Below, piece by piece: positions 1-64,000 of a DNA stretch of 64,000 bases; position 1 is the first letter of the stretch, and each line of letters starts with the position of its first letter. Below the pieces are notes generated by a model. That model did not search any database. It was not told the DNA's origin and saw only the letters and a list, made by a program, of their open reading frames with translations. The position numbers and the translations under genes were made by a program. Origin of the DNA: Legionella spiritensis (GTDB lineage: Bacteria > Pseudomonadota > Gammaproteobacteria > Legionellales > Legionellaceae); the NCBI RefSeq assembly GCF_900186965.1, contig NZ_LT906457.1, positions 1,824,501-1,888,500 on the forward strand, read 5' to 3'.

Positions 1-1180
1 GATATAATCGGCTTAAATAATCCCGTAACGCCAGATCGGCCATATCCGAAAACGCCTCATCAATGCCGCCGGACTGTCCGTCGTAAATCAGTCCGGAGTA
101 ATTGTTCGTCACGTTATGACTTAATTCATGAGGGATGGTGGTCTGGCTCATCGGGGCAAAATACTCTTCTCCGTTCCCGATCACAATTTGCTGATGAGAA
201 TGGATACGGCCGTTTTCATATTCGGTTCCAATGGCAAAAGCGTTATCCAGATTGGCAACATGAACATACGCCCGAACAGGCAAATCATCGCCGAATGGTT
301 TATCGTCACCGTACAGTTGCTGATACATATCCAGTGTTGTCTGGGCGAAGTACATGGCGTCATTAACAGGAGATAATCCTTCGTTGATCGGCGCATAGCC
401 TCCATCGTCATAATTGACATATTGCGTATGCCTGCTGCAGGGATAGGAAAAAACCGGATATTGATCTTGTGTTGCCGCACTTATCGGAAACAAGTCCCAG
501 TCAAACGCCTTGTTTTGCAGATTCACCACCTCAAAATTACTATTGGCGACCCGACAGGTTCCCCCGGCCACCGTGACATCAAAACGCCCGAGACTGTTGA
601 TCCGGGAATCGGGCTGGCCGTAGTAAAAATCTCCGGAACGCGACGGCAGGCGGATATAGTTCCCTCCGGATCCCTGCCCTACGCGTCGGGTACGTAACGC
701 GTTAAACGCCTTTAACACGGTGCCGTCATTGGCATCAATAATTTTATTGGGGTTAGCCGGTTTATGGTTATCCATAGTGTAGTATTTCACATGGTAAGCC
801 AATCTGGCTTTTTTGTTCCTGATGTAGATCACGGTTTTCAATGTGATGTTCTTGCCACCCCGAGCCGCGATTGTCCTGATCACAGATCCCTTGTTTAAGG
901 CCGGCGTCAGGGAGGATATATCTTTTTCAATGCCTGAAACCATATAACCGCTGTAGGAAATCTTCCCTTTGCTGTGCTCAATAAGTTGATAGCCCCAGAC
1001 CGGTATACCCTTATAAACCACTTGATAACGGCGGTGCCCGTTTTTGTCTTTTACCAGTTGCAACTGATTCTTGAATTGCGTCGCGGCTATTGAAGGCGGT
1101 ATTTTTCCCCAAATTGGCTGGATTTCAGCGGCGTGAACGGTTAAAGGAATCAAGGTTAACAACAATAATGTTTTTTTCAT
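1..1180 (-). CDS. proA: M4 (thermolysin-family) zinc metalloprotease, ProA/Msp-like, C-terminus beyond left edge
   Basis: Read from ATG at 1180 with an AGGACG ribosome site just upstream; about 393 residues lie in the window and the frame stays open to the edge. A signal peptide (about residues 1-18, ending HAA) is followed by an FTP/PepSY-like propeptide region. The zinc site is visible: HELSH at 351-355 and a third ligand Glu375 in GGIDEAFSD, 20 residues after the second His, the thermolysin spacing. Family members are secreted, autoprocessed endopeptidases. In Legionella the type II-secreted ProA/Msp zinc protease has about 540 residues, so roughly 150 residues are missing here. Family assignment is firm; the ProA identity is inferred from overall pattern. 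Confidence 0.9.
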   Translation of the reverse strand, partial: MKKTLLLLTLIPLTVHAAEIQPIWGKIPPSIAATQFKNQLQLVKDKNGHRRYQVVYKGIPVWGYQLIEHSKGKISYSGYMVSGIEKDISSLTPALNKGSVIRTIAARGGKNITLKTVIYIRNKKARLAYHVKYYTMDNHKPANPNKIIDANDGTVLKAFNALRTRRVGQGSGGNYIRLPSRSGDFYYGQPDSRINSLGRFDVTVAGGTCRVANSNFEVVNLQNKAFDWDLFPISAATQDQYPVFSYPCSRHTQYVNYDDGGYAPINEGLSPVNDAMYFAQTTLDMYQQLYGDDKPFGDDLPVRAYVHVANLDNAFAIGTEYENGRIHSHQQIVIGNGEEYFAPMSQTTIPHELSHNVTNNYSGLIYDGQSGGIDEAFSDMADLALRDYLSRLY

Positions 1181-1320
1181 GAAAACGTCCTGTTTCGGCT
1201 CTGAGTGGGATCTGATACTCGTTGCCTGTCATTTTGACTGACGAGTTAAGCGAATAAAAATATTTGCAGTTGTAAAGCGAGTTGTCAACCAATACCGGTT
1301 TCCCGGCAGCCTGCGACCTC

Positions 1321-2043
1321 TTACAGGCAGCACGTTTCGTTTATGACTTTTTCTTCGCCATTTAACTGACTCAGAATAGCCTCATTAACCGGCTTGCTGT
1401 TTCTATGATCAAGGAAAGCTTGCATACCAATTTTACAATATGCCACAAATTGATCGGCGCTACGCGGGATATCATCCGCTTTCTCAAACGCTTCTACCGG
1501 CAAAATATCATAGTTCAGGCAGAGGGATTTCGCATGAAATACCAAATTGGTCAGGATAAGGGTAGGGAAAATTAAAAATCCTGGCCCATCAATGATTTCT
1601 TTCCATACATCGAACCAGAACCCTTTATTTTTATAGAGATTAACCGGATGTATGGCTTTTGGTTTCCTATAATGACACATTTCGGGAGGCTCGTCAGCGG
1701 ATTCGAACCATACAAAAACGTGTGCTTCCCGCGCGATCAATTTTTCAATTAAGTCATCTTCCCTTAAAAAACAGGCGTAATGCAGCAGGGTAAACTTTTT
1801 ATTGTCCATGACATGAATATTAATTTCATCCATCGCAACCAGTTTGGCCGCCACGTCAATTAAACCGGTCTTTATAGCCAATAAGGCAGGAGAATTACCT
1901 AACGACACAGCGTTTAACTCATCTTCACTCATACTGTCTATCAATGCCAGACATGCTTCGGAATCCCTTGCCAGGATGGCTTTGTGAAGCTCGTTGTTAT
2001 TTTCCTCATCGACAGCCCGGGGACTTTGGTGAAAACGATACAT
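1321..2043 (-). CDS. Ankyrin-repeat protein, candidate secreted effector
   Basis: About 240 residues from ATG 2043, preceded by GAGAGAG at 8 nt; an in-frame ATG at 2064 would add 7 residues. Two to three ankyrin-like helix pairs cover roughly residues 15-115, the clearest around TLLHYACFLREDDLIEKLI. The second half is helical, contains hydrophobic segments (FLIFPTLILTNLVF) and matches nothing I recognise. The chain ends in NETCCL, with paired cysteines next to the C-terminus, and has a Glu pair in the last 15 residues. Ankyrin proteins are common among Legionella Dot/Icm substrates, but secretion is only inferred. It lies just downstream of the NTF2-like gene on the same strand and could be co-transcribed. 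Confidence 0.7.
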   Translation of the reverse strand: MYRFHQSPRAVDEENNNELHKAILARDSEACLALIDSMSEDELNAVSLGNSPALLAIKTGLIDVAAKLVAMDEINIHVMDNKKFTLLHYACFLREDDLIEKLIAREAHVFVWFESADEPPEMCHYRKPKAIHPVNLYKNKGFWFDVWKEIIDGPGFLIFPTLILTNLVFHAKSLCLNYDILPVEAFEKADDIPRSADQFVAYCKIGMQAFLDHRNSKPVNEAILSQLNGEEKVINETCCL

Positions 2044-2071
2044 AATAAATTCTCTCTCAATCATTTAATCT

Positions 2072-2467
2072 TTAGCGCACCGAACCTAAATCCCTGTCTT
2101 TTTCCCGCGCCTCACTAAAATGAGTCAACTCCTCGCATGCGACAATCCTGTTATCCTCCAGTGTGAATTGCGCCATCACCTTGCCTTTAACCGGAAAACC
2201 TTCTTTGGTCAGCGCATCGATCAAATGAATGGTCGCAACCCTGTTACCTTCTGCCACCATGGATTTGAAGGTGACAGATAAACGCTCGATGCGTTTGCCT
2301 TGCGCTTTAATATGGGCAATGAAATCCTGAAAATCCAGTTCATGACCATCCACCCACTGCCGATAATTTCTGGAAAAATACAAACCGATGGTTTCTTCGT
2401 CATGGTGTTTTTTTTCAAAAATAACCTCGAACGCTTTTCGTATTATATTTTTATGATTTTCTTCCAT
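2072..2467 (-). CDS. SnoaL/NTF2-like fold protein
   Basis: The start at 2467 has GGAG 8 nt upstream, so the upstream in-frame codons to 2557 are probably not translated; the product is then 131 residues. The pattern of an N-terminal helix, a conserved YFSRNYRQWVDG segment and C-terminal beta strands (VMAQFTLEDNRIVACEEL) fits the SnoaL-like polyketide-cyclase/NTF2 superfamily of small cone-shaped barrels. Members bind small hydrophobic ligands or act as isomerases and cyclases; no catalytic residues can be assigned. It immediately precedes the ankyrin gene on the minus strand and diverges from the phosphoribosyltransferase operon. Substrate is unknown. Confidence 0.65.
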   Translation of the reverse strand: MEENHKNIIRKAFEVIFEKKHHDEETIGLYFSRNYRQWVDGHELDFQDFIAHIKAQGKRIERLSVTFKSMVAEGNRVATIHLIDALTKEGFPVKGKVMAQFTLEDNRIVACEELTHFSEAREKDRDLGSVR

Positions 2468-2582
2468 TTGATGATCTCCATTGTCCTCGAAAAATGGCCA
2501 TTTCATTGGACAGTAATTATGAATTAAACCACCCCTTTTTGCAACAATAGTCAACAATAAGAATTAATTGTAAGCACTAAAC

Positions 2583-2591
2583 TGCTATAAT
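2583..2591 (+). promoter_or_regulatory. Extended -10 promoter element upstream of the phosphoribosyltransferase operon
   Basis: A perfect TATAAT preceded by TG and one spacer base (TGCTATAAT) lies 50 nt before the ATG at 2642. No good -35 hexamer is present at 17 nt, as expected for an extended -10 promoter. It would serve the plus-strand genes from 2642. Confidence 0.5.
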
Positions 2592-2641
2592 TATAAATAA
2601 ACAAAATCATCGGGATGCTTATAAATTAAACAGGAAATACA

Positions 2642-3313
2642 ATGGACAAGTATAGTAATCGCAGAGAGGCTGGTAAATTTCTGGCAAAGCAACTCTCTGA
2701 TTACGCCAACGACCCGGATGTCATCGTACTGGCTTTGCCACGAGGAGGCGTACCCGTCGCTTATGAAGTCGCTAAAGCGCTTTCTGTACCACTTGACGTT
2801 TATATTGTGAGGAAGCTGGGTGTCCCGGGCCACGAAGAGTTGGCTATGGGTGCCCTGGCATCAGGTGGCACCATGATATTCAATGAGGAAATTATCAATA
2901 CACTCTTCATTTCCGAAGACGCAATAAACCAGGTCATTCAGGCGGAAGAAAACGAGCTAAAACGACGTGAACAAATCTATCGAGGAAAGCGACCTTTCCC
3001 TGATCTGAGCAACAAAACCATCATTCTGGTCGACGACGGCATCGCAACCGGCGCCACCATGCGCGCAGCCATTAATGGATTATACAAACAAAACCCCGCT
3101 CGAATTATTATTGCAGTACCCGTCGCCGCTTTATCCACCTATGAGGAAATGTCCGTCCTCGCAGATAGCATAATCTGTCCCCTCAAACCCGTTAATTTCC
3201 ACGCCGTTGGCTTGTGGTATAGCGATTTCTCACAAACCACGGACAAGGAAGTCACCGATTTGCTGGCCAGAGCCCATGAACACTACATTGCCGAGATATC
3301 GACGGAGCGTTAA
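2642..3313 (+). CDS. Phosphoribosyltransferase (type I PRTase family)
   Basis: 223 residues. The PRPP-binding signature of type I PRTases is clear at 130-140 (VDDGIATGATM), and LPRGGVPVA at 32-40 supplies the usual PPi-loop region. Proteins of this subfamily are close to purine PRTases in fold but their substrate is not established. It opens a plus-strand run: the alpha/beta hydrolase starts 9 nt downstream with its own AAGGA, and an erythromycin-esterase-like gene follows. This trio recurs in many bacteria, sometimes with the first two fused, which suggests a shared function, perhaps nucleotide salvage or detoxification. That role is inference. Confidence 0.85.
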   Translation: MDKYSNRREAGKFLAKQLSDYANDPDVIVLALPRGGVPVAYEVAKALSVPLDVYIVRKLGVPGHEELAMGALASGGTMIFNEEIINTLFISEDAINQVIQAEENELKRREQIYRGKRPFPDLSNKTIILVDDGIATGATMRAAINGLYKQNPARIIIAVPVAALSTYEEMSVLADSIICPLKPVNFHAVGLWYSDFSQTTDKEVTDLLARAHEHYIAEISTER

Positions 3314-3322
3314 GGACAAATC

Positions 3323-4006
3323 ATGATAAACCTTTCTACAAACAGGGAGCATGAAACCACCATAACCCTGGATGAGGTAAAGCTTGATGGCATTCTGCAC
3401 ATTCCATCAAAAGCCACAGGACTTGTCCTGTTCGTTCATGGCAGTGGCAGCAGCCGTTTAAGCAGGCGCAACCAATACGTTGCCAGTGTTTTAAACAAAG
3501 CGGGCCTGGCCACTCTGCTATTTGACCTGTTAACGCCCTCTGAAGAATCAATTGATATTTACACACGCGAATACCGCTTTAATATCCCGTTATTGTGCCA
3601 GCGATTAATAGACACCACTCACTGGTGTCTGATTCAGCCTGCCACCAGGCATTTGCAGATAGGTTATTTTGGTTCAAGTACCGGGGGAGGCGCCGCATTA
3701 CTGGCTGCCGCCCGGGAACCTGAATCGGCCAAAGCGATCGTGTCCCGAGGCGGCCGACCCGATCTGGCCGGAGACTATCTTCCACTAGTCAAAACACCTA
3801 CCCTGCTGATTGTAGGCGGGAAAGACGACGTCGTAATAGAGTTGAATAAAACGGCCATGGCCAGGATGAATTGCCCGGTCAAACTGGAAATAGTTTCCAA
3901 AGCCACGCATTTGTTTGAAGAACCGGGCACATTAGCGACGGTCGCCAGGCTGGCCCAGTCCTGGTTTACAACATTTCTGGGCAAGGGGGATAACGTTCAT
4001 GGATAA
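3323..4006 (+). CDS. Alpha/beta hydrolase, dienelactone hydrolase family
   Basis: 227 residues with a complete catalytic set in order: oxyanion segment HGSGSS at 39-44, nucleophile elbow G-S-S-T-G with Ser119, acidic residue near 168-169 in GGKDD, and His196 in ATHLF. No signal peptide is present, so a cytoplasmic hydrolase is expected; the ester or lactone substrate is unknown. The start has AAGGA 7 nt upstream. The 3' end overlaps the next gene by 8 nt, implying translational coupling with the erythromycin-esterase-like protein. Confidence 0.82.
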   Translation: MINLSTNREHETTITLDEVKLDGILHIPSKATGLVLFVHGSGSSRLSRRNQYVASVLNKAGLATLLFDLLTPSEESIDIYTREYRFNIPLLCQRLIDTTHWCLIQPATRHLQIGYFGSSTGGGAALLAAAREPESAKAIVSRGGRPDLAGDYLPLVKTPTLLIVGGKDDVVIELNKTAMARMNCPVKLEIVSKATHLFEEPGTLATVARLAQSWFTTFLGKGDNVHG

Positions 4007-5297
4007 AGATGCCCAACACCATTTAATTCAAATACTGGATAAGAATATACATCCCTTAACGGACAATTACTCATCCCTGCTTGATGAAATAGGCGACAAG
4101 CGGTTTGTGATGATCGGCGAAGCGACGCACGGTACTTATGAATTTTATCAGACTCGTATTGAAATAACCCAGCGGCTCATTAAGGAAAAAGGATTTATGG
4201 CCGTCGCCATTGAAGGAGATTGGCCTTCCGCTTATGGCATTCATCGATTTATCAAAGGAAAGGGCAACAGGACTGACTGGGAAAGCGCGTTAAGGGATTT
4301 CAACAGATTTCCGGTCTGGATGTGGCGTAATTCAACCATCCCGCCATTTATCCAATGGTTGCGCCGCTATAATGACTCTATCAATTCCGCCAGGGAAAAA
4401 ACTGGTTTTTACGGTCTGGATATTTATAGTTTGCAATCCTCCACGCATGCCGTGATTGATTACCTGATGAATGTCGATCCGGATGCCGCCGAACGCGCCA
4501 AAAGCCGTTATGCCTGCTTTGATCATATCAATATTGATCCTCAGTTGTATGGCTATCTTACCAACCTTGGCATAAAAAAATCCTGTATCGACGAAGCGGT
4601 TACCGTTTTGGTTGAACTCCAGCATAATGCGTTTGAATATCTCGGACGCGATGGCATAACCGCGGAAGATGAATATTTTTTTGCCACCCAAAACGCCCGT
4701 GTCGTCAAGGACGCTGAAATTTATTACCGCTCCATGTTTGAAGGGCATGTCTCTTCCTGGAATGTAAGAGATCATCATATGGCTGAAACGCTGAATACGT
4801 TAGCCGCTCATCTGGAAAATAACTTCAAAAAACCGGCCAAAATAGTGATTTGGGCGCACAACTCTCACGTAGGAGACGCCCGGGCAACGGAGATGAGTGA
4901 ACGAGGGGAAATTAATATTGGTCAACTTTTGCGGGAGCAATACGATCAACACGTCTATAGTATCGGATTTTCCACGTACGACGGTTACGTCACCGCAGCG
5001 TCCGATTGGGACCAACCCGCGGAACGTAAAAAAATAAATCCGGGATTACAAGGCAGTTATGAAGACTTGTTTCATCAATTAAGATCCAACAATTTCATTT
5101 TGTTTTTAAACCATAATCTATCTTTGGAACATTATTTGAAAATACCTCGGCTGCAGCGGGCGATTGGTGTCATTTACCGTCCTGAAACCGAGCGTATGAG
5201 CCACTATTTTTTCACGCACCTGACCTATCAGTTTGATTGCATCATTCATTTTGATAACACCAATGAAGTAGAGCCTTTGGAAGTCATAACAGTTTAG
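3999..5297 (+). CDS. Erythromycin esterase family protein
   Basis: 432 residues, the usual length. The family signature GEATHGTYEFY sits at 40-50, with further conserved blocks around VAIEGDWPSAY, FYGLDIYSL and VIWAHNSHVGDA holding the glutamates and histidines of the EreA/EreB-like active site. Characterised members open macrolide lactone rings, but most chromosomal homologues paired with a PRTase and a dienelactone-hydrolase-like gene have no demonstrated drug substrate. Start ATG 3999 lies inside the preceding gene behind a G-rich ribosome site. Macrolide resistance should not be assumed. Confidence 0.85.
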   Translation: MDKDAQHHLIQILDKNIHPLTDNYSSLLDEIGDKRFVMIGEATHGTYEFYQTRIEITQRLIKEKGFMAVAIEGDWPSAYGIHRFIKGKGNRTDWESALRDFNRFPVWMWRNSTIPPFIQWLRRYNDSINSAREKTGFYGLDIYSLQSSTHAVIDYLMNVDPDAAERAKSRYACFDHINIDPQLYGYLTNLGIKKSCIDEAVTVLVELQHNAFEYLGRDGITAEDEYFFATQNARVVKDAEIYYRSMFEGHVSSWNVRDHHMAETLNTLAAHLENNFKKPAKIVIWAHNSHVGDARATEMSERGEINIGQLLREQYDQHVYSIGFSTYDGYVTAASDWDQPAERKKINPGLQGSYEDLFHQLRSNNFILFLNHNLSLEHYLKIPRLQRAIGVIYRPETERMSHYFFTHLTYQFDCIIHFDNTNEVEPLEVITV

Positions 5298-5310
5298 AAC
5301 AACAGGCTCT

Positions 5311-6663
5311 GTGTGTGCTATGATTTTCTATTATGCTCCAAAATCTGGACTATTAGTCATGCTGGAAACGCAAAAAGGATTGTTCGTTACCACAGGTTCA
5401 AACCAGGCTATTGACGCGATCAATCATTTTCACCATCAAATACTGGGGTTTGGAAAACAGGCCGGTGATATCCTAACAGCCGCCAGCGATCACCCGGATA
5501 ACCTGCTCATACAAACCTATGCGGCGATCTTTTATCTGTACGCTCAGGAAAACGAAGCCACGGTTACCGCCGCAGATTATTTGATGCAAGCGGAAAAACA
5601 ATTACATAACGCGAACCGGCGTGAGCAATTGCTTTATCATGCCGCCGTTGCCTGGCAACGCCGTGATTTTGAGTGTGCCATTGCCTTGTTTGCCGCCGTG
5701 ACGGATTTGTTTCCACGCGATACCCTGGCGTTAAAATTTGCCGAGTGGCTTTTTTACTGCCAGGGACAAGCGTACAAGGGGCATCAATACCTGGCTTTGT
5801 GTGAACAATGCGCCGGTGAAAATCAGGACGAATCTCATTTTTTAGCGATGCACTCTTTCGCCCTGGAGCTCAGCGGCCATTACGATAAAGCCAATGATAT
5901 GGCCGAACAGGCCATATCCATGAATCGTCTGACCCCCTGGGCCCATCATACCCTGGCCCACGTATATCTTTTAAAAAACGATATAACAGGCGGTATTAAA
6001 CGGTTGCAAACATTACAAGGAAGCTGGAACGACATTTTACCCCTGTTAAAGGGACACAATACCTGGCATCTTGCTCTTTTTCATTTAGCCTGGCGAGACA
6101 ATGCCGCCGTATCATACCTTTTCCCGGAGATCTTCGGCACCATGCCCGATACGGTATCCGAACAAATCGACGCTATTTCCCTGTTATGGCGCATGGATAT
6201 GGCCGGATTACCACAAGATACCTTGTTCCAGTCCTTACTGCCCCACTTGAAGCAACATCCCTTTGAACATTACACCGGATTCAACAGTGCTCATTTTATC
6301 TATTGTCTGGTAAGAAATGGAGAAATGAAACTCGCCGACACGTCCTTGAAAACTATTGAGGCTCATGCCAGATCGCAGCCCAAGGGCTGCGGCCAAAATC
6401 TCTGGCGCAATCTTGTTTTCCCGTCTTGTAAAGGTATTTATTACTTCGCACAACAGGATTATAAAACGGCACAGGAGACTTTAGCGCCCGTTATTGAAAA
6501 CTACTTGCAAATGGGCGGCAGTGACGCACAAGACGAACTCTTTACGCAAACGTATTTACTCAGTTTGTTACGCACCAACCAAAAAGATAAGGCTTATCAG
6601 TTTTTTAATCGCTATTTAAAACATTACCAGAATACACCTCTGGCAGAAAACTGGTTTTCTTAA
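5311..6663 (+). CDS. Tetratricopeptide-repeat protein (TTC38-like)
   Basis: About 450 residues; GTG 5311 and ATG 5320 are alternative starts and neither has a strong ribosome site. The protein is an almost continuous alpha solenoid of TPR-like helix pairs (for example AWQRRDFECAIALFAAVTDL and ALELSGHYDKANDMAEQAI). Overall order resembles the TTC38 family found in bacteria and eukaryotes. There is no signal peptide or membrane segment, so a cytoplasmic scaffold or peptide-binding role is likely. It begins 13 nt after the esterase-like gene, so it probably belongs to the same transcript. Partners are unknown. Confidence 0.75.
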   Translation: MCAMIFYYAPKSGLLVMLETQKGLFVTTGSNQAIDAINHFHHQILGFGKQAGDILTAASDHPDNLLIQTYAAIFYLYAQENEATVTAADYLMQAEKQLHNANRREQLLYHAAVAWQRRDFECAIALFAAVTDLFPRDTLALKFAEWLFYCQGQAYKGHQYLALCEQCAGENQDESHFLAMHSFALELSGHYDKANDMAEQAISMNRLTPWAHHTLAHVYLLKNDITGGIKRLQTLQGSWNDILPLLKGHNTWHLALFHLAWRDNAAVSYLFPEIFGTMPDTVSEQIDAISLLWRMDMAGLPQDTLFQSLLPHLKQHPFEHYTGFNSAHFIYCLVRNGEMKLADTSLKTIEAHARSQPKGCGQNLWRNLVFPSCKGIYYFAQQDYKTAQETLAPVIENYLQMGGSDAQDELFTQTYLLSLLRTNQKDKAYQFFNRYLKHYQNTPLAENWFS

Positions 6664-6677
6664 CAAGGAAAGACATT

Positions 6678-7208
6678 ATGAAATATTTATTACCCGTAGT
6701 ACTCTCATTAGTCTGTAGTGCAACCGTTGTTGCAGCATCAACGTCTGATTTTGTAGTTTGCAAAAGCACGTATGCCTTATGCACGACTGCAAAATGCGCT
6801 CCCGTAGCCGGTAAAAAAGATTTGGTATCATGTCATTGCGACGTCAAAACAGGATACTCTGCTTCGCAGCAACCTTGCCAGGGCCTGAAAAAAATCGGGG
6901 GGGAGATATCAGTTTATTCGCGTTATTATCCGGTGCGCAGTTATGCCGTCTGTACCAACAAACGCCCCTGGGCATGGTGTCTTGACAAACCCTGCCTGGT
7001 TGACAGGCAAAATCCATCCAAGGCAACTTGCACATGCTCTCTGGTCAAAAATCTCGGTGATTACGTCATTGTAACCGATAAAAAAAGCGCATCAACATGC
7101 ACGACCGGTATCATATCATCAGCGACCGTGGAACAAATTACCCAAATAACGGACTTTTTAAAAACAACACAGGAATTGCCGCCCGACCCCATTAAGGTAT
7201 TAAAATAA
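6678..7208 (+). CDS. Cysteine-rich exported protein, paralogue of the product at 25503-26057
   Basis: 176 residues with AAGGA before the ATG and a clean signal peptide (about 1-20). Twelve cysteines follow in the mature part, six at 28, 35, 40, 52, 54 and 67. The paralogue near 26 kb has its first six cysteines at exactly the same residue numbers, and both carry TYALC and a PWA-x-CLD-x-PCLVD block followed by CTC. I recognise no characterised family. An even number of cysteines and export suggest a disulfide-stabilised periplasmic or secreted protein. It is the last gene of the plus-strand run beginning at 2642, 14 nt after the TPR gene. Confidence 0.72.
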   Translation: MKYLLPVVLSLVCSATVVAASTSDFVVCKSTYALCTTAKCAPVAGKKDLVSCHCDVKTGYSASQQPCQGLKKIGGEISVYSRYYPVRSYAVCTNKRPWAWCLDKPCLVDRQNPSKATCTCSLVKNLGDYVIVTDKKSASTCTTGIISSATVEQITQITDFLKTTQELPPDPIKVLK

Positions 7209-7260
7209 AAGGGGGGTAATTGGTTAATTTTTTACAGATAGCAAAATAATTGCGCGGATT

Positions 7261-7350
7261 GCAGGTTGGGCCCCTGGCCCAACACCCTCAGGAAATAAGC
7301 TGGAGCGTTATGCTAACCAACCATTTTTTTGAGCCAAGGACTCAACCTGC
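7261..7350. repeat. 90-bp palindromic element with two mini-hairpin arms
   Basis: Ends are perfect 8-bp inverted repeats (GCAGGTTG at 7261-7268, CAACCTGC at 7343-7350). The match extends imperfectly to about 24 bp, and each arm folds on itself, for example GTTGGGCC/GGCCCAAC at 7265-7283. It sits in the convergent gap between the Cys-rich gene and the small orphan. It could be a REP/BIME-like repeat or a bidirectional transcription-stop structure. No second copy was found in the window. Confidence 0.55.
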
Positions 7351-7374
7351 CCAAAAACACGTCCTGGTTATTTA

Positions 7375-7743
7375 TTAATGAAAGACCGTATCCGGATACT
7401 TCAAAGTTTGTTCACCAATGGCCTCCAGAAACTGTGCCGCAAGATCTTCGTATTTAACAAGTCCACTATATAATGTGAGATCGTCAACTATCTGCTTGAT
7501 AGCTCCATCCCGGTAATTCCGTATATATAATTTATCTTCAAACTGATCGGATTGACAGTCCAGTTCTGATAAAAAAATCCGTGCTGTTTGCATATATTTT
7601 TCTATCAAACCTCCAGCCTGATTCAAGCCGGCAAAAAAACCAAGATTTAGTGAAGCACTTCGAATCGCCTCATCTAATACAACAATTTGTTTATTCCAGT
7701 AATCATTTAATTTCCTTTCAGTTTCTGATTTTTTAAATTTCAT
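7375..7743 (-). CDS. Small helical protein of unknown function
   Basis: 122 residues, starting at ATG 7743 with GAGG about 7 nt upstream. It is predicted mainly helical, with no signal peptide, membrane segment or cysteine pattern (one cysteine), and a slightly acidic C-terminal half. I recognise no domain. It lies alone on the minus strand, downstream of the SLC13 gene and followed by the palindromic element. The good ribosome site and amphipathic sequence argue that it is a real gene. Confidence 0.55.
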   Translation of the reverse strand: MKFKKSETERKLNDYWNKQIVVLDEAIRSASLNLGFFAGLNQAGGLIEKYMQTARIFLSELDCQSDQFEDKLYIRNYRDGAIKQIVDDLTLYSGLVKYEDLAAQFLEAIGEQTLKYPDTVFH

Positions 7744-7857
7744 TTTTCATTCCTCAAATTAACATTTTTTGAGGAATATATAGGTAAATTATTAAGAAAA
7801 TATTAACTTCTAATAAAAATATCGTCATTCGCCAAAGGAGAAATTAAGTCATAAAGC

Positions 7858-9612
7858 TCAATAAAATGGCCAGAAAAACATGATCAATAACGTTGCCACA
7901 ATAGACAGTAATACGGTAAGGGGAAGTCCCATACGCCAAAAATCGGAAAAAAGATAATTTCCCGGCCCTATGACCAACGTATTGGATTGATGGCCGACCG
8001 GAATAAGAAAAGTACACGACGATCCGACTGCAATCGCCATAAGAAACGGATCCGGTGAAGCAGCCCAGTCGGATGCCACCATAATGGCAATGGGTGAAAA
8101 AATCAGGGCGACTATGGACGTATTGATAAAATTCGCAAATAACATGCACGTGACAATCAAAAGATAAAGATTCAACCCTATAGGCAAAGATTGACCAAAA
8201 TAATGAATCCCTTGCGCTATCAGTTTTGCGGTACCAGTACTCTCCATCGCCTCCCCAATCGGAATTAAAGTACCTATTAACACGATAATAGGCAAATTAA
8301 CACTCTGATAAGCCCTGTCAAGACTGATACATCCGGTAAGCACCATGGCGGCCGCCGCGGTAAAAAAGGCAACATCAGGACGAAGTAAATCGGAAATGAC
8401 TGCGGCAATGGCCAACCCGAAAAACGTCATAACCTTGATAGTCCCGCTTTTTGAAAAGGAACGAACGTATTTTTCTTCAAAAATAATACTGTTTAAATCA
8501 TAAAGCCTGTCCTGAGTTATTTTCTGTTCTGATTTAATCAGGATAGCATCCCCGGGTTTCAGGATAATTTCCCTTAAACTTTCGGTAAATCGGGCGTTTC
8601 TTCGAGAAATGGCAATGACTTCTATGCCATAGGTTTCAATCAGATTAAGTTCCTTAATCGGTTTACTGCATAAAAAAGACTGCGGCAATAATGTGATTTC
8701 GGAAAGAAAATAGTTGTGTGAAATTTTTGATGATTTAGGTTCATTGATTAAATTATATTGATTCATCAATTCACCCGCCGTCCATTTATCCGTTTCCAGA
8801 ATAAAAACATCGCCTGTTTTGACCACATAATAACCCAGATTTTCGCGGATCACTTCACCATCTCGCAGGATGGCCAGCAAATTAGCCCTGCCTTCATACT
8901 CTTTCATCATACGTATGATTTTGGTGTGGATTAATGGGGAGTCTGATTTGACTTCAAGTTCCAGGGTAAATTCCTCAACGTATTTTTTTTTATCACCCAC
9001 CTTTTGCAGATGAATCAATCGCCATCCAACCAAAGACATAAAAACAAGGCCGACAACCGCCACACTCAAACCAACGGGGGTGAAATCCAGAAAATGGAAA
9101 GGACTTCCGGAAACAGTTCTCCGGTATTCCGATACAATGATGTTAGGTGTTGTGCCAATTAAGGTAATTAATCCGCCCAACAGGGAACTGAAAGACAAAG
9201 GCATCAACAGCGCTCGTCTGGGTATATTTTTTATACGGGCAATTTTTAAAGCGACGGGAATCATCAACGCCACGGCGCCGACATTATTTATAAACGCGGA
9301 TATAAGTACTACCATGGAACAAAGTACAAAAATCTGTTTGGGAATATTTTTGCGTCGTAATCGGAGATAATTTGCCATTTCATCAAGCAAACCGGTATTC
9401 TCAACGGCTCGGCTGATTATAAATACGGCAGCAACCATAATGACCGCGCTATGACTAAAACCGATAAAGGTATGTTTGACAGGCACCAGCCCTAAAAAAA
9501 CACTGAGCAGGAGAGTCATTGTCGCGACGACGTCATACCGTAAAAAACCTGTAATAAAAAAAAACAGAGCCACGATTAAAATTGATAACATTAATATCTG
9601 ATCGTAATCCAT
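7858..9612 (-). CDS. SLC13/DASS-type anion permease with TrkA-C (RCK_C) domains
   Basis: About 584 residues from ATG 9612; TTG 9624 is an alternative. Hydrophobic segments flank a soluble insert of roughly residues 205-380 that contains two RCK_C-like domains (one around NLGYYVVKTGDVFILET, another around REIILKPGDAILIKSE). The conserved INN and GTTPNIIV motifs in the first half and NTSIVAL plus the late VGHQSN segment in the second are typical of the DASS/SLC13 superfamily. Such carriers move sulfate, dicarboxylates or other anions with sodium or protons; the substrate here cannot be assigned. It is monocistronic. Confidence 0.85.
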   Translation of the reverse strand: MDYDQILMLSILIVALFFFITGFLRYDVVATMTLLLSVFLGLVPVKHTFIGFSHSAVIMVAAVFIISRAVENTGLLDEMANYLRLRRKNIPKQIFVLCSMVVLISAFINNVGAVALMIPVALKIARIKNIPRRALLMPLSFSSLLGGLITLIGTTPNIIVSEYRRTVSGSPFHFLDFTPVGLSVAVVGLVFMSLVGWRLIHLQKVGDKKKYVEEFTLELEVKSDSPLIHTKIIRMMKEYEGRANLLAILRDGEVIRENLGYYVVKTGDVFILETDKWTAGELMNQYNLINEPKSSKISHNYFLSEITLLPQSFLCSKPIKELNLIETYGIEVIAISRRNARFTESLREIILKPGDAILIKSEQKITQDRLYDLNSIIFEEKYVRSFSKSGTIKVMTFFGLAIAAVISDLLRPDVAFFTAAAAMVLTGCISLDRAYQSVNLPIIVLIGTLIPIGEAMESTGTAKLIAQGIHYFGQSLPIGLNLYLLIVTCMLFANFINTSIVALIFSPIAIMVASDWAASPDPFLMAIAVGSSCTFLIPVGHQSNTLVIGPGNYLFSDFWRMGLPLTVLLSIVATLLIMFFWPFY

Positions 9613-9781
9613 TACATTGCTCAATGTTATTCATGAACCATTTGACCACATGCAATTGCAAGTAAAAAACATCAACGTTTTTTAACATTTCATGGCATGA
9701 AACAAGCATGTGGATGATTTGATGCTGCCTTACATTTGCATCGGACAAATCATAATGACATAAAAATATCCGGCGCCAGGG

Positions 9782-9883
9782 TTATTTTTTGCCGGCATCG
9801 TCCTTCAGCTCCAGCCACATAGCATTTAATACTGCCAGGGTACAGGCGAGTCCAGTACCCAAAATCCAGGAAAAATACCACAT
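9782..9883 (-). CDS. cydX: Cytochrome bd oxidase small subunit CydX
   Basis: A 33-residue ORF starting MWYFSWILGTGLAC and containing AVLNAMWLE. This is the CydX/YbgT signature: one transmembrane helix that stabilises the haem b595/d site of the CydAB oxidase. AGGAG lies 7-8 nt before the ATG, and the gene begins 11 nt after cydB, so it completes the cydABX operon. Its length and the Trp/Glu positions match the E. coli protein. Confidence 0.93.
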   Translation of the reverse strand: MWYFSWILGTGLACTLAVLNAMWLELKDDAGKK

Positions 9884-9894
9884 ATCCTCTTCTC

Positions 9895-11031
9895 CTAATA
9901 AGCCGTTTCCTGATTACGTGTAATTGTTTCTTCCGTCACCTTACCTCGCAATACCCTGTAAACCCAGCCCGTATACAGTATGACAATCGGCAGAAAAACA
10001 AGCGTTGCGCCCAACATGATAAACAAGGTTAAGTGGCTGGATGAACTATCCCAGACCATTAAACTTTGGGCCGGATGGGTTGAAGACGGCAGGATAAAGG
10101 GAAACATACTTAATCCTACCGTTGCAATAATTCCGATAATGGCCGCCCCGCTGCACAGGAATGCGATTCGGGCATATCCTGAGAAAATAACCGCCAGGAT
10201 GGGTGCGGCAATCCCGGCTAGCGGTGCAACCAGAAAAACCGGGTAGCGCATGTAATTGGCGAGCCAGGCTCCCTGTTGTTGTATGGCGGTTTTATACAAC
10301 GGATTGGAAGGACCATCATGAGCAGTGACACCTACCAGGCTGTAACCATCGATACCATAATAAAGCCATACACCACCGCCAGCAAACAAAACCGTTGTTA
10401 ACAAGGCAAAATACCGGCTCGTGCTTATAGCACGGTACTGTAAACGGGAATCGGTCTTAATGTTGAGAAATAACGATCCGTGCATGACCAGCATACTTAC
10501 GGAAAGCAGTCCGCACAATAGTGCAAATGGATTAAGCAGATTTAGAAATGTACCTGTATAAAACGGACGCAGGCTCTCGTCAAAATAGAACGGAACACCT
10601 TGCAGCACATTGCCAACGGCCACGCCAAAAACCAGAGCCGGAACAAATCCGCCGACAAACAAGGCCATATCCCAAAAGGAACGCCATAGCGGATGAGTCA
10701 GTTTGGAGCGGTATTTGAAGCCGACCGGCCGTAGAATCAATGCGAGAAGAATAAGCAACATGGCCAGATAAAACCCTGAAAACGACAAGGCATACAGCAT
10801 GGGCCAGGCTGCAAAAATAGCACCGCCTCCAAGAATAAACCATACCTGGTTCCCTTCCCAGGTTGGGCCTATGCTATTGATAACCACGCGCCTCTCCACA
10901 TCGGTTTTGGCCAGCCACGGTAAACACATTGCCACACCAAGGTCAAATCCATCCATTACCGCGAAACCGATAAGCAACACACCAAGTAAAACCCACCAAA
11001 TCACCCGCAATGTTTCATAATCCAAAGGCAT
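9895..11031 (-). CDS. cydB: Cytochrome bd ubiquinol oxidase subunit II
   Basis: 378 residues, the standard size, with eight to nine membrane helices. The N-terminal [16 protein letters not shown] segment and the [12 protein letters not shown] motif are diagnostic for CydB. With CydA it forms the high-affinity quinol oxidase in the inner membrane that reduces oxygen to water without pumping protons. It begins 11 nt after cydA and is followed by cydX. The bd-type oxidase commonly serves low-oxygen and nitrosative conditions. Confidence 0.96.
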
Positions 11032-11042
11032 GATCGACCCTC

Positions 11043-12572
11043 CTAATGAGCCAGGTTATCGGGACCAAGACGAATATACTTAACCATCAAATAGACTTCC
11101 ACAATAGCGAGAACCGTATAAAAAATGATAAATCCGGCCAATGAGGTTAATACCTGCGACGCACTCAACGAGGAAGTGCCCATCATTGTGGGCAATACGC
11201 CCTGCACGACCCATGGCTGACGCCCGTATTCGGCAACAATCCATCCCAGTTCCGCTGCAATCCAGGGCAGAGGCAGTGACCAGAAAGCCACATGAAGATA
11301 CCACCGGGACGTGTGGATTTTTTGTCTGGCCGATAAATAAAAACCTGTGGCAAACAGCAGGATAAAAAACATGCCGCACGCAACCATGATCCGGAAGGAA
11401 AAAAACAGAGGCGTCACATGCGGCTGCAGATCATTAGCCGCCTGATTAATTTGCTCCTCGGTAGCATCGGTCACTTTTTCCGTATATTTTTTAAGGAGTA
11501 AACCATAACCCAGCGCATTGCCATGGGCCTCAAAATCCGCCCGGGCCTGCGTGTCCTCGGGATTTTTCCGCAAACGGCTCAATGCGTCGTAGGCTTTCAT
11601 ACCTTCATGAATCTTTACTTTCCCCTCCTCAATTAACTCACTGATTCCCTCCAGCGGCTCGTTGATGGAACGTGTTGCGATAAGTCCCAACACGTATGGG
11701 ATGCTGATATCGTAGTCCGTTCGCTTTGTCTTTTCATTAGGCAGACCAAAAAGCGTGAGACTGGCCGGCGCCTTTTCAGTGTGCCACATGGCTTCCATAG
11801 CCGCGATTTTCATTTTCTGGTTGCTGTTGGCCAGATAACCGCTCTCATCCCCCAGAACAACCACAGACAACGCCGAAGCCAACCCAAACGACACGGCGAC
11901 AGCCATGGATCGTTTAGCGAATTCCATATTGCGTCCCCGCAACAAAAAATAGGCGCTCACCGCCAATACAAACACGGCCCCCGTCACATAACCGGCACTG
12001 ATGGTATGAACGAATTTTGCCTGTGCGACCGGATTAAACATCACTTCGCTGAAATCGGTGACTTCCATACGCATCGTTTGATAATTAAATGACGAGCCGA
12101 CCGGGTTCTGCATCCAGCCGTTCGCGATTAGAATCCAAAGCGCGGACAGGTTGGTTCCCAATGCCAGCAACCAGGTGCAGCACATATGCTGAATCTTGCT
12201 TAACTTGTCCCAACCGAAAAAAAACAGTCCGACAAACGTCGCTTCCAGAAAGAAAGCCATTAATCCTTCGATAGCCAGTGGCGCCCCGAAGACATCACCG
12301 ACATAATGCGAATAATAAGACCAATTCGTTCCGAACTGGAATTCCATCGTCAATCCGGTAGCGACTCCAAGAACAAAGTTAATCCCGAACAATACCCCCC
12401 AGTATTTAACCATACGACGCCAGATTTCCCGTCCGGTCATCACATAGACGGTTTCCATAATAGCCAGCAATAAGGACAAACCCAGCGTCAGAGGTACAAA
12501 AAGGAAATGGTACAGCGCTGTTAAAGCAAATTGCAGGCGGGACAGATCGACAACATCACTTCCGGGAATCAT
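11043..12572 (-). CDS. cydA: Cytochrome bd ubiquinol oxidase subunit I
   Basis: About 509 residues from ATG 12572, which has GAGG 6 nt upstream; a TTG at 12578 is less likely. The sequence tracks E. coli CydA throughout, including the haem-ligand His in LYHFLF near residue 22, KFVHT for the b558 His and RIMVACG for the b558 Met. The region between GDESGY and the second half is long, placing it in the long-Q-loop class. First gene of cydABX. No proA/cydDC neighbours are present. Regulation is not evident, apart from a perfect hairpin about 70-95 nt upstream of the start. Confidence 0.96.
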
Positions 12573-12641
12573 AATCAACCTCGAAGATTATAAATTTGTA
12601 AATTAGGGCGTGTTTTTCAGGTTATGTATTGGAATATCTTG

Positions 12642-12665
12642 TTGGGTTGTCTATCGACAACCCAA
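12642..12665. other. Perfect 10-bp inverted repeat between cydA and the UmuD-like gene
   Basis: TTGGGTTGTC and GACAACCCAA are separated by four bases (TATC). It lies 70 nt upstream of cydA and 160 nt beyond the UmuD-like stop. No T-run follows on either strand, so it is not a standard terminator; an operator or a Rho-independent variant remains possible. Confidence 0.4.
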
Positions 12666-12823
12666 TCTGCCGAACCATCAGTCAAAACCAAATGACAACG
12701 GCTTCTCAGCGTAAAAAAACAACCCATAATGTATCGTAAAATCAAATCCATAGCCAGTTAAATTACAAGCTCCGGATTCCAAAATTCGCCGTTTGACAAT
12801 CAGGCGTATCAAGAGATTCGTTT

Positions 12824-13348
12824 TTAATCGGTTCGGTGAATAACATGCGTCACCACACCCCATATTACCATGTCCAGATCCTCGGTAATATCAATGGGTT
12901 TGTAGTGTTTGTTTTCAGGCATTAGCCGCATACGGCCATCCTGATGTGATAATCGCTTGACGGTCAGCTCCCCGTTAATCGCGGCAATTACTATCTTGCC
13001 ATGCACCGGCTCCAGACTTCTATCGACTATCAGCATATCACCGGAGGCAATACCGGCTCCGATCATGGAGTCACCGGAGGCAACAACAAAAAAAGTGGCT
13101 GCCGGATGTTTCACCAGATGCTGGTTCAGATCCAGATAGGTTTCTATATAATCGTCAGCCGGAGAGGGAAATCCTGCTCGTACCGTACTGGAATACAACG
13201 GTAACTTATTTGACGCCTGGCCGCTGTCCAGAAAAGCCCTTACCTCGGACACACGTGAAAGTGGTATCCGCATGGATTTGGTTGTCTCACCGTATTTACC
13301 CTGGCCTCTGGGCCGCCCCGCCCCCGCTCGTTTGCCGCCATGACTCAT
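12824..13348 (-). CDS. umuD: UmuD-like S24 self-cleaving protease without adjacent UmuC
   Basis: 174 residues. The self-cleavage site Ala58-Gly59 (VRAGFPSP), Ser94 in GDSM and Lys131 in LTVKRL reproduce the UmuD spacing exactly (35 and 37 residues). The N-terminal arm is 58 residues rather than 24 as in E. coli UmuD and begins with a basic, Gly-rich stretch GGKRAGAGRPRG. In umuDC operons the polymerase gene follows directly, but nothing resembling umuC lies between here and cydA. Family members either activate Pol V after RecA-stimulated cleavage or, like Acinetobacter UmuDAb, act as LexA-like repressors. No convincing LexA box was seen upstream. Confidence 0.87.
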   Translation of the reverse strand: MSHGGKRAGAGRPRGQGKYGETTKSMRIPLSRVSEVRAFLDSGQASNKLPLYSSTVRAGFPSPADDYIETYLDLNQHLVKHPAATFFVVASGDSMIGAGIASGDMLIVDRSLEPVHGKIVIAAINGELTVKRLSHQDGRMRLMPENKHYKPIDITEDLDMVIWGVVTHVIHRTD

Positions 13349-13555
13349 AGAGAATGTTATCTTGAATTAAGTGACCAAAATCAAATTTTATACCGTCATC
13401 CCGGGTTTGTAAATCCTCTTTAGCCCTTGCCGCGACAAATATCAAACAAAAAATCATAAACGCCGTAAATGTACTAGAATTATTAAATACCTGATATGAA
13501 AAGGATAATGAATTCATCGCAGGCTTGGTGAATTAAAATACATCCACTTATCATT

Positions 13556-14260
13556 ATGAAATGGAAAATACTGATATTACTGCTGTGTTTGCCTGTCACC
13601 ATAACCCACGCTCTTAGAGTCGGAAATGTCTGGTTTAAACCCCCTTTTGTCATTACCGGGCAAACGGGTTTGGATATGGAGCTGATGCACAGGATTTGTC
13701 ACTGCATGAAGGTAACCTGTACCTATCAGCCAATGCGGCTTCCTGAATTGTATACGGCACTGGCTGAAAATAAAATCGATCTGGCGATTGGCGGAATTAC
13801 CATATCACCACTGAAATCCAACGTCCTGTATAGCCTCCCTTACCTGCCAAGCAAAGGCCATTTTGTTGTCACAGCGGATATCCGTGCCAAATCCGTTGCG
13901 GATCTGGCCCCTCATACCAAAATTGGTGTTATCCGCGAATCAGCCTATGAAACCTATTTAAAAACTCACTATCCGGATCAATTACAAATTGTTGTGTACG
14001 ACGCCATGATTGACATGCTCACCGATATGAAAACGCATGTCATCAGCGGCATTTTGATTGACGACCCGATGGCTACCTATTGGGTGCAAAACTCCAGTAA
14101 CGCACAAAAATTATTGGGAAACCCTATACCAATAGGTGATGGATTCGGAATCATGGCAGCCCCGCAAAATGCGAATTTAATCCGGGAAGTGAATCAATGT
14201 CTGCTTCGCATGGAAGAGGATGGCAGCTATCTTACCCTTTATAAAACTTACTTTAACTAG
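13556..14260 (+). CDS. Periplasmic amino-acid-type solute-binding protein (SBP family 3)
   Basis: 234 residues with a signal peptide of about 19 residues ending THA. The body follows the family 3 solute-binding fold of ArtI/ArtJ-like proteins: GLDMELMHRICH, ENKIDLAIGGITIS and KIGVIRESAYETYL are the conserved strands around the ligand cleft. Ligands in this family are usually basic or polar amino acids. No ABC permease or ATPase gene is adjacent, so it works with a transporter encoded elsewhere or has another role. Its TAG stop coincides with the edge of a repeat remnant. Confidence 0.82.
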   Translation: MKWKILILLLCLPVTITHALRVGNVWFKPPFVITGQTGLDMELMHRICHCMKVTCTYQPMRLPELYTALAENKIDLAIGGITISPLKSNVLYSLPYLPSKGHFVVTADIRAKSVADLAPHTKIGVIRESAYETYLKTHYPDQLQIVVYDAMIDMLTDMKTHVISGILIDDPMATYWVQNSSNAQKLLGNPIPIGDGFGIMAAPQNANLIREVNQCLLRMEEDGSYLTLYKTYFN

Positions 14261-14295
14261 TGCCGTTTTCATTTGGTTTTGACCGGTTTGGTTGT
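14258..14295. repeat. Remnant end of element family A
   Basis: The bases from 14258 align with the terminal repeat of the 175-bp elements near 32.8 and 35.4 kb (TAGTRCCRTTTTCATTT, then TTGACCGGTTTGG). Only one end is recognisable. Its first three bases form the stop codon of the solute-binding-protein gene. A family B element follows directly. Confidence 0.55.
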
Positions 14296-14307
14296 ACAAC
14301 ATACTTC

Positions 14308-14460
14308 CTGTAGCCCGTCATGGAGGCAAAGCCGAAATGCGGGAAAACGTTCATTTAGGCACTCACCTGTTTCCCTGGTACCATATTGAAACATGAAGCG
14401 CGCAATACAGCCGCAAATCTCCCTGCGAGCTGCCGCGCTTTTGTAAAAAAATGGTGCGAA
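14308..14460 (-). repeat. Element family B, diverged copy in reverse orientation
   Basis: Compared with the copy at 41395-41579, the reverse complement shares GTAGCCCGTCATG, the AACGTTCAT segment, GCAATAC-GCCG and the end motif AAAAATGGTGCGAA. The element stops one base before the end of the acyl-CoA dehydrogenase gene (14462). It occupies most of the gap between two convergent genes. Confidence 0.55.
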
Positions 14461-14461
14461 A

Positions 14462-16165
14462 TCACTCCAGAACCTGATTTAATAGCAGCAAATAATCCTT
14501 ATGATCGGCAATATTTTTCATCAGGTACTTATGAATAAACCATGTTAAAGACGCTTTTTTCGCCTGTGGGGCATCTCCATACTGAATTTCAACAGCCAGA
14601 GATGATGCGGCGAGCAGAATAGCCATTTGCTCAATTACGGACCGAATCCGTAACGTTTGCTCATCATGCGGCAGAGTCTTCATTGTTTTCATGGCCGCAT
14701 CCAGCTCCTGTAGCTTTTCTTTTAATAGTCGTTTGTGATCGGCGGCGTCATCAATTTTATCCGTCAATTGTGACAAATGATGCAGGAATAACTCATCAAC
14801 GGCAAACTTATGAATGTCCCTGAGCGTTTGCATCCATAGCGTAAAGTGCGTACCTTCCCAGTTTTCACAAACGATACTGTCTCTTAATAACCTCGGCAAG
14901 GAAGAAAAACTCTCGATCGTTCCATTTCCGGCCAGCAAATCAAGGCAGTGATGGATGTTCTCTACAGAACGCTTGGCTGTAAAATATTTATTAATGTTCG
15001 CCAGGGTTCTTAACAAGAGTTTCTGTGACGCAGACTGCTCACTCAACGGCAGAATATCCAGCTCATCCTGACAGCGCGCCATATGAAAAACACTGGCCAG
15101 CATAGCCAGATTTTCGGCCTTGATGCCGGCCAATGTTTCTTTAACCAGGGGATAGTCGAAGATATTATGACCAAAAGCCGGGCGGTTTTGCGTGTAGTAA
15201 TACGCTATCTGATACGCACGGCGCGTTAAACCCAATACGGAAAACGCGTTAAACAGTCTTGATAAATGCAAAACATTTTCCATGACCAGATGAATACCAT
15301 CCTGAACACGCCCCATAGGATAGGCCACGGCACCATCAAAATCTATTTCAGCCGTCGCCATGGAGCGCGTACCTATTTTCTGTTTCAGCCGGCGCAGCCT
15401 GTAATGATTCGGTCGTTCATCCGGCAAGCGGGCAGGTACCAGAAACAACCCCAGACCTTTTGTTCCGGCTATATCCTGATCATAACGCGCAGTCATAAGG
15501 ATCAAATCGGCGTTGGCATTGGAACAAAACCACTTTTCACCTGTAATACGCCATTGATTGTGATCATCCCTCGCTGCACGGGCCGCATTCGCTCCGACGT
15601 CGGAGCCACCCTGGATTTCAGTCAGAAACTGTGCGCCGGTATAGTTATGACTGAAAGACGGATGAGTTAATTTATCCAGATAGTACTGGGTTTGTTCCAG
15701 TTGTGAGTGATGGCTTAAAACGCGTATCACACCTGCCGAACAGGCGATCGGGCAATTATGCCCCGCTTCTCCGGCGTGAGACGACAGTAAAAACAAACTC
15801 AGCGTTTTTTTCATATCACCGGGCTTAAGCAAGAACCGCATAAGACCCGAGCCATAAATAATATCTCCGGCCCGAACGTAGGAAGCATGATGAACCACCC
15901 TGTCCTGCCGTTCGCCAATCGCGTTGTATTGCTCAATGTCGGGAAGATTGGCATCCAGATTATTTTCCATAACAGCCGGCTCCAACCGTTCCGCCACATC
16001 ACCGGCAAATCGTCTTAATTCATTAATAAATTCCGAATCATCCGAAAAATAAGCCCGGTAAGTATGCATTAAACAGGAGTGATCCGTCAGAATGTTCTCC
16101 CTGAGTTGTTTCTGCCACGTTGTGAAATGATTTCTTGCTGTCTGATAATCCTTATCCCCACTCAT
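14462..16165 (-). CDS. Acyl-CoA dehydrogenase family flavoprotein
   Basis: 567 residues, starting at ATG 16165 behind AAGGGG. The FAD/substrate region is visible: TEIQGGSDVGAN, then GEKWFCSNANADL, and the C-terminal WEGTHFTLW segment that corresponds to the YEGT helix of AidB/fatty-acyl dehydrogenases. It is longer than classical 380-residue enzymes because of an added helical C-terminal domain of about 120 residues. Family enzymes oxidise acyl-CoA thioesters using FAD and ETF. No beta-oxidation partners are adjacent; it is followed upstream by DUF1840 on the same strand. Substrate is unknown. Confidence 0.82.
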   Translation of the reverse strand: MSGDKDYQTARNHFTTWQKQLRENILTDHSCLMHTYRAYFSDDSEFINELRRFAGDVAERLEPAVMENNLDANLPDIEQYNAIGERQDRVVHHASYVRAGDIIYGSGLMRFLLKPGDMKKTLSLFLLSSHAGEAGHNCPIACSAGVIRVLSHHSQLEQTQYYLDKLTHPSFSHNYTGAQFLTEIQGGSDVGANAARAARDDHNQWRITGEKWFCSNANADLILMTARYDQDIAGTKGLGLFLVPARLPDERPNHYRLRRLKQKIGTRSMATAEIDFDGAVAYPMGRVQDGIHLVMENVLHLSRLFNAFSVLGLTRRAYQIAYYYTQNRPAFGHNIFDYPLVKETLAGIKAENLAMLASVFHMARCQDELDILPLSEQSASQKLLLRTLANINKYFTAKRSVENIHHCLDLLAGNGTIESFSSLPRLLRDSIVCENWEGTHFTLWMQTLRDIHKFAVDELFLHHLSQLTDKIDDAADHKRLLKEKLQELDAAMKTMKTLPHDEQTLRIRSVIEQMAILLAASSLAVEIQYGDAPQAKKASLTWFIHKYLMKNIADHKDYLLLLNQVLE

Positions 16166-16228
16166 TTTATACCCCTTGTTTTCCTGATAATCCGTTGGCT
16201 GTCTAAATAAAATAGAAAGAGCGCCAGG

Positions 16229-16540
16229 CTACTGTTTTTGCCAGATAATACTGCAGTTTTTTTCCTGGGCCGATTTAAGCATATTGATTAATGGAAACGC
16301 CCTTTGCGACAAATGAATGGGAGGCGAATTGTCATCATCCTCGGGTAAATTTTCTTCATTATCGAGCGGGTATTCCCTGCGCAGTGATTTTTCCAGTGAC
16401 GCAAGCGCTTCGGGAATTTCTTCCGCTTTAAGCGCTCCGGGAACAACGCCGGATTGTCCCATCATTTTCAGTAAATGAATGGCAATATCACCAAACATGG
16501 TAATATTTTCATACGCATCGCTCTTGAATTGAATCAACAT
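16229..16540 (-). CDS. DUF1840 family protein
   Basis: 103 residues with AGGAG before ATG 16540. The opening MLIQFKSDAYENITMFGDIA and the acidic middle (NEENLPEDDDNSPP) followed by LSQRAFPLINMLKSA are the DUF1840 pattern. The family is small, cytoplasmic and uncharacterised. It lies 63 nt upstream of the acyl-CoA dehydrogenase on the same strand and may share its transcript. Confidence 0.82.
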   Translation of the reverse strand: MLIQFKSDAYENITMFGDIAIHLLKMMGQSGVVPGALKAEEIPEALASLEKSLRREYPLDNEENLPEDDDNSPPIHLSQRAFPLINMLKSAQEKNCSIIWQKQ

Positions 16541-16572
16541 GACGTCTCCTTTCTTGTAAAGTCAATCTATAC

Positions 16573-16733
16573 TACTACCGTTTCCAGGGTTGGCTGTCAT
16601 TCCCGCGAAGGCGGGAAACTATCCTTGATTTGTCTCTATGCTTGCTTCACTATGGTTCCCCGCCTTCGCGGGGATGACAACACGTCAAACATTCCGGACA
16701 ACCAACCTGTAAAACGAAATGGAACCGGTACTG
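16573..16733. repeat. Element family A, diverged copy
   Basis: 161 bp with two internal hairpins (TTCCCGCGAAGGCGGGAA and CCCCGCCTTCGCGGGG), as in the copies at 32759 and 35318, flanked by diverged terminal repeats ending TACTACCGTTTCCA on the left and TGGAACCGGTACTG on the right. It contains no coding sequence. It lies between the DUF1840 start and the end of the HDAC-like gene. Confidence 0.75.
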
Positions 16734-16764
16734 CTCGCCTTATTACGGGCGGCCATTTTGGTGA

Positions 16765-18285
16765 TCATCCCGTTATTTCCATTTTTTCAGAACACTCGAC
16801 CTCATTATCATTGAGCAAAAACAGTGACTGCAAACACTCCGTTAAACAGGCAATCTGTCTGAAATTAACCTCGTCGGTATAGCCCCCTTCCAATTGCCAG
16901 TAAATTCGCTGAATTATCGGTTTATAATCCTGACATAAAATCATGAGCTGTCGGTTAAAGTAGGTCATGTCCCGGTCAGTAAAACGACAACCAGAACTTT
17001 GTTTTGGCGTAAGCTCCTGTTTTTGATTAAGCCACTTGCTACAAGGCGCCTGTTCCTCATGGTGGGAATCCCATCCCGTCGGCAAAAACAGAATAACCGG
17101 ACTTTTCTTAAGGCAGGCTTCTTCCAGGGCTGTCTTTAATTGCGACAGGATGAGCAGTAATGCAGGATGATAATCAGTCTCATTTTTTCGAGCGTGCCTT
17201 GACAGATCAATACCCAGGTATCGTTTGCCTTCCTTGCTCCATACGCTGACGCCCGGTTCGGAATAGCTCTCACAGCCAATTATCTCATTAATTTGTTTCT
17301 CCTTATGCCAAGGATAAACCCGTGAATCATAAGCATCGAGATGCAGCAAATTCTGCTTAAAATCGTCGCCCATTAAAATGGCGCTCAATCCATCGTCACG
17401 ATTCACATCCGTGCCGATAACAATCGCTTTAAAAGGTTTGGAAGCCATCAATTGTTCATAGACCATCACAACGGCTGTTTTATTGATCATACAAAACCCT
17501 GCTGCCCGCTCACGATAGGCATGATGCGTCGGTAATCCAAAACATACATTAATAGCACGACGTTGCGTTATGGTCGTTATCAAATCCTGTATTAACACCT
17601 CAAAGGTCAACCTACCACAAACCACATCCACGTCCACTTCCTTTATGGCCCCTTCAGACAGCCCGACGCATTGCGAGATCAAAAACCACAAATAATCCCG
17701 GCTGTGTACCTTTAACAAAGATTGCAACAGGAGATTGTCTCCGGGGATCTCGTCAAAAGCCAATTGAACCAGTTCCGGATCGCCCCCCCGGATAGCCTGA
17801 AATAAAATCTCCCATGGCAGGGTATCGAGCCACTTTTCACAGGGAAAAGTTCTGGTTTCAACCAGTTTTTCAAACTCGACTCGAGCAGCTAGAGTGCGAG
17901 ATATTTTTTGCAACCGTTGCTGTTGATCGTCTTTATAGCCGGCACAAAAACCCTTCATAGCGTCAATATCCCGCTTGCAGGGAATTTGATAGGTAATGCC
18001 ATACCTGTCCATCTTTTCCGACATAAATAATTTGTTCACTTGTATGTAATTTCGGGAAATTTTCTTTTTGCAGGCATGAACAGTTTCACGCAGACAGGTG
18101 CTTAGCTCCGGAAAAGAATCATGTCGCTCAATTTTGCTAAAATATTCGCCACATGCCCGCAATCTATCCAGCAATGCGCGGTTATGTTTATCCGTATAAG
18201 TTGCCACCCAATTACAAAGTATCGCAGCTTCCTTCATACAGCAGTCAATGGTTAACAATAACCATTTTTTGCATTTTTCATCCAT
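16765..18285 (-). CDS. Histone-deacetylase-fold protein with substituted metal ligand, candidate effector
   Basis: 506 residues. The C-terminal two thirds carry the arginase/deacetylase landmarks in order: PTHHAYRERAAGFC with the His pair 254-255, GTDVNRDDG at 291-299, HLDAYDSRVYPWH at 315-327, PTGWDSHHEE with Asp406, a TDRDMTYFNRQL helix, and LEGGY with Tyr469. Classical HDACs have Asp-x-His-His-Gly at the second block; here it is Asp293-x-Asn295-Arg, so one zinc-binding His is Asn. The first 220 residues are a helical, cysteine-bearing extension without recognised domain. Catalysis may be altered or lost. Secretion into host cells is a guess based on the eukaryote-like fold. Confidence 0.6.
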   Translation of the reverse strand: MDEKCKKWLLLTIDCCMKEAAILCNWVATYTDKHNRALLDRLRACGEYFSKIERHDSFPELSTCLRETVHACKKKISRNYIQVNKLFMSEKMDRYGITYQIPCKRDIDAMKGFCAGYKDDQQQRLQKISRTLAARVEFEKLVETRTFPCEKWLDTLPWEILFQAIRGGDPELVQLAFDEIPGDNLLLQSLLKVHSRDYLWFLISQCVGLSEGAIKEVDVDVVCGRLTFEVLIQDLITTITQRRAINVCFGLPTHHAYRERAAGFCMINKTAVVMVYEQLMASKPFKAIVIGTDVNRDDGLSAILMGDDFKQNLLHLDAYDSRVYPWHKEKQINEIIGCESYSEPGVSVWSKEGKRYLGIDLSRHARKNETDYHPALLLILSQLKTALEEACLKKSPVILFLPTGWDSHHEEQAPCSKWLNQKQELTPKQSSGCRFTDRDMTYFNRQLMILCQDYKPIIQRIYWQLEGGYTDEVNFRQIACLTECLQSLFLLNDNEVECSEKMEITG

Positions 18286-18418
18286 GGCTTGTATTCCCGA
18301 TAGGCACTTTACAACCTGATTTTCCTCGATATTGTCATAGAATAATACTTTTTTAGCAAAGAACAGTTATTATTAAAGAAAGACATTATGAAATTCTCAG
18401 CAAGGATCCGGGAAGAAC

Positions 18419-20518
18419 GTGTTTAGCATAAATAGATTTAAAGGTATGACCATCAGCATTCGTGTCAGCATCATTACCTTATTCGTATTGCTGCTAAGCC
18501 TTGTCGGCTTCTCGATCATAAGCGTTGAATACCTTGCCCTGGATAAAATTTTAAGCGCCAGTACGAAAAAATTGATTGAACAATCTTCCCTCCTGGTCAA
18601 AGAACGGCTCCATGCCTACATCCTTCCGCTAAATCACCATTTGATTGAAATGAAAAAAATGATTGAGAAAGGCGTTATCAACCCGGACAATCAAAAGCAA
18701 CTCGATGGTTTTTTTATAGAAACCATTAATGATGAGCCCGAAATATTCATGATCTACTACGGCACGGTAGACGGAAATTTTTTTGGCGTTGACCGTGCGC
18801 GAAGCGGAAAATTGTCCGTAACTCATATTATTAATTCCCGCAAGCCGCCATACCGAATCAATTACAAAATTGATGATCAGTATAAAATGACCAAATCCGA
18901 TGTCGTCCTGAATCATTATGACCCAAGAACAAGGCTCTGGTATCGTCAGGCTGTTGAGGCGGGGAAACCTGTATGGACCGATGTCTACCAGTTCTTTGTG
19001 TTAAGCAATCAACTGGATTTTGAACCCGGAATTACCGCGGCGGTTCCTGTTTATAACAAGCAGGGACAAATACAGGGGGTCGTCGCCATGGATTTAACCG
19101 TCGATGGCCTGCAAAAATTTATTCAAAAGCTGGACGTCACTGACAATGCCCTGATTTTAATCATGAATAGACACCGGCAAATCATTGCCTATCACGATCC
19201 TCTGCATAGAGTGGATTTAAGCCAAAAAACCCTTGACCGTGAATTAATGGAAAAATACAAACTGCCTTTCCCTTCCTTTAATCTGGAAAACCATCAATCC
19301 CTGGTCACGTCTTTCAAAAAAGACGGCAAGGACTACTTCCTGGCTTACCAGCATATCTCCGATAAACGATCCGATGTATTCTGGCAGATTATTATTATCG
19401 TGCCAGCCGATGACGTCCTGGTTCCGCTAAAAAAAGCGAGTCTGCGTACGGTATTGGTAGCCTTACTTATTTTACTGATCGGCATTATTATTGTTCGCCT
19501 GATTTCACTGCGAATATCGCGACCCATTATTCAGCTTGCCAATGACGCCCAAAGAATAACCAAGCTCGATCTAACCCCCAAACCCGCGCTTAAAACCATC
19601 ATCACGGAAATTCGCTATCTGGACAAGTCATTACAAACCATGCGCTCAAGCTTAACCTCCTTTCAACGATACGTGCCGAGTTCCCTGGTTAAAAAACTGA
19701 TGCGCACCAGCAAAATCGCCGAGGTAGGGGGTGAAAATAAAAACATCACCGTTCTGTTTTCAGATATTAAGGATTTTACCGGACTATCGGAAAAAACCGA
19801 TCCCAAAATGCTCATGAATTATCTGTCGGAATTTTTTCAATCCATGACCGATTCGGTTATCCACCATCATGGCACGCTCGATAAATATATAGGAGACGCG
19901 GTTATGGCATTCTGGAATGCGCCGCTTACCGACAATGAGCACGCCCGCCATGCCTGTCAATCCGCCATGGACATGATAGCTGCTGTTGCAAAACTGAATG
20001 AAAAAAACATTGAAAAAGGATCACCAACTATAAATATTCGCATAGGCATTCACTCCGGGCAGGCCGTCGTGGGTAACGTTGGATCCAGTGACCGATTAAG
20101 CTACACGGCTCTCGGCGACACGGTCAATATGGCCAGCCGCCTGGAAACCATCAATAAACTGTATAACACCCGGGTCATAGTCAGCCACGCCACCTTTCAA
20201 CAAACTGAAAAATATTTTACTTTCCGTCTGATTGATGAGGTAGCCGTGCGAGGCAAGCAGGAAAGCAGTAAAATTTATGAGCTCATTACCGAAATCAACA
20301 TACCCAATCTTGATCAACACAAAAAGGAATTTCTGGAAGCCTTCGCCGCCTATCAAAGCGGCAAATGGCATGAAAGCCTGGCGTTATTTAAAAAATTGAC
20401 ACCGGCTTACAAAAACGACCCTCTGGCGGCTGTTTATATCGAGCGCTGCCAGTTTCTACTCAACCTGCCCCCCGAGCATTGGGATGGGGTATGGCATGTT
20501 GAAAGCTCGATTCATTAG
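18419..20518 (+). CDS. Membrane-bound class III adenylate/guanylate cyclase with Cache and HAMP domains
   Basis: 699 residues from GTG 18419 (GGAAG upstream; ATG 18446 is an alternative). Layout: membrane helix near 12-38, a periplasmic double-Cache sensor to about 335, a second helix near 340-362, HAMP to about 415, then a class III cyclase domain around 435-620 and a short TPR-like tail. Metal-binding and transition-state residues are visible in VLFSDIKDFTG, KYIGDAVMAFW and ALGDTVNMASRLE. It should make cAMP (or cGMP) in response to a periplasmic ligand. It converges on proB and the cyclic-nucleotide-binding-like gene. Confidence 0.9.
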   Translation: MFSINRFKGMTISIRVSIITLFVLLLSLVGFSIISVEYLALDKILSASTKKLIEQSSLLVKERLHAYILPLNHHLIEMKKMIEKGVINPDNQKQLDGFFIETINDEPEIFMIYYGTVDGNFFGVDRARSGKLSVTHIINSRKPPYRINYKIDDQYKMTKSDVVLNHYDPRTRLWYRQAVEAGKPVWTDVYQFFVLSNQLDFEPGITAAVPVYNKQGQIQGVVAMDLTVDGLQKFIQKLDVTDNALILIMNRHRQIIAYHDPLHRVDLSQKTLDRELMEKYKLPFPSFNLENHQSLVTSFKKDGKDYFLAYQHISDKRSDVFWQIIIIVPADDVLVPLKKASLRTVLVALLILLIGIIIVRLISLRISRPIIQLANDAQRITKLDLTPKPALKTIITEIRYLDKSLQTMRSSLTSFQRYVPSSLVKKLMRTSKIAEVGGENKNITVLFSDIKDFTGLSEKTDPKMLMNYLSEFFQSMTDSVIHHHGTLDKYIGDAVMAFWNAPLTDNEHARHACQSAMDMIAAVAKLNEKNIEKGSPTINIRIGIHSGQAVVGNVGSSDRLSYTALGDTVNMASRLETINKLYNTRVIVSHATFQQTEKYFTFRLIDEVAVRGKQESSKIYELITEINIPNLDQHKKEFLEAFAAYQSGKWHESLALFKKLTPAYKNDPLAAVYIERCQFLLNLPPEHWDGVWHVESSIH

Positions 20519-20523
20519 AGCCA

Positions 20524-21639
20524 TTATAAAAAAACAATATCGTGCGCCTGCAGCACGTCGCATTTAATATAATCGCCCACAATGGACTCAATATTGCAGC
20601 GGTATTTTAACAGATCGCGCAATTCATCGGCCGAATATAGAATAATCCCCTTGGCAAAAGGACGTTTGTTATCCACAGAGATAGCCACCAGATCCGATGC
20701 ACGAAAAACACCACGCATGGATATAATATCATCCAGTTCTATCCCTAATCCCTTCTGCATTTTGGATTTGGCATCTTTCGTAATAACAAGCCTGTTATTC
20801 TGATTGACCGATTGTTGCATCAGCCACTGTTTTCTATTTTCGTCTTTAGGCAATGTCGGTTTGAAGTGCGTGTGTTCCTGATGCGTAATAATACGCTGAA
20901 CAGGTTTGCTATCCGTGATGGCCGTAATAAACACATGACAACCATGCCCTGTCGCATATTTCGCCGCCTCGATCTTTGTTTTCATGCCCCCCTTGCCATA
21001 GGTCGATTTACTATCCTTAGCCAGCGCCATAACGTCATCGGTTATTTCGTCCACCACTTTTACGAGTACGGCATCAGGATTACGCCGGGGGTCTTCGGAA
21101 TACAAGCCTTTGACGGAAGTAAACAGAATAAGTACATCCGCCTGAATCAGGGAAGCAATAAAAGCCGCCAGTTCATCGTTATCCTTAAAAGCCACATCTT
21201 TCTGACTAACCGTATTGTTTTCATTAATAATCGGAATAATTCTGTTGTTCAATAACTCGGTGATTGTTGCCTTGGTATTATAAGCCCGTTTAGGATCATC
21301 TTTGTCCTCTATATTATACAGAACCTGAGCAAATGGCAGGTAATAAAGGGACAAAATTTTTTCATAAGCCACAATTAATTTAGCCTGACCAACCGCCGCC
21401 GCAGCCTGCAATTGATTGATCTCTACCGGATTATCATCTTTCAGGATGGATTTTCGTCCCAGGGCGATGGAGCCTGACGTAACGATAATGATATTTTTTC
21501 CTTCCCGATACAGCGTACTGATATCTGACACCAGTTTAATGAGCCTTTCGCTGCACAAATTATTTTCTTTTTCATTGTATAAAAGCTCGGAGCCGATTTT
21601 AACAACAATATTTTTTGCCTGGCGAATAATATGAGTCAT
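20524..21639 (-). CDS. proB: Glutamate 5-kinase
   Basis: 371 residues, the normal two-domain size. The amino acid kinase domain has VVKIGSELL, SGSIALGR and the nucleotide-binding YGKGGMKTKIEAAK block; a PUA domain fills the last about 95 residues. It phosphorylates glutamate as the first step of proline synthesis and is normally feedback-inhibited by proline. proA, its usual partner, is not adjacent. Its ATG overlaps the stop of the upstream cNMP-fold gene by 4 nt, indicating translational coupling to an unusual partner. Confidence 0.92.
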   Translation of the reverse strand: MTHIIRQAKNIVVKIGSELLYNEKENNLCSERLIKLVSDISTLYREGKNIIIVTSGSIALGRKSILKDDNPVEINQLQAAAAVGQAKLIVAYEKILSLYYLPFAQVLYNIEDKDDPKRAYNTKATITELLNNRIIPIINENNTVSQKDVAFKDNDELAAFIASLIQADVLILFTSVKGLYSEDPRRNPDAVLVKVVDEITDDVMALAKDSKSTYGKGGMKTKIEAAKYATGHGCHVFITAITDSKPVQRIITHQEHTHFKPTLPKDENRKQWLMQQSVNQNNRLVITKDAKSKMQKGLGIELDDIISMRGVFRASDLVAISVDNKRPFAKGIILYSADELRDLLKYRCNIESIVGDYIKCDVLQAHDIVFL

Positions 21640-22433
21640 GATTGCTCGTCGTGCAGGGATAAATTCAATCTATTGATGACTTTGGCCATGTCATCAATAA
21701 TTCTGGAAGAAAATTTGGGGTAATAACCAAGGAATTTGAAAAAATCATTTTTGGAAATTTTAAGAATTTTACAATTGGTTTTAGCAATCACATCGGCATT
21801 ACGTTTATTGCCCGTCACAACCGCTATGGCGCCAAAAATTTCTCCGGTCTGAATATGTCCTATGTTATGGCCATTGACACAAACATCCGCTTTTCCTTCC
21901 AGAAGGATGTAGGCGTTTTGCGCTTCATCACCCTGTTTTATGACTATTTCCCCGGATTGAAACTGCTCTATATTATATCGCCAGTTCATTTTAAAACGTG
22001 AATAGACGCCGATTACTTCAATAAGAACACTAACATGAAACGTTAAAAAACGATTCCATAACTGACTTTTTTGCATATCTTTTTTTGTTGCCGAATAAAC
22101 ATCCTGATAAGTTATAGGCACCAATTCCACTTGCGAGTTTTTCGTTATCAAACTCAATTGTGAAAACGCGTCAACAGGCGGAATAATAAAATCCTGTGCC
22201 ACGTAGGAAAGTAACACCATTTTCTCAAGCGATAATTCGATAGTTCCGGTTTTCAGGTAAAAGCAGACAACATCCGTTCTGTCCTTGACAAGGTTCACAA
22301 TATCCTGATTTTCGCAGAGGATTATAGAGGATGCGTCAAAACCAACTCCATTATACAAATCCTTGCCCATGACATTCAGTTTGGTTAACAACTGATTCAC
22401 TTTGGTGGACAGAGTGATATATGTTAACTCCAT
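21636..22433 (-). CDS. Cyclic-nucleotide-binding-fold protein without DNA-binding domain
   Basis: 265 residues from ATG 22433, which has AGGA 6 nt upstream; an in-frame ATG at 22532 would add 33 residues. The C-terminal about 120 residues form a CNB domain (GEIVIKQGDEAQNAYILLEG, then GEIFGAIAVVTG). In the phosphate-binding cassette the usual ribose-contacting Glu after FG is Ala, although Arg is kept (KRNADV), so ligand binding is doubtful. The N-terminal half may be a second degenerate CNB module. No helix-turn-helix follows. It overlaps proB and faces a nucleotide cyclase gene. Confidence 0.72.
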   Translation of the reverse strand: MELTYITLSTKVNQLLTKLNVMGKDLYNGVGFDASSIILCENQDIVNLVKDRTDVVCFYLKTGTIELSLEKMVLLSYVAQDFIIPPVDAFSQLSLITKNSQVELVPITYQDVYSATKKDMQKSQLWNRFLTFHVSVLIEVIGVYSRFKMNWRYNIEQFQSGEIVIKQGDEAQNAYILLEGKADVCVNGHNIGHIQTGEIFGAIAVVTGNKRNADVIAKTNCKILKISKNDFFKFLGYYPKFSSRIIDDMAKVINRLNLSLHDEQS

Positions 22434-22575
22434 ACCTGTTCCTATCGTCCTTTGCGCACTTATCTCATCCAAAAACTCGCAGGTTAGATTGTCAATTTGG
22501 CAGTCCAACCTGCAAAAAATGAACCAATGCAACAGCTTTTCAGTCCGAAATAGACAAGTACTCAGAACCTGATAC

Positions 22576-23070
22576 TTACGCCTTATCGACTTTAATTTTA
22601 CGCGACTTGTTTTTGCTTTCCGCTCGTTTGGGGATCTTTACCCATAACATACCTTTCCTGAAAGAGGCGGATGCCTTTTCAACATCAGCTGAGGGAGGTA
22701 ATTCTATGGTTCTTTCATAACAGCCATAGCCGATTTCTCTGCTGAGATAATTCTTATCCTTGTGTTTTTTAGAAGAGGTTTTTTCACCCTTAATTATCAG
22801 TCTGTTTTCACTGATACTGACGTTGATGTCCTCTTCACCCATGCCGGGCATTTCCAATTCAATATTAAAATGGTCATCCGCTTCGACAACATCCATGGCG
22901 GGAAACAGATTGCGGTTTTCAAAACGCTCAAGATTCAAATCACCGGACTCAAACACGTTATAAAAATCTTTCAACGCGTCACTCATGGATCTATGAAAAC
23001 CCCACATCGGGTTTATAGTACGCTCTATTGGTATTGATGTTCCCTTACCTTGTTTTAATATGCCGTTCAT
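22576..23070 (-). CDS. Small heat shock protein, Hsp20/alpha-crystallin family
   Basis: 164 residues starting at ATG 23070 with AGGAG upstream. The alpha-crystallin domain runs from about residue 60, with FNIELEMPGMGEEDINVSI, and closes with ASFRKGMLWVKIPK, the A-x-x-x-G-L/M-type signature. A short lysine-rich tail ends in IKV. Such proteins are ATP-independent holdases forming oligomers in the cytoplasm. It is monocistronic, with a sigma70-type promoter candidate about 75-100 nt upstream. Confidence 0.93.
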   Translation of the reverse strand: MNGILKQGKGTSIPIERTINPMWGFHRSMSDALKDFYNVFESGDLNLERFENRNLFPAMDVVEADDHFNIELEMPGMGEEDINVSISENRLIIKGEKTSSKKHKDKNYLSREIGYGCYERTIELPPSADVEKASASFRKGMLWVKIPKRAESKNKSRKIKVDKA

Positions 23071-23144
23071 GAATCACATCTCCTTTATAATTCAATCAAC
23101 AAATAATAAGCTCCAAGCCTAATGGAATAGGCAGGCATACATAG

Positions 23145-23172
23145 TGTTTAGCACGATTTTCTGATTTGTCAA
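23145..23172 (-). promoter_or_regulatory. Sigma70-type promoter candidate for hsp20
   Basis: On the minus strand a perfect TTGACA (23172-23167) is followed after 16 nt by TAAACA (23150-23145), 3 of 6 matching TATAAT. It is 75 nt from the start codon. No convincing sigma32 -10 box was seen. Confidence 0.4.
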
Positions 23173-23392
23173 GGGCATTTCCGGCGAAAAAAAATACCCT
23201 GGACACTTGTCTGTTTCAGGTTGCAAACAGTACGTGATTTGTTTATTTTTTACCGGTCAAATCACCATCGGCAGATAACCATTGGTTTTATCCATAGCCA
23301 TTCTGCCTTACTGAAAATAATGCCTGTTCTTTATGACAACTGCCCATTGATTGTCTAAACTTAGATCATGTTGTACAAATTTATATTTTACT

Positions 23393-23929
23393 ATGAAATT
23401 TTTTTCTGACAATAAAACCCAACCAGCCTTGCACATAAAAAAAGCTGAAAAAAACCCGGTTGCAGCATTTGTCGGAAAAGGGAATCTACATATAGCTGAC
23501 CCTGGAAGTACGGTTTTTCTTCGTAAATCGTCTGAAATGATAGGTACGGCCAAATTAGCAGATTGCTATGCCCTGATAGTGATTGGAGAACAACGGGACG
23601 GCAAAAAAATAATCGGTTTAAATCATTGGATAGGAGAGAACAAAACTGCGGAAGCTGTCCTGGAGTTATTAAAAAATACCATGTTACGCATGGGTGTCAT
23701 GGAGGAAAGTTTTTTTTCGTGTGCGCTTGGGGGTGATAAAGACCACCCGGACAATACGGAGGAATTAAAAAAACTGCAAGAGAAAGGTATTATTCAGGAG
23801 GTCCGGTATGAAATAAATAAAGAGCCGTCCGAGATCACCGATTTACTCATTCAAATAACTGACAAAGGCGTAGAATTGCAATATTTCACCGAAAATAACT
23901 CTCCCGCCCCGAAATCCAAACCGCTGTAA
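23393..23929 (+). CDS. CheD-like putative glutamine deamidase, orphan
   Basis: 178 residues from ATG 23393; the in-frame TTG 23351 is less likely. After a variable N-terminus, GTAKLADCYALIVIG and KKIIGLNHWIG align with the CheD core LGSC...H, followed by a helix and ALGGD where CheD has IAGGA. Thr52, Cys58 and His78 correspond to the catalytic Thr-Cys-His triad of Thermotoga CheD, with the Thr-Cys distance identical (6). CheD deamidates glutamines on chemoreceptors, yet no chemotaxis gene is nearby. Related folds occur in deamidating toxins. The Gly-Ser before the Cys is Ala-Asp, so the assignment is tentative. Confidence 0.5.
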   Translation: MKFFSDNKTQPALHIKKAEKNPVAAFVGKGNLHIADPGSTVFLRKSSEMIGTAKLADCYALIVIGEQRDGKKIIGLNHWIGENKTAEAVLELLKNTMLRMGVMEESFFSCALGGDKDHPDNTEELKKLQEKGIIQEVRYEINKEPSEITDLLIQITDKGVELQYFTENNSPAPKSKPL

Positions 23930-23937
23930 AATAATGC

Positions 23938-24035
23938 ACGGTAGCCCGTGCCTGCGGCCGTATTGCGGGTTTGGAGTGCCAATTAGCAACGTTATCCCGC
24001 ATTACAGCGAAGCCTGCATGACAGGCTACGGGAAA
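23938..24035 (+). repeat. Element family B, well-preserved copy
   Basis: About 98 bp bounded by GGTAGCCCGTGCCTG and its near complement CATGACAGGCTACGGG. The interior shares GGCCGTATTGCGGGTTTGG, GTGCCAATTA and AACGTTATCCCGCATTACAG with the copy near 41.45 kb. It is non-coding and lies between two convergent genes, 9 nt after the CheD-like stop. Confidence 0.75.
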
Positions 24036-24099
24036 CATTACAAAAAAAGACAAATCACTCCCCTTTTTGCAGCCGATAAAAGATAAGCGCAAAAAGCAT

Positions 24100-24939
24100 T
24101 CACTTCCTTTCCGACAATAAAATTTCATTAACACTGGCATTGATACATTCAGTAATGGCGCCGAGATTCAAATGATCCTCGGTTAAGCCAAAAGGCTCTT
24201 CCAGGTTTCGGGCAATGCCTTCGACAGCAATAATTAAATAACTGATTAAGACAGTGGATGGAATCATCCACACACCAAGCGCATCGACGAGACTACAGGG
24301 CAGGATCAGGACAAATATAATAAAAACATGCTTGACAAACACACGAAAGGAAAGGGAAATAAACGTATTTTTGATTCGCTCGCACCCGCCGCATATATCC
24401 ATAAACTTGCTGAATTCGCCATCTAAAAGCCAGAGATTGATTCCTTCTTTCGCAGCAGGCGTCTGGTAAAGTTGGGTATATAATTTTTTAGCCAGATAAG
24501 ACGGTACATGCTCGGGAAGGGTTTTCATATTCAGCAGGGCTTTAAAATCATCCGGAGTGCTTTTTTGCCGTAAATGTATGGCTAACGCGTCGCAAAAATT
24601 ATTTATTAACTCGGAAAATTGTCTGGCTTCCTTTTTATGAGGCACTAACAATACCTTTATCTTGATAGCCAGATTACGGCTGGCATTGACTAGTTCCCCC
24701 CAAAGCGTTCGCGCTTCCCACCAGCGCTCATAGGAACGATTGCTTCTAAACACCAGAAGCAATCCGAGAACAATGCCAAAAATGCTTTGGAAATAAGATA
24801 GCCAGGTATATGAGTGCGCATAACCTTGTTCAAACAACAAATACACAAGGGCACTGTATGCGCCTACCAGACAACTAATCCAGAGTACTTTTGTTAATGC
24901 TTCGGTAAAATGCATCTCGCTGAACAAATGCTTAATCAT
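24100..24939 (-). CDS. Bestrophin-family (YneE-like) ion channel protein
   Basis: 279 residues. The family signatures FRSNRSYERWWEARTLWG near residues 64-81 and ARNLEEPFG in the C-terminal third are both present, with four predicted membrane helices between and around them. Bacterial bestrophins form pentameric ion channels in the inner membrane; ion preference varies. The ribosome site is weak. It is followed by a MAPEG protein upstream on the same strand, with a gap of about 90 nt. Confidence 0.85.
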   Translation of the reverse strand: MIKHLFSEMHFTEALTKVLWISCLVGAYSALVYLLFEQGYAHSYTWLSYFQSIFGIVLGLLLVFRSNRSYERWWEARTLWGELVNASRNLAIKIKVLLVPHKKEARQFSELINNFCDALAIHLRQKSTPDDFKALLNMKTLPEHVPSYLAKKLYTQLYQTPAAKEGINLWLLDGEFSKFMDICGGCERIKNTFISLSFRVFVKHVFIIFVLILPCSLVDALGVWMIPSTVLISYLIIAVEGIARNLEEPFGLTEDHLNLGAITECINASVNEILLSERK

Positions 24940-25031
24940 GGCTTTTCGTCACTCGCACTATAGTCTGTATTAATACATCCTGAACACGCTCATCCAAACA
25001 GCTTGCAATGTTAACCCCTTCCGGGGGCTGG

Positions 25032-25427
25032 TTACGCCGTGGCAGGAATACATTGCCAAAGTATGGTCAGAGAAGCCACTATTCCGATGAACCATACGGT
25101 GGATCGAAGTGTTGATAAATTAACCAAATAAAAAATATGGTACAGAAATCTGGTGACAATATAGGTGATCGCCAGATATTGGGTTGTTATCGTCACATGC
25201 TGTGTGGCTATCGCGGTAATCACCGCCGTAGCGAATACCAGAAGCGATTCAAAACTGTTTTGATGCGCAGCCAGGGCACGGGCACCAAACCCCTTTAGAC
25301 CGGCCTGTTGTTCCCGAGGATAGCGATTATCATAACCGCTAGCCTTGTGCATGGCGTAGGCCACAGGAATTTTAGAAAGATAGGGTAATAACACAGCAAT
25401 AAAGAGGCAATAAACCAAGATACTCAT
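25032..25427 (-). CDS. MAPEG family membrane protein
   Basis: About 131 residues from ATG 25427, which has GGAG 7 nt upstream; the upstream in-frame ATG at 25463 is less likely. Four membrane helices are predicted. The RALAAHQNSFESLLVFA segment is the MAPEG landmark in which Asn and Glu contact glutathione in eukaryotic homologues such as microsomal glutathione transferase. Bacterial members are mostly uncharacterised. It lies between the bestrophin gene and a Cys-rich exported protein gene. Confidence 0.82.
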   Translation of the reverse strand: MSILVYCLFIAVLLPYLSKIPVAYAMHKASGYDNRYPREQQAGLKGFGARALAAHQNSFESLLVFATAVITAIATQHVTITTQYLAITYIVTRFLYHIFYLVNLSTLRSTVWFIGIVASLTILWQCIPATA

Positions 25428-25502
25428 CGGGACTCCATGTTCCTTACAATACACGCGGCGCATTATAACTTATAATCAGGAGAATAGCTTGTGTTTGCTT
25501 TC

Positions 25503-26057
25503 TTACTGAACGATGCAAACCGCATGCTCCGGTACCATACCAGGCACTTTGGCCAGCTCTTTCATGAGTTGCTGATTACCGTTGATACTTGCCCCGGACC
25601 AAATCCCCTTACTGCAATTTTCGGTTTTGCATTCGCCGGCAAACGTCACATAGCCCTGGTTACGCACGACATCACACGTACAGTTTGCCCTGCGATGATC
25701 CGGAGAATCGTCATCCACCAGACAAGGGTGATCGAGACAGTTTGCCCAAGGTAATCCGGAAGGACAGGTCATGTATTTGTAGTGCCCGCCGCCAAATGAA
25801 AATGTTGAAACCAGCGCAGTCAGACTATCTCTGGTTTTTCTTTCCTTGCGATCAGCACAAGTGGAAAAACCGACATTTTTGCCTTTCCAGATAGAACAGG
25901 AACATAACACTTTGTCCAGCATGCCGGGAATGGGCTGGCAATCAGCGGCATTACACAAGGCGTAAGTGTTCGTACATACAATCGGCTTTTGGGCTGCAAA
26001 AATCGTCTGCCCTACAATCAATATACCAGTTAACATGATAATAATCCGTATCACCAT
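25503..26057 (-). CDS. Cysteine-rich exported protein, paralogue of the product at 6678-7208
   Basis: 184 residues with a signal peptide (about 1-22). Thirteen cysteines lie in the mature part; the first six are at 28, 35, 40, 52, 54 and 67, identical in number to the paralogue. Shared blocks are TYALC and PWA-x-CLD-x-PCLVD, then CTC. Overall identity is low outside the cysteine framework, so the pair diverged long ago or under weak constraint. I know no characterised family. Export and disulfide stabilisation are inferred. It is divergent from the PQQ-type sugar dehydrogenase gene. Confidence 0.72.
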   Translation of the reverse strand: MVIRIIIMLTGILIVGQTIFAAQKPIVCTNTYALCNAADCQPIPGMLDKVLCSCSIWKGKNVGFSTCADRKERKTRDSLTALVSTFSFGGGHYKYMTCPSGLPWANCLDHPCLVDDDSPDHRRANCTCDVVRNQGYVTFAGECKTENCSKGIWSGASINGNQQLMKELAKVPGMVPEHAVCIVQ

Positions 26058-26166
26058 AATTATTCCTTCCCGGCCATATTTTATATTTCATTCGCGACAT
26101 TATCATCAGTATACTACGCTTTCGTTAATTTTCACTTACCACCGACAACCCGGGTACACTCAAACT

Positions 26167-27327
26167 ATGACGAAACGAAAAATAACCCTGTTGATCATCC
26201 TTCTTGTCCTTGTCGGCCTTCTCTCGGTGGGATGGTGGGAATTTTTAGGAAAAAGGATGCGGGATCTACCCCTGGCAACCAACACAAGCAACAATAATAA
26301 AAATACAACGCCACACTCAAACAAACCTCTGATTTCCATTCAGGCCAAACATTTAATAGTGCCCTGGGCACTTGATTTTTTACCCGGACAACGAATCCTG
26401 CTAACACAACGCGGCGGTGATATTTATGTCATCAACCGCGATAAACCCAATACCGGCGGGCAGCGTTTAGCCCGAATTGACGGGGTAGCAGCTGTAGGCG
26501 AAGGCGGCTTGCTGGGTCTTGCCATACACCCTGATTTTAAAAATAATCATTATGTTTACCTGTATTACACCTACCGTTCCAAAGACCGCTATTTCAATAA
26601 AGTGGTACGTTATCGACTGGAGAAGTCCTCTTTAAACAATCCGACCATTCTTCTGGATAACATTCCCAGCGCGTCCACTCATAATGGCGGTCGCATGCGT
26701 TTTGGACCGGATGGTTATCTCTACATCACGACCGGCGATGCGCAAACACCCGCCAACGCGCAAAATCTCAATTCCCTTGCCGGAAAAATATTACGGATTA
26801 AAGACGATGGCGGCATACCGGCCGATAATCCGTTCCCAGGATCACCCGTCTATTCCTATGGACACAGAAATCCGCAGGGTATTGCATGGGATGCAAACGG
26901 GCAACTTTGGGCAACGGAACACGGCCCTGTCTCCCACGATGAAATTAATCGAATACTACCCGGTGAAAATTATGGCTGGCCGCTTATTCAGGGAAAAAAA
27001 ACCAGACGGGGTATGAACAGTCCGGTTCTTGAAAGCGGCAATGACACCTGGGCGCCTTCAGGCGCAGACATAGTTAAAGGCGTGCTTTATTTCGCCGGTT
27101 TAAGGGGCAGAACCTTGTATGGCTACGATCTGAAATCCAAACGTCTGAACCGGTATTTTAGCGCGCAACTGGGTCGGTTAAGGGAAGTGAAACTGGGACC
27201 GGATCAGCTCTTGTATATCACGACAAACAACCGGGATGGACGGGGTGTGCCGACTACGGACGATGATTTACTGCTTCTGGTCAACCCGGAATTACTGGAT
27301 TTGACATCAAATAACAAAATGCAATAG
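26167..27327 (+). CDS. PQQ-dependent sugar (aldose/sorbosone) dehydrogenase
   Basis: 386 residues from ATG 26167; the longer open frame upstream overlaps the divergent Cys-rich gene and is unlikely to be coding. A membrane anchor or uncleaved signal lies at about 6-24, followed by an Asn-rich linker and a six-bladed beta propeller. Landmarks are GEGGLLGLAIHPDF, the THNGGRMRFGPDGYLY block containing the catalytic-type His, and YGHRNPQGI. Relatives such as YliI/Asd oxidise aldoses in the periplasm with PQQ. Its own substrate is unknown. The Rieske oxygenase gene starts 57 nt downstream. Confidence 0.87.
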   Translation: MTKRKITLLIILLVLVGLLSVGWWEFLGKRMRDLPLATNTSNNNKNTTPHSNKPLISIQAKHLIVPWALDFLPGQRILLTQRGGDIYVINRDKPNTGGQRLARIDGVAAVGEGGLLGLAIHPDFKNNHYVYLYYTYRSKDRYFNKVVRYRLEKSSLNNPTILLDNIPSASTHNGGRMRFGPDGYLYITTGDAQTPANAQNLNSLAGKILRIKDDGGIPADNPFPGSPVYSYGHRNPQGIAWDANGQLWATEHGPVSHDEINRILPGENYGWPLIQGKKTRRGMNSPVLESGNDTWAPSGADIVKGVLYFAGLRGRTLYGYDLKSKRLNRYFSAQLGRLREVKLGPDQLLYITTNNRDGRGVPTTDDDLLLLVNPELLDLTSNNKMQ

Positions 27328-27384
27328 CTTTACGCTCTGTGCACCATGCCAGGATACTTAATTTGCAAGCGTAAGGAAATAGCA

Positions 27385-28470
27385 ATGAATACCCTTTATA
27401 TTGACCCTGATATTGAAAAAGCCTCCACAATCCCGTCCCGTTTTTATACATCGCAGGACTGGTTTGAACGCAGCAAGGAAAAAATTTTTGCGAAAACCTG
27501 GCAATTTTGCCTTGGTATGGAATCACTCCAGTCCAGAAACCAGCTGATACCGTTCACCCTGCTTCCCGATTTTCTAGACGAACCTTTGTTATTTGTGCGT
27601 GACCACGAAGACACTATTCGCTGCTTAAGTAATGTCTGTACCCACCGCGGGAAAGTATTGGTTGAATCTCCATGTACGGCGCAAAAAATAAAATGCGCCT
27701 ATCACGGACGCCGATTTAGCCTTTGCGGTGACATGCTGCATATGCCCGAATTTGAAAAAACCAGGGATTTTCCCTCCGAACGGGATAATCTGACTCGTGT
27801 TCCTTTCGAGAGGCTGGATCCATTCATTTTTGCGTCCTTATCCCCTCAGGCCTCTTTCCAGGACGTGTTCAGCGACTTGAAAGAGCGCCTTTTCTGGCTT
27901 CCCATGGAAAACATGCGACTGGATATTCAACGCAGCAAGGATTATCTGGTCAGGGGACACTGGGCATTGTATTGTGAAAATTATCTGGAGGCGCTGCATA
28001 TCCCCTTTTTACATCATGGACTAAGGCAAGTCATTGATTGCACGACCTACACCACCGAATTGTTCCGGTATTGCAATCTGCAATTAGCCCTGGCCAAAGA
28101 TGGCGAAGAGCGGTTTGATTTGCCCAGGGACTCCCAGGATTACGGCAAACAGGTTGCCGCTTATTACTATTGGATATTTCCCAATACCATGCTTAATTTT
28201 TACCCGTGGGGCTGCTCGGTCAATGTGGTCAAACCGCTTGCCGTTAATTTAACCAAAGTATCTTTCCTGACCTATGTTCTTGATGAGAGCAAGCTCGGCA
28301 AGGGAGCCGGAGGCGATCTGCATCAGGTTGAACTTGAGGATGAAGCGGTTGTTGAATCCGTGCAAAAAGGCATTCACTCCCGTTTTTATGACACAGGACG
28401 ATTTTCACCGACCAAAGAACAGGGTACCCACCATTTTCAGCGTTTACTCTGCGAATTTCTTAATGATTAG
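27385..28470 (+). CDS. Rieske non-haem iron oxygenase, alpha subunit
   Basis: 361 residues from ATG 27385 (AAGGA upstream). The Rieske cluster ligands are Cys85-x-His87 and Cys104-x2-His107. The catalytic iron site is in ENYLEALHIPFLH, with the third acidic ligand probably in the late VELEDEAVVESV helix. The arrangement resembles the single-chain oxygenases of the choline/carnitine monooxygenase branch rather than aromatic dioxygenases. No reductase or ferredoxin gene is adjacent, so electrons must come from elsewhere. An amino acid permease follows 51 nt later and may import the substrate. Confidence 0.88.
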   Translation: MNTLYIDPDIEKASTIPSRFYTSQDWFERSKEKIFAKTWQFCLGMESLQSRNQLIPFTLLPDFLDEPLLFVRDHEDTIRCLSNVCTHRGKVLVESPCTAQKIKCAYHGRRFSLCGDMLHMPEFEKTRDFPSERDNLTRVPFERLDPFIFASLSPQASFQDVFSDLKERLFWLPMENMRLDIQRSKDYLVRGHWALYCENYLEALHIPFLHHGLRQVIDCTTYTTELFRYCNLQLALAKDGEERFDLPRDSQDYGKQVAAYYYWIFPNTMLNFYPWGCSVNVVKPLAVNLTKVSFLTYVLDESKLGKGAGGDLHQVELEDEAVVESVQKGIHSRFYDTGRFSPTKEQGTHHFQRLLCEFLND

Positions 28471-28521
28471 AGCGGAAGCATCCGAACCTGAATCGCACAC
28501 CATCATGGAAGAGAATAAACG

Positions 28522-29961
28522 ATGTATGAGTCATCCAGTGAAAACAATCTGCACCGACCATTAAATGCCCGTACCCTGGGCATGATTACCCTTGGCGGCT
28601 CGCTGGGAACCGGCATTTTTCTGGCCAGCGGCAACGCGTTATCATTAGCCGGCCCGGGCGGTACTCTGATGGCATACCTGATCATGGGAGTGATGGTCTA
28701 TTATCTGATGACCGGCCTGGGTGAAATGGCAGCATTCATGCCTACCTCCGGCTCGTTTTACGTGTATGCGTCCCGATTTGTCGATCCTTCCCTCGGTTAT
28801 GCACTGGGATGGAATTACTGGTATAGCTGGGCCGTCACCATCGCCTCGGAAATTTCTGCAACATCACTGGTCATGCAGTTCTGGTTTCCCGACAGCTCTC
28901 CGATGATCTGGTGCACTCTTTTTTTAACACTGGTTACAGGATTCAACGCCATCTCCACAAAAACATTCGGCCAGGCCGAATACTGGTTTTCCTTTATTAA
29001 AATCACTGTCGTTATCCTGTTCATCATTATTGGTTCGCTCATTGTGCTGGGGATGACCTCCTGCCACCCGGGCAGATTTCAATACTGGAGGATTGGCGAC
29101 GCGCCATTTCATGGCGGTTGGCTGGGCATACTAGGCGCGTTCATGATTGCCGGTTTCTCGTTTCAGGGAACGGAGTTAATAGGCATAGCGGCGGGAGAAA
29201 GTCACGATCCGGGCGTTAATGTCCCCAAAGCGGTAAAAATGGTATTCTGGCGAGTTCTGTTATTTTTTATTTTATCCCTTTTTATCATTAGCCTCTTGAT
29301 TCCGTACACATCGCCTCAACTGATGTCGTCCGATATTGTCACCAGCCCTTTTACCCTTGTTTTCACCCAATACGGCAAGGTATTTGCCGCCACAATCATG
29401 AACAGTGTCATTCTCATTGCCATTTTATCCACGGCCAATTCCGGTATGTATGTTGCCAGCAGAATGCTCTGGTTTCTGGCCAGAGAGGGTCATATGCCGC
29501 CGACGTTTGCCAGGTTGAACCGACGAGGCGTGCCCATTCCTGCTCTGGCAGCCACCTGTGGGGTTGCCATGCTGGCTTTTTTATCATCATTTTTTGGTAA
29601 CGGCCAGGTCTATTTCTGGTTGCTCAACGCCGGTGGTCTGGCGGGATTTATTGTCTGGATGGGCATTGCCATCAGTCATTACCGTTTTCGCAAGGCTTAT
29701 CTCCATCAGGGCAAGGATCCAGCACTTCTTCCTTATCTGGCCAAAGGATTTCCCTATGGCCCTCTGTGTGCGTTTGGCCTGTGTCTGCTCATTATCGGCG
29801 GCCAGAATTATCAGGCTTTTATGAATCACCACATTGACTGGCACGGTCTATTGGTATCTTATATTGGCTTGCCGCTATTTATCCTGATCTGGCTCGGCCA
29901 TAAATGGATAAAAAAAACCAGAATGGTCGCCCTGCGGGATTGTTGTTTTGACATCGAATGA
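28522..29961 (+). CDS. Amino acid permease, APC superfamily (LysP/GabP-like)
   Basis: 479 residues with about 12 membrane helices. The opening GMITLGGSLGTGIFLASG is the unwound first helix of the AAT family, and the later GFSFQGTELIGIAAGES and ISTANSG-like ILSTANSGMYV motifs fit proton-coupled amino acid importers. GGAAGAGA precedes the ATG. Placement after the Rieske oxygenase suggests linked uptake and oxidation of an amino acid or amine, but this is inference. The stop is at 29961, just before an AT-rich block. Confidence 0.9.
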   Translation: MYESSSENNLHRPLNARTLGMITLGGSLGTGIFLASGNALSLAGPGGTLMAYLIMGVMVYYLMTGLGEMAAFMPTSGSFYVYASRFVDPSLGYALGWNYWYSWAVTIASEISATSLVMQFWFPDSSPMIWCTLFLTLVTGFNAISTKTFGQAEYWFSFIKITVVILFIIIGSLIVLGMTSCHPGRFQYWRIGDAPFHGGWLGILGAFMIAGFSFQGTELIGIAAGESHDPGVNVPKAVKMVFWRVLLFFILSLFIISLLIPYTSPQLMSSDIVTSPFTLVFTQYGKVFAATIMNSVILIAILSTANSGMYVASRMLWFLAREGHMPPTFARLNRRGVPIPALAATCGVAMLAFLSSFFGNGQVYFWLLNAGGLAGFIVWMGIAISHYRFRKAYLHQGKDPALLPYLAKGFPYGPLCAFGLCLLIIGGQNYQAFMNHHIDWHGLLVSYIGLPLFILIWLGHKWIKKTRMVALRDCCFDIE

Positions 29962-29983
29962 CAGGGCAAATTATCAGCACGAC

Positions 29984-30022
29984 GTCATCAGAAACAACAA
30001 TCACACCGGCAATCCATTTCAG
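29984..30022 (+). repeat. 39-bp direct repeat, left copy
   Basis: 35 of 39 bases match the copy at 36492-36530 (shared GTCATCAGAAACAACAA and AATCCATTTCAG). The two copies bracket the AT-rich segment holding the hvf operon and the DoxX-NDH gene. In the right copy the reverse strand is the start of an outer-membrane-protein gene; here it is non-coding. It may be the duplicated edge of an inserted segment or a short repeated gene fragment. Confidence 0.6.
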
Positions 30023-30094
30023 TGATCCGCACATCAAAACCGATCCGGCATTAATTAGAAAAACTGGCACCTTATCTTTGCCCTCAAAAACCAC

Positions 30095-30559
30095 TTATCG
30101 ATCAAGTTTCAAATAATATTTTCTAATTAAATAATCAATCGATAATTTTCCTGAACCGGTACATAAGAGCATTAAAATCATTATTCCCCATTGCATGTGA
30201 TCAGTCAGACCGACCGCACCGTCAGGTGTCCATAAAAATTTATATGAGAAAACCGCAAATAAATTAAACAGAAAAAGTCCAAGAAAAACAACCCTGGATC
30301 CTAAGCCTAATGTAATCAATACAGGAAACCCAAGTTCACAAGCGGTTCCCAGGTAGGCAGCAAACGTAGGGGATATAACCGGTACCATGTATTCGTTCTG
30401 AAACAAGAAAATGGTTGACTGCCAATTACCAATTTTGGTTAAACCAGACAGGAAAAAAACCTGGGCCAAATAAAGGCGTGTTATAAGAATGAAAATCGGA
30501 GCAAGAAAATCAAAGATTTTATCATTTAATAAATAGGTCTTTGCTATAAACGTTTTCAT
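30095..30559 (-). CDS. hvfD: DoxX-family membrane protein of a copper-RiPP operon (HvfD-like)
   Basis: 154 residues, four predicted helices. FLSGLTKIGNW and the F-x-QNEYMVP-x-ISP loop are DoxX/DUF-type motifs, and the same QNEY-x-VP-x-x-SP loop recurs in the big fusion protein at 33110. DoxX proteins are inner-membrane proteins of uncertain redox role. Its ATG overlaps the DUF2063 gene by 4 nt, making it the last gene of a tight four-gene operon. The A+T content is visibly higher than in flanking genes. Confidence 0.83.
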   Translation of the reverse strand: MKTFIAKTYLLNDKIFDFLAPIFILITRLYLAQVFFLSGLTKIGNWQSTIFLFQNEYMVPVISPTFAAYLGTACELGFPVLITLGLGSRVVFLGLFLFNLFAVFSYKFLWTPDGAVGLTDHMQWGIMILMLLCTGSGKLSIDYLIRKYYLKLDR

Positions 30560-31335
30560 ATAGCCTCCAACGAAAAACGATTAATCCATTGATTGCGAAG
30601 GGCTTTAGTTAAAAGAACACCAATTTTCTCTTCACTAATCCATTGACTTAAGTCAGCTACTACGTTTTGCCATGCTATTTGGTTTCCAGATGATAAAAAT
30701 TCCAGAAGCAAATATTCCTCATTACTAATTAGCATAATACATGGTAAATCGTTATGTTGATAAATAACAATTTTTTCAGGATAACCCGAAATTTGTATTT
30801 CCTTATCCTCTTTAAAGTAATTCATAGACCATATTTGGTAAATAGGATAGTCAGAACCAAGTATTTTTAAATTTGGCGTCAAATGAAAACATAACGATTG
30901 AATAGCTCTATCTTCCAGCTTTGAAAAAGATTCAAAATCAAAGGGTTGGGCAGGAGAAAAAAGTTTTAATGTATGCCAATGCCATTCAATGGTACATAGC
31001 TCATGTAAATAAGGCAGTGCTTTAGCGGGCTCAAAACCAGCGATAAATTGAGGGAGGCTATCACCGTATTGATTGATGTCGTATTGGGTGGATTGATGTT
31101 GATTAATATAACGATGCAATAAAGCATACCAGAAAGAATCCCCCACCAAACGCAAACAGAGCGGGAATGTTGATTTCAAATGATTAAATAAAGTGGCGTG
31201 ATGGCTTTCGAGATACACCGCAATACCATCAAATTTTGATTGAGTGAACCGGTTGGATAACGGGTCTGACTGAACTTCTTCTCTAAACTGCGCTATCCAT
31301 TCGTGCTGGATTGCCTCAAGGAGAGTATTACGCAT
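30556..31335 (-). CDS. hvfC: DUF2063 RiPP maturation partner (HvfC/BufC-like)
   Basis: 259 residues. The N-terminal DUF2063 domain is recognisable by the helices around SKFDGIAVYLESHHATLFNH and YLHELCTIEWHWH. In MNIO systems this protein binds the precursor peptide and the DUF692 enzyme to present the substrate. It overlaps hvfB by 8 nt and hvfD by 4 nt, so all are co-translated. AT-rich like its neighbours. Function by analogy to the Haemophilus Hvf and Caulobacter bufferin systems. Confidence 0.85.
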   Translation of the reverse strand: MRNTLLEAIQHEWIAQFREEVQSDPLSNRFTQSKFDGIAVYLESHHATLFNHLKSTFPLCLRLVGDSFWYALLHRYINQHQSTQYDINQYGDSLPQFIAGFEPAKALPYLHELCTIEWHWHTLKLFSPAQPFDFESFSKLEDRAIQSLCFHLTPNLKILGSDYPIYQIWSMNYFKEDKEIQISGYPEKIVIYQHNDLPCIMLISNEEYLLLEFLSSGNQIAWQNVVADLSQWISEEKIGVLLTKALRNQWINRFSLEAI

Positions 31336-32197
31336 AATGATTCAAACTCCGCTCTGCCACTCGTTTTATTATAGCTTTCGCTTTAAGCATTTCTTCATAT
31401 AAGACAGAAAAATCAGGCAAATTATTATCCCACTCGATAATTGTGGGGGTATTGACAAAGAGGTTTTGGGCTTTTTCATAAAGTTGCCAAACGTCCTGAT
31501 AAATTCTATCGCTATGACTATCCAGTAAATAACCCTCTTCTTTTGAAAAGCCGCCAAGATGCATCTGCCATACGTGTCTGGCATTGATTGATTGAAGGTA
31601 TTTGTCTAAATCGTCGTTATGGTTATACCAGTTCACATATAAATTATTGACGTCCAATAAAATTCCACAACCTGTTTTCGTGCTAAGCTCATTAAGGAAT
31701 TCCGCTTCGGTTAACGTGTTTTGCTGGTAGCTTACGTAACGTGAAACGTTCTCAAACATGATTGCCTGGTTGAGATATTCCTGGACTCGATTTGTTTTTT
31801 CAATAATGAAAGCCAGTGTTTCCTCAGTATAAGGGAATGGGATAAGCTCATGAGTAAAAAATTTGTTGGCATGAGTCCAGCATAGATGATCTGATATCAG
31901 ACTCGAATTCAAACAACGGGCTAAATCCTTTATTTGTTGCAAATATTGATAATCTGGTTCGGAGGATGTGGCAATTGATAATCCAACGCTATGTAGACTC
32001 ATTGGATAAAACTCTGCGATTTCAAGCAATTGCTTAAATTGAATCCCTGATTGCCTGATATAATTATCAGCGAGAATTTCAAAATAATCGATAGAGGGCT
32101 GCCGATTTAATATGTCGTCTATATGTTCAAGCCGCAATCCAATGCCTGAACATCCTGAAAAACATGCGGCTTGATTAATAGAATTATTATTTGCCAT
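31328..32197 (-). CDS. hvfB: MNIO (DUF692) multinuclear non-haem iron oxidase, HvfB/BufB-like
   Basis: 289 residues, a TIM-barrel enzyme. Metal-binding landmarks appear in order: GIGLRLEH, SLHSVGLSI, SDHLCW, FENVSRY, LLDVNNLYVN, MHLGG, DSHSDR and IIEWDNNLPDF. Family members use two or three iron ions to convert peptide cysteines into oxazolone-thioamide or related groups. The gene begins 5 nt after the precursor gene, which fits modification of that peptide. It is the strongest diagnostic of the operon. Confidence 0.92.
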   Translation of the reverse strand: MANNNSINQAACFSGCSGIGLRLEHIDDILNRQPSIDYFEILADNYIRQSGIQFKQLLEIAEFYPMSLHSVGLSIATSSEPDYQYLQQIKDLARCLNSSLISDHLCWTHANKFFTHELIPFPYTEETLAFIIEKTNRVQEYLNQAIMFENVSRYVSYQQNTLTEAEFLNELSTKTGCGILLDVNNLYVNWYNHNDDLDKYLQSINARHVWQMHLGGFSKEEGYLLDSHSDRIYQDVWQLYEKAQNLFVNTPTIIEWDNNLPDFSVLYEEMLKAKAIIKRVAERSLNHYA

Positions 32198-32202
32198 TCT
32201 AT

Positions 32203-32457
32203 TTAGCTTTTAACCGTCCCGTTAACAAGTTTATCGCAAGTACCTTTGGGCAGGTAAATCCAGTCTTTTTCTGAGGCGTCTGTCTTGGATTGGCCAGCAC
32301 AAGCGTGTTGAGCGGTACCACAATCATTTTTGCCCGCTTTAGCCACACCCTGACATTTTTCCATATCATTTGTAGTTTCGGCACTGGCTGGTACGGTAGC
32401 AATTGAAAGCCCGGCGGCCATAACAGCAGCCATTGTTATTTTAGAAATATTATTCAT
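32203..32457 (-). CDS. hvfA: DUF2282 copper-binding RiPP precursor (HvfA/bufferin-like)
   Basis: 84 residues: a signal peptide to about 26 (ASA) and a mature part with Cys35, Cys46, Cys53 and Cys74. The KCQGVAKAGKNDC and LPKGTCDKL motifs are typical of DUF2282. In studied systems the cysteines are post-translationally modified by the DUF692 enzyme and the product binds copper in the periplasm. It is the first gene of the operon, preceded by AAAGGA and a good promoter candidate. Confidence 0.9.
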   Translation of the reverse strand: MNNISKITMAAVMAAGLSIATVPASAETTNDMEKCQGVAKAGKNDCGTAQHACAGQSKTDASEKDWIYLPKGTCDKLVNGTVKS

Positions 32458-32513
32458 AATGCCTGTCCTTTATTATATGATTAATCCATATGTTATTTAA
32501 TAACAACGTCATT

Positions 32514-32541
32514 AGTATAGTATCATTTTTCAATTTGTCAC
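32514..32541 (-). promoter_or_regulatory. Promoter candidate for the hvf operon
   Basis: On the minus strand GTGACA (32541-32536) and TATACT (32519-32514) are separated by 16 nt, 5 of 6 matches each to the sigma70 hexamers. It lies 57 nt upstream of the precursor start. No recognisable copper-regulator operator was found. Confidence 0.5.
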
Positions 32542-32758
32542 AGGATATAAATTGAACCTACATCTTTGAATTAATTGAAAAGATGGGAAAAAGAGTTACG
32601 CCACATTATTTTCCTCCAATATTGGGCAATACCCCTGATTTTTTTTGAATCGGATCTAAGCACAGATTTTTGATTTCCCACCGAACTGCTCTATCCATGC
32701 AATCTTCTAGTGACTGGTAAATTAAACCCGCACTGGGTATTTATCAGGCATCCTTAAG

Positions 32759-32933
32759 TAGTACTGTTTCCATTTAATTTTGACAGGTTAACTGTCATTC
32801 CCGCGAAGGCGGGAAACCATTCCTGATGTGGCTCAGTGCTTGATTCAGTATGGATCCCCGCCTTCGCGGGGATGACAAAAAGACAAACATTCTGTGCAAG
32901 CCAACCTGTCAAAACTAAATGGAAATGGTACTA
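32759..32933 (+). repeat. Element family A, intact 175-bp copy
   Basis: Terminal inverted repeats of about 30 bp (TAGTACTGTTTCCATTT at the left, reading TAGTACCATTTCCATTT from the right) end in TTGACAGGTT. Two internal hairpins, TTCCCGCGAAGGCGGGAA and CCCCGCCTTCGCGGGG, fill the middle. No open frame is inside. It is almost identical, in inverted orientation, to the copy at 35318-35492, and the pair encloses the DoxX-NDH gene. The rest of the gap to 33110 is AT-rich with no clear signal except an AAAGGGA ribosome site. Confidence 0.88.
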
Positions 32934-33109
32934 GGAAGGTAAATTTTAAGCACCTTGGGAAAATGACAACTATCGATCTTGATGAATACCTGTAACTTCA
33001 GGTTAAAAAAATGGTCCGCAATATAATTTTAAATTTGTGGCTATAATTAAATCCGAAGTTATTTGAAACAAAGGGATTTTTTTAAAATTTTTTTGAAAGG
33101 GATTCTTAT

Positions 33110-35320
33110 ATGCAGCAAGTAAATCATATATCGGCAACTCAGAAAATCAGTACGTTCTCAAGAAACATAGCGAGGTTTTTTGACACCTTTACCGATACTA
33201 TTGACTTTCTTGGCCGGATTGGATGGCCTGTAATTGATTTGGCATTTCGAATATGGATAGCGCAGCAAGTATTAGTCTCAGCGATTCTTTTAACTAACCA
33301 ATGGGATACTGCGGTTTATTTAGCCCAAAATGAATACCCGGTTCCATGGTTATCTCCTGAATGGGAGGCGCTGTTAGGAATATTGGCACAATTTATTGGC
33401 GGTATTTCCCTTCTTTTTGGCTTGTTTACCCGATGTGGGGCAGCGATTATTGCAGTATTCGCGGCTATGACCCAAATTTATTATCAACCCATAGATCTTA
33501 ATTTGCTCTGGATCACATTAATGTTGGGCTATGTGTTGAGAGGGCCAGGTCCCCTTTCTCTTGATAATTTGTTTGAGCATGGATTTAGCAGAAGTCCTTT
33601 GCCATTTGCAATGGCGATTGTAACCTTTGTAGATAAAGCAAGGGGTTTTTTTTCAAGTTTGTTTTTATTTCTTTTACGTATCTGGTTAATGATTTCATTG
33701 TTGCTGGCCAATCAAAACGTCGAAATAATTTCTCCTGATAAGCTACAATCTCTTACGTCGTGGCTACCTTTAAGTTCAGCATCAATCGTTTTTAGCCATT
33801 TTTCATTATTTATTGCCCTTTTTTTGGGAGTTGGCTTTGCTACCCGCTTTGTTGCAATTCTGGGATTAATAGTTGTTCTTTTTAGTTTTACTCCAGAAGT
33901 AACGGGGTTTGATTTATACTGGGTGATGGTGATGGCCATTTTATTTGTTTCAGGTCCGGGATTCATATCATTGGATCATGTGATTTTTAATGCTTTGAAA
34001 AAACATTATCCGCAGCTTTCTGGCAAACCGGCATTTAGCCTGGACAACTTACCACGCGTAGTTATTATTGGTGCCGGGTTTGGGGGTATTGCTTGCGCCA
34101 AGGCATTACGTCATATGCCAGTCAAAATCACTTTAATTGACAGACATAATTATCATCTTTTCCAACCATTTTTATACCAGATTGCTACTGGAAGTCTCTC
34201 GCCAGCTGATATTGCCATTTCGATTCGATCCATATTTATAGAGCAATTTAATGCAGAAATATTATTGGGAGATGTTACAGATATTAATAAAGAGGAGCGA
34301 CTCGTTATAGCTGATAATTTTACCATTCCCTATGATTATCTGGTGATAGCAACAGGATCAACCCATAGCTATTTTGGTAAGGATAATTGGGCTCCTTATG
34401 CGCCAGGGTTAAAAACAATTAATGATGGTACCTCCGTACGTAGCCGCATAATCAGAACGTTTGAACTAGCCGAGCTTGCGCAAAGTGATGAAGAACACAA
34501 GCAATTGTTAAATTTCATCATTGTGGGAGCAGGACCTACTGGTGTTGAGCTTGCCGGGGCAATAGCGGAACTTGCACGATTTGGGTTCGTAAAGGAATTT
34601 CGTCACTTTGACCCATCGTCAGCAAATATTATCCTGGTTCAGGCGGCACCCCGCATTTTGCCCACTTTTTCAGAAAAAATCTCGGCAAAAGCTCACAGCT
34701 TTTTAGAAAGTCTGGGTGTTACAGTATTAGTGAATAGTATGGTCGAGCAAATTGATGGTGATGGCGTCATTATTAATAATGAAAGAATTTATTCAAAATC
34801 GGTTTTCTGGGCGGCGGGGGTTGCTGCTTCTCCGGCTGCAAAATGGCTTCAAGTAGACGCTGATCCAGCGGGTCGTGTTATAGTGAATGACGATCTGACC
34901 GTAGCTAATTACGCAAATATTTTTGTTATAGGCGATACTGCCGCCTCAAATGCCTGGAAAGGTAAGCCAGTACCTGGCATTGCTCCTGCCGCAAAACAAT
35001 GCGGTGTTTATGTAGCCAAAGTCATTTCTAAAAGGATTTATAATAATCAATCAAAAAACAAACCGTTCAAATACGTTCACTTGGGTAGCCTTGCTACTGT
35101 TGGTCGTAAAGCCGCCGTTGCTGAGTTTAATAGTTTTAAAATCAGCGGAGAACTGGCCTGGTGGTTTTGGGGCGGGATCCATGTCTTTTTCCTGGTTGGC
35201 TCTCGAAATCGTTTAAGTGTTATTTTAAACTGGTTTTGGTCTTATTATACGTTTCGTGCCAATAATTTGCTTATAACGGATGATTCATTGAAGACAAGAG
35301 ATAAATCAGAAACAAACTAA
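33110..35320 (+). CDS. DoxX-DoxX-NDH-2 fusion: membrane protein with C-terminal NADH:quinone oxidoreductase-like domain
   Basis: 736 residues, preceded by AAAGGGA 7 nt before the ATG. Residues about 45-150 and 190-300 are two DoxX modules, each ending in a GPG-x-x-SLD motif (RGPGPLSLDNL, SGPGFISLDHV). The first shares the QNEY-x-VP-x-x-SP loop with HvfD. From about 315 follows a type II NADH dehydrogenase: FAD motif VVIIGAGFGG, NAD motif IIVGAGPTGVELAG, FAD-binding IFVIGDTA, and a C-terminal amphipathic region (WWFWGGIHVFFLVG). It probably links NADH oxidation to a membrane electron carrier. Its TAA stop is at the border of a repeat element. Codon use is AT-rich. Confidence 0.87.
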   Translation: MQQVNHISATQKISTFSRNIARFFDTFTDTIDFLGRIGWPVIDLAFRIWIAQQVLVSAILLTNQWDTAVYLAQNEYPVPWLSPEWEALLGILAQFIGGISLLFGLFTRCGAAIIAVFAAMTQIYYQPIDLNLLWITLMLGYVLRGPGPLSLDNLFEHGFSRSPLPFAMAIVTFVDKARGFFSSLFLFLLRIWLMISLLLANQNVEIISPDKLQSLTSWLPLSSASIVFSHFSLFIALFLGVGFATRFVAILGLIVVLFSFTPEVTGFDLYWVMVMAILFVSGPGFISLDHVIFNALKKHYPQLSGKPAFSLDNLPRVVIIGAGFGGIACAKALRHMPVKITLIDRHNYHLFQPFLYQIATGSLSPADIAISIRSIFIEQFNAEILLGDVTDINKEERLVIADNFTIPYDYLVIATGSTHSYFGKDNWAPYAPGLKTINDGTSVRSRIIRTFELAELAQSDEEHKQLLNFIIVGAGPTGVELAGAIAELARFGFVKEFRHFDPSSANIILVQAAPRILPTFSEKISAKAHSFLESLGVTVLVNSMVEQIDGDGVIINNERIYSKSVFWAAGVAASPAAKWLQVDADPAGRVIVNDDLTVANYANIFVIGDTAASNAWKGKPVPGIAPAAKQCGVYVAKVISKRIYNNQSKNKPFKYVHLGSLATVGRKAAVAEFNSFKISGELAWWFWGGIHVFFLVGSRNRLSVILNWFWSYYTFRANNLLITDDSLKTRDKSETN

Positions 35321-35492
35321 TACCATTTCCATTTCGTATTGACAGGTTGGCTTGCACAGAATGTTTGTCTTTTTGTCATCCCCGCGAAGGCGGGGATCCA
35401 TACTGAATCAAGCACTGAGCCACATCAGGAATGGTTTCCCGCCTTCGCGGGAATGACAGTTAACCTGTCAAAATTAAATGGAAACAGTACTA
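35318..35492 (-). repeat. Element family A, intact 175-bp copy, inverted relative to 32759
   Basis: The reverse complement matches the copy at 32759-32933 with only about three differences near one end. Length and both internal hairpins are the same. The left edge supplies the TAA stop of the DoxX-NDH gene (35318-35320). No coding content. Confidence 0.88.
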
Positions 35493-35546
35493 ATTGGTGT
35501 AAGGGCTTACGGAGCCTAAGCACAGATAACCTCATAACGACAGCCT

Positions 35547-36512
35547 CTAATAAAACGTCCAGATGATATTCATTGCCGAAAGATATTGTATTTTATCCTG
35601 TACGCCATTTAATTGTTGCAGCAGGGGCAATGAAACACCTAATTGCACTATGAACTGTTTGGTCGAATAGGAAAGTGACGGCGTCATATACACAATATTG
35701 CCGCCGGAATCCGGATCATATTGACCGGCAATTTTATCTTTTTTATCGTATTCGCCATCCACTTCCAGTAAACCAAACAGAATATATTTGTTGGTTGCGC
35801 TCGCAATGTTTCGACCCAATCCAAATTGATAATAATATTGGGAACCTCGATGAATGTTTTGATACGGTGCGATCCAGGTGCCTCCAGGAGAAACGAACCA
35901 ATACCAGTCCACATACATACGATTGAAAGTACCGCCAATAAAATAACTGGGCGTGCCATAACCGGTTGCGGGATCTTTGCGAGCCGAACCCGTGGGCGCC
36001 TTTGCCGCCACAAGTACAGTGGCCTGTGCCGTATAGAGCCGGTTGGAAGCGTTATAGAAAGCGTACTCCGCCTGAAATCCCGTATCCCCTATCCCCGAGG
36101 AATGTCGAAAGTCCTCAATATAATTAACCGCGACCGGTAGATAAACTAATACCGCCAATGAGTCGCTTATCCCATAATTCAATGCGGCGGTGATATTGGG
36201 ATATTGCTCGTTGGCCAATTGCTGATAAGAAGGCTGCAGAAATATCTGGGTATTACCCTTGTCAACAATATCCTGGCCAAACGAATAAAAAGGCCCGGGC
36301 TGCTGCGCCGTGGGCAGGGAATAATTACCGGTCTCGGGAGGTGCATCCGGCGCAATTGCCTTCGGATTGGTTTTTGCAAACAATGGCGTCAGAAATAAGG
36401 CACACACCACTATAAGCAAGACGTGATGATTTTTTCTAGCAGGCAACCTTATCGCTTTCAAACACGATAACCCTGGCGAAAACAACACGCTGTCATCAGA
36501 AACAACAACCAT
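35547..36512 (-). CDS. Outer-membrane beta-barrel protein, MetA-pathway phenol-degradation family-like
   Basis: 321 residues. A signal peptide lies after a 27-residue leader (hydrophobic segment LLIVVCALFLTPLFA), so the true start may be a TTG or GTG inside; ATG 36512 is used here. The rest alternates short polar turns with Tyr/Phe-rich strands and ends in IIWTFY, the aromatic C-terminus of outer-membrane barrels. Organisation fits the MetA-pathway phenol-degradation family of putative channels. The first codons lie within the 39-bp repeat. Substrate is unknown. The GC content is higher than in the hvf genes. Confidence 0.65.
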   Translation of the reverse strand: MVVVSDDSVLFSPGLSCLKAIRLPARKNHHVLLIVVCALFLTPLFAKTNPKAIAPDAPPETGNYSLPTAQQPGPFYSFGQDIVDKGNTQIFLQPSYQQLANEQYPNITAALNYGISDSLAVLVYLPVAVNYIEDFRHSSGIGDTGFQAEYAFYNASNRLYTAQATVLVAAKAPTGSARKDPATGYGTPSYFIGGTFNRMYVDWYWFVSPGGTWIAPYQNIHRGSQYYYQFGLGRNIASATNKYILFGLLEVDGEYDKKDKIAGQYDPDSGGNIVYMTPSLSYSTKQFIVQLGVSLPLLQQLNGVQDKIQYLSAMNIIWTFY

Positions 36513-36530
36513 ATCGGTAATCCATTTCAG
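36492..36530 (+). repeat. 39-bp direct repeat, right copy
   Basis: 35 of 39 bases match the copy at 29984-30022. It overlaps the first codons of the outer-membrane-protein gene. The adjacent CATTCC-C-GGAATG palindrome (36533-36545) is an additional small hairpin. The remainder of the gap to 36826 shows only a promoter. Confidence 0.6.
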
Positions 36531-36789
36531 GTCATTCCCGGAATGATTTTATCCGGAGGTACTCATCAAACGGACATATTGATGTTTCCTGAGTCCATCC
36601 ATTATTAGAACGTATAATACTTCCTTTCGTCAACCAGGAGCTCTTCTGTAAACGGGCGTAGTTTGCTTATTTTATCCAATCCGGTCTATTTATAGGCAAT
36701 CCCGTAAATATCCGGATGAAAAGCGCGTAAAACCGAATGCCCACACCCAGAGGTGTACTCAATTCACGAAGATCAAATAATAGACAAAG

Positions 36790-36798
36790 TGCTATAAT
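36790..36798 (+). promoter_or_regulatory. Extended -10 promoter element for the gene at 36833
   Basis: TGCTATAAT, identical to the element at 2583, lies 34 nt upstream of ATG 36833. There is no good -35 box. Confidence 0.5.
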
Positions 36799-36832
36799 AT
36801 AGCTACATATTATACATTCCGGTTTATTGATT

Positions 36833-37906
36833 ATGAGAAAATCTCGTTTTTTCGGCAAAGGTAGTGGGTCTCAATGGGACAAACTTATAAATATAAATTC
36901 CGCCATGTGGTCAACGAGGTCAACGGAGTCAAGGGTTCTTTCAAAAGGATATACTCCCATATCGATAGGCGGATCAAAGCTTGACAAAAATAACGTCGTA
37001 GTCAAACTGAAAACATTAAGAACCAGTAGCTTGGTAGCACGAACCATGCGTGACGTGGAATTTGACAGACAAAGAAGAAAATGGCTGAAAAGCCCGAATC
37101 AAATAGTACCGCTGGGGCTGCAGGGTCAGGCGCAGTTGGTTTCGTATGATAAAGAAAATGGCACGGTTGATATGGAACAAACTGCGAAAAATTACCGTGG
37201 GCATCACCAACCCGAATCGTCTGAACACATTGGCTTCGGGCTATCGTATTCTGATGAATACACGTTATACCACCTGATGACGCTGGTAAGTGGTAATTCC
37301 AGTATTGTTCTGGTGGATCCGACTATATTACCCGACACTCATAAATATCACCAAAGCGTCAGCAGCGGCCCTATCGTATACGACCCTGATGGTACCCCAA
37401 GTATCCACACCCACGAGAATGAAATCACCCTTCAGGATGTTCCGTCCTTTCTTATCGCAGGCGCCATCAGAAGAGTCGGCCGGCGAGTGGAAATAGCAAC
37501 GAATCCATTTTTTATTGACGTACACAATCCTGAAACTCCCAGGGAAATTGTGAGAAAATCGCAAGAAGCCACCATGGCATTTTTAAATTTAAGCACTATT
37601 GACAGAACCGGAAGTCCCATACCCGGCATGGGGCGGATATCAGAGCAGGAAATCTCCGAGATCGTTACTGAAGTAGTAGCTCTTAACATGGAAGTTAACC
37701 TTGAAATATTGTCAATGAGCGGTCAAGAACAGGATATCTACTACTCAATCCTGCAAGAAATGAGACAACATCAACACAAGCCTTCCACAACATACCACTC
37801 TATTGAGGTGGTAGAGGATACAGAGCAAAAGAAAGAAGGCGTTGACACCGGGAAAGAGGAAATCAGCCCCGAACAGGAAGAAAGCGGTCCAAAAACTAAA
37901 ATTTAG
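36833..37906 (+). CDS. Orphan protein with Glu-rich C-terminus, candidate effector
   Basis: 357 residues from ATG 36833; TTG 36827 would add two. The N-terminus is basic and Ser-rich. The centre contains HTHENEITLQDVPSFLIAGAI, a His-x-His-Glu segment that could bind metal. The last 40 residues are packed with Glu and Lys (EVVEDTEQKKEGVD, then EEISPEQEES), resembling the E-block often seen in Dot/Icm substrates. I recognise no family. It is monocistronic with its own promoter and terminator. Confidence 0.6.
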   Translation: MRKSRFFGKGSGSQWDKLININSAMWSTRSTESRVLSKGYTPISIGGSKLDKNNVVVKLKTLRTSSLVARTMRDVEFDRQRRKWLKSPNQIVPLGLQGQAQLVSYDKENGTVDMEQTAKNYRGHHQPESSEHIGFGLSYSDEYTLYHLMTLVSGNSSIVLVDPTILPDTHKYHQSVSSGPIVYDPDGTPSIHTHENEITLQDVPSFLIAGAIRRVGRRVEIATNPFFIDVHNPETPREIVRKSQEATMAFLNLSTIDRTGSPIPGMGRISEQEISEIVTEVVALNMEVNLEILSMSGQEQDIYYSILQEMRQHQHKPSTTYHSIEVVEDTEQKKEGVDTGKEEISPEQEESGPKTKI

Positions 37907-37930
37907 CGCCGGGCGTACCGTTTTATTTAC

Positions 37931-37955
37931 AGGGAGAGCGATGTCTCCCTTTTTT
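37931..37955 (+). terminator. Rho-independent terminator after the orphan gene
   Basis: AGGGAGA and TCTCCCT form a 7-bp stem with a 6-nt loop (GCGATG), followed by a T6 tract. It starts 25 nt after the stop at 37906. Confidence 0.75.
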
Positions 37956-38120
37956 CTATTCCGGATTCACCGAGCCTGAAAATAACCCACCATTTTTTCG
38001 TTTCAATACACCCCCAAGAAAATCATAATTTGAACAATTTGTTTGCTTTATGTAAAATAATGTCTTAAAATATACCGTCACTCATCTCGACAAGCCCTGT
38101 TTTTAAAGAAAGGAATACCC

Positions 38121-38441
38121 ATGTTTAAAAGATTGGCAACAACACGAAACAGCAGCAATTTTTTTGCACGATCATTCGCCACCAGCAACAGTCCAAGACC
38201 ACCATTTCAGGTGCGCGTCCCAATCAGCACAAATAGCGAAATCTTTGCCGCCATCCGATCCAATGAAGAAGACGCCAGTAAACTTAAGCAGTTAGGTGAC
38301 ACGTTAAAGGCCCAGCATTATGAGGTTCATCATAGAGACGGCGAACTTTTTGTTGCGCAAACCAGAGAAAAATTGCTCCATGATATCGATCAAGCTGCAA
38401 GCGAGGTTGAGCATCAACCTGCCGGTCAATACAAACCTTAG
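38121..38441 (+). CDS. Small protein with mitochondrial-presequence-like N-terminus
   Basis: 106 residues; AAGGA lies 7 nt before the ATG. Residues 1-29 hold Lys/Arg at 3, 4, 9, 17 and 26 and no Asp or Glu, are rich in Ser, Thr and Phe, and contain ARSFATS, which fits the R-x-F/Y followed by Ala/Ser form of the mitochondrial processing site. The rest, from about 45, is an amphipathic acidic/basic mixture with no recognised domain. It could be an effector addressed to mitochondria, or the resemblance may be chance. No signal peptide of bacterial type is present. Confidence 0.55.
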   Translation: MFKRLATTRNSSNFFARSFATSNSPRPPFQVRVPISTNSEIFAAIRSNEEDASKLKQLGDTLKAQHYEVHHRDGELFVAQTREKLLHDIDQAASEVEHQPAGQYKP

Positions 38442-38477
38442 GTTCACAGAACCCGGCAGGATTATCCTCTCCTGCCG
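38441..38477. other. Palindrome and hairpin between convergent genes
   Basis: GGTTCACAGAACC (38441-38453) is an odd palindrome that repeats the outer ends of the family B element at 41395-41579. Adjacent CGGCAGGA/TCCTGCCG (38454-38477) gives an 8-bp stem. No T-run follows on either strand, so termination is only possible. Confidence 0.4.
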
Positions 38478-38980
38478 CGCTCAGGATTGCGATATTGCAA
38501 CCACAGTAACGCGAAACCGATAATCGGCAGGAAGATGTCGGACCAGAAAATAACGCCAGCGTTACCGGGAGCAAAATTATGGGCCACAATCATTTGATAG
38601 ATATGTCCGCCGGCTGCTCCCCATAAAAACATGGCCGGCGCAATAACCGTTGCCGCTCGAAATCCAAGCCCGCCAAAGAAACTGATGACGCCGACGACGG
38701 CAAACCCCAGGCTTGCGAAACCGACTTCCAGCTGAAACGGGCTTTGCGACCAGCCGATAAACTGAGCGGCCATCTCCCCGAAAAACACGTGCATGACGAA
38801 GTTATAGAAGGAACTGATACCAATGTTAAACAACAGGTAATAGGAAAACAGAATGTCAATAACCGTGGCCTTCTGCAATGGCCTGGGCTTAAAAGCCAAT
38901 GAAACTCCGGCAAACAGCAGGCTTAAAACAAAAAAAGTCAATGTAAAATTACTTATTACAAAAATAATCAACTGTTCCAC
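38462..38980 (-). CDS. DUF6790-type integral membrane protein
   Basis: 172 residues with five to six predicted membrane helices. The conserved YYLLFNIGISSFYNFVMHVFF and FLWGAAGGHIYQM segments fit the DUF6790 family. The C-terminus is short and basic (RNPERGRRG), predicted cytosolic. Function is unknown. It is followed upstream, after 64 nt, by egtD on the same strand, but co-transcription is uncertain. Confidence 0.7.
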   Translation of the reverse strand: MEQLIIFVISNFTLTFFVLSLLFAGVSLAFKPRPLQKATVIDILFSYYLLFNIGISSFYNFVMHVFFGEMAAQFIGWSQSPFQLEVGFASLGFAVVGVISFFGGLGFRAATVIAPAMFLWGAAGGHIYQMIVAHNFAPGNAGVIFWSDIFLPIIGFALLWLQYRNPERGRRG

Positions 38981-39044
38981 GTTCGCTACCTCCCGGTATC
39001 ATTGCCTTTGTTATAAAAATGTTATCGTCAACACGCCACATGAC

Positions 39045-40046
39045 CTAAATCGTATTGCTTTTATCAACCTGCCACAATGAATCGATAAAGTAGTTTTTAC
39101 TGTCGGTAAAATTTTGAAGACGCTGAAAACCATTATCATGGGCCAGCTGTGTAATTTGAGTCGGCAGGTATTTAAACGAATACTCCACATGAATGGGCTC
39201 CAGCAGGTGGAAATGAAAGGTTCGATTTAACTTTCCGATAACAACATCCTGTTCGCAGCGACTCAGCAAATAACTTTCCATTGCCCCGGAATGAACATTG
39301 TAAACACCATAATGTTCAAATTGATCAATAATAAAATTGGCATCCAGTTCGGTGTTCATACGCCGTAATAAATTCAGATTAAACTGACGGGTAATCCCGT
39401 CACTATCATTATATGCCCGAGTCAGGACATGGATATCCTTGCGCAAATCAAAACCAATCAACAGATAATCACCATGATTAAGGGATTGCCAAAGATTACG
39501 GAGAAATTGATTGGCGGCGGCAAAATCATAATTACCAATGCTCGAACCCAGAAAAAGAACCAGATTTTTGTGTGAGGAATGGCGGGTAAGCCACTGAATA
39601 CCGTGCAAATAATCTGCCTTAAGACCCGTGATATCAAGCCGGGGCCACTGTTTTGCAATTTTTTTTTCAAGATCAATCAGATATTGCCGGGATATATCCA
39701 CCGGATAGTAGGTAAAGCGCAAATTCCGTGTCATGAATTCATCAAGCAACAGACTGGTTTTAATACCCTCTCCTGGCCCTAATTCAATAAGGTTGCATGT
39801 CTCTTTGGTAAGAAAACCGGCAATTTCCTGTTTGTAACGAGTTAAAATGTCCAACTCGCAATTGGTCAAATAATAATCCGGATGACGGGTGATCTCGTTA
39901 AACAACTTCGAACCGTTGGCGTCATAAAAATATTTTGACGGAATTCGCTTGGTCGGCATCGACAAGCCATGATTAATATCGCGCAGGAAGTCTCTGTCGC
40001 CCTCCTCCTCAAACCGATCATCAATGATCTGAATCGTTGCGCCCAT
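39045..40046 (-). CDS. egtD: L-histidine N-alpha-methyltransferase EgtD
   Basis: 333 residues, the usual EgtD length, with AAGGA before the ATG. SAM and histidine site landmarks are PSKYFYDANGSKLFNEIT, IELGPGEGIKTSLLL and LFLGSSIGNYD. The enzyme adds three methyl groups to histidine to form hercynine, the first step of ergothioneine synthesis. It starts 11 nt after egtB on the same strand. egtA, egtC and egtE are not in the window. Confidence 0.93.
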   Translation of the reverse strand: MGATIQIIDDRFEEEGDRDFLRDINHGLSMPTKRIPSKYFYDANGSKLFNEITRHPDYYLTNCELDILTRYKQEIAGFLTKETCNLIELGPGEGIKTSLLLDEFMTRNLRFTYYPVDISRQYLIDLEKKIAKQWPRLDITGLKADYLHGIQWLTRHSSHKNLVLFLGSSIGNYDFAAANQFLRNLWQSLNHGDYLLIGFDLRKDIHVLTRAYNDSDGITRQFNLNLLRRMNTELDANFIIDQFEHYGVYNVHSGAMESYLLSRCEQDVVIGKLNRTFHFHLLEPIHVEYSFKYLPTQITQLAHDNGFQRLQNFTDSKNYFIDSLWQVDKSNTI

Positions 40047-40057
40047 AAGTTGTTTCC

Positions 40058-41332
40058 TTACATAGTGACAGCCAGTCTAATACCACAAAATGACCACCGT
40101 TTCTCCGGCTGATAAAAATTACGGTAGGTGGGGCGAATGTGATCACGGGGCGTCACGCAACATCCTCCCCGCAACACCATTTGGTTATTCATAAATTTCC
40201 CGTTATATTCGCCCAGGCTGCCGGGTAATGGCTTGTAACCAGGATAAGGCAGGTAAGCACTTGCCGTCCATTCCCATAAATCACCGAAAAATTGCTGTGC
40301 GACACCGTCAGCCGCCTTGTCACAAGCCTGCGGATGAAAGAGTCCGGACTCCATGAAATGACCTTCATTACAAATGAGGCCGCTTCGCAAGACAAAATAT
40401 TCCCATTCTTCCTCGGTAGGTAAGCGATACCCGCGCCATCGTGCATAGGCATCAGCCTCATAGTAGCTCACATGGCTGACCGGCTCACAAGGATCCAGTT
40501 CTTTCAGCCCGGACAGGGTAAAGACATGCCACCGATCGTTCTGCCTGCTCCAGTAAAGCGGAGACTGCCAGCCGAAACGTTGTATGGCATCCCAACCATC
40601 GGCCAGCCACCATTGCGGCTGGGAATAGCCGCCCTGCTCGATAAATTGCAGATAATCCCCGTTCGTCACCAGCTTTGGCGCTATGGCATAGGGGTTGATA
40701 AACGCCTGATGTTGCGGCCTCTCGTTATCAAAACAGAAACCGTCACCAAAATAACCAATCGTGGTTAAACCACCCTCCATGGCTATGGATGGTTCGCTAC
40801 TACCACCGCCTGTACACACACTCCGGGAGGAAGACAAGGATCGGTAAACGGGTAAATCCGGTTGAATGGAAAGATTATGTTTGATGTCCATGAACAAAAG
40901 CTCTTGATGCTGCTGTTCATGCTGCAGGCCAACCTCAATGATCGGCGCAATAGCCACAAATTCCTCCTCCGTCGCCCGGATCAGAAGATTTAAAACCCCT
41001 TCATCAACGCTCCGGCGATAGGCATACACCGTTTCGGCTGACGGTCTGGACAGCAAACCTCTACGGGGCCTCGGATAAGGGCTGCCAATAGTCTGATAAT
41101 AGGAGTTAAACAAATAATTGAAATGGGGATCAAATTCTTTGTAGCCACACGGCTTGTCGCTTAAAACAAAGGTTTCAAAAAACCACGAGGTGTGTGCCAG
41201 ATGCCACTTTGGAGGACTGACATCCTCACAACTCTGAATGACATAATCCTCGGTAATTAGAGGATGACAAATCTCTTCGGTAGTTTTTCTAACCGCTTGA
41301 AATCGTTCGCTGAGTTGTTTACGTGTTATCAA
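40058..41332 (-). CDS. egtB: Ergothioneine biosynthesis sulfoxide synthase EgtB
   Basis: About 424 residues from TTG 41332 (GAGA just upstream); ATG 41410 is an in-frame alternative with a less likely 26-residue extension. An N-terminal DinB-like bundle carries the iron ligands HLAHTSWFFE and H-x3-H-x-E (LQHEQQHQELL); the C-terminal FGE-sulfatase domain has DLWEWTASAYLPYPG and VLRGGC. The enzyme joins hercynine to a thiol donor (gamma-glutamylcysteine or cysteine) with oxygen. It is the first gene of egtBD. A family B repeat lies just upstream in its likely promoter region. Confidence 0.92.
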   Translation of the reverse strand: MITRKQLSERFQAVRKTTEEICHPLITEDYVIQSCEDVSPPKWHLAHTSWFFETFVLSDKPCGYKEFDPHFNYLFNSYYQTIGSPYPRPRRGLLSRPSAETVYAYRRSVDEGVLNLLIRATEEEFVAIAPIIEVGLQHEQQHQELLFMDIKHNLSIQPDLPVYRSLSSSRSVCTGGGSSEPSIAMEGGLTTIGYFGDGFCFDNERPQHQAFINPYAIAPKLVTNGDYLQFIEQGGYSQPQWWLADGWDAIQRFGWQSPLYWSRQNDRWHVFTLSGLKELDPCEPVSHVSYYEADAYARWRGYRLPTEEEWEYFVLRSGLICNEGHFMESGLFHPQACDKAADGVAQQFFGDLWEWTASAYLPYPGYKPLPGSLGEYNGKFMNNQMVLRGGCCVTPRDHIRPTYRNFYQPEKRWSFCGIRLAVTM

Positions 41333-41394
41333 AATAATCTCTTTCCATATCTTAATAATTAAACTAAAAAAACACGTATCGCATTGAATATTAT

Positions 41395-41579
41395 AGGTTC
41401 TGTGAACCAATTTTTCTTCGCACCATTTTTGCGAAAAGGCAGTAGCCCGTAAAGAGGCCTATGGCCGTATTGCGGGTTTGGTGTGCCAATTATGAACGTT
41501 ATCCCGCATTACAGCGAAGCCTTCATGACGGGCTACAGGAAATTATTATTTTCGGAAAAAAATTTGTTCACAGAACCTA
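41395..41579 (+). repeat. Element family B, long copy with outer inverted repeats
   Basis: AGGTTCTGTGAAC (41395-41407) and GTTCACAGAACCT (41567-41579) form perfect 13-bp outer inverted repeats. Inside lies the family core of about 100 bp, from AGTAGCCCGT (41441) to ACGGGCTACAGG. It shares GGCCGTATTGCGGGTTTGG and ATCCCGCATTACAGCG with the copy at 23938. It sits between egtB and the czc operon terminator. Confidence 0.75.
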
Positions 41580-41595
41580 GAGTGTATAGCAATTT

Positions 41596-41635
41596 AAAAA
41601 TGAAATAAACGACGTCATGTTCTTCGCAGACGTCG
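41596..41635 (-). terminator. Terminator candidate of the czcCBA operon
   Basis: On the minus strand CGACGTC and GACGTCG form a 7-bp stem with a 12-nt loop, followed by TTTATTTCATTTTT. It starts 12 nt after the czcA stop. Confidence 0.6.
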
Positions 41636-41646
41636 GGAAAATCCGT

Positions 41647-44600
41647 TTATATAGGTCGCGGTAATGAAGGTTTCAAGGATCTATGCGCCCAATAATAAAG
41701 TCCCGGTAACACCAGCAGGGTCAAAAAGGTGGAGGATAAAATACCTCCGATAACCACCGTCGCCAGGGGTCGTTGCACCTCCGCACCTGTTCCGGTGGAC
41801 AGTGCCATAGGAACAAAGCCCAGAGAGGCGACCAACGCAGTCATCAGTACCGGCCTTAGCCTGGCCATTGCCCCTCGTACAATGGCATACATCAGATGAT
41901 TCGTTTTTTTTCCAAGATTGGTGATAAATGTGATCATCACGAGTCCATTCAGGACGGCTATGCCTGAAAGCGCTATAAAGCCGACTCCGGCTGATATGGA
42001 AAGCGGCATATCCCGAAGCCATAATGAAAACACACCGCCGGTCAAGGCCAGCGGTATGCCGCTGAATACGATTAAGGCATCGTATTTATTTTGTAAAACC
42101 ATAAACAACAAAACAAATACTGCCAGCAAGGTCAAGGGCACAATAAACAACAACCGGTTAACGGCAGACTCTAATTGCTCAAATTGCCCGCCATACTCTA
42201 TCCAATAACCGGAGGGCAAGGCAATATTACCCTCAATGCGATTTTTTGCGTCATCAACAAAAGAGCTTAAATCCCGTCCCCGCACATTGGCCGTCACAAA
42301 TATACGGCGCTTGCCGTTTTCACGGCTAATTTGATTCGGCCCGATATTTTCATGCAGGGAAGCCACTTCACTTAAAGGGAGAAAATGATTTATCCCGTCT
42401 CCTTTCGGCGGCAGTTTAATAAAAATTTCAGACAATATCCGTTTGTCCTGACGTTGACTTTCCTTAAGCCTGACGACCAACTCAAAGCGTTTGTCTCCCT
42501 TGTATACCAATCCGGTCACATGACCGCTTGTCCCTGTTTCTATGGCGTTTTGCACATCAGACATATTCAAGCCGTATAACGCGAGTAATCGCCGGTTAAT
42601 CTCTATCGTTATGGTCGGTAATCCCGTGACTTGCTCTATTCGCATATCCTCTGATCCAGGGATCTGGGTTATAACCTGAAACACCTGTTTTGCGATACGC
42701 GATAAATGCGCTATGTCATCCCCGTAAATTTTAATGGCCACGTCCGCACGCACCCCGGAAACAAGTTCGTTAAAACGCATCTGAATAGGTTGCGTGAATT
42801 CATAAGTATTGCCGGGTTCTGCGGCCAGAGCTTTCTTTATTTCACCAATCAGACTGTTTTTTGATTTTGCCGGGGAAGGCCAGTCCGCTCTTGGTTTTAG
42901 AATAACAAAGGTATCTGCGACATTCGGGGGCATGGGATCAGTAGCCACTTCCGACGTACCTATTTTGGAAAACACCTCCGCCACTTCGGGAAATTTATCA
43001 ATAACCTCTTCTACCCGTTTTTGCATAACAACCGACTGCGACAAACTGGTGGAAGGAATACGGATGGCATGCAAGGCAACATCGCCTTCATCAAGTCCGG
43101 GAATAAACTCCCCCCCCATATTAACGGCCAGCAAGACACTGAATACAACCAGACTTATCGAAAATAATGCGACCCAGCGCCGTTTTTTAAAGGAAAAAAT
43201 GAGTAACGGCTTATAGATTTTCCGGAAAAATCGCATAAGGCTGTTAGGACGCTCGGTGATTGGGCCGGATAAAAAAACGGCCGTTGCCGCGGGCACAAAG
43301 GTAAGTGATAGCAGAATAGAGGAAAGCAGCGCCAGAATAACCGTTTGCGCCATAGGTTTAAACATCTTGCCTTCCACACCGGTTAACGTGAGAACTGGAA
43401 TATACACCATGGTTATAATGATTACCCCGAAAAGACTGGGTTTTACGACTTCGACCGCTCCGGCCAAAACCGTTTCCAGACGTTCATGCCGCAGTAATTT
43501 TCGTTTCAACAAGGATTGCCGGTGCGCTAGTTTCTTGACACAATTTTCAACAATGATAATACCCCCGTCTACAATGAGCCCAAAATCCAGTGCGCCCAGA
43601 CTCATCAGATTCGCGCTAATGCCTCGCTCCACCATTCCCGTGACGGTCATAAGCATGGATAAGGGAATAACAAAGGCGGTAATCAAAGCCGCCCTGAAAT
43701 TACCCAAAAACAGAAAGAGTACAATGATAACCAGTAACGCGCCTTCCAACAGGTTATTTTTTACCGTATTAATGGTGGCATCCACCAGATTCATGCGATT
43801 ATATACCGGGACAGCTTTGACCTCTTTTGGCAGTATTTTGTTAATTTCCTTTAACCGATCATGGGTATCCTCGGCCACAATACGGCTGTTTTCTCCCATA
43901 TACATGGCCACCGTACCGATCACCGTTTCATAGCCGTTTGCAAGCCCCGCCCCCTGCCGTAATTCATGGCCAATCATGACTTCAGCAACATCGGAAATAC
44001 GAACGGGAACCCCGTCTCTGGTTACGACAACCACATTTTCTATATCCCGAACTGTTTTTAACTGTCCGGGGGAGCGCATCAGATATTGCTGACCATTCTT
44101 TTCAATGTATCCGGCACCGACATTATCGTTATTTTTCTTCAAGGCCGATTCAATATCATCCAAGGTCAAACCAAACCGTATCAACTGTTTTAAATTGGGA
44201 GACACCTGATATTGTTTGATGTACCCTCCTATGGCATTGACCTCGGCGACCCCGGGCACATTTCTAAGACGTGGCTTGATAAGCCAGTCCTGAATCGTAC
44301 GAAGTTTCAGGGGCGTGTATTTTTGAGGATTGCTGGTGGTTAATTTATACATATAAATTTCACCAAGTCCGGTGGATATTGGCCCCATTAATGGGGTTAC
44401 ATTTTGCGGTATTTTATTTTTTACGGCTCGCAGACGTTCGGAAATTAATTGCCTGGCAAAATAAATATCGGTTCCTTCCTTGAATACCACCGTGACCTGC
44501 GATAGCCCGTAACGGGACAGTGAACGGGTGTAATCGATTTTCGGCAGTCCGCCCATAATGATTTCAATGGGATAGGTAATGCGCTGCTCGACCTCAAGAG

Positions 44601-44772
44601 GGGTATAACCTGGAGCCTCCGTATTGATTTGCACCTGAACATTCGTGATATCAGGTACCGCATCAATAGGCAGGCGGGTAAAGTTATAAACACCTAGACA
44701 GGCAACCGCTATAGTCGCCAGCAGAACCAGCCAGCGCTGATGAACAGAGAACCGCAATATTGCCTTTAGCAT
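41647..44772 (-). CDS. czcA: Heavy-metal RND efflux pump, CzcA/CusA family
   Basis: 1041 residues, full length. RND landmarks are the N-terminal helix and porter domain, then ALDFGLIVDGGIIIVENCV in TM4, the D-F-G-x-x-x-D-G pattern of HME-RND pumps, plus a second half repeating the fold. It exports divalent or monovalent metal ions (Zn, Co, Cd, Cu or Ag) by proton exchange with CzcB and CzcC. It is the last gene of a minus-strand czcCBA operon, 9 nt after czcB. Ion specificity is not determined. Confidence 0.92.
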   Translation of the reverse strand: MLKAILRFSVHQRWLVLLATIAVACLGVYNFTRLPIDAVPDITNVQVQINTEAPGYTPLEVEQRITYPIEIIMGGLPKIDYTRSLSRYGLSQVTVVFKEGTDIYFARQLISERLRAVKNKIPQNVTPLMGPISTGLGEIYMYKLTTSNPQKYTPLKLRTIQDWLIKPRLRNVPGVAEVNAIGGYIKQYQVSPNLKQLIRFGLTLDDIESALKKNNDNVGAGYIEKNGQQYLMRSPGQLKTVRDIENVVVVTRDGVPVRISDVAEVMIGHELRQGAGLANGYETVIGTVAMYMGENSRIVAEDTHDRLKEINKILPKEVKAVPVYNRMNLVDATINTVKNNLLEGALLVIIVLFLFLGNFRAALITAFVIPLSMLMTVTGMVERGISANLMSLGALDFGLIVDGGIIIVENCVKKLAHRQSLLKRKLLRHERLETVLAGAVEVVKPSLFGVIIITMVYIPVLTLTGVEGKMFKPMAQTVILALLSSILLSLTFVPAATAVFLSGPITERPNSLMRFFRKIYKPLLIFSFKKRRWVALFSISLVVFSVLLAVNMGGEFIPGLDEGDVALHAIRIPSTSLSQSVVMQKRVEEVIDKFPEVAEVFSKIGTSEVATDPMPPNVADTFVILKPRADWPSPAKSKNSLIGEIKKALAAEPGNTYEFTQPIQMRFNELVSGVRADVAIKIYGDDIAHLSRIAKQVFQVITQIPGSEDMRIEQVTGLPTITIEINRRLLALYGLNMSDVQNAIETGTSGHVTGLVYKGDKRFELVVRLKESQRQDKRILSEIFIKLPPKGDGINHFLPLSEVASLHENIGPNQISRENGKRRIFVTANVRGRDLSSFVDDAKNRIEGNIALPSGYWIEYGGQFEQLESAVNRLLFIVPLTLLAVFVLLFMVLQNKYDALIVFSGIPLALTGGVFSLWLRDMPLSISAGVGFIALSGIAVLNGLVMITFITNLGKKTNHLMYAIVRGAMARLRPVLMTALVASLGFVPMALSTGTGAEVQRPLATVVIGGILSSTFLTLLVLPGLYYWAHRSLKPSLPRPI

Positions 44773-44781
44773 AAGCTCCCT

Positions 44782-45690
44782 CTAATGGTCGTCTCCCACG
44801 CTTTCCTTTTCCATTTCCGCCTTCAGTATGAAGCTGTTTTGGACAACATAATCCTGGCCGGCCTTTATCCCCTGCAAGACTTCTATATAATCGCGGCCCT
44901 CTATCCCAAACTGGCAGGCTCTCGGCACAAAACCTCCTGCCGTTTTTATAAAAACAACCTTTTTACCGCCTAGCGTCTGCACTGCGGTTTTCCTGACCGC
45001 CACGGGTACTGTTTTACTGGCGACCACCACACGCGCATCAACGTATAAACCCGGGATCCAGATCAGTTTATCAATATCATTGGGTAAAGTCGCGCGAGCC
45101 AGCATGGTTTGGTTATGCTCGACACCTAGTGGTGAAACATAATCAATAACAGTAGCCATCTTTTTTTCAGGTACTTTTTCATTGTAAATAATTATTTTCT
45201 GTCCTTTTTTAATCAGATCCACGTTTTTACGATAAATAAACAAATGAACCCAGACAAAAGACAAATTCGCTAACTGATAAACGGGACTACCCGTTTTTAC
45301 AAACTCCCCCACATTCGCTTCCTTCTTAATGATATAACCGGAAAAAGGGGCATGGATTGCATACGTTTGCAGCGTCTGATTGCTTTCAATCTCAGCCAGC
45401 AATTCGCCTTTTTTAACCTTATCGCCAAGAAATTTGGTGAGTTTTTTAATAATCCCGCTATACCTGGGATAGATAAAGATGGTCTTGTTCGCATCGGGCA
45501 CAATTTTACCAAGAACATCCCTGGTCATTTGAATTTCCTGTTTCCCGGCTTGCTCCGTTTTGATGTTATATTTTTTTATAGTCTTCGCGCTTAAAATAAG
45601 GACATGGTTTTCATGATGGTTTCCTTCGACGCCCAAAACCGTACAGGGGAGCAGGATAACTAATAGTAGACACAGCCTTGTTTGCCACAT
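44782..45690 (-). CDS. czcB: RND periplasmic adaptor, CzcB-like
   Basis: 302 residues from ATG 45690, placed 6 nt after AGGA; ATG 45696 is next to the ribosome site and unlikely. A signal peptide (about 1-20) is followed by a short His-containing stretch, then lipoyl/barrel-sandwich halves (TFIYPRYSGIIKKL, IHAPFSGYIIKKEANVGEFV) and a beta-barrel domain. It is short for the family (often about 400) because the N-terminal and hairpin regions are reduced. It links CzcA to CzcC. Operon spacing is tight on both sides. Confidence 0.88.
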   Translation of the reverse strand: MWQTRLCLLLVILLPCTVLGVEGNHHENHVLILSAKTIKKYNIKTEQAGKQEIQMTRDVLGKIVPDANKTIFIYPRYSGIIKKLTKFLGDKVKKGELLAEIESNQTLQTYAIHAPFSGYIIKKEANVGEFVKTGSPVYQLANLSFVWVHLFIYRKNVDLIKKGQKIIIYNEKVPEKKMATVIDYVSPLGVEHNQTMLARATLPNDIDKLIWIPGLYVDARVVVASKTVPVAVRKTAVQTLGGKKVVFIKTAGGFVPRACQFGIEGRDYIEVLQGIKAGQDYVVQNSFILKAEMEKESVGDDH

Positions 45691-45706
45691 AATCATTCCT
45701 TTTTCA

Positions 45707-46936
45707 CTATTCTTTTCGCAAATAGCCCGTAATCCGGATCATCGCCTTATCAAGCCTTGCGTGAGAACTTTGATAATGTCTTTCCTCTTCAAACAACACA
45801 CGCATCGCATTGGACAAATCGATATAGGTATACAATCCCTGTTGATAGCCTTTCTGGGCGAGAGCAGCCGCTTTTTTCGCCAAGGGCAGTAATTCTTTTT
45901 TAACCCGCTGTGATTCTTCCAGATTTTGACGCATATCAAGAAAGGATGCGGTGAGCTTTTGCCTTAACTCAAGCTGCAAGGCTCTTAACTCTTGCAGGGT
46001 TTGAGTATATTGTGCTTCAGACGACAGTATTTTTCCCTGATTGCGATCAAACACGGGCAAGGAAGACGAGGTGGCGATAACCAGAGCGTTTTCATTATCG
46101 TCCGCAAAATGCCTGCCACCCAACTGGAACTGTAAAGTCGGCCAGACGTCTTTTTTAACAGCCGTAATGGCTGCCCGTTTTGCGCTTAACTGCGCTTTTT
46201 TTTCGGCAACAAACACATTGTTCCCTATGGAGTCGGTTATCTCCGTCCAGGACATTCCATAATGAGGCAGTCCTTTATCTTCCAGTATTTTGCCATCGGC
46301 ATGACCCTTGCCAATCAACCGCTCCAGAAAAGCTTTCTTTTTTTTAATCGCCCTGCACGCCCTGCTTTGCTGAATTCGGGCTTCTCCCAGCGCGATTTGC
46401 GCGAGTTTCAAATCAAGTTCCGCGCTGGCGCCCGCGTTTTTTCTTCGGGTAATATCCTCTACGATATTCTCATTCAGGCGAGTCAATTTCTTTGTCACAC
46501 GATGCCATTTGTCCGCATATAGCACATCAATATAAGCCTCTCCAACCGCTATATAAAGTTCCGCTTTTTTTCGCTGTATCGATATGATCATGGCCTGGTA
46601 TTGAGCATAACTGGCCTGCCGGAGGGTATGCCATTTTCCCCCCAAAGGTATCGGCTGGGTAACGGATAGTGTCGTTTCCGCCGACTCAAACCCTTTGAAA
46701 GACCCCGAGCCGCCGATATTCTCCCCTTCTAACCGGATGGAAGGATTTAAAAACTGGCTATTCTGGACAAATCGGCCTTTTATGTCATTCGCCTTTTGAA
46801 TTTGAGCCTGTAACTCCGGGTTGTTTTGAAACGCCCAATCCAGAGCCCGGGCAAAACGCAAGGTGTTTTCGGCATGCACGCCCTGCGTCATGACAAAAAA
46901 TAAAACAACACTTATCCACCAATAGAGTCGGATCAT
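45707..46936 (-). CDS. czcC: Outer-membrane factor, TolC/CzcC family
   Basis: 409 residues, signal peptide of about 22 (VHA). Two OEP repeats are present, each made of long coiled helices and strand pairs; ALDWAFQNNPELQAQ and the GYQQGLYTYIDLSNAM motif are typical. It forms the trimeric exit duct for the Czc pump. First gene of the czcCBA operon. The 160-bp gap upstream holds no clear metal-regulator operator. Confidence 0.9.
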   Translation of the reverse strand: MIRLYWWISVVLFFVMTQGVHAENTLRFARALDWAFQNNPELQAQIQKANDIKGRFVQNSQFLNPSIRLEGENIGGSGSFKGFESAETTLSVTQPIPLGGKWHTLRQASYAQYQAMIISIQRKKAELYIAVGEAYIDVLYADKWHRVTKKLTRLNENIVEDITRRKNAGASAELDLKLAQIALGEARIQQSRACRAIKKKKAFLERLIGKGHADGKILEDKGLPHYGMSWTEITDSIGNNVFVAEKKAQLSAKRAAITAVKKDVWPTLQFQLGGRHFADDNENALVIATSSSLPVFDRNQGKILSSEAQYTQTLQELRALQLELRQKLTASFLDMRQNLEESQRVKKELLPLAKKAAALAQKGYQQGLYTYIDLSNAMRVLFEEERHYQSSHARLDKAMIRITGYLRKE

Positions 46937-47096
46937 TCCTGGCCTTATCCGGAGCGTTTCTTATCTGTCGATATTCATATTGGAATGGTAACCCTGTCCA
47001 ACCATCAACGTCTGATACCATCTTTAACTTAAAACAAATGAAATTAAAAGTCATTGAATTAAAATAACAATCAAGTCAGACTGCGGGAAACCGTGT

Positions 47097-47651
47097 CTAA
47101 TGCGTGCCCGGCAAACCATTATCCGGATGATTGAAGCATTTAAGCAGTGTATTGGCCGCCATCTCTCCCATGACCTCTTGCGGACTGAAATCCATGGATG
47201 CCGCAAATCCAAGTTCTTCTTCCGCCCCCGTCCATTTGACCTCGCCCTTTAATATGGGTTCAACGCGCCTAATCATGGCCTGCATGGCCACGGCATCTAT
47301 AGACATAAAACGTTGTGTCTGGCTTTTGTGCATTTCGGTCAAGGTTGCATGCAGTGCGTACTTTAACAGATACAACGCATGGTTCACGGATTGAATCGCA
47401 GGATCAGGTCGAACGGGATGTGTCGCGTTATAAAGGTGGGTAAACCGGTAATCATGGGGTGAAAAATCAGGGTTTATCGTATCCGACTGGTCGGGCGTCA
47501 GACACTCACAACGGAAAAATAATAAAACGCTGTGAATAGCACCTGTCCGGGTTATTTTGAAACACCCCTGAAAAACAAAAGGTCGCTCCCATACGGCAAC
47601 GAGCACCAGTGTTTCAATAGTAATATTGGTAAACGTTTTATTTTCAGACAT
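47097..47651 (-). CDS. Uncharacterised protein
   Basis: 184 residues from ATG 47651; ribosome site weak, and a TTG at 47672 would add seven. The opening strands (NKTFTNITIETLVLVAVWERPFVF) suggest a beta domain; the C-terminal half is helical. The C-terminus is not Glu-rich in the last 20 residues. I see no known motif. It lies 90 nt downstream of the next orphan on the same strand; both are away from any recognised operon. Confidence 0.5.
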   Translation of the reverse strand: MSENKTFTNITIETLVLVAVWERPFVFQGCFKITRTGAIHSVLLFFRCECLTPDQSDTINPDFSPHDYRFTHLYNATHPVRPDPAIQSVNHALYLLKYALHATLTEMHKSQTQRFMSIDAVAMQAMIRRVEPILKGEVKWTGAEEELGFAASMDFSPQEVMGEMAANTLLKCFNHPDNGLPGTH

Positions 47652-47740
47652 GGTCGTTAAGCTAGCAAGCAAGAAAAACCGGCTTGTCCTGATCCTGATT
47701 TACATACACTACGCACTGCCGCAATCTCTGGAATCTGACA

Positions 47741-48535
47741 TCACTTGCGTATCCCTGATTCCGTGTATGCGCCATCTGATGATAATACCTCCCCTGTTCG
47801 ACCGCTTTCCTGCGGTTCAGCGCCATTTTTCCGGAAAAATCCGTCTCGACTTGTGCTGATAATATCATGATCTTTTTTATCGTGAATGGTTACTTGCAAG
47901 GTATCACCGAAATCGTTGTTGAATTCCGATGAATTGACGTAATCAGACAACATTCCCTGAAACGTATCCAGTGCGGTTACAAGCTCTACGGCATTCCATT
48001 TTACGGCATGCTGATTGTAGGGAGAGGCTTCGGATTTTGCAATGAGATCAAACATCAGCCCGGCTTCAGGCCCACGAAGACGTACACCCGGAATGTACTC
48101 GTGATTCGGGTTTCCCCTGCCAAACATATGCAAATGGAGCATGCCGGGCTCCTCTTCCGTTCCAATCATGGTTATGCCCGTAGTCTTATCAAACGTATGG
48201 GCATTATTACCAAGAAGGGATGTCTGCGGGATTAAATCCTGCTTTTTATAAATCTGCATCATCATGGATGCCACTTCGTTTAACCCTTTTTCCTCAACCG
48301 CCGTATACGGCCGATTAAGCGCGGAAGCAAGCGACTCGCCCTCTTTGTTCAGATAACGAATGATAGTGCGATATCCCCGGCAATCGCCAGGGTTAAGAAT
48401 AATGGAGTAATGATACAAATCGCCCGAACGACTGCGGTAAGCCACGTTAGCAATCGACGTACCCGCACGCCTGTAGGCAATGGCCCAATGTTCATCCGTG
48501 TACTGATGATTGACATATTCTATTTTGCTTTTCAT
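47741..48535 (-). CDS. Uncharacterised protein with HIT-like His motif, possible effector
   Basis: 264 residues from ATG 48535, which has GAGG 5 nt upstream; ATG 48568 is less likely. The middle shows MLHLHMFGRGNPNHEYIPGV, a His-x-His arrangement reminiscent of HIT-type or other metal/nucleotide sites, but the remainder does not fit a HIT protein. The C-terminus is Ser/Gly/Glu-rich. I recognise no family. It is alone on the minus strand with the orphan downstream. Its position in an orphan-rich region makes effector function conceivable. Confidence 0.5.
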   Translation of the reverse strand: MKSKIEYVNHQYTDEHWAIAYRRAGTSIANVAYRSRSGDLYHYSIILNPGDCRGYRTIIRYLNKEGESLASALNRPYTAVEEKGLNEVASMMMQIYKKQDLIPQTSLLGNNAHTFDKTTGITMIGTEEEPGMLHLHMFGRGNPNHEYIPGVRLRGPEAGLMFDLIAKSEASPYNQHAVKWNAVELVTALDTFQGMLSDYVNSSEFNNDFGDTLQVTIHDKKDHDIISTSRDGFFRKNGAEPQESGRTGEVLSSDGAYTESGIRK

Positions 48536-48758
48536 GACCACCTCATCGTTTGGAATCAATTCACGCACTTTTTACTATTTTACATTATATCAAAATGACT
48601 TAATTAACGACACTTGTTTAATTTTTAAATCATCTTGCTCCAGGGGTGTTTTTAAAGTTTCGTTGCTGATTAACCGGTCTTGAATAACAGCTGTTTATCA
48701 TCTAGCCTTTATTGTATGGATGAAATGACGTCATACTCCGGATGATTAAGGAATCAAA

Positions 48759-49118
48759 ATGACCTACGTAGACGGATTTGTTATACCCATTCCCCAAGAC
48801 AAATTACCGCAATACCGAAGTATGGCTGAAGCTGCTGGCAAGATATGGATGGAGCATGGCGCCCTGGCGTTCAGGGAGTGTGTGGCGGAGGATACGACGG
48901 CCCATGAAATGATTGCTTTTCCCAAACTGGCTCACGCGAAAGACGATGAAACCGTCCTTTTCTCCTATATCGTTTTCAAATCCCGGCAACACCGCGATGA
49001 GGTCAATAAAAAAGTGATGGACGATCCGCGCATAAAGGAAAATTGCGGCCAACATGGTTCCTGGTTCGATTGCAAACGTATGGCCTATGGCGGCTTTGAC
49101 GTATTGGTCGATATGTAA
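48759..49118 (+). CDS. DUF1428 family protein (YbaA-like)
   Basis: 119 residues; AAGGA precedes the ATG. The opening MTYVDGFVIPIPQDKLPQYR and the later YIVFKSRQHRDEVNKKVM-DDPR pattern are diagnostic for DUF1428, a small alpha/beta ferredoxin-like fold. Function is unknown. It lies 30 nt before the pyruvate decarboxylase gene and may share its transcript. Confidence 0.88.
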   Translation: MTYVDGFVIPIPQDKLPQYRSMAEAAGKIWMEHGALAFRECVAEDTTAHEMIAFPKLAHAKDDETVLFSYIVFKSRQHRDEVNKKVMDDPRIKENCGQHGSWFDCKRMAYGGFDVLVDM

Positions 49119-49148
49119 GAATTATATTTATAAAGAGAAGGATTTCTT

Positions 49149-50828
49149 ATGACAACGATCGGCACCTACCTTGCAAAACGCCTCCAGGAATTAGGGGTGG
49201 ATGATTATTTTGCCATACCCGGCGACTATAATCTGGGACTGCTTGATGAGTTTTTAAAAAACAAAAATCTCAAGATGATCAATTGCTGCAACGAACTCAA
49301 CGCGGGCTATGCCGCCGATGGCTACGCCCGGGTCAAAGGCGTGGCGGCTTTAGTGGTTACTTACAGTGTGGGTGGATTAAGCGCCGTCAACGCGGTGGCA
49401 GGCGCTTACGCCGAAAATCTGCCGGTCATCGTTATTTCCGGCGGCCCCAACACCAACTCCGTTCAGGATGCGGAAATTTTACACCATACGCTGGCCACTG
49501 AAAATTACAGTTATGTCCGTGAAATCTTTGCCAAAATCACGGCACACGCCATTTTCATCCACAGGGCAAGCGACGCGCCCATGCAAATTGATAGCGCCAT
49601 TGCCATCGCGCTCGAAAAGAAAAAACCCGTTTATATCGAAATTGCCTGTAACATTGCCGGCGATGAAGTGTCTCCACCGACCCGGCGTGCTCTGAATGTC
49701 AAACGCCTAAGTGACACCTCGTCCCTCAAGGCCGCGGTTGAAGAGACGGCGGCGTGTTTAAATAAAGCCGTCAAACCGGTCATTGTCGCCGGCAGTAAAT
49801 CACGTCATTGCGAAGCGACAGAAATGATTGAGGTACTCAGCGAATCCTGCGGTTACGCCCTGGCAGCGATGCCGGATGCCAAAGGATTCGTGTCTGAACA
49901 ACACCCCAACTATATCGGCATCTATTGGGGCCCGGTCAGCTCGCCGGGATGTGCTGAAATTGTCGAGTCCAGTGATTTGTATTTCTTCGTCGGCCCCAAT
50001 TTCAACGATTACACCACCGTCGGACATATGAGTAATATTCAACCAAAAAAACTGATTGTCATTGCCGACGGCAGCGTGTCCGTGGCCGGTAAAGTCTATA
50101 CCGAAGTATATATGAATGAGTTTCTGCAGGGCTTGAAGGAAAAATTGAATGTCAACGACGCCTCGTACAAAGCCTACCGCCGCATTGCCGGCTCCGCGCC
50201 GTTGTATGAAGAACCCGCTGATCTGAATGACCCGCTCACCACCCGCTTTCTGTTTGGCCAAATCCAGAAGATGTTAAGTGATCAATATGGGGTGTTGGCC
50301 GAAACCGGTGATTCCTGGTTTAACGGCATGCGCCTGAATCTGCCCAAAGACTGCCCATTCGAAATTCAGATGCAATACGGGTCAATCGGTTGGTCAGTCG
50401 GTGCGTTGCTCGGAATGCAAACAGCCCTTCATAATAAAAAACGGGTTATCGGGCTGATTGGCGACGGTTCATTTCAAATGAGCGCCCAGGAAATTTCAAC
50501 GCTTATTCGCTACGGATTCAAACCCATTATTTTCCTGATGAATAACGCGGCCTATACCATTGAAGTACAGATTCATGACGGCCCCTATAACGTCATCAAC
50601 AACTGGCATTATTCCAAACTGATTGAGGTGTTTAACGGTGAGAAGGGTACGGCAAAAGCGTTTCGGGCACCTACCCATCAGGCACTTCTCGATGCCATCA
50701 GGGAGGCTGTGCAATCCGATACCCTCTGTTTTATTGAGGTTATTCTGGATAAGGACGATTGCAATAAAAATCTGCTTGAATGGGGAGCACGTGTTGCCGC
50801 CTATAATAGCAGGCCGCCACGAGCCTAG
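49149..50828 (+). CDS. pdc: Pyruvate decarboxylase (ThDP-dependent), Zymomonas type
   Basis: 559 residues with AAGGA upstream. It tracks Zymomonas mobilis PDC along its length: Glu49 in CCNELN, the His pair 112-113 in ILHHTLA (Zymomonas Glu50 and His113-His114), the ThDP motif GDGSFQMSAQE, and TIEVQIHDGPYN containing the catalytic Glu. PDC makes acetaldehyde and CO2 from pyruvate; bacterial examples are rare and indolepyruvate decarboxylase is the close alternative. No adhB is adjacent. The TAG stop coincides with a repeat element edge and the C-terminus is about four residues shorter than in Zymomonas. Confidence 0.85.
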   Translation: MTTIGTYLAKRLQELGVDDYFAIPGDYNLGLLDEFLKNKNLKMINCCNELNAGYAADGYARVKGVAALVVTYSVGGLSAVNAVAGAYAENLPVIVISGGPNTNSVQDAEILHHTLATENYSYVREIFAKITAHAIFIHRASDAPMQIDSAIAIALEKKKPVYIEIACNIAGDEVSPPTRRALNVKRLSDTSSLKAAVEETAACLNKAVKPVIVAGSKSRHCEATEMIEVLSESCGYALAAMPDAKGFVSEQHPNYIGIYWGPVSSPGCAEIVESSDLYFFVGPNFNDYTTVGHMSNIQPKKLIVIADGSVSVAGKVYTEVYMNEFLQGLKEKLNVNDASYKAYRRIAGSAPLYEEPADLNDPLTTRFLFGQIQKMLSDQYGVLAETGDSWFNGMRLNLPKDCPFEIQMQYGSIGWSVGALLGMQTALHNKKRVIGLIGDGSFQMSAQEISTLIRYGFKPIIFLMNNAAYTIEVQIHDGPYNVINNWHYSKLIEVFNGEKGTAKAFRAPTHQALLDAIREAVQSDTLCFIEVILDKDDCNKNLLEWGARVAAYNSRPPRA

Positions 50829-51021
50829 CACCTCATCCATTTCGTTTTGACCGGTGGTGATATACAAATTGTTCTAGAATTATCTACGTGCCGCGACTTG
50901 TTCGCGGCATCCAGGCTTGCGTAGTTCGGAACTTTGAACCACTGGTTCCCGCGAATACATCGCGGGACGTAGACGTTTTTCAAGAATTAAAATCATGTAA
51001 AACGAAATGGAAACAGTACCA
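50826..51021. repeat. Element family A, diverged 196-bp copy
   Basis: Ends read TAGCACCTCATCCATTTCG on the left and AACGAAATGGAAACAGTAC on the right. Two internal hairpins use different sequence from the other copies (CCGCGA/TCGCGG and CCCGCGA/TCGCGGG). The first three bases are the stop codon of the pyruvate decarboxylase gene. No coding content. Confidence 0.7.
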
Positions 51022-51053
51022 GGCTCTGAGCCAGGGTTATGCGATAACATAGA

Positions 51054-51641
51054 CTAAGAGAGTTTGGGAGGCTGATATCCTTGTTCTGATTCGTTGTCAT
51101 CATGAACATTTAATCCCGCAAACAAATCAAACTCAACGTCGTCTCTCGTTTCCCACTGCATGCTTTCATCGTGGGCTACCTCTTTACGAGACAAAACATT
51201 CTCAATAATAACGTTTGGCAAACCGGTAAACATGGGCTTTACACCAATTTTATCGCATTGGTTTTCATATTTCATAATTTCATCCTGCAGCACCATGACT
51301 TGCTCATCTACTTGATCCCGAATATCCTCTTTGCTGGCCTGTTGAAGCTCAGCACCTTTTTTTTCCAGATGCCTTAATCGAGCAACGACAGTCGCCATAA
51401 AATCTATATCTGGTTTGTAAAGTTTCTCTTCACGCCCTTGGGGAACACTCTCTCCATAATTTAGCGTAATCGCAGTGGCTTCACCGTGACGGTTATCAAG
51501 ATATCGGGAAAGTACGCCGCCCACTTGTCCGGATACGTTCTCAAGCCAGGATTGTGAAACATTCATAAAACACCCACGCAGAATCATTTTTCCGGCATTG
51601 TTGGGTCCAATTTCATCCTCAGGCTGTATTCTGTCAGGCAT
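51054..51641 (-). CDS. Uncharacterised acidic protein, candidate effector
   Basis: 195 residues with AAGGA 6 nt before ATG 51641. A helical, possibly coiled-coil segment runs about 75-130 (MATVVARLRHLEKKGAELQQ). The C-terminal 40 residues are acidic (ETRDDVEFDLFAG, DDNESEQ). There is no signal peptide or membrane segment. No family recognised. It lies 66 nt downstream of the 991-residue orphan gene on the same strand and may be its operon partner. Confidence 0.55.
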   Translation of the reverse strand: MPDRIQPEDEIGPNNAGKMILRGCFMNVSQSWLENVSGQVGGVLSRYLDNRHGEATAITLNYGESVPQGREEKLYKPDIDFMATVVARLRHLEKKGAELQQASKEDIRDQVDEQVMVLQDEIMKYENQCDKIGVKPMFTGLPNVIIENVLSRKEVAHDESMQWETRDDVEFDLFAGLNVHDDNESEQGYQPPKLS

Positions 51642-51707
51642 AGTTCTTCCTTAAGCTATGTATTTAATCAAAGTATAGGAAAAATTGAAGCGTATGCAAA
51701 AACCGTA

Positions 51708-54683
51708 TTACCTCATTATCATCCGATCGGCAGCAAAATGTCTGAACCCTGATGTTTCCTCATGCAAGATATCTTGCAATGAAATAGGGGTTCTTTCCCT
51801 ATATCGCTCTGCCAGACTAACCATTTCACGCAGTGTTTTTGCAGTTGATAAATAACCCCGATTTTCTGCCTCGTCGGCCTGTGAGGAAAGAAAGTGTTTT
51901 ATTTCCTGAAAATTAATTGGTTTTTGATCAGTCATGCGTTTTAATTTATCGAGAACCGTTTCTATCATTACGTCACTTGTGGATATGCTGGAAAATCGGA
52001 ATGTTGCGGAAAACAAATCACCTGGTCTAAACCGGGACTTATTTCTTAACTCTTCAAATTTTATTGACAATTCCTCAAAAAACATTTTATCCGGAATCAG
52101 TTGCATAAAAACATTCTCTTTAATCCAGGTTTTTAAAACCCCGTCATTTCGTGAACATTGCTCGGTAAAAAATGAGAGAATATCTTGCTCGCTAAAATCG
52201 TTACTATTCAGCCAGACTTCAATTTGGCTTCTGATCGTCATAACCAAAAAAGCAGGCTCGGGTGGAGGATTAAAGCTTTCAAAAAAAGAAAACATCAACG
52301 GATTGACACGCATTGTTCTGTTTGCATCCGGCGTACAATCATAATGCCTGAGTTCGTCGTACCAGCCTTGTAACAAGACCACAAGCTCCGTACGACGGCT
52401 CATCGCATTTCTGACAGCTTGTTTTCCTTCATCCCAGTTTCCGAACTCAGGAAACCATCCCAGAAATTCCTCCACATCGGATTCACATTTTAAATAAGGA
52501 TGCTTTAATCCGGTGGACGCGGCAAGTAAGAGGGCTTGCCGTTCTTGACTGTCAGCAGCGCTCATGAGACATTTCAGATCATCAAACTTTGACGATAAAC
52601 CCAGCAATTCGCTGGTATAACTCGTGAAAATCCCTTGCCTGAAAGAAATATTGCTTAATTCTTCCTGCATCAGCAATTGTTGCACGGAGGAGAATTGTTT
52701 AAACCAGGCTGTCATGTCATTTTTTATCCTGTCATTGGCAAAAATCGCCTCGTGACAGGAAACCGGTAATTTTCCAAGCCATCGGATAACATCCGATATG
52801 TCCATTTTCTCATGTTTTTCAATATACCGTTCCAAAAACCATTTAACCGTTTTCTCGTAATTGTCAGGCGTTATGGCCTGAAAAAAAGCAGCGAAGGTTT
52901 GTTCATTATCCAGCCATAACCAGAGTCGTTCCGACAAGGCTGAAAGCAATGACCGCGCCAGCGGTTTACCATATGAAACAGAATCACTATAGAATGTACG
53001 TAATGTGGCTTGCAGTGCGTCCAGGCTGCCGAACTGTTCGGGAAATTTTTCTGTTATTTGCAGCCAATAGGCTTCTGCCGCGATGTCCTCGTACCTCACC
53101 ATCTCGTAATAAACAGGGATATCCGTTATCGATTCCGTACGTGCGGCCATCTCATGGACCACAGCCAGCAGAAATTGTTTTCGAATCGCTAAATCATCAA
53201 AACTGTGATTAATAACGTATAAAAACTCTGATTTTTTTATAATTTCAATCCAGTTGTTACGCAGCAATTCAATAAGCAACGCCTGGTTATTGCAAGATAA
53301 ATAGCCAATTATACTGCTAAAGTCTCGTACCTCGCTTAAGGTAGCGAATGCGAATTTCGCAATGCCGGGCGCCGTTGCCCGCAAGAGATCCGCTATAAGT
53401 TTCTCATACTCCAAAGCGCGTTCCGGTTTATCGATTTTATATTTTGTTGTCTTCTTTACAAAATAACGGAACGTATCAAAATTGGTTGTCAGCTTGCTGA
53501 TAAATCGACTTTTTTGTTCCGCCTGTAACACTTCATCCCGCAGCAAAAATGCAATCAAATGGAAGGCATCGTTGTCATCAGGCTCGACGTGAAACAATCG
53601 GCCCCGATTCTTGATCGCTTCTAACGCGTCGGTTTTCAGTTGCACCAGATTATGCTGGACAGGCGTTTGTTCATCCGGATTCAGACGAACGCAATACAAT
53701 TGCGGAAAACGGCGCAATGCTTCATTCAGAGCGCAGGATAACTGATGAGCACAGGGAAAAACTTCCTTGTCAGTAGCGCGCCGACGCTCTTCATCGCTTA
53801 ATAAATCCTTATCGATATAGGGAACAAAGAGGGCTAACAAATAGTCATTCAACGTGAAATCTTTTCCTCCCCACCCGGTCAGTTTTAATTCCTTGATATC
53901 CTCGCTGACCGAAAACTGCCGCCAGATCTCGTAAAATTGCCTAACCGCACCGGCAATGCTTTCAAAAGCCTCTTCTTCCGTACCCTTGCCCATTTTAGAC
54001 GCGTCATACAATTCGTCTGCCAGAATCTCGAGATAATGGCCAAGATTATTGGCTTCGCGAAACTCAAACGTTTCCTTCAGGGCCTTGATATAACGAATAC
54101 CCGCATCACCACCGGCTTCTGCCAGCCTGTTCACATCATATCTAGACAAGAAATAAGGGGCAGACGCCTTGCCCCGCGAAAATCGAAATAAATATTCCGG
54201 ATGCAATTCCGCCTGCTCATAGATTTCCGCTATTGGAACCAGCAATTTCTCATTATCGACACAAGGAAGAAAATGTTCCGGATAAAAGAACCCCTCGTCC
54301 TCCGTTTCCGATTTCAGGGAATAGCTTTGCCGGCAAAGCCCGTGCAGAGAAGGGTTCAATACCGTACAGACCGGTTCATCCGGTTCAGCCAACGCGTGGG
54401 CAATGTGTAAAAAAAGACGGTTCAACGGATAGTGAGGATGACAGAAGAGGTCATTGTCTCCATTAACAACAAAACGGGCACGCCGCTTTAATAAATCACG
54501 TACATGCGATTCGGATACGAGTTCATTTTGGGATTGGGTTATAATCCGTTCCAGAATACTTAAAAACACCTCATTTTCGAGTTGTTCAATTTTTTTTCTG
54601 TTTTCCGGTAGGTCAGCGAGATAAATCCTGTTTTTTTCACGGCAATCAGCAAGCCATTCTTTAAGTCGGGAAACGGTCAGCAT
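51708..54683 (-). CDS. Very large helical protein of unknown function (991 residues)
   Basis: A continuous 991-residue frame without membrane helices or signal peptide, mostly helix-rich with many charged and aromatic residues. Possible Cys/His sites are scattered rather than clustered (DLFCHPHYPLN near residue 78, DKEVFPCAHQL). No repeats, nucleotide motif or catalytic signature could be seen. The start (ATG 54683) has only a weak GGA upstream. Size, orphan status and neighbourhood are consistent with a secreted effector or a scaffold protein, but this is inference. Confidence 0.65.
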   Translation of the reverse strand: MLTVSRLKEWLADCREKNRIYLADLPENRKKIEQLENEVFLSILERIITQSQNELVSESHVRDLLKRRARFVVNGDNDLFCHPHYPLNRLFLHIAHALAEPDEPVCTVLNPSLHGLCRQSYSLKSETEDEGFFYPEHFLPCVDNEKLLVPIAEIYEQAELHPEYLFRFSRGKASAPYFLSRYDVNRLAEAGGDAGIRYIKALKETFEFREANNLGHYLEILADELYDASKMGKGTEEEAFESIAGAVRQFYEIWRQFSVSEDIKELKLTGWGGKDFTLNDYLLALFVPYIDKDLLSDEERRRATDKEVFPCAHQLSCALNEALRRFPQLYCVRLNPDEQTPVQHNLVQLKTDALEAIKNRGRLFHVEPDDNDAFHLIAFLLRDEVLQAEQKSRFISKLTTNFDTFRYFVKKTTKYKIDKPERALEYEKLIADLLRATAPGIAKFAFATLSEVRDFSSIIGYLSCNNQALLIELLRNNWIEIIKKSEFLYVINHSFDDLAIRKQFLLAVVHEMAARTESITDIPVYYEMVRYEDIAAEAYWLQITEKFPEQFGSLDALQATLRTFYSDSVSYGKPLARSLLSALSERLWLWLDNEQTFAAFFQAITPDNYEKTVKWFLERYIEKHEKMDISDVIRWLGKLPVSCHEAIFANDRIKNDMTAWFKQFSSVQQLLMQEELSNISFRQGIFTSYTSELLGLSSKFDDLKCLMSAADSQERQALLLAASTGLKHPYLKCESDVEEFLGWFPEFGNWDEGKQAVRNAMSRRTELVVLLQGWYDELRHYDCTPDANRTMRVNPLMFSFFESFNPPPEPAFLVMTIRSQIEVWLNSNDFSEQDILSFFTEQCSRNDGVLKTWIKENVFMQLIPDKMFFEELSIKFEELRNKSRFRPGDLFSATFRFSSISTSDVMIETVLDKLKRMTDQKPINFQEIKHFLSSQADEAENRGYLSTAKTLREMVSLAERYRERTPISLQDILHEETSGFRHFAADRMIMR

Positions 54684-54725
54684 AATCCATATATGTAAAA
54701 TAAATAAGCGAATTATATCATAACA

Positions 54726-54746
54726 AACCTGTTTGATTAACAGGTT
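54726..54746. other. 7-bp inverted repeat upstream of two divergent genes
   Basis: AACCTGT and ACAGGTT flank a 7-nt spacer (TTGATTA). It sits in the divergent gap 54684-54866 and could be an operator. A similar CTGTTTGATTAA string occurs near 57.57 kb, upstream of the RND operon. Confidence 0.35.
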
Positions 54747-54866
54747 AAAATACTAAACTCGATTTCAAACAACATTTTCATCACAGATACACTATGCAAT
54801 GAAAATAGCCATAAATGGCCATTCATCATGATTAACAATTGTTTTTTCCTGTGAATTAGGGCTAAA

Positions 54867-56141
54867 TTGTACAACAAACGCATGGTTTCCCTGACACTTA
54901 TGACTTCTTCCTCCTCAATACGGTTACCCTTGGCCGGCATTAATTTTTTTCTGGCGGATGTGCGCGATGGCCTCGGACCTTTCCTGGCCATTTATCTGAT
55001 CGCAAGTCAAGGTTGGGACAGCGGAAAAATCGGTGTGATTATGACCATAGCCGGAGTGACAACCTTGCTGTTGCAAACCCCGGCAGGGGTTATTATTGAC
55101 AATACCCGCTTTAAACGCGGTATTTTTATTATCTGCAGCCTGGCGATCGCTGTAGCCGTTCTGGCCATACAATATTATCCCGGGTTTTATGTCGTAGCCA
55201 TTAGCAAGGGCATGATTGGAGCCGCCGCGGCTTTTTTCCCGCCGGCTATTGCGGCACTTACTCTAGGTACCGTCGGCCCGGAATATTATGCCGGACAGGT
55301 CGGCCGTAACGAAGCGTTTAACCATGCCGGCAATATTTTTGCGGCTCTTATGGCCGCTCTTTTGGGATATTATCTGGGTCTTGAATCGTTGTTCTGGTTC
55401 ACGGCCATCATGGCCATGGCCGCCGTAGCCAGCGCACTATCATTAAATAAAAATCTCATTGACCACCGCCAGGCGCGTGGATTGCTGACAGACAGCAATG
55501 AGGAAACCCCAAGGGCGCTGACCGTATTACTGGAAAATAAAACGTTGCTGCTTTTTGGAATAGCCATCCTGTTATTCCATCTGGCCAACGCCGCCATGCT
55601 TATTCTTATCGGTGAGGAAATAGCCGTAGGAAAACAGAGTCAATCGCCGGTTTTGTTCGTATCCGGCAGCATTATCAGTGCTCAGTTCATTATGTTTTTT
55701 ATGGCTATTCTCGTCAGCAAAAAAGTGGACAAGTGGGGAAGAAAACCGCTTTTTCTCCTGGGTTTTATTGCCTTGCCGATACGGGGTCTTTTATTCACGC
55801 TATCCAGTGATCCCTATTATTTACTGGCGGTTCAACTGCTTGATGGAATAGGTGCGGGTCTTTTCGGCGCGCTCTTTCCAATTGTCATCGCCGATCTGAC
55901 TCGTGGAACAGGTTACTACAACACGGCGCTGGGCGCACTTGGCACCTTGCAGGCTATTGGTGCCGCAGGCAGTACGCTGGTCAGCGGGATTATCGCCGAT
56001 TTATACGGCTTTGTAGCGGCTTTTTACGTTCTGGCCGGCATCGCATTAGCCGCCCTGTTTTTATTTTACTTTGCGATACCTGAAACACGGCCGAAAAATT
56101 TATTGCCATTTACCGATAGCCATGGTTACGAAACCCGATGA
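54867..56141 (+). CDS. Major facilitator superfamily transporter
   Basis: About 424 residues if started at TTG 54867 (AGGG 6 nt upstream); ATG 54882 or 54900 are alternatives. Twelve membrane helices are predicted. INFFLADVRDGLGPFLAIYL and the loop VSKKVDKWGRKPLFLLG, which matches the MFS motif G/D-R-x-G-R-K-P, support the family. Substrate is unknown. Its last 4 nt overlap the start of the ArsB-like gene, so the two are coupled. Confidence 0.86.
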   Translation: MYNKRMVSLTLMTSSSSIRLPLAGINFFLADVRDGLGPFLAIYLIASQGWDSGKIGVIMTIAGVTTLLLQTPAGVIIDNTRFKRGIFIICSLAIAVAVLAIQYYPGFYVVAISKGMIGAAAAFFPPAIAALTLGTVGPEYYAGQVGRNEAFNHAGNIFAALMAALLGYYLGLESLFWFTAIMAMAAVASALSLNKNLIDHRQARGLLTDSNEETPRALTVLLENKTLLLFGIAILLFHLANAAMLILIGEEIAVGKQSQSPVLFVSGSIISAQFIMFFMAILVSKKVDKWGRKPLFLLGFIALPIRGLLFTLSSDPYYLLAVQLLDGIGAGLFGALFPIVIADLTRGTGYYNTALGALGTLQAIGAAGSTLVSGIIADLYGFVAAFYVLAGIALAALFLFYFAIPETRPKNLLPFTDSHGYETR

Positions 56142-57391
56142 ATGCCTTAGGATACCCGCCACTGCCCATTGTGATATTGCTCTTTGTCTTCGCAGGAATC
56201 AGTATTCGCAAAATCGGCCGCCTGCAATTGCCTATCTGGCTCATCATGACCCTGGCCGCCCTTGCGGTTTTAGTTACCCGACAAATTACTGTTCCCGAAG
56301 CTATACGTTCGATTAACGCCGATGTGATATTGTATTTACTTGGTGTTTTCATCATCGGCCAGGCGTTCGAGGAGAGCAATTATCTGGAGCACCTGTTACT
56401 TACGATTTTACAAACGTTCACCGGAATAAAATGGCTTCTGGGTCTATTGATATTTTTTTCCGCGATCATATCGATGTTGCTGATGAATGATACAGCGGCC
56501 ATCATCGCGACACCGGCTTTAATCTTATTGCACCAACGGTTTCGCTTGCCTTTAATCCCGTTGTTACTCACACTGGCTTATACCATCACGGTAAGCAGCA
56601 TCGCCAGTCCTATCGGCAATCCGCAAAATCTGCTCATCGCCATGAAACTTGATAATCCTTTCGTCCTTTTCCCGCAACATTTGTTAATACCTACACTGCT
56701 TGGCCTTGTTATTTTATATTTCTATATCTGGTTTTGCTTTCGCCGGCAATTTCAGCAGCCTGTGCAAGAGGATATCCATAATCTGGACGTCGACGTGGAT
56801 AGCCGATTGGCACGCCTGGCCAAACTATCTATGACAATTATGTTGCTTCTTATCGGGTATGATATTTTGAACGCCCTGCTGGCGTTTGCAGTAGCTATTC
56901 CTTTCAGTGCCATAGCCCTGATTTCCGCCTCCCCCATTGTTTTGCTCAGCCCCAGACGTTTTACGTTAATTCGCCATATTGACTGGCACACCATCGTGTT
57001 TTTTATCGCGCTGTTTATTTTCATGGAAAGCGTCTGGCTGTCGGGCTACTTCCAGGCTATTGTGGAACAAAGCCACATCCAGGTCACCTCGAAATCGACA
57101 ATAGTGTGGCTAAGTCTGTTACTAAGCCAGCTTATTTCAAACGTTCCCCTGGTCGCATTGTATTTGCCCTTGCTTGCTCAAACAACGACACAACACTATT
57201 TATTACTGGCCATGGCCAGTACCATTGCCGGTAACCTGTTAATACTTGGCGCCGCCAGCAATATCATTATTATTCAGAACGCTGAAAAAAGAGGCGTGAA
57301 AGCGTTTGGTTTCTGGCAGTTTCTGATATACGGTATCCCCGTAACATTACTACAAATAATGGTTTATTTCCTGTTTTTAACCAGTTGGTAA
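56138..57391 (+). CDS. ArsB/CitM-type anion permease
   Basis: 417 residues with about 11 helices. NDTAAIIATPALI, ISSIASPIGNPQN-like SSIASPIGNPQN and LISNVPLVALYLPLL are the ion-transporter signatures shared by ArsB, NhaD and citrate-type carriers. ATG 56138 overlaps the MFS stop. It may move an oxyanion or organic anion; arsenite export is possible but no arsR, arsC or arsA gene is adjacent. The pairing with an MFS transporter is unexplained. Confidence 0.83.
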   Translation: MNALGYPPLPIVILLFVFAGISIRKIGRLQLPIWLIMTLAALAVLVTRQITVPEAIRSINADVILYLLGVFIIGQAFEESNYLEHLLLTILQTFTGIKWLLGLLIFFSAIISMLLMNDTAAIIATPALILLHQRFRLPLIPLLLTLAYTITVSSIASPIGNPQNLLIAMKLDNPFVLFPQHLLIPTLLGLVILYFYIWFCFRRQFQQPVQEDIHNLDVDVDSRLARLAKLSMTIMLLLIGYDILNALLAFAVAIPFSAIALISASPIVLLSPRRFTLIRHIDWHTIVFFIALFIFMESVWLSGYFQAIVEQSHIQVTSKSTIVWLSLLLSQLISNVPLVALYLPLLAQTTTQHYLLLAMASTIAGNLLILGAASNIIIIQNAEKRGVKAFGFWQFLIYGIPVTLLQIMVYFLFLTSW

Positions 57392-57410
57392 GCCTGGCAT
57401 GCAATGAAAG

Positions 57411-57451
57411 ACCGTAGCCCGCAAGGAGGCCTGCGGCCGTATTGCGGGATC
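57411..57451 (+). repeat. Element family B, partial copy
   Basis: ACCGTAGCCCGC and AGGCCTGCGGCCGTATTGCGGG match the left half of the copies at 23938 and 41441; the right half is absent. It lies 19 nt after the ArsB-like stop. The rest of the gap to 57633 holds no clear signal. Confidence 0.6.
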
Positions 57452-57633
57452 CACGTCCAAACGAAATATCAGCAAGTCCGAATTTTATATGGAAAAGACA
57501 ATAATAATTGGGTTATTATCTTTAAGTCAGGCAATTTTAATCTCTATTTTAATTCAAACAATTAACCCATGCCTGTTTGATTAAAGTTCCTGCTTTGGAT
57601 GGATCCTTATTAACTAAAGGATTATTAACACCT

Positions 57634-59199
57634 ATGTTAAAAAACCTGATTGTCTTATCCTGCCTGCTGCTTAGTGCCTGTATGGTAGGTCCGAATTACA
57701 AGGATCCCAAATTTTCCGTTGCTGATCATTGGCAGCAAGCCTCGCTTCACAAAAACGCCCCCGTACGTGAAGGCCCGCTTAAAACCGCGAACTGGTGGAA
57801 CGTATTTTACGACCCCACCCTGACCTCCTTGATTAATCAGGGTTACCACAACAATCTGACCCTGCAAATTGCCGGTGTTCGTGTGTTGCAAACTCGCGCG
57901 CAACTAGCCGAGGTAGTGGGCGATCTTTATCCGCAACAGCAGGCCGCACTCGGGAATTACACCTATAACCGTATTGGTGGAAGCTCGCTGCAAGGTATTC
58001 TACCGCCAAATTTTTATACGGCTTCACTGGGATTCTCAGCCAGTTGGGAGATTGATTTCTGGGGGAAATACCGCAGAGCGATTCAATCAAACGACGCCAA
58101 TTTCCTGGCATCCATCGCGGCTTATGATAACGCGCTGGTTTCACTCACCGCCGATATTGCCAAAACCTATATTAACATCCGTACCACCCAGGAACTGATT
58201 AAGGTCACCAAAACGAATATCAGCCTGCAAACCATGAGCCTCAGGATTGCCGACTCCCGTTTCAGGGCGGGTCAGACAAGCAAGCTTGACGTTCAACAGG
58301 CCCAGACTGAACTGGCTCAGACGCAAGCCTCACTCCCCTCGCTTGTCAGCAGCCTGCAGCGTCAAAAAGACGCTTTGGGTGTGTTACTGGGCATTACACC
58401 GAATAAAGTCGATAGCCTGCTGACCAAAAATTACGGTATCCCCAAAGCGCCACGCCGGATAGAGGTGGGTATTCCAAAGGAAACCCTGGCGCAACGCCCG
58501 GATATTCATCAGGCACGTCTCGAAGCCATAGCACAATCTGCGGCGATAGGAGCGACAAAAGCGAATCTTTATCCCGCCTTTTCCCTCGCGGGTACGTTTA
58601 CCTTTGCCTCTAATACTATTGGCAGCTCATCCATCAAGGATATTTTTAACTGGACAAATCGCAACATCACGGCAGGACCATCTTTTAGCTGGCCAATATT
58701 GAATTACGGACAGATCACCAATGCCGTACGCGTTCAGGACGCGGCGTTTCAACAGGCGCTTCTGCAATATATGAATCTGGTCTTGCAAGCCCAGCAAGAG
58801 GTACAAGACAGCATTACGCAATATGTGGAGGCTAAAAAAACCGTATATTCGCTGACAGTAGCCGATAATTCAGCAATACAATCCACCAGGCTGGCTTTGA
58901 TACGTTATAAGGAAGGCGAATCCATTTACACCACCGTTCTGGATGCGGAACGGCAACAACTGCAAATACAACGATCATTAACGAATGCCAAAGGGGATGT
59001 TTCACAAGCGTTAGTGGCACTTTACCGTGCATTAGGAGGCGGCTGGCAAATACGCAGGGGCCATGACATCGTGCCCGGGCATATCAAGGAAGAGATGGCT
59101 GCGCGTACCAACTGGGGTACTTTGCTGAAGCAGCAAAATCATCAACCGCCAGCCACTAACAGTCAACGAATAAAACAGCTTTATCTGCCGAACTGGTGA
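57634..59199 (+). CDS. RND efflux outer-membrane lipoprotein (NodT/OprM family)
   Basis: 521 residues from ATG 57634; an in-frame TTG at 57577 would push the signal peptide inside the protein. The lipobox LLLSAC places the lipid-bearing Cys near residue 16. Two OEP repeats with long helices follow, the first with NWWNVFYDPTL typical of NodT-type factors. It forms the trimeric outer-membrane duct. First gene of a complete three-gene HAE1-RND operon; the adaptor gene overlaps or abuts its stop. Confidence 0.92.
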   Translation: MLKNLIVLSCLLLSACMVGPNYKDPKFSVADHWQQASLHKNAPVREGPLKTANWWNVFYDPTLTSLINQGYHNNLTLQIAGVRVLQTRAQLAEVVGDLYPQQQAALGNYTYNRIGGSSLQGILPPNFYTASLGFSASWEIDFWGKYRRAIQSNDANFLASIAAYDNALVSLTADIAKTYINIRTTQELIKVTKTNISLQTMSLRIADSRFRAGQTSKLDVQQAQTELAQTQASLPSLVSSLQRQKDALGVLLGITPNKVDSLLTKNYGIPKAPRRIEVGIPKETLAQRPDIHQARLEAIAQSAAIGATKANLYPAFSLAGTFTFASNTIGSSSIKDIFNWTNRNITAGPSFSWPILNYGQITNAVRVQDAAFQQALLQYMNLVLQAQQEVQDSITQYVEAKKTVYSLTVADNSAIQSTRLALIRYKEGESIYTTVLDAERQQLQIQRSLTNAKGDVSQALVALYRALGGGWQIRRGHDIVPGHIKEEMAARTNWGTLLKQQNHQPPATNSQRIKQLYLPNW

Positions 59200-59204
59200 T
59201 AACT

Positions 59205-60362
59205 ATGAATATTGATGAAAAAAAAATAAAACTGGCTAAAACTACAGGCATGGTGATTATTATTTGCTTGTTGGTTTATATTGCTTTCTTTAAAAAAAGC
59301 GCGACTACACCGGCCATACAGCCCCCTTCCGTTGTCGTGATGAAGCCGAAACGTATGGAGATGGTCGAATACATCACCCAAACCGGTAATACCGTGGCCT
59401 ACAATTCGGTGAATCTGGTTGCCCGAGTTGAGGGCTATCTCAATGAGGTAAATTTTACCGATGGAACGTTCGTCAAAAAAGGGCAATCCTTGTTCGTGAT
59501 TGAACCGCAACCTTATCTGGACAGCCTGAAAGGGGCTGAGGCAACAGTAGCTGCCCAAAAAGCCAGCCTTGCTTACTCCAAAGCGGAATACGCACGCCAG
59601 AAACAAATGTATAAGGAAAACGCGACGTCGTTAAATAGTGTTGAAAAATGGCTGGCTCAAACCGAACAGGCTTCTGCGGAAGTGGACAAGGCCAAAGCCA
59701 ATGAGAATTCCTCGAAAATTAATTACAGCTATACCCATATCGAAGCCCCGTTTGATGGGCGTATAGGCCGTCATCTGGTTGATCCGGGAAATCTGGTTGG
59801 CCATGGTGAGGCAACTAACTTGGCTACTATTGAACAAATCAAACCCATCTATGTCTATTTCAATATCAACGAACTGGATTTACTTAAAATCCGTAAAGCT
59901 GCGAGAACCGAAGGCTTAAAACCCAAAGACATCAAGAAGATTCCGGTGCAGGTTGCCATGCAAAATGACTCCGGATTTCCGTATGAGGGACGGCTGGATT
60001 TTGTCAATACCGGCCTGAACGCGTCCACTGGGACGATAGAATTCAGAGCGCTCTTGCCCAACAGTGATTACGTATTGCTGCCCGGGCAGTTTGTGCGGGT
60101 ACGTATCGCCATTTCCCAGCCATCTCCGCAATTAACGGTTCCGGATACCGCCATACAGTACGATCAGATTGGCCCTTATTTATTATTAGTCGACAAAAAC
60201 AATAGCGTAGTCCTGCAACGGGTGACAACAGGTGCTGTGGAGCAGGGGATGCGCGCTATCGTTAAAGGGTTGAAGGCAACCGATCAGGTTATCGTCAATG
60301 GATTGCAAAACGCCGTACCCGGAAACGCTGTTTCTCCCCACTCTAAAAGTGAGGACAAGTAA
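59205..60362 (+). CDS. RND periplasmic adaptor (MexA/AcrA family)
   Basis: 385 residues from ATG 59205 behind GGTGA; GTG 59196 is an alternative overlapping the previous stop. One N-terminal membrane anchor (TTGMVIIICLLVYIAFF) precedes lipoyl halves, an alpha-helical hairpin and beta-barrel domains; YNSVNLVARVEGYLNEV and YTHIEAPFDGRIG are typical lipoyl motifs. It bridges the inner-membrane pump and outer-membrane lipoprotein. Operon spacing is 2 nt to the pump. Confidence 0.92.
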   Translation: MNIDEKKIKLAKTTGMVIIICLLVYIAFFKKSATTPAIQPPSVVVMKPKRMEMVEYITQTGNTVAYNSVNLVARVEGYLNEVNFTDGTFVKKGQSLFVIEPQPYLDSLKGAEATVAAQKASLAYSKAEYARQKQMYKENATSLNSVEKWLAQTEQASAEVDKAKANENSSKINYSYTHIEAPFDGRIGRHLVDPGNLVGHGEATNLATIEQIKPIYVYFNINELDLLKIRKAARTEGLKPKDIKKIPVQVAMQNDSGFPYEGRLDFVNTGLNASTGTIEFRALLPNSDYVLLPGQFVRVRIAISQPSPQLTVPDTAIQYDQIGPYLLLVDKNNSVVLQRVTTGAVEQGMRAIVKGLKATDQVIVNGLQNAVPGNAVSPHSKSEDK

Positions 60363-60364
60363 CG

Positions 60365-63300
60365 ATGATTTCCAAATTTTTCATTGAACGACCCGTACTG
60401 GCGAATGTCATAGCGCTGTTGCTTGTTTTGCTCGGCCTGATTTTCGTTGCGATTTTACCGGTCGCTCAATATCCGGCCATTGTGCCTCCTACCATTCAGG
60501 TTACCACCAATTATCCGGGTGCGGACGCAAAAACATTAATCAAAACCGTCGCCCTTCCCATTGAACAACAGGTCAATGGCGTGGAGAACATGCTGTACAT
60601 GCAATCAACCAGCACAAACAGCGGTAATTATAATCTGATCGTTACCTTTGCAATCGGGACGGATCTCAATTTCGCGCAGGTGCTGGTACAAAACCGTGTG
60701 CAGGCGGCGATGGCGCAATTGCCGGAATCGGTTCAACAACAAGGTGTGGTCGTGCAGCAAAAATCCACCGCTATCCTGCAATTTATTACCCTGACTTCGG
60801 AAAACGGTGAATACGACGGTCTGTTTCTGAATAATTACGCGACTATCAACATGCAAGATGAACTGGCACGCCTGCCCGGTATCGGAAATGTGGTGATCTT
60901 CGGCTCGGGCAACTACGCCATGCGCGTATGGCTTGATCCTCAAAAAATGAGAACCTATTCGTTAACGCCTCGTGACGTCCTTAACGCGGTCAGCAATCAA
61001 AACAAGCAGGTTTCCGCGGGACAGATTGCCTCCCCGCCCGTGGCGGGACAGCAGCCCTATCAATTTACCGTTAATGTGCCCGGTCAGCTTGCCAATCCCG
61101 ATGAATTTGCCGATATCATCATCAAATCACAGGCGGCACAACCCAATCAAAGCGCCAACGCCAGCACCAGTGCGCAAATCGTACGTATTCGCGACGTTGG
61201 ACGTGTTGAACTGGGCTCATCCAGCTATAGTCAATTGGCCAAACTCAATAACAAACCAACCGCGGCTATCGGGATTTATCAGCTCCCGGGCGCAAACGCC
61301 CTGGAAGTCGCCCAGGAAGTACGTAATACCGTAGCTAAAATGGCTAAAAAATTCCCTCCGGGCTTACAATATTCTATTCCCTTCGATACAACCATCTTCG
61401 TCAAGGCATCCGTTGAAGAGGTTTATAAAACCCTGTTTGAAGCAGGCATTCTGGTGTTGCTGGTTATCGTCGTGTTTCTGCAGAATTTTCGTGCGACGCT
61501 GGTGCCTGCCACCACCGTACCCGTCACAATTATCGGATCATTCATCGCGATGTACATGCTTGGCTACACCATTAACCTGCTCACCCTGTTCGCACTGGTA
61601 CTGGCCATTGGAATTGTTGTGGATGACGCTATCGTCATTGTGGAAGGGGTGTCGCATCATATTGAAAAGGGAATGTCGCCGAAAGAATCGTCCATTAAAA
61701 CCATGCAGGAACTATTCGGACCCATTCTAGGCATCACGCTAGTATTGATGGCCGTTTTTGTCCCGGCAGGATTCATGCCTGGATTGACGGGAGCCATGTA
61801 TGCGCAATTTGCTCTGGTCATTGCGGCAACCGCCTTTATCAGTGCCATAAACGCCATGACGCTGAAACCGACCCAATGTGCCTTATGGCTAAAACCAATT
61901 GATCCTGACAAACCGAAGAACGTGTTTTTCCGGACTTTTGATAACATCTACAATCCCATGGAAGCACGATACGTTCGTTTCATTAATCGACTGGTCAAAC
62001 GCAGCGGCCACACGTGTTTTATTGGAGTGGTTCTGGTCGCTCTGGCTATTTACGGATTAAGCAGAATACCAACCGGCTTTATTCCCCTTGAAGATCAGGG
62101 TTATTTAGTTATGAATGTGGTGCTTCCGGATGGATCTTCCTTGCAACGTACGGAAGCCGTTTTGGATGAACTCAGTACCAAGGTGGCTAAAATTGGCGGT
62201 ATTGATAATGTCATCGCAATCGATGGGGTTTCATTGCTGGACAATAACGCCAATCTGGCCAATGCCGGGATCTTGTATGTTATGTTCAAGGATTGGAGCG
62301 AGCGAGGCAAAAGCGAGGATTTGCTGGCGCTTTACACCAAGCTCAACAAGATAGCCTCCGAAACCCTGAGCGCGAAAGTCATGGTCGTGGTTCCTCCGCC
62401 CATCCAGGGGCTGGGGTTATCCGGCGGCTTCCAAATGCAAGTGGAGCTTCAGGACGGTACTTTTGATTATCAAAAACTGCAAAACGCCACCGATCAACTC
62501 ATCAAGCAATCCGTACAATGGCCCGCGCTGCAAAAACTCATGACTTCGTTTCGAGCGGCAGTACCACAGGTTTTAGCGCCTATCAACCGCACCAAGGCAG
62601 AATCGCTCGGTGTCGCGGTTGGAGATGCGTTTGATACCTTACAGACTTACCTTGGCTCTTCCTACGTCAATCTTTTTACCAAATTCGGACAAGTATTTCA
62701 GGTCTATGTGCAAGCAGACGCGTCTGCCCGTATGACCGATGAGGATATACGTAATTATTATGTTAAAAATCAATCCGGCGAAATGGTGCCGCTCGGAACC
62801 CTCACCGATATCAAACCAGACACAGGGCCTGCAATCATTTCCCTTTATAATCTGTATCCTTCCAGTAGTATCAACGGCATGTCCGGGACAGGATACAGTT
62901 CCGGCCAGTCCATTCAAGCCATGGAACAACTGGCCAGCAAAGTGCTTCCTGCCGGTATATCCTACGAGTGGACAAGCACCGCTTACCAGGAAAAAATAGC
63001 CGGAAATATGAGCTACTATATTTTCATTTTATCTCTGGTATTGGTATACATGATACTGGCCGGCCAGTATGAAAACTGGGTTACCCCGGCATCCATTCTG
63101 CTTAGTGTGCCGCTGGCATTAATCGGTACAGTATCAGTCTTATCCATTCTGGGACTTTCTAACAATATGTATACACAAATCGGTATTTTGCTGTTGATCG
63201 CCCTTGCAGCCAAAAACGCGATTCTTATTGTAGAGGTGGCGCGTGAACAAAGGCTATATAACAACAAATCCATTCTGGAAGCTGCCGTCATGGGCGCCCA

Positions 63301-63535
63301 AACCCGCTTTCGCCCTATTTTAATGACGTCATTTGCGTTTATTATGGGCGTCATGCCCCTGGTATTTGCCTCCGGTGCGGGCGCCAACGGCAGACGCTCC
63401 ATCGGTATTGCGGTAGCCAGCGGTATGCTCGCCTCTACCTGTCTTGCGGTGGTCTTCGTGCCGGCGTTTTACGTGCTTTTACAACAATGGCAGGAAAGAC
63501 GGCATGAGAAAAAAAGAAAAAACGATAAAAAATAG
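60365..63535 (+). CDS. HAE1-type RND multidrug efflux pump (AcrB/MexB family)
   Basis: 1056 residues, full length with 12 membrane helices and two porter regions. The proton-relay aspartates are in GIVVDDAIVIVE (TM4), and the N-terminus ISKFFIERPVLANVIAL is the usual HAE1 start. It exports hydrophobic compounds, such as drugs, dyes, detergents or bile-like lipids, using proton motive force. It completes the outer-membrane, adaptor, pump set. A GFA-domain gene starts 10 nt downstream. No repressor gene is present in the window. Confidence 0.94.
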   Translation: MISKFFIERPVLANVIALLLVLLGLIFVAILPVAQYPAIVPPTIQVTTNYPGADAKTLIKTVALPIEQQVNGVENMLYMQSTSTNSGNYNLIVTFAIGTDLNFAQVLVQNRVQAAMAQLPESVQQQGVVVQQKSTAILQFITLTSENGEYDGLFLNNYATINMQDELARLPGIGNVVIFGSGNYAMRVWLDPQKMRTYSLTPRDVLNAVSNQNKQVSAGQIASPPVAGQQPYQFTVNVPGQLANPDEFADIIIKSQAAQPNQSANASTSAQIVRIRDVGRVELGSSSYSQLAKLNNKPTAAIGIYQLPGANALEVAQEVRNTVAKMAKKFPPGLQYSIPFDTTIFVKASVEEVYKTLFEAGILVLLVIVVFLQNFRATLVPATTVPVTIIGSFIAMYMLGYTINLLTLFALVLAIGIVVDDAIVIVEGVSHHIEKGMSPKESSIKTMQELFGPILGITLVLMAVFVPAGFMPGLTGAMYAQFALVIAATAFISAINAMTLKPTQCALWLKPIDPDKPKNVFFRTFDNIYNPMEARYVRFINRLVKRSGHTCFIGVVLVALAIYGLSRIPTGFIPLEDQGYLVMNVVLPDGSSLQRTEAVLDELSTKVAKIGGIDNVIAIDGVSLLDNNANLANAGILYVMFKDWSERGKSEDLLALYTKLNKIASETLSAKVMVVVPPPIQGLGLSGGFQMQVELQDGTFDYQKLQNATDQLIKQSVQWPALQKLMTSFRAAVPQVLAPINRTKAESLGVAVGDAFDTLQTYLGSSYVNLFTKFGQVFQVYVQADASARMTDEDIRNYYVKNQSGEMVPLGTLTDIKPDTGPAIISLYNLYPSSSINGMSGTGYSSGQSIQAMEQLASKVLPAGISYEWTSTAYQEKIAGNMSYYIFILSLVLVYMILAGQYENWVTPASILLSVPLALIGTVSVLSILGLSNNMYTQIGILLLIALAAKNAILIVEVAREQRLYNNKSILEAAVMGAQTRFRPILMTSFAFIMGVMPLVFASGAGANGRRSIGIAVASGMLASTCLAVVFVPAFYVLLQQWQERRHEKKRKNDKK

Positions 63536-63545
63536 CGAAACCATT

Positions 63546-64000
63546 ATGAAATTAACCGGATCATGTCATTGTCAGTCAGTCCGGTTTGAATGCCTAAGCC
63601 ACACACCCTATCCCTATATGCGTTGCTATTGTTCCATATGTCGTAAAACCGCGGGAGGCGGCGGATACGCCATTAATATCATGGGGGATGCCAGGACATT
63701 AAAAGTGCATGGTGAAGAATACATCACCGTCTACAGAGCGCGTCTGTCCCCAGAAGATCCCGAGCCAGGTACGGGACAACGCCATTTCTGCAAGGTTTGC
63801 GGCAGTTGTTTATGGGTCTTTGATCCTGAATGGCCACAACTTATCCACCCATTTGCGTCCGCTATAGACACACCATTACCGATACCGCCTGAACAAGTTC
63901 ATATTATGACCGATTATGCGGCGCCATGGTGTGAAATCCCCAAGGGCGAGCACCATAGTCATCATACCCACTACCCCCCATTGTCCATTGAAGAGTGGCA
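63546..64000 (+). CDS. GFA/CENP-V-type zinc-binding protein, C-terminus beyond right edge
   Basis: 151 residues are visible and the frame is open at the edge. The GFA fold is shown by GSCHCQSVRFEC, then CYCSICRKTAGG and CKVCGSCLW, the paired cysteine sites that bind zinc. Family members include glutathione-dependent formaldehyde-activating enzyme, but most are uncharacterised. The HHSHHTH stretch near the edge is a His-rich extension unusual for the family. It begins 10 nt after the RND pump and may be co-transcribed. Confidence 0.87.
   Translation, partial: MKLTGSCHCQSVRFECLSHTPYPYMRCYCSICRKTAGGGGYAINIMGDARTLKVHGEEYITVYRARLSPEDPEPGTGQRHFCKVCGSCLWVFDPEWPQLIHPFASAIDTPLPIPPEQVHIMTDYAAPWCEIPKGEHHSHHTHYPPLSIEEW

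What the first reader, a model, noticed from the sequence alone, without database searches (positions are those of the whole stretch)
32759..35492. DoxX-DoxX-NDH-2 fusion gene enclosed by two near-identical inverted 175-bp elements
One 736-residue protein joins two DoxX membrane modules, each ending in GPG-x-x-SLD, to a type II NADH dehydrogenase. It lies between copies of the same element in inverted orientation that differ at about three positions, forming a composite-transposon-like unit with no transposase. The fused first DoxX shares its QNEY loop with HvfD of the adjacent copper-RiPP operon, suggesting that an NADH-driven redox step serves that system. Few differences between the copies imply recent duplication or gene conversion.
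Basis: partly seen in the sequence, partly recalled or inferred. Interest (0 to 1): 0.72.

Follow-up and report, generated by a model that had tools for sequence, protein, structure and literature searches.

The report
Membrane-fused NADH dehydrogenase beside copper-peptide operon
A Legionella-family bacterium carries an NADH-oxidising enzyme fused to two small membrane modules next to genes for a copper-binding peptide; the fusion is real and found in other bacteria, while the repeats around it are ordinary scattered DNA repeats, not a transposon carrying the gene.

Summary

The composite-transposon reading fails. The element is a MITE with 22 copies of at least 89% identity in this genome. 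The left copy equals the family consensus; the right differs at three sites. An inverted pair this close is expected by chance. Seven relatives have the gene (one broken) without the element.

The left element sits in a patatin-gene remnant, the right at the fusion's stop codon. The bufferin operon and fusion probably arrived by horizontal transfer: 90-91% DNA identity to L. tucsonensis for fusion and MNIO, 76% for rpoB, no intact fusion in 10 congeners.

The fusion clade looks like one origin across three proteobacterial classes. Bufferin genes lie within 6.7 kb in 11 of 16 loci, and separate NDH-2 and DoxX genes share bufferin operons in rhizobia. But 0 of 4 non-Legionella fusions in the systematic sample have an MNIO nearby, and other partners recur. 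A redox role for bufferins is plausible, not shown. A 2017 paper already noted the L. pneumophila homologue.

The parts
33110..35320 (+). DoxX-DoxX-NDH-2 fusion gene, 736 aa
   Evidence: dN/dS 0.12 against the L. tucsonensis gene
33236..33589 (+). DoxX module 1 (about residues 43-160), with NEYPVP loop and GPGPLSLD
   Evidence: Pfam DoxX 44-123; hhalign against 7 bufferin-operon DoxX 99.8%, score 178
33650..34015 (+). DoxX module 2 (about residues 181-302), with GPGFISLD
   Evidence: hhalign against module 1 98.7%; no NCBIfam hit on its own
34052..35278 (+). NDH-2 domain: FAD motif GAGFGG, NADH motif GAGPTG, GDTA, APAAKQ, and NDH2_C
   Evidence: naming of the motifs recalled
32756..32934 (+). 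MITE copy, identical to the family consensus, inserted in a patatin-gene remnant
35317..35495 (-). MITE copy in inverted orientation, starting at the fusion's stop codon
32686..32756 (+). patatin-gene remnant left of the MITE
   Evidence: 79% over 73 bp to the patatin gene in L067
32936..32992 (+). patatin-gene 3' end right of the MITE
   Evidence: blastn block and tblastn of patatin residues 308-341
32203..32457 (-). bufferin precursor gene (DUF2282, HvfA-like)
   Evidence: PF10048, 2.1e-23
31328..32197 (-). MNIO enzyme gene (DUF692, HvfB-like)
   Evidence: PF05114, 2.1e-93
30556..31335 (-). DUF2063 partner gene (HvfC-like)
   Evidence: PF09836, 3.7e-14
30095..30559 (-). DoxX gene of the bufferin operon (HvfD/HvfX-like)
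   Evidence: PF07681, 1e-13; NF050144, 50 bits against a cut-off of 80

Best explanation
The gene encodes a membrane-anchored type II NADH:quinone oxidoreductase. Two DoxX modules (about four helices each, inferred) hold the flavoprotein on the cytoplasmic face; it oxidises NADH without pumping protons and reduces membrane quinone. It entered this genome together with the bufferin (DUF2282-MNIO-DUF2063-DoxX) operon by horizontal transfer from an L. tucsonensis-like donor. It most likely works as an accessory of copper or redox-stress loci: it keeps NADH oxidation and quinol supply going when copper harms iron-sulphur enzymes (recalled knowledge), and the quinol or the DoxX modules may feed the reduction of Cu(II) or protein thiols that bufferins need. 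The inverted elements are MITEs that inserted later, in dead or intergenic DNA, and have no part in this. Shown: domains, conserved motifs, purifying selection, MITE nature, synteny, clustering of the fusions in one clade. Inferred: transfer direction, topology, quinone as acceptor, the link to bufferin function.
For: Domains and motifs; solved NDH-2 relatives by profile, best 9mqy at 1.6e-120. In the window protein, positive charges sit at the N-terminus, between the modules and after module 2 (4, 5 and 4, against 0-1 in the other loops), which puts these parts inside. Transfer: fusion 90.0% and MNIO 91.3% DNA identity to G101 (L. tucsonensis), rpoB 75.8%, rpoB with 1.5-kb flanks 76.9% over 7029 bases; 0 of 10 other genomes of its genus have an intact fusion. 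Constraint: dN/dS 0.12. Bufferin link: MNIO within 3.3 kb in 6 of 8 Legionella-family fusions and at 6.6 kb in a seventh; 4 of 4 fusion-bearing plasmid loci looked at have a DUF2282 gene within 6 kb; separate DoxX and NDH-2 genes on one strand with DUF2282, MNIO and DUF2063 in three rhizobial plasmids and one sampled genome, G513. Fusions group in one set, SH-aLRT 100. MITE. Copper precedent: E. coli NDH-2 Cu(II) reduction (PMC1847454 and PMC3817396, passages).
Against: MNIO is near 0 of 4 non-Legionella fusions in the class and phylum samples (two have a flank under 1 kb on one side) and near 2 of 78 other NDH-2 regions. G113 keeps patatin-fusion-ADC with no MNIO nearby. 76 of 83 MNIO-bearing family genomes lack a nearby fusion. 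The plasmid loci were picked by hand from the top of a list. CxxC and VPP, parts of the published Cu(II)-reductase signature, are absent in 12 of 12 fusions, and a review says the E. [quoted passage not shown] hvfD is only 82% identical to the L. tucsonensis copy, dS 1.09, so the imported block may be a mosaic. The rpoB region is the only core baseline. No structure could be predicted.
Confidence: 0.5

Rival explanations
1. The fusion is a general NADH-recycling dehydrogenase tied to 3-hydroxybutyrate/acetoacetate or lipid turnover; the bufferin operon is only a fellow passenger in the same stress island.
For: Patatin-like and ADC-like genes lie at the fusion in 5 of 8 Legionella-family loci (in one, patatin is in two pieces) and patatin persists as a remnant in the window. 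BDH-like, ADC-like, NDH-2 and patatin genes form a one-strand run without bufferin genes in G274 and G386. BDH-like and patatin genes stand near NDH-2 in the three rhizobial loci and in G513 and G712. 3-Hydroxybutyrate oxidation makes NADH (established knowledge).
Against: In the window the local patatin is dead and no ADC gene is left at the site, yet the fusion is intact beside the bufferin operon; in G081 and G067 bufferin genes are near but I saw no patatin or ADC in the listing. Other copies do remain in the window's genome: ADC-like 75%, patatin 68% DNA identity.
Confidence: 0.3
2. The two inverted elements and the gene between them are a composite-transposon-like mobile unit.
For: Two near-identical inverted elements bracket exactly one long gene; the homologous block with L. 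tucsonensis ends at the right element; counted directly, the right copy's nearest relative is the left copy (4 differences, next 7).
Against: Seven relatives carry the gene without the element; hvfABCD, outside the elements, is homologous to the same relative; the family is dispersed, 41 merged copies; the left element lies in a patatin remnant homologous to the relative on both sides; the left copy is the consensus, so it is near every copy, and no substitution is shared.
Confidence: 0.04
3. The DoxX modules only anchor the protein and have no redox role.
For: Module 2 is missed by Pfam and NCBIfam models; many NDH-2s of the same clade lack DoxX.
Against: Module 1 keeps EYPV in 12 of 12 fusions aligned, though not in the Paraburkholderia fusion printed; it compares better with bufferin-operon DoxX than with other DoxX (score 178 against 69; only 7 and 3 sequences).
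Confidence: 0.35

Closest known systems
lpg0671 of the L. pneumophila H4 cluster beside H2 (lpg0665-0669), PLoS One 2017, PMC5413113 (passages read)
   Same: A DoxX domain in a much larger NADH dehydrogenase membrane protein, beside GIG/bufferin operons; the layout of G093 fits it.
   Different: The passages I read do not mention two DoxX modules, a clade or a mechanism; the window lacks the H4 genes and has MITEs.
[quoted passage not shown] Pfam Pyr_redox_2 + NDH2_C)
   Same: Full flavoprotein domain with FAD, NADH and putative quinone motifs.
   Different: About 312 extra N-terminal residues with two DoxX modules.
Bufferin / GIG / hvf operons (DUF2282, MNIO, DUF2063, DoxX), PMC12452194 (passages read)
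   Same: The four core genes lie next to the fusion.
   Different: NDH-2 is not a core gene; 'NADH' and 'oxidoreductase' do not occur in that paper's main text.
Palindromic MITEs
   Same: 31-nt terminal inverted repeats (90% complementary), about 175 nt, many copies.
   Different: No autonomous partner was identified; at E<=1e-8 there was no match in 6 of 7 other genomes and only two partial cores in the seventh.

Membership tests
Type II NADH dehydrogenase | Two Rossmann folds binding FAD and NADH plus the NDH2 C-terminal domain | tested here: met
   Pyr_redox_2 8e-47, NDH2_C 9.8e-10, both over cut-off; PDB NDH-2 chains
Type II NADH dehydrogenase | NADH:quinone oxidoreductase activity | not testable with these tools
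   needs an enzyme assay
DoxX family | DoxX domain | tested here: met
   module 1 over the Pfam cut-off; module 2 by profile comparison only
Bufferin operon component | Constant co-occurrence with DUF2282/MNIO/DUF2063 | tested here: inconclusive
   11 of 16 fusion loci, but 0 of 4 in the non-Legionella systematic sample
E. coli-type Cu(II)-reductase NDH-2 | CxxC and VPP, parts of the published signature | tested here: not met
   absent in 12 of 12 fusions; signature from PMC1847454 passages
Composite transposon | Unit moving as a block, with the site empty in relatives | tested here: not met
   gene present at the hvf locus of relatives without the elements; the fusion is the only long ORF between the elements
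MITE family | Short, terminal inverted repeats, many dispersed copies | tested here: met
   target duplication not worked out

The most novel reading that the evidence does not exclude
Bufferin copper-buffering loci in several proteobacterial classes recruit a dedicated NADH-driven electron supply: a DoxX-type quinone partner with an NDH-2, separate in rhizobia and fused in Legionella, Paraburkholderia and Azospirillum, that reduces copper or bufferin thiols at the inner membrane.
Probability: 0.27. Interest if true: 0.65.

Novelty: new variant of a known kind. Interest (0 to 1): 0.42.

Why it matters
DoxX is a core bufferin-operon protein of unclear role (passages of PMC12452194 and PMC13097082). 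A natural fusion of two DoxX modules to an NADH:quinone reductase, apparently arisen once and kept under selection, ties DoxX to NADH and quinone redox chemistry and makes that role testable. If the link to bufferins is real, copper-binding peptides would have a dedicated electron source. The MITE result is a caution: two matching inverted repeats around a gene mean little without the genome-wide copy number.

Tried and rejected
Rejected: composite transposon; recent duplication or gene conversion of the elements; the NCBIfam HvfX model as evidence of bufferin-type DoxX (it also matched DoxX from two loci without MNIO, one more strongly than any fusion); the CxxC copper signature. Promoter-like and terminator-like sites around the gene are no more than in shuffles. 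Rfam gave nothing in 25000-42000. Phage records: 22 with a match, none covering 80% of the query. The search for an empty site in the genus failed: relatives have other genes after the permease. A first rpoB comparison mixed strands and was redone. An earlier count said MNIO within 5 kb in 7 of 8; the correct figures are 6 of 8 within 3.3 kb and the seventh at 6.6 kb. Literature: 'DoxX'+'NDH-2'+'fusion' 0 papers; 'DoxX'+'NADH dehydrogenase'+'fused' 0; 'lpg0671' 2 papers, of which I read passages of one; one search listed 10 of 11 papers, none on this fusion by title; some searches were used as listings only, except that led to PMC12538549, in which DoxX, HvfX, NADH and oxidoreductase do not occur. 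Structure prediction never started.

Full report
The window is G000:C1:1824501-1888500 of a 3.35-Mb genome. It belongs to the Legionella family: G101, of the same family code, has a contig of the same length (2,776,985) as Legionella tucsonensis NZ_LNZA01000001.1, and the fusion there is 91% identical. G093 is probably L. pneumophila-like; this is inferred from its gene layout and the layout printed in PMC5413113 (passages).

The gene. ORF 33110-35320 gives 736 residues. Pfam sees DoxX, Pyr_redox_2 and NDH2_C. The second DoxX module is missed by Pfam but is clear by profile comparison (98.7%). GxGFGG, GxGPTG, GDTA and APAAKQ are invariant in seven intact Legionella-family fusions; that APAAKQ is the quinone motif is recalled. 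In the window protein positive charges put the N-terminus, the linker and the NDH-2 domain on the same side, as expected for an enzyme that uses cytoplasmic NADH; the hydropathy scan counted 5-8 helices over the 12 fusions, and 5 in the window protein, not a firm 8. dN/dS against L. tucsonensis is 0.12.

The elements. The 179-bp element has 22 copies of 89% identity or more (153-179 nt) in the genome and, with shorter and older ones, 45 places by my hand list, 41 after merging tandem ones. In 20,000 random placements, at least one inverted pair within 3 kb appeared in 52% of draws for the 41 and 15% for the 20 youngest copies. The left window copy has no difference from the majority consensus of 21 copies; the right one has three, of which one is also seen in four other copies and two are its own; none is shared with the left copy, apart from two edge columns where the consensus is a gap. 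By direct count the right copy's nearest copy is the left one (4 differences; next 7), which a star-like family with the left copy at the consensus explains. At E<=1e-8 the element has no match in 6 of 7 other genomes tested, and the seventh (G101) has two partial cores only.

What the elements interrupt. Aligned to L. tucsonensis (L067), the window is homologous over 30095-32547 (87%), 32686-32756 (79%, patatin gene) and 32936-35321 (90%, patatin 3' end and fusion). So the left element lies in a patatin remnant, most of the patatin gene is gone, and the right element begins at the fusion's stop codon, where homology ends. No match to the element appears in the seven relative loci compared (L067-L073). 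The genome keeps an ADC-like gene (75%) and a patatin gene (68%) elsewhere.

Origin. Fusion DNA is 90.0% and MNIO 91.3% identical to L. tucsonensis, while rpoB is 75.8% and the 7-kb rpoB region 76.9%. None of the 10 other genomes of the genus has an intact fusion; G009 has a C-terminal remnant. Horizontal transfer is the best reading. hvfD (82%, dS 1.09) fits less well than the rest, so the block may be a mosaic.

Neighbourhoods in the family. Of 143 genomes, 8 have a full-length fusion, one of them (G138) broken into three frames. MNIO lies 0.7-3.3 kb away in six, 6.6 kb in G138, and far away in G113. Patatin-like and ADC-like genes are at or near the fusion in five of eight (L067, L068, L069, L070, L072). 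Pfam names were obtained for the L067 genes; the others were recognised by their first residues, and in L070 the patatin is in two pieces. In G081 the order is MNIO-DUF2063-fusion on one strand, the fusion taking the place of DoxX. MNIO genes occur in 83 of 143 genomes, so the fusion is an accessory, not a core part. Five NDH-2-like genes of 41-49% identity (G129, G082, G072, G079, G088) have no MNIO nearby (one has one 62 kb off, four none on that contig).

Beyond the family. The fusion profile was searched in 369 genomes of the class (E<=1e-60) and 398 of the phylum (E<=1e-90); in each genome only the two best candidates were scored, so the lists are lower bounds. All places listed outside the family were fetched with about 9 kb on each side where contigs allowed, 82 regions. 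Four are fusions (G451, G261, G837, G582); a fifth gene, G442, is cut at its start by the contig end. MNIO is near 0 of 4 fusions and 2 of 78 other regions (G513, G712). Plasmid records chosen by hand from the top of the lists (14 loci, so a biased set) include four fusions: two Azospirillum brasilense, with DUF2282-MNIO-DUF2063 about 6 kb downstream (and DoxX in the annotated record), and two Paraburkholderia, with DUF2282 and DoxX genes divergent from the fusion; MNIO is truncated in one and not detected in the other. Three rhizobial loci have BDH-patatin-DUF2282-MNIO-DUF2063-DoxX-NDH2-cyclase on one strand. The other seven have no bufferin gene in the flanks held. In all, 11 of 16 fusion loci have an MNIO or DUF2282 gene within 6.7 kb. 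Two glycoside-hydrolase genes (GDE, MGH1-like) lie within about 5 kb of the fusion in four of eight non-Legionella loci, a rival partner.

Tree. In a quick tree of 110 NDH-2 domains the 15 fusions and the cut G442 gene form one set with SH-aLRT 100; bufferin neighbourhood needs 5 changes and the patatin/BDH/ADC neighbourhood 6. One Azospirillum row (L155) was labelled there as without bufferin genes because only 6 kb were held; one search shows them just beyond, so 5 is probably one too many. Several long branches limit the deep structure, and SH-aLRT was the only support. So the fusion probably arose once, and association with bufferin genes came or went several times.

Mechanism. NADH oxidation by the NDH-2 domain and quinone reduction are inferred from family. 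PMC3817396 and PMC1847454 (passages) cite Cu(II) reduction and better growth in copper for E. coli NDH-2; PMC7558416 (passages) says the reduction was later attributed to quinols. CxxC and VPP are absent here. PMC5413113 (passages) notes DoxX likeness to the thiosulphate:quinone oxidoreductase subunit DoxD. Together these favour an enzyme that supplies quinol and sustains NADH oxidation at copper or redox stress loci, with a bufferin-specific reduction step as a bolder reading. The metabolic rival (3-hydroxybutyrate, patatin, ADC) is nearly as good.

Novelty. The homologue lpg0671 was noted as a DoxX-containing NADH dehydrogenase beside GIG-like operons in 2017. I found no paper on the two-module fusion or its clade in the searches; the library holds few subscription papers, and one of the two papers naming lpg0671 was not opened.

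Noticed in passing
29975-30022 and 36483-36530: A 48-bp direct repeat (85% identical) flanks the whole block hvfABCD - fusion - MITE - ORF 35547-36512; the right copy covers the start of that ORF. It may mark the edges of an insertion or rearrangement.
   Followed up: partly
30021-30060, and G000:C1:1104046-1104085 (L163): A 40-bp stretch just inside the left junction recurs elsewhere in the genome at 88%.
   Followed up: partly
L078, L079, L080, L081: NDH-2 C-terminal remnants (about 95-113 residues, 52-55% identical, with stops) lie 0.9-1.9 kb from MNIO genes in G009, G093, G060 and G084; L078 also holds an integrase gene. Described only.
   Followed up: partly
L156, L252, L260: Rhizobial plasmids carry one-strand runs BDH-patatin-DUF2282-MNIO-DUF2063-DoxX-NDH2-cyclase.
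   Followed up: partly
L174, L175, L251, L262: Fusion genes in Azospirillum, G451 and G261 sit within about 5 kb of GDE and MGH1-like glycoside hydrolase genes.
   Followed up: partly
G000:C1:1355907-1356683: One full and four partial (118-120 nt) MITE copies stand in tandem, the partial ones at 151-bp spacing.
   Followed up: no
39045-41410: A histidine-specific methyltransferase and an FGE-sulfatase/DinB_2 gene lie side by side, looking like an ergothioneine-type EgtD/EgtB pair (naming recalled).
   Followed up: no
G000:C1:411889-415971: The rpoB match of this genome is 30-33 bases longer than in the 13 other family genomes searched (4083 against 4050-4053).
   Followed up: no
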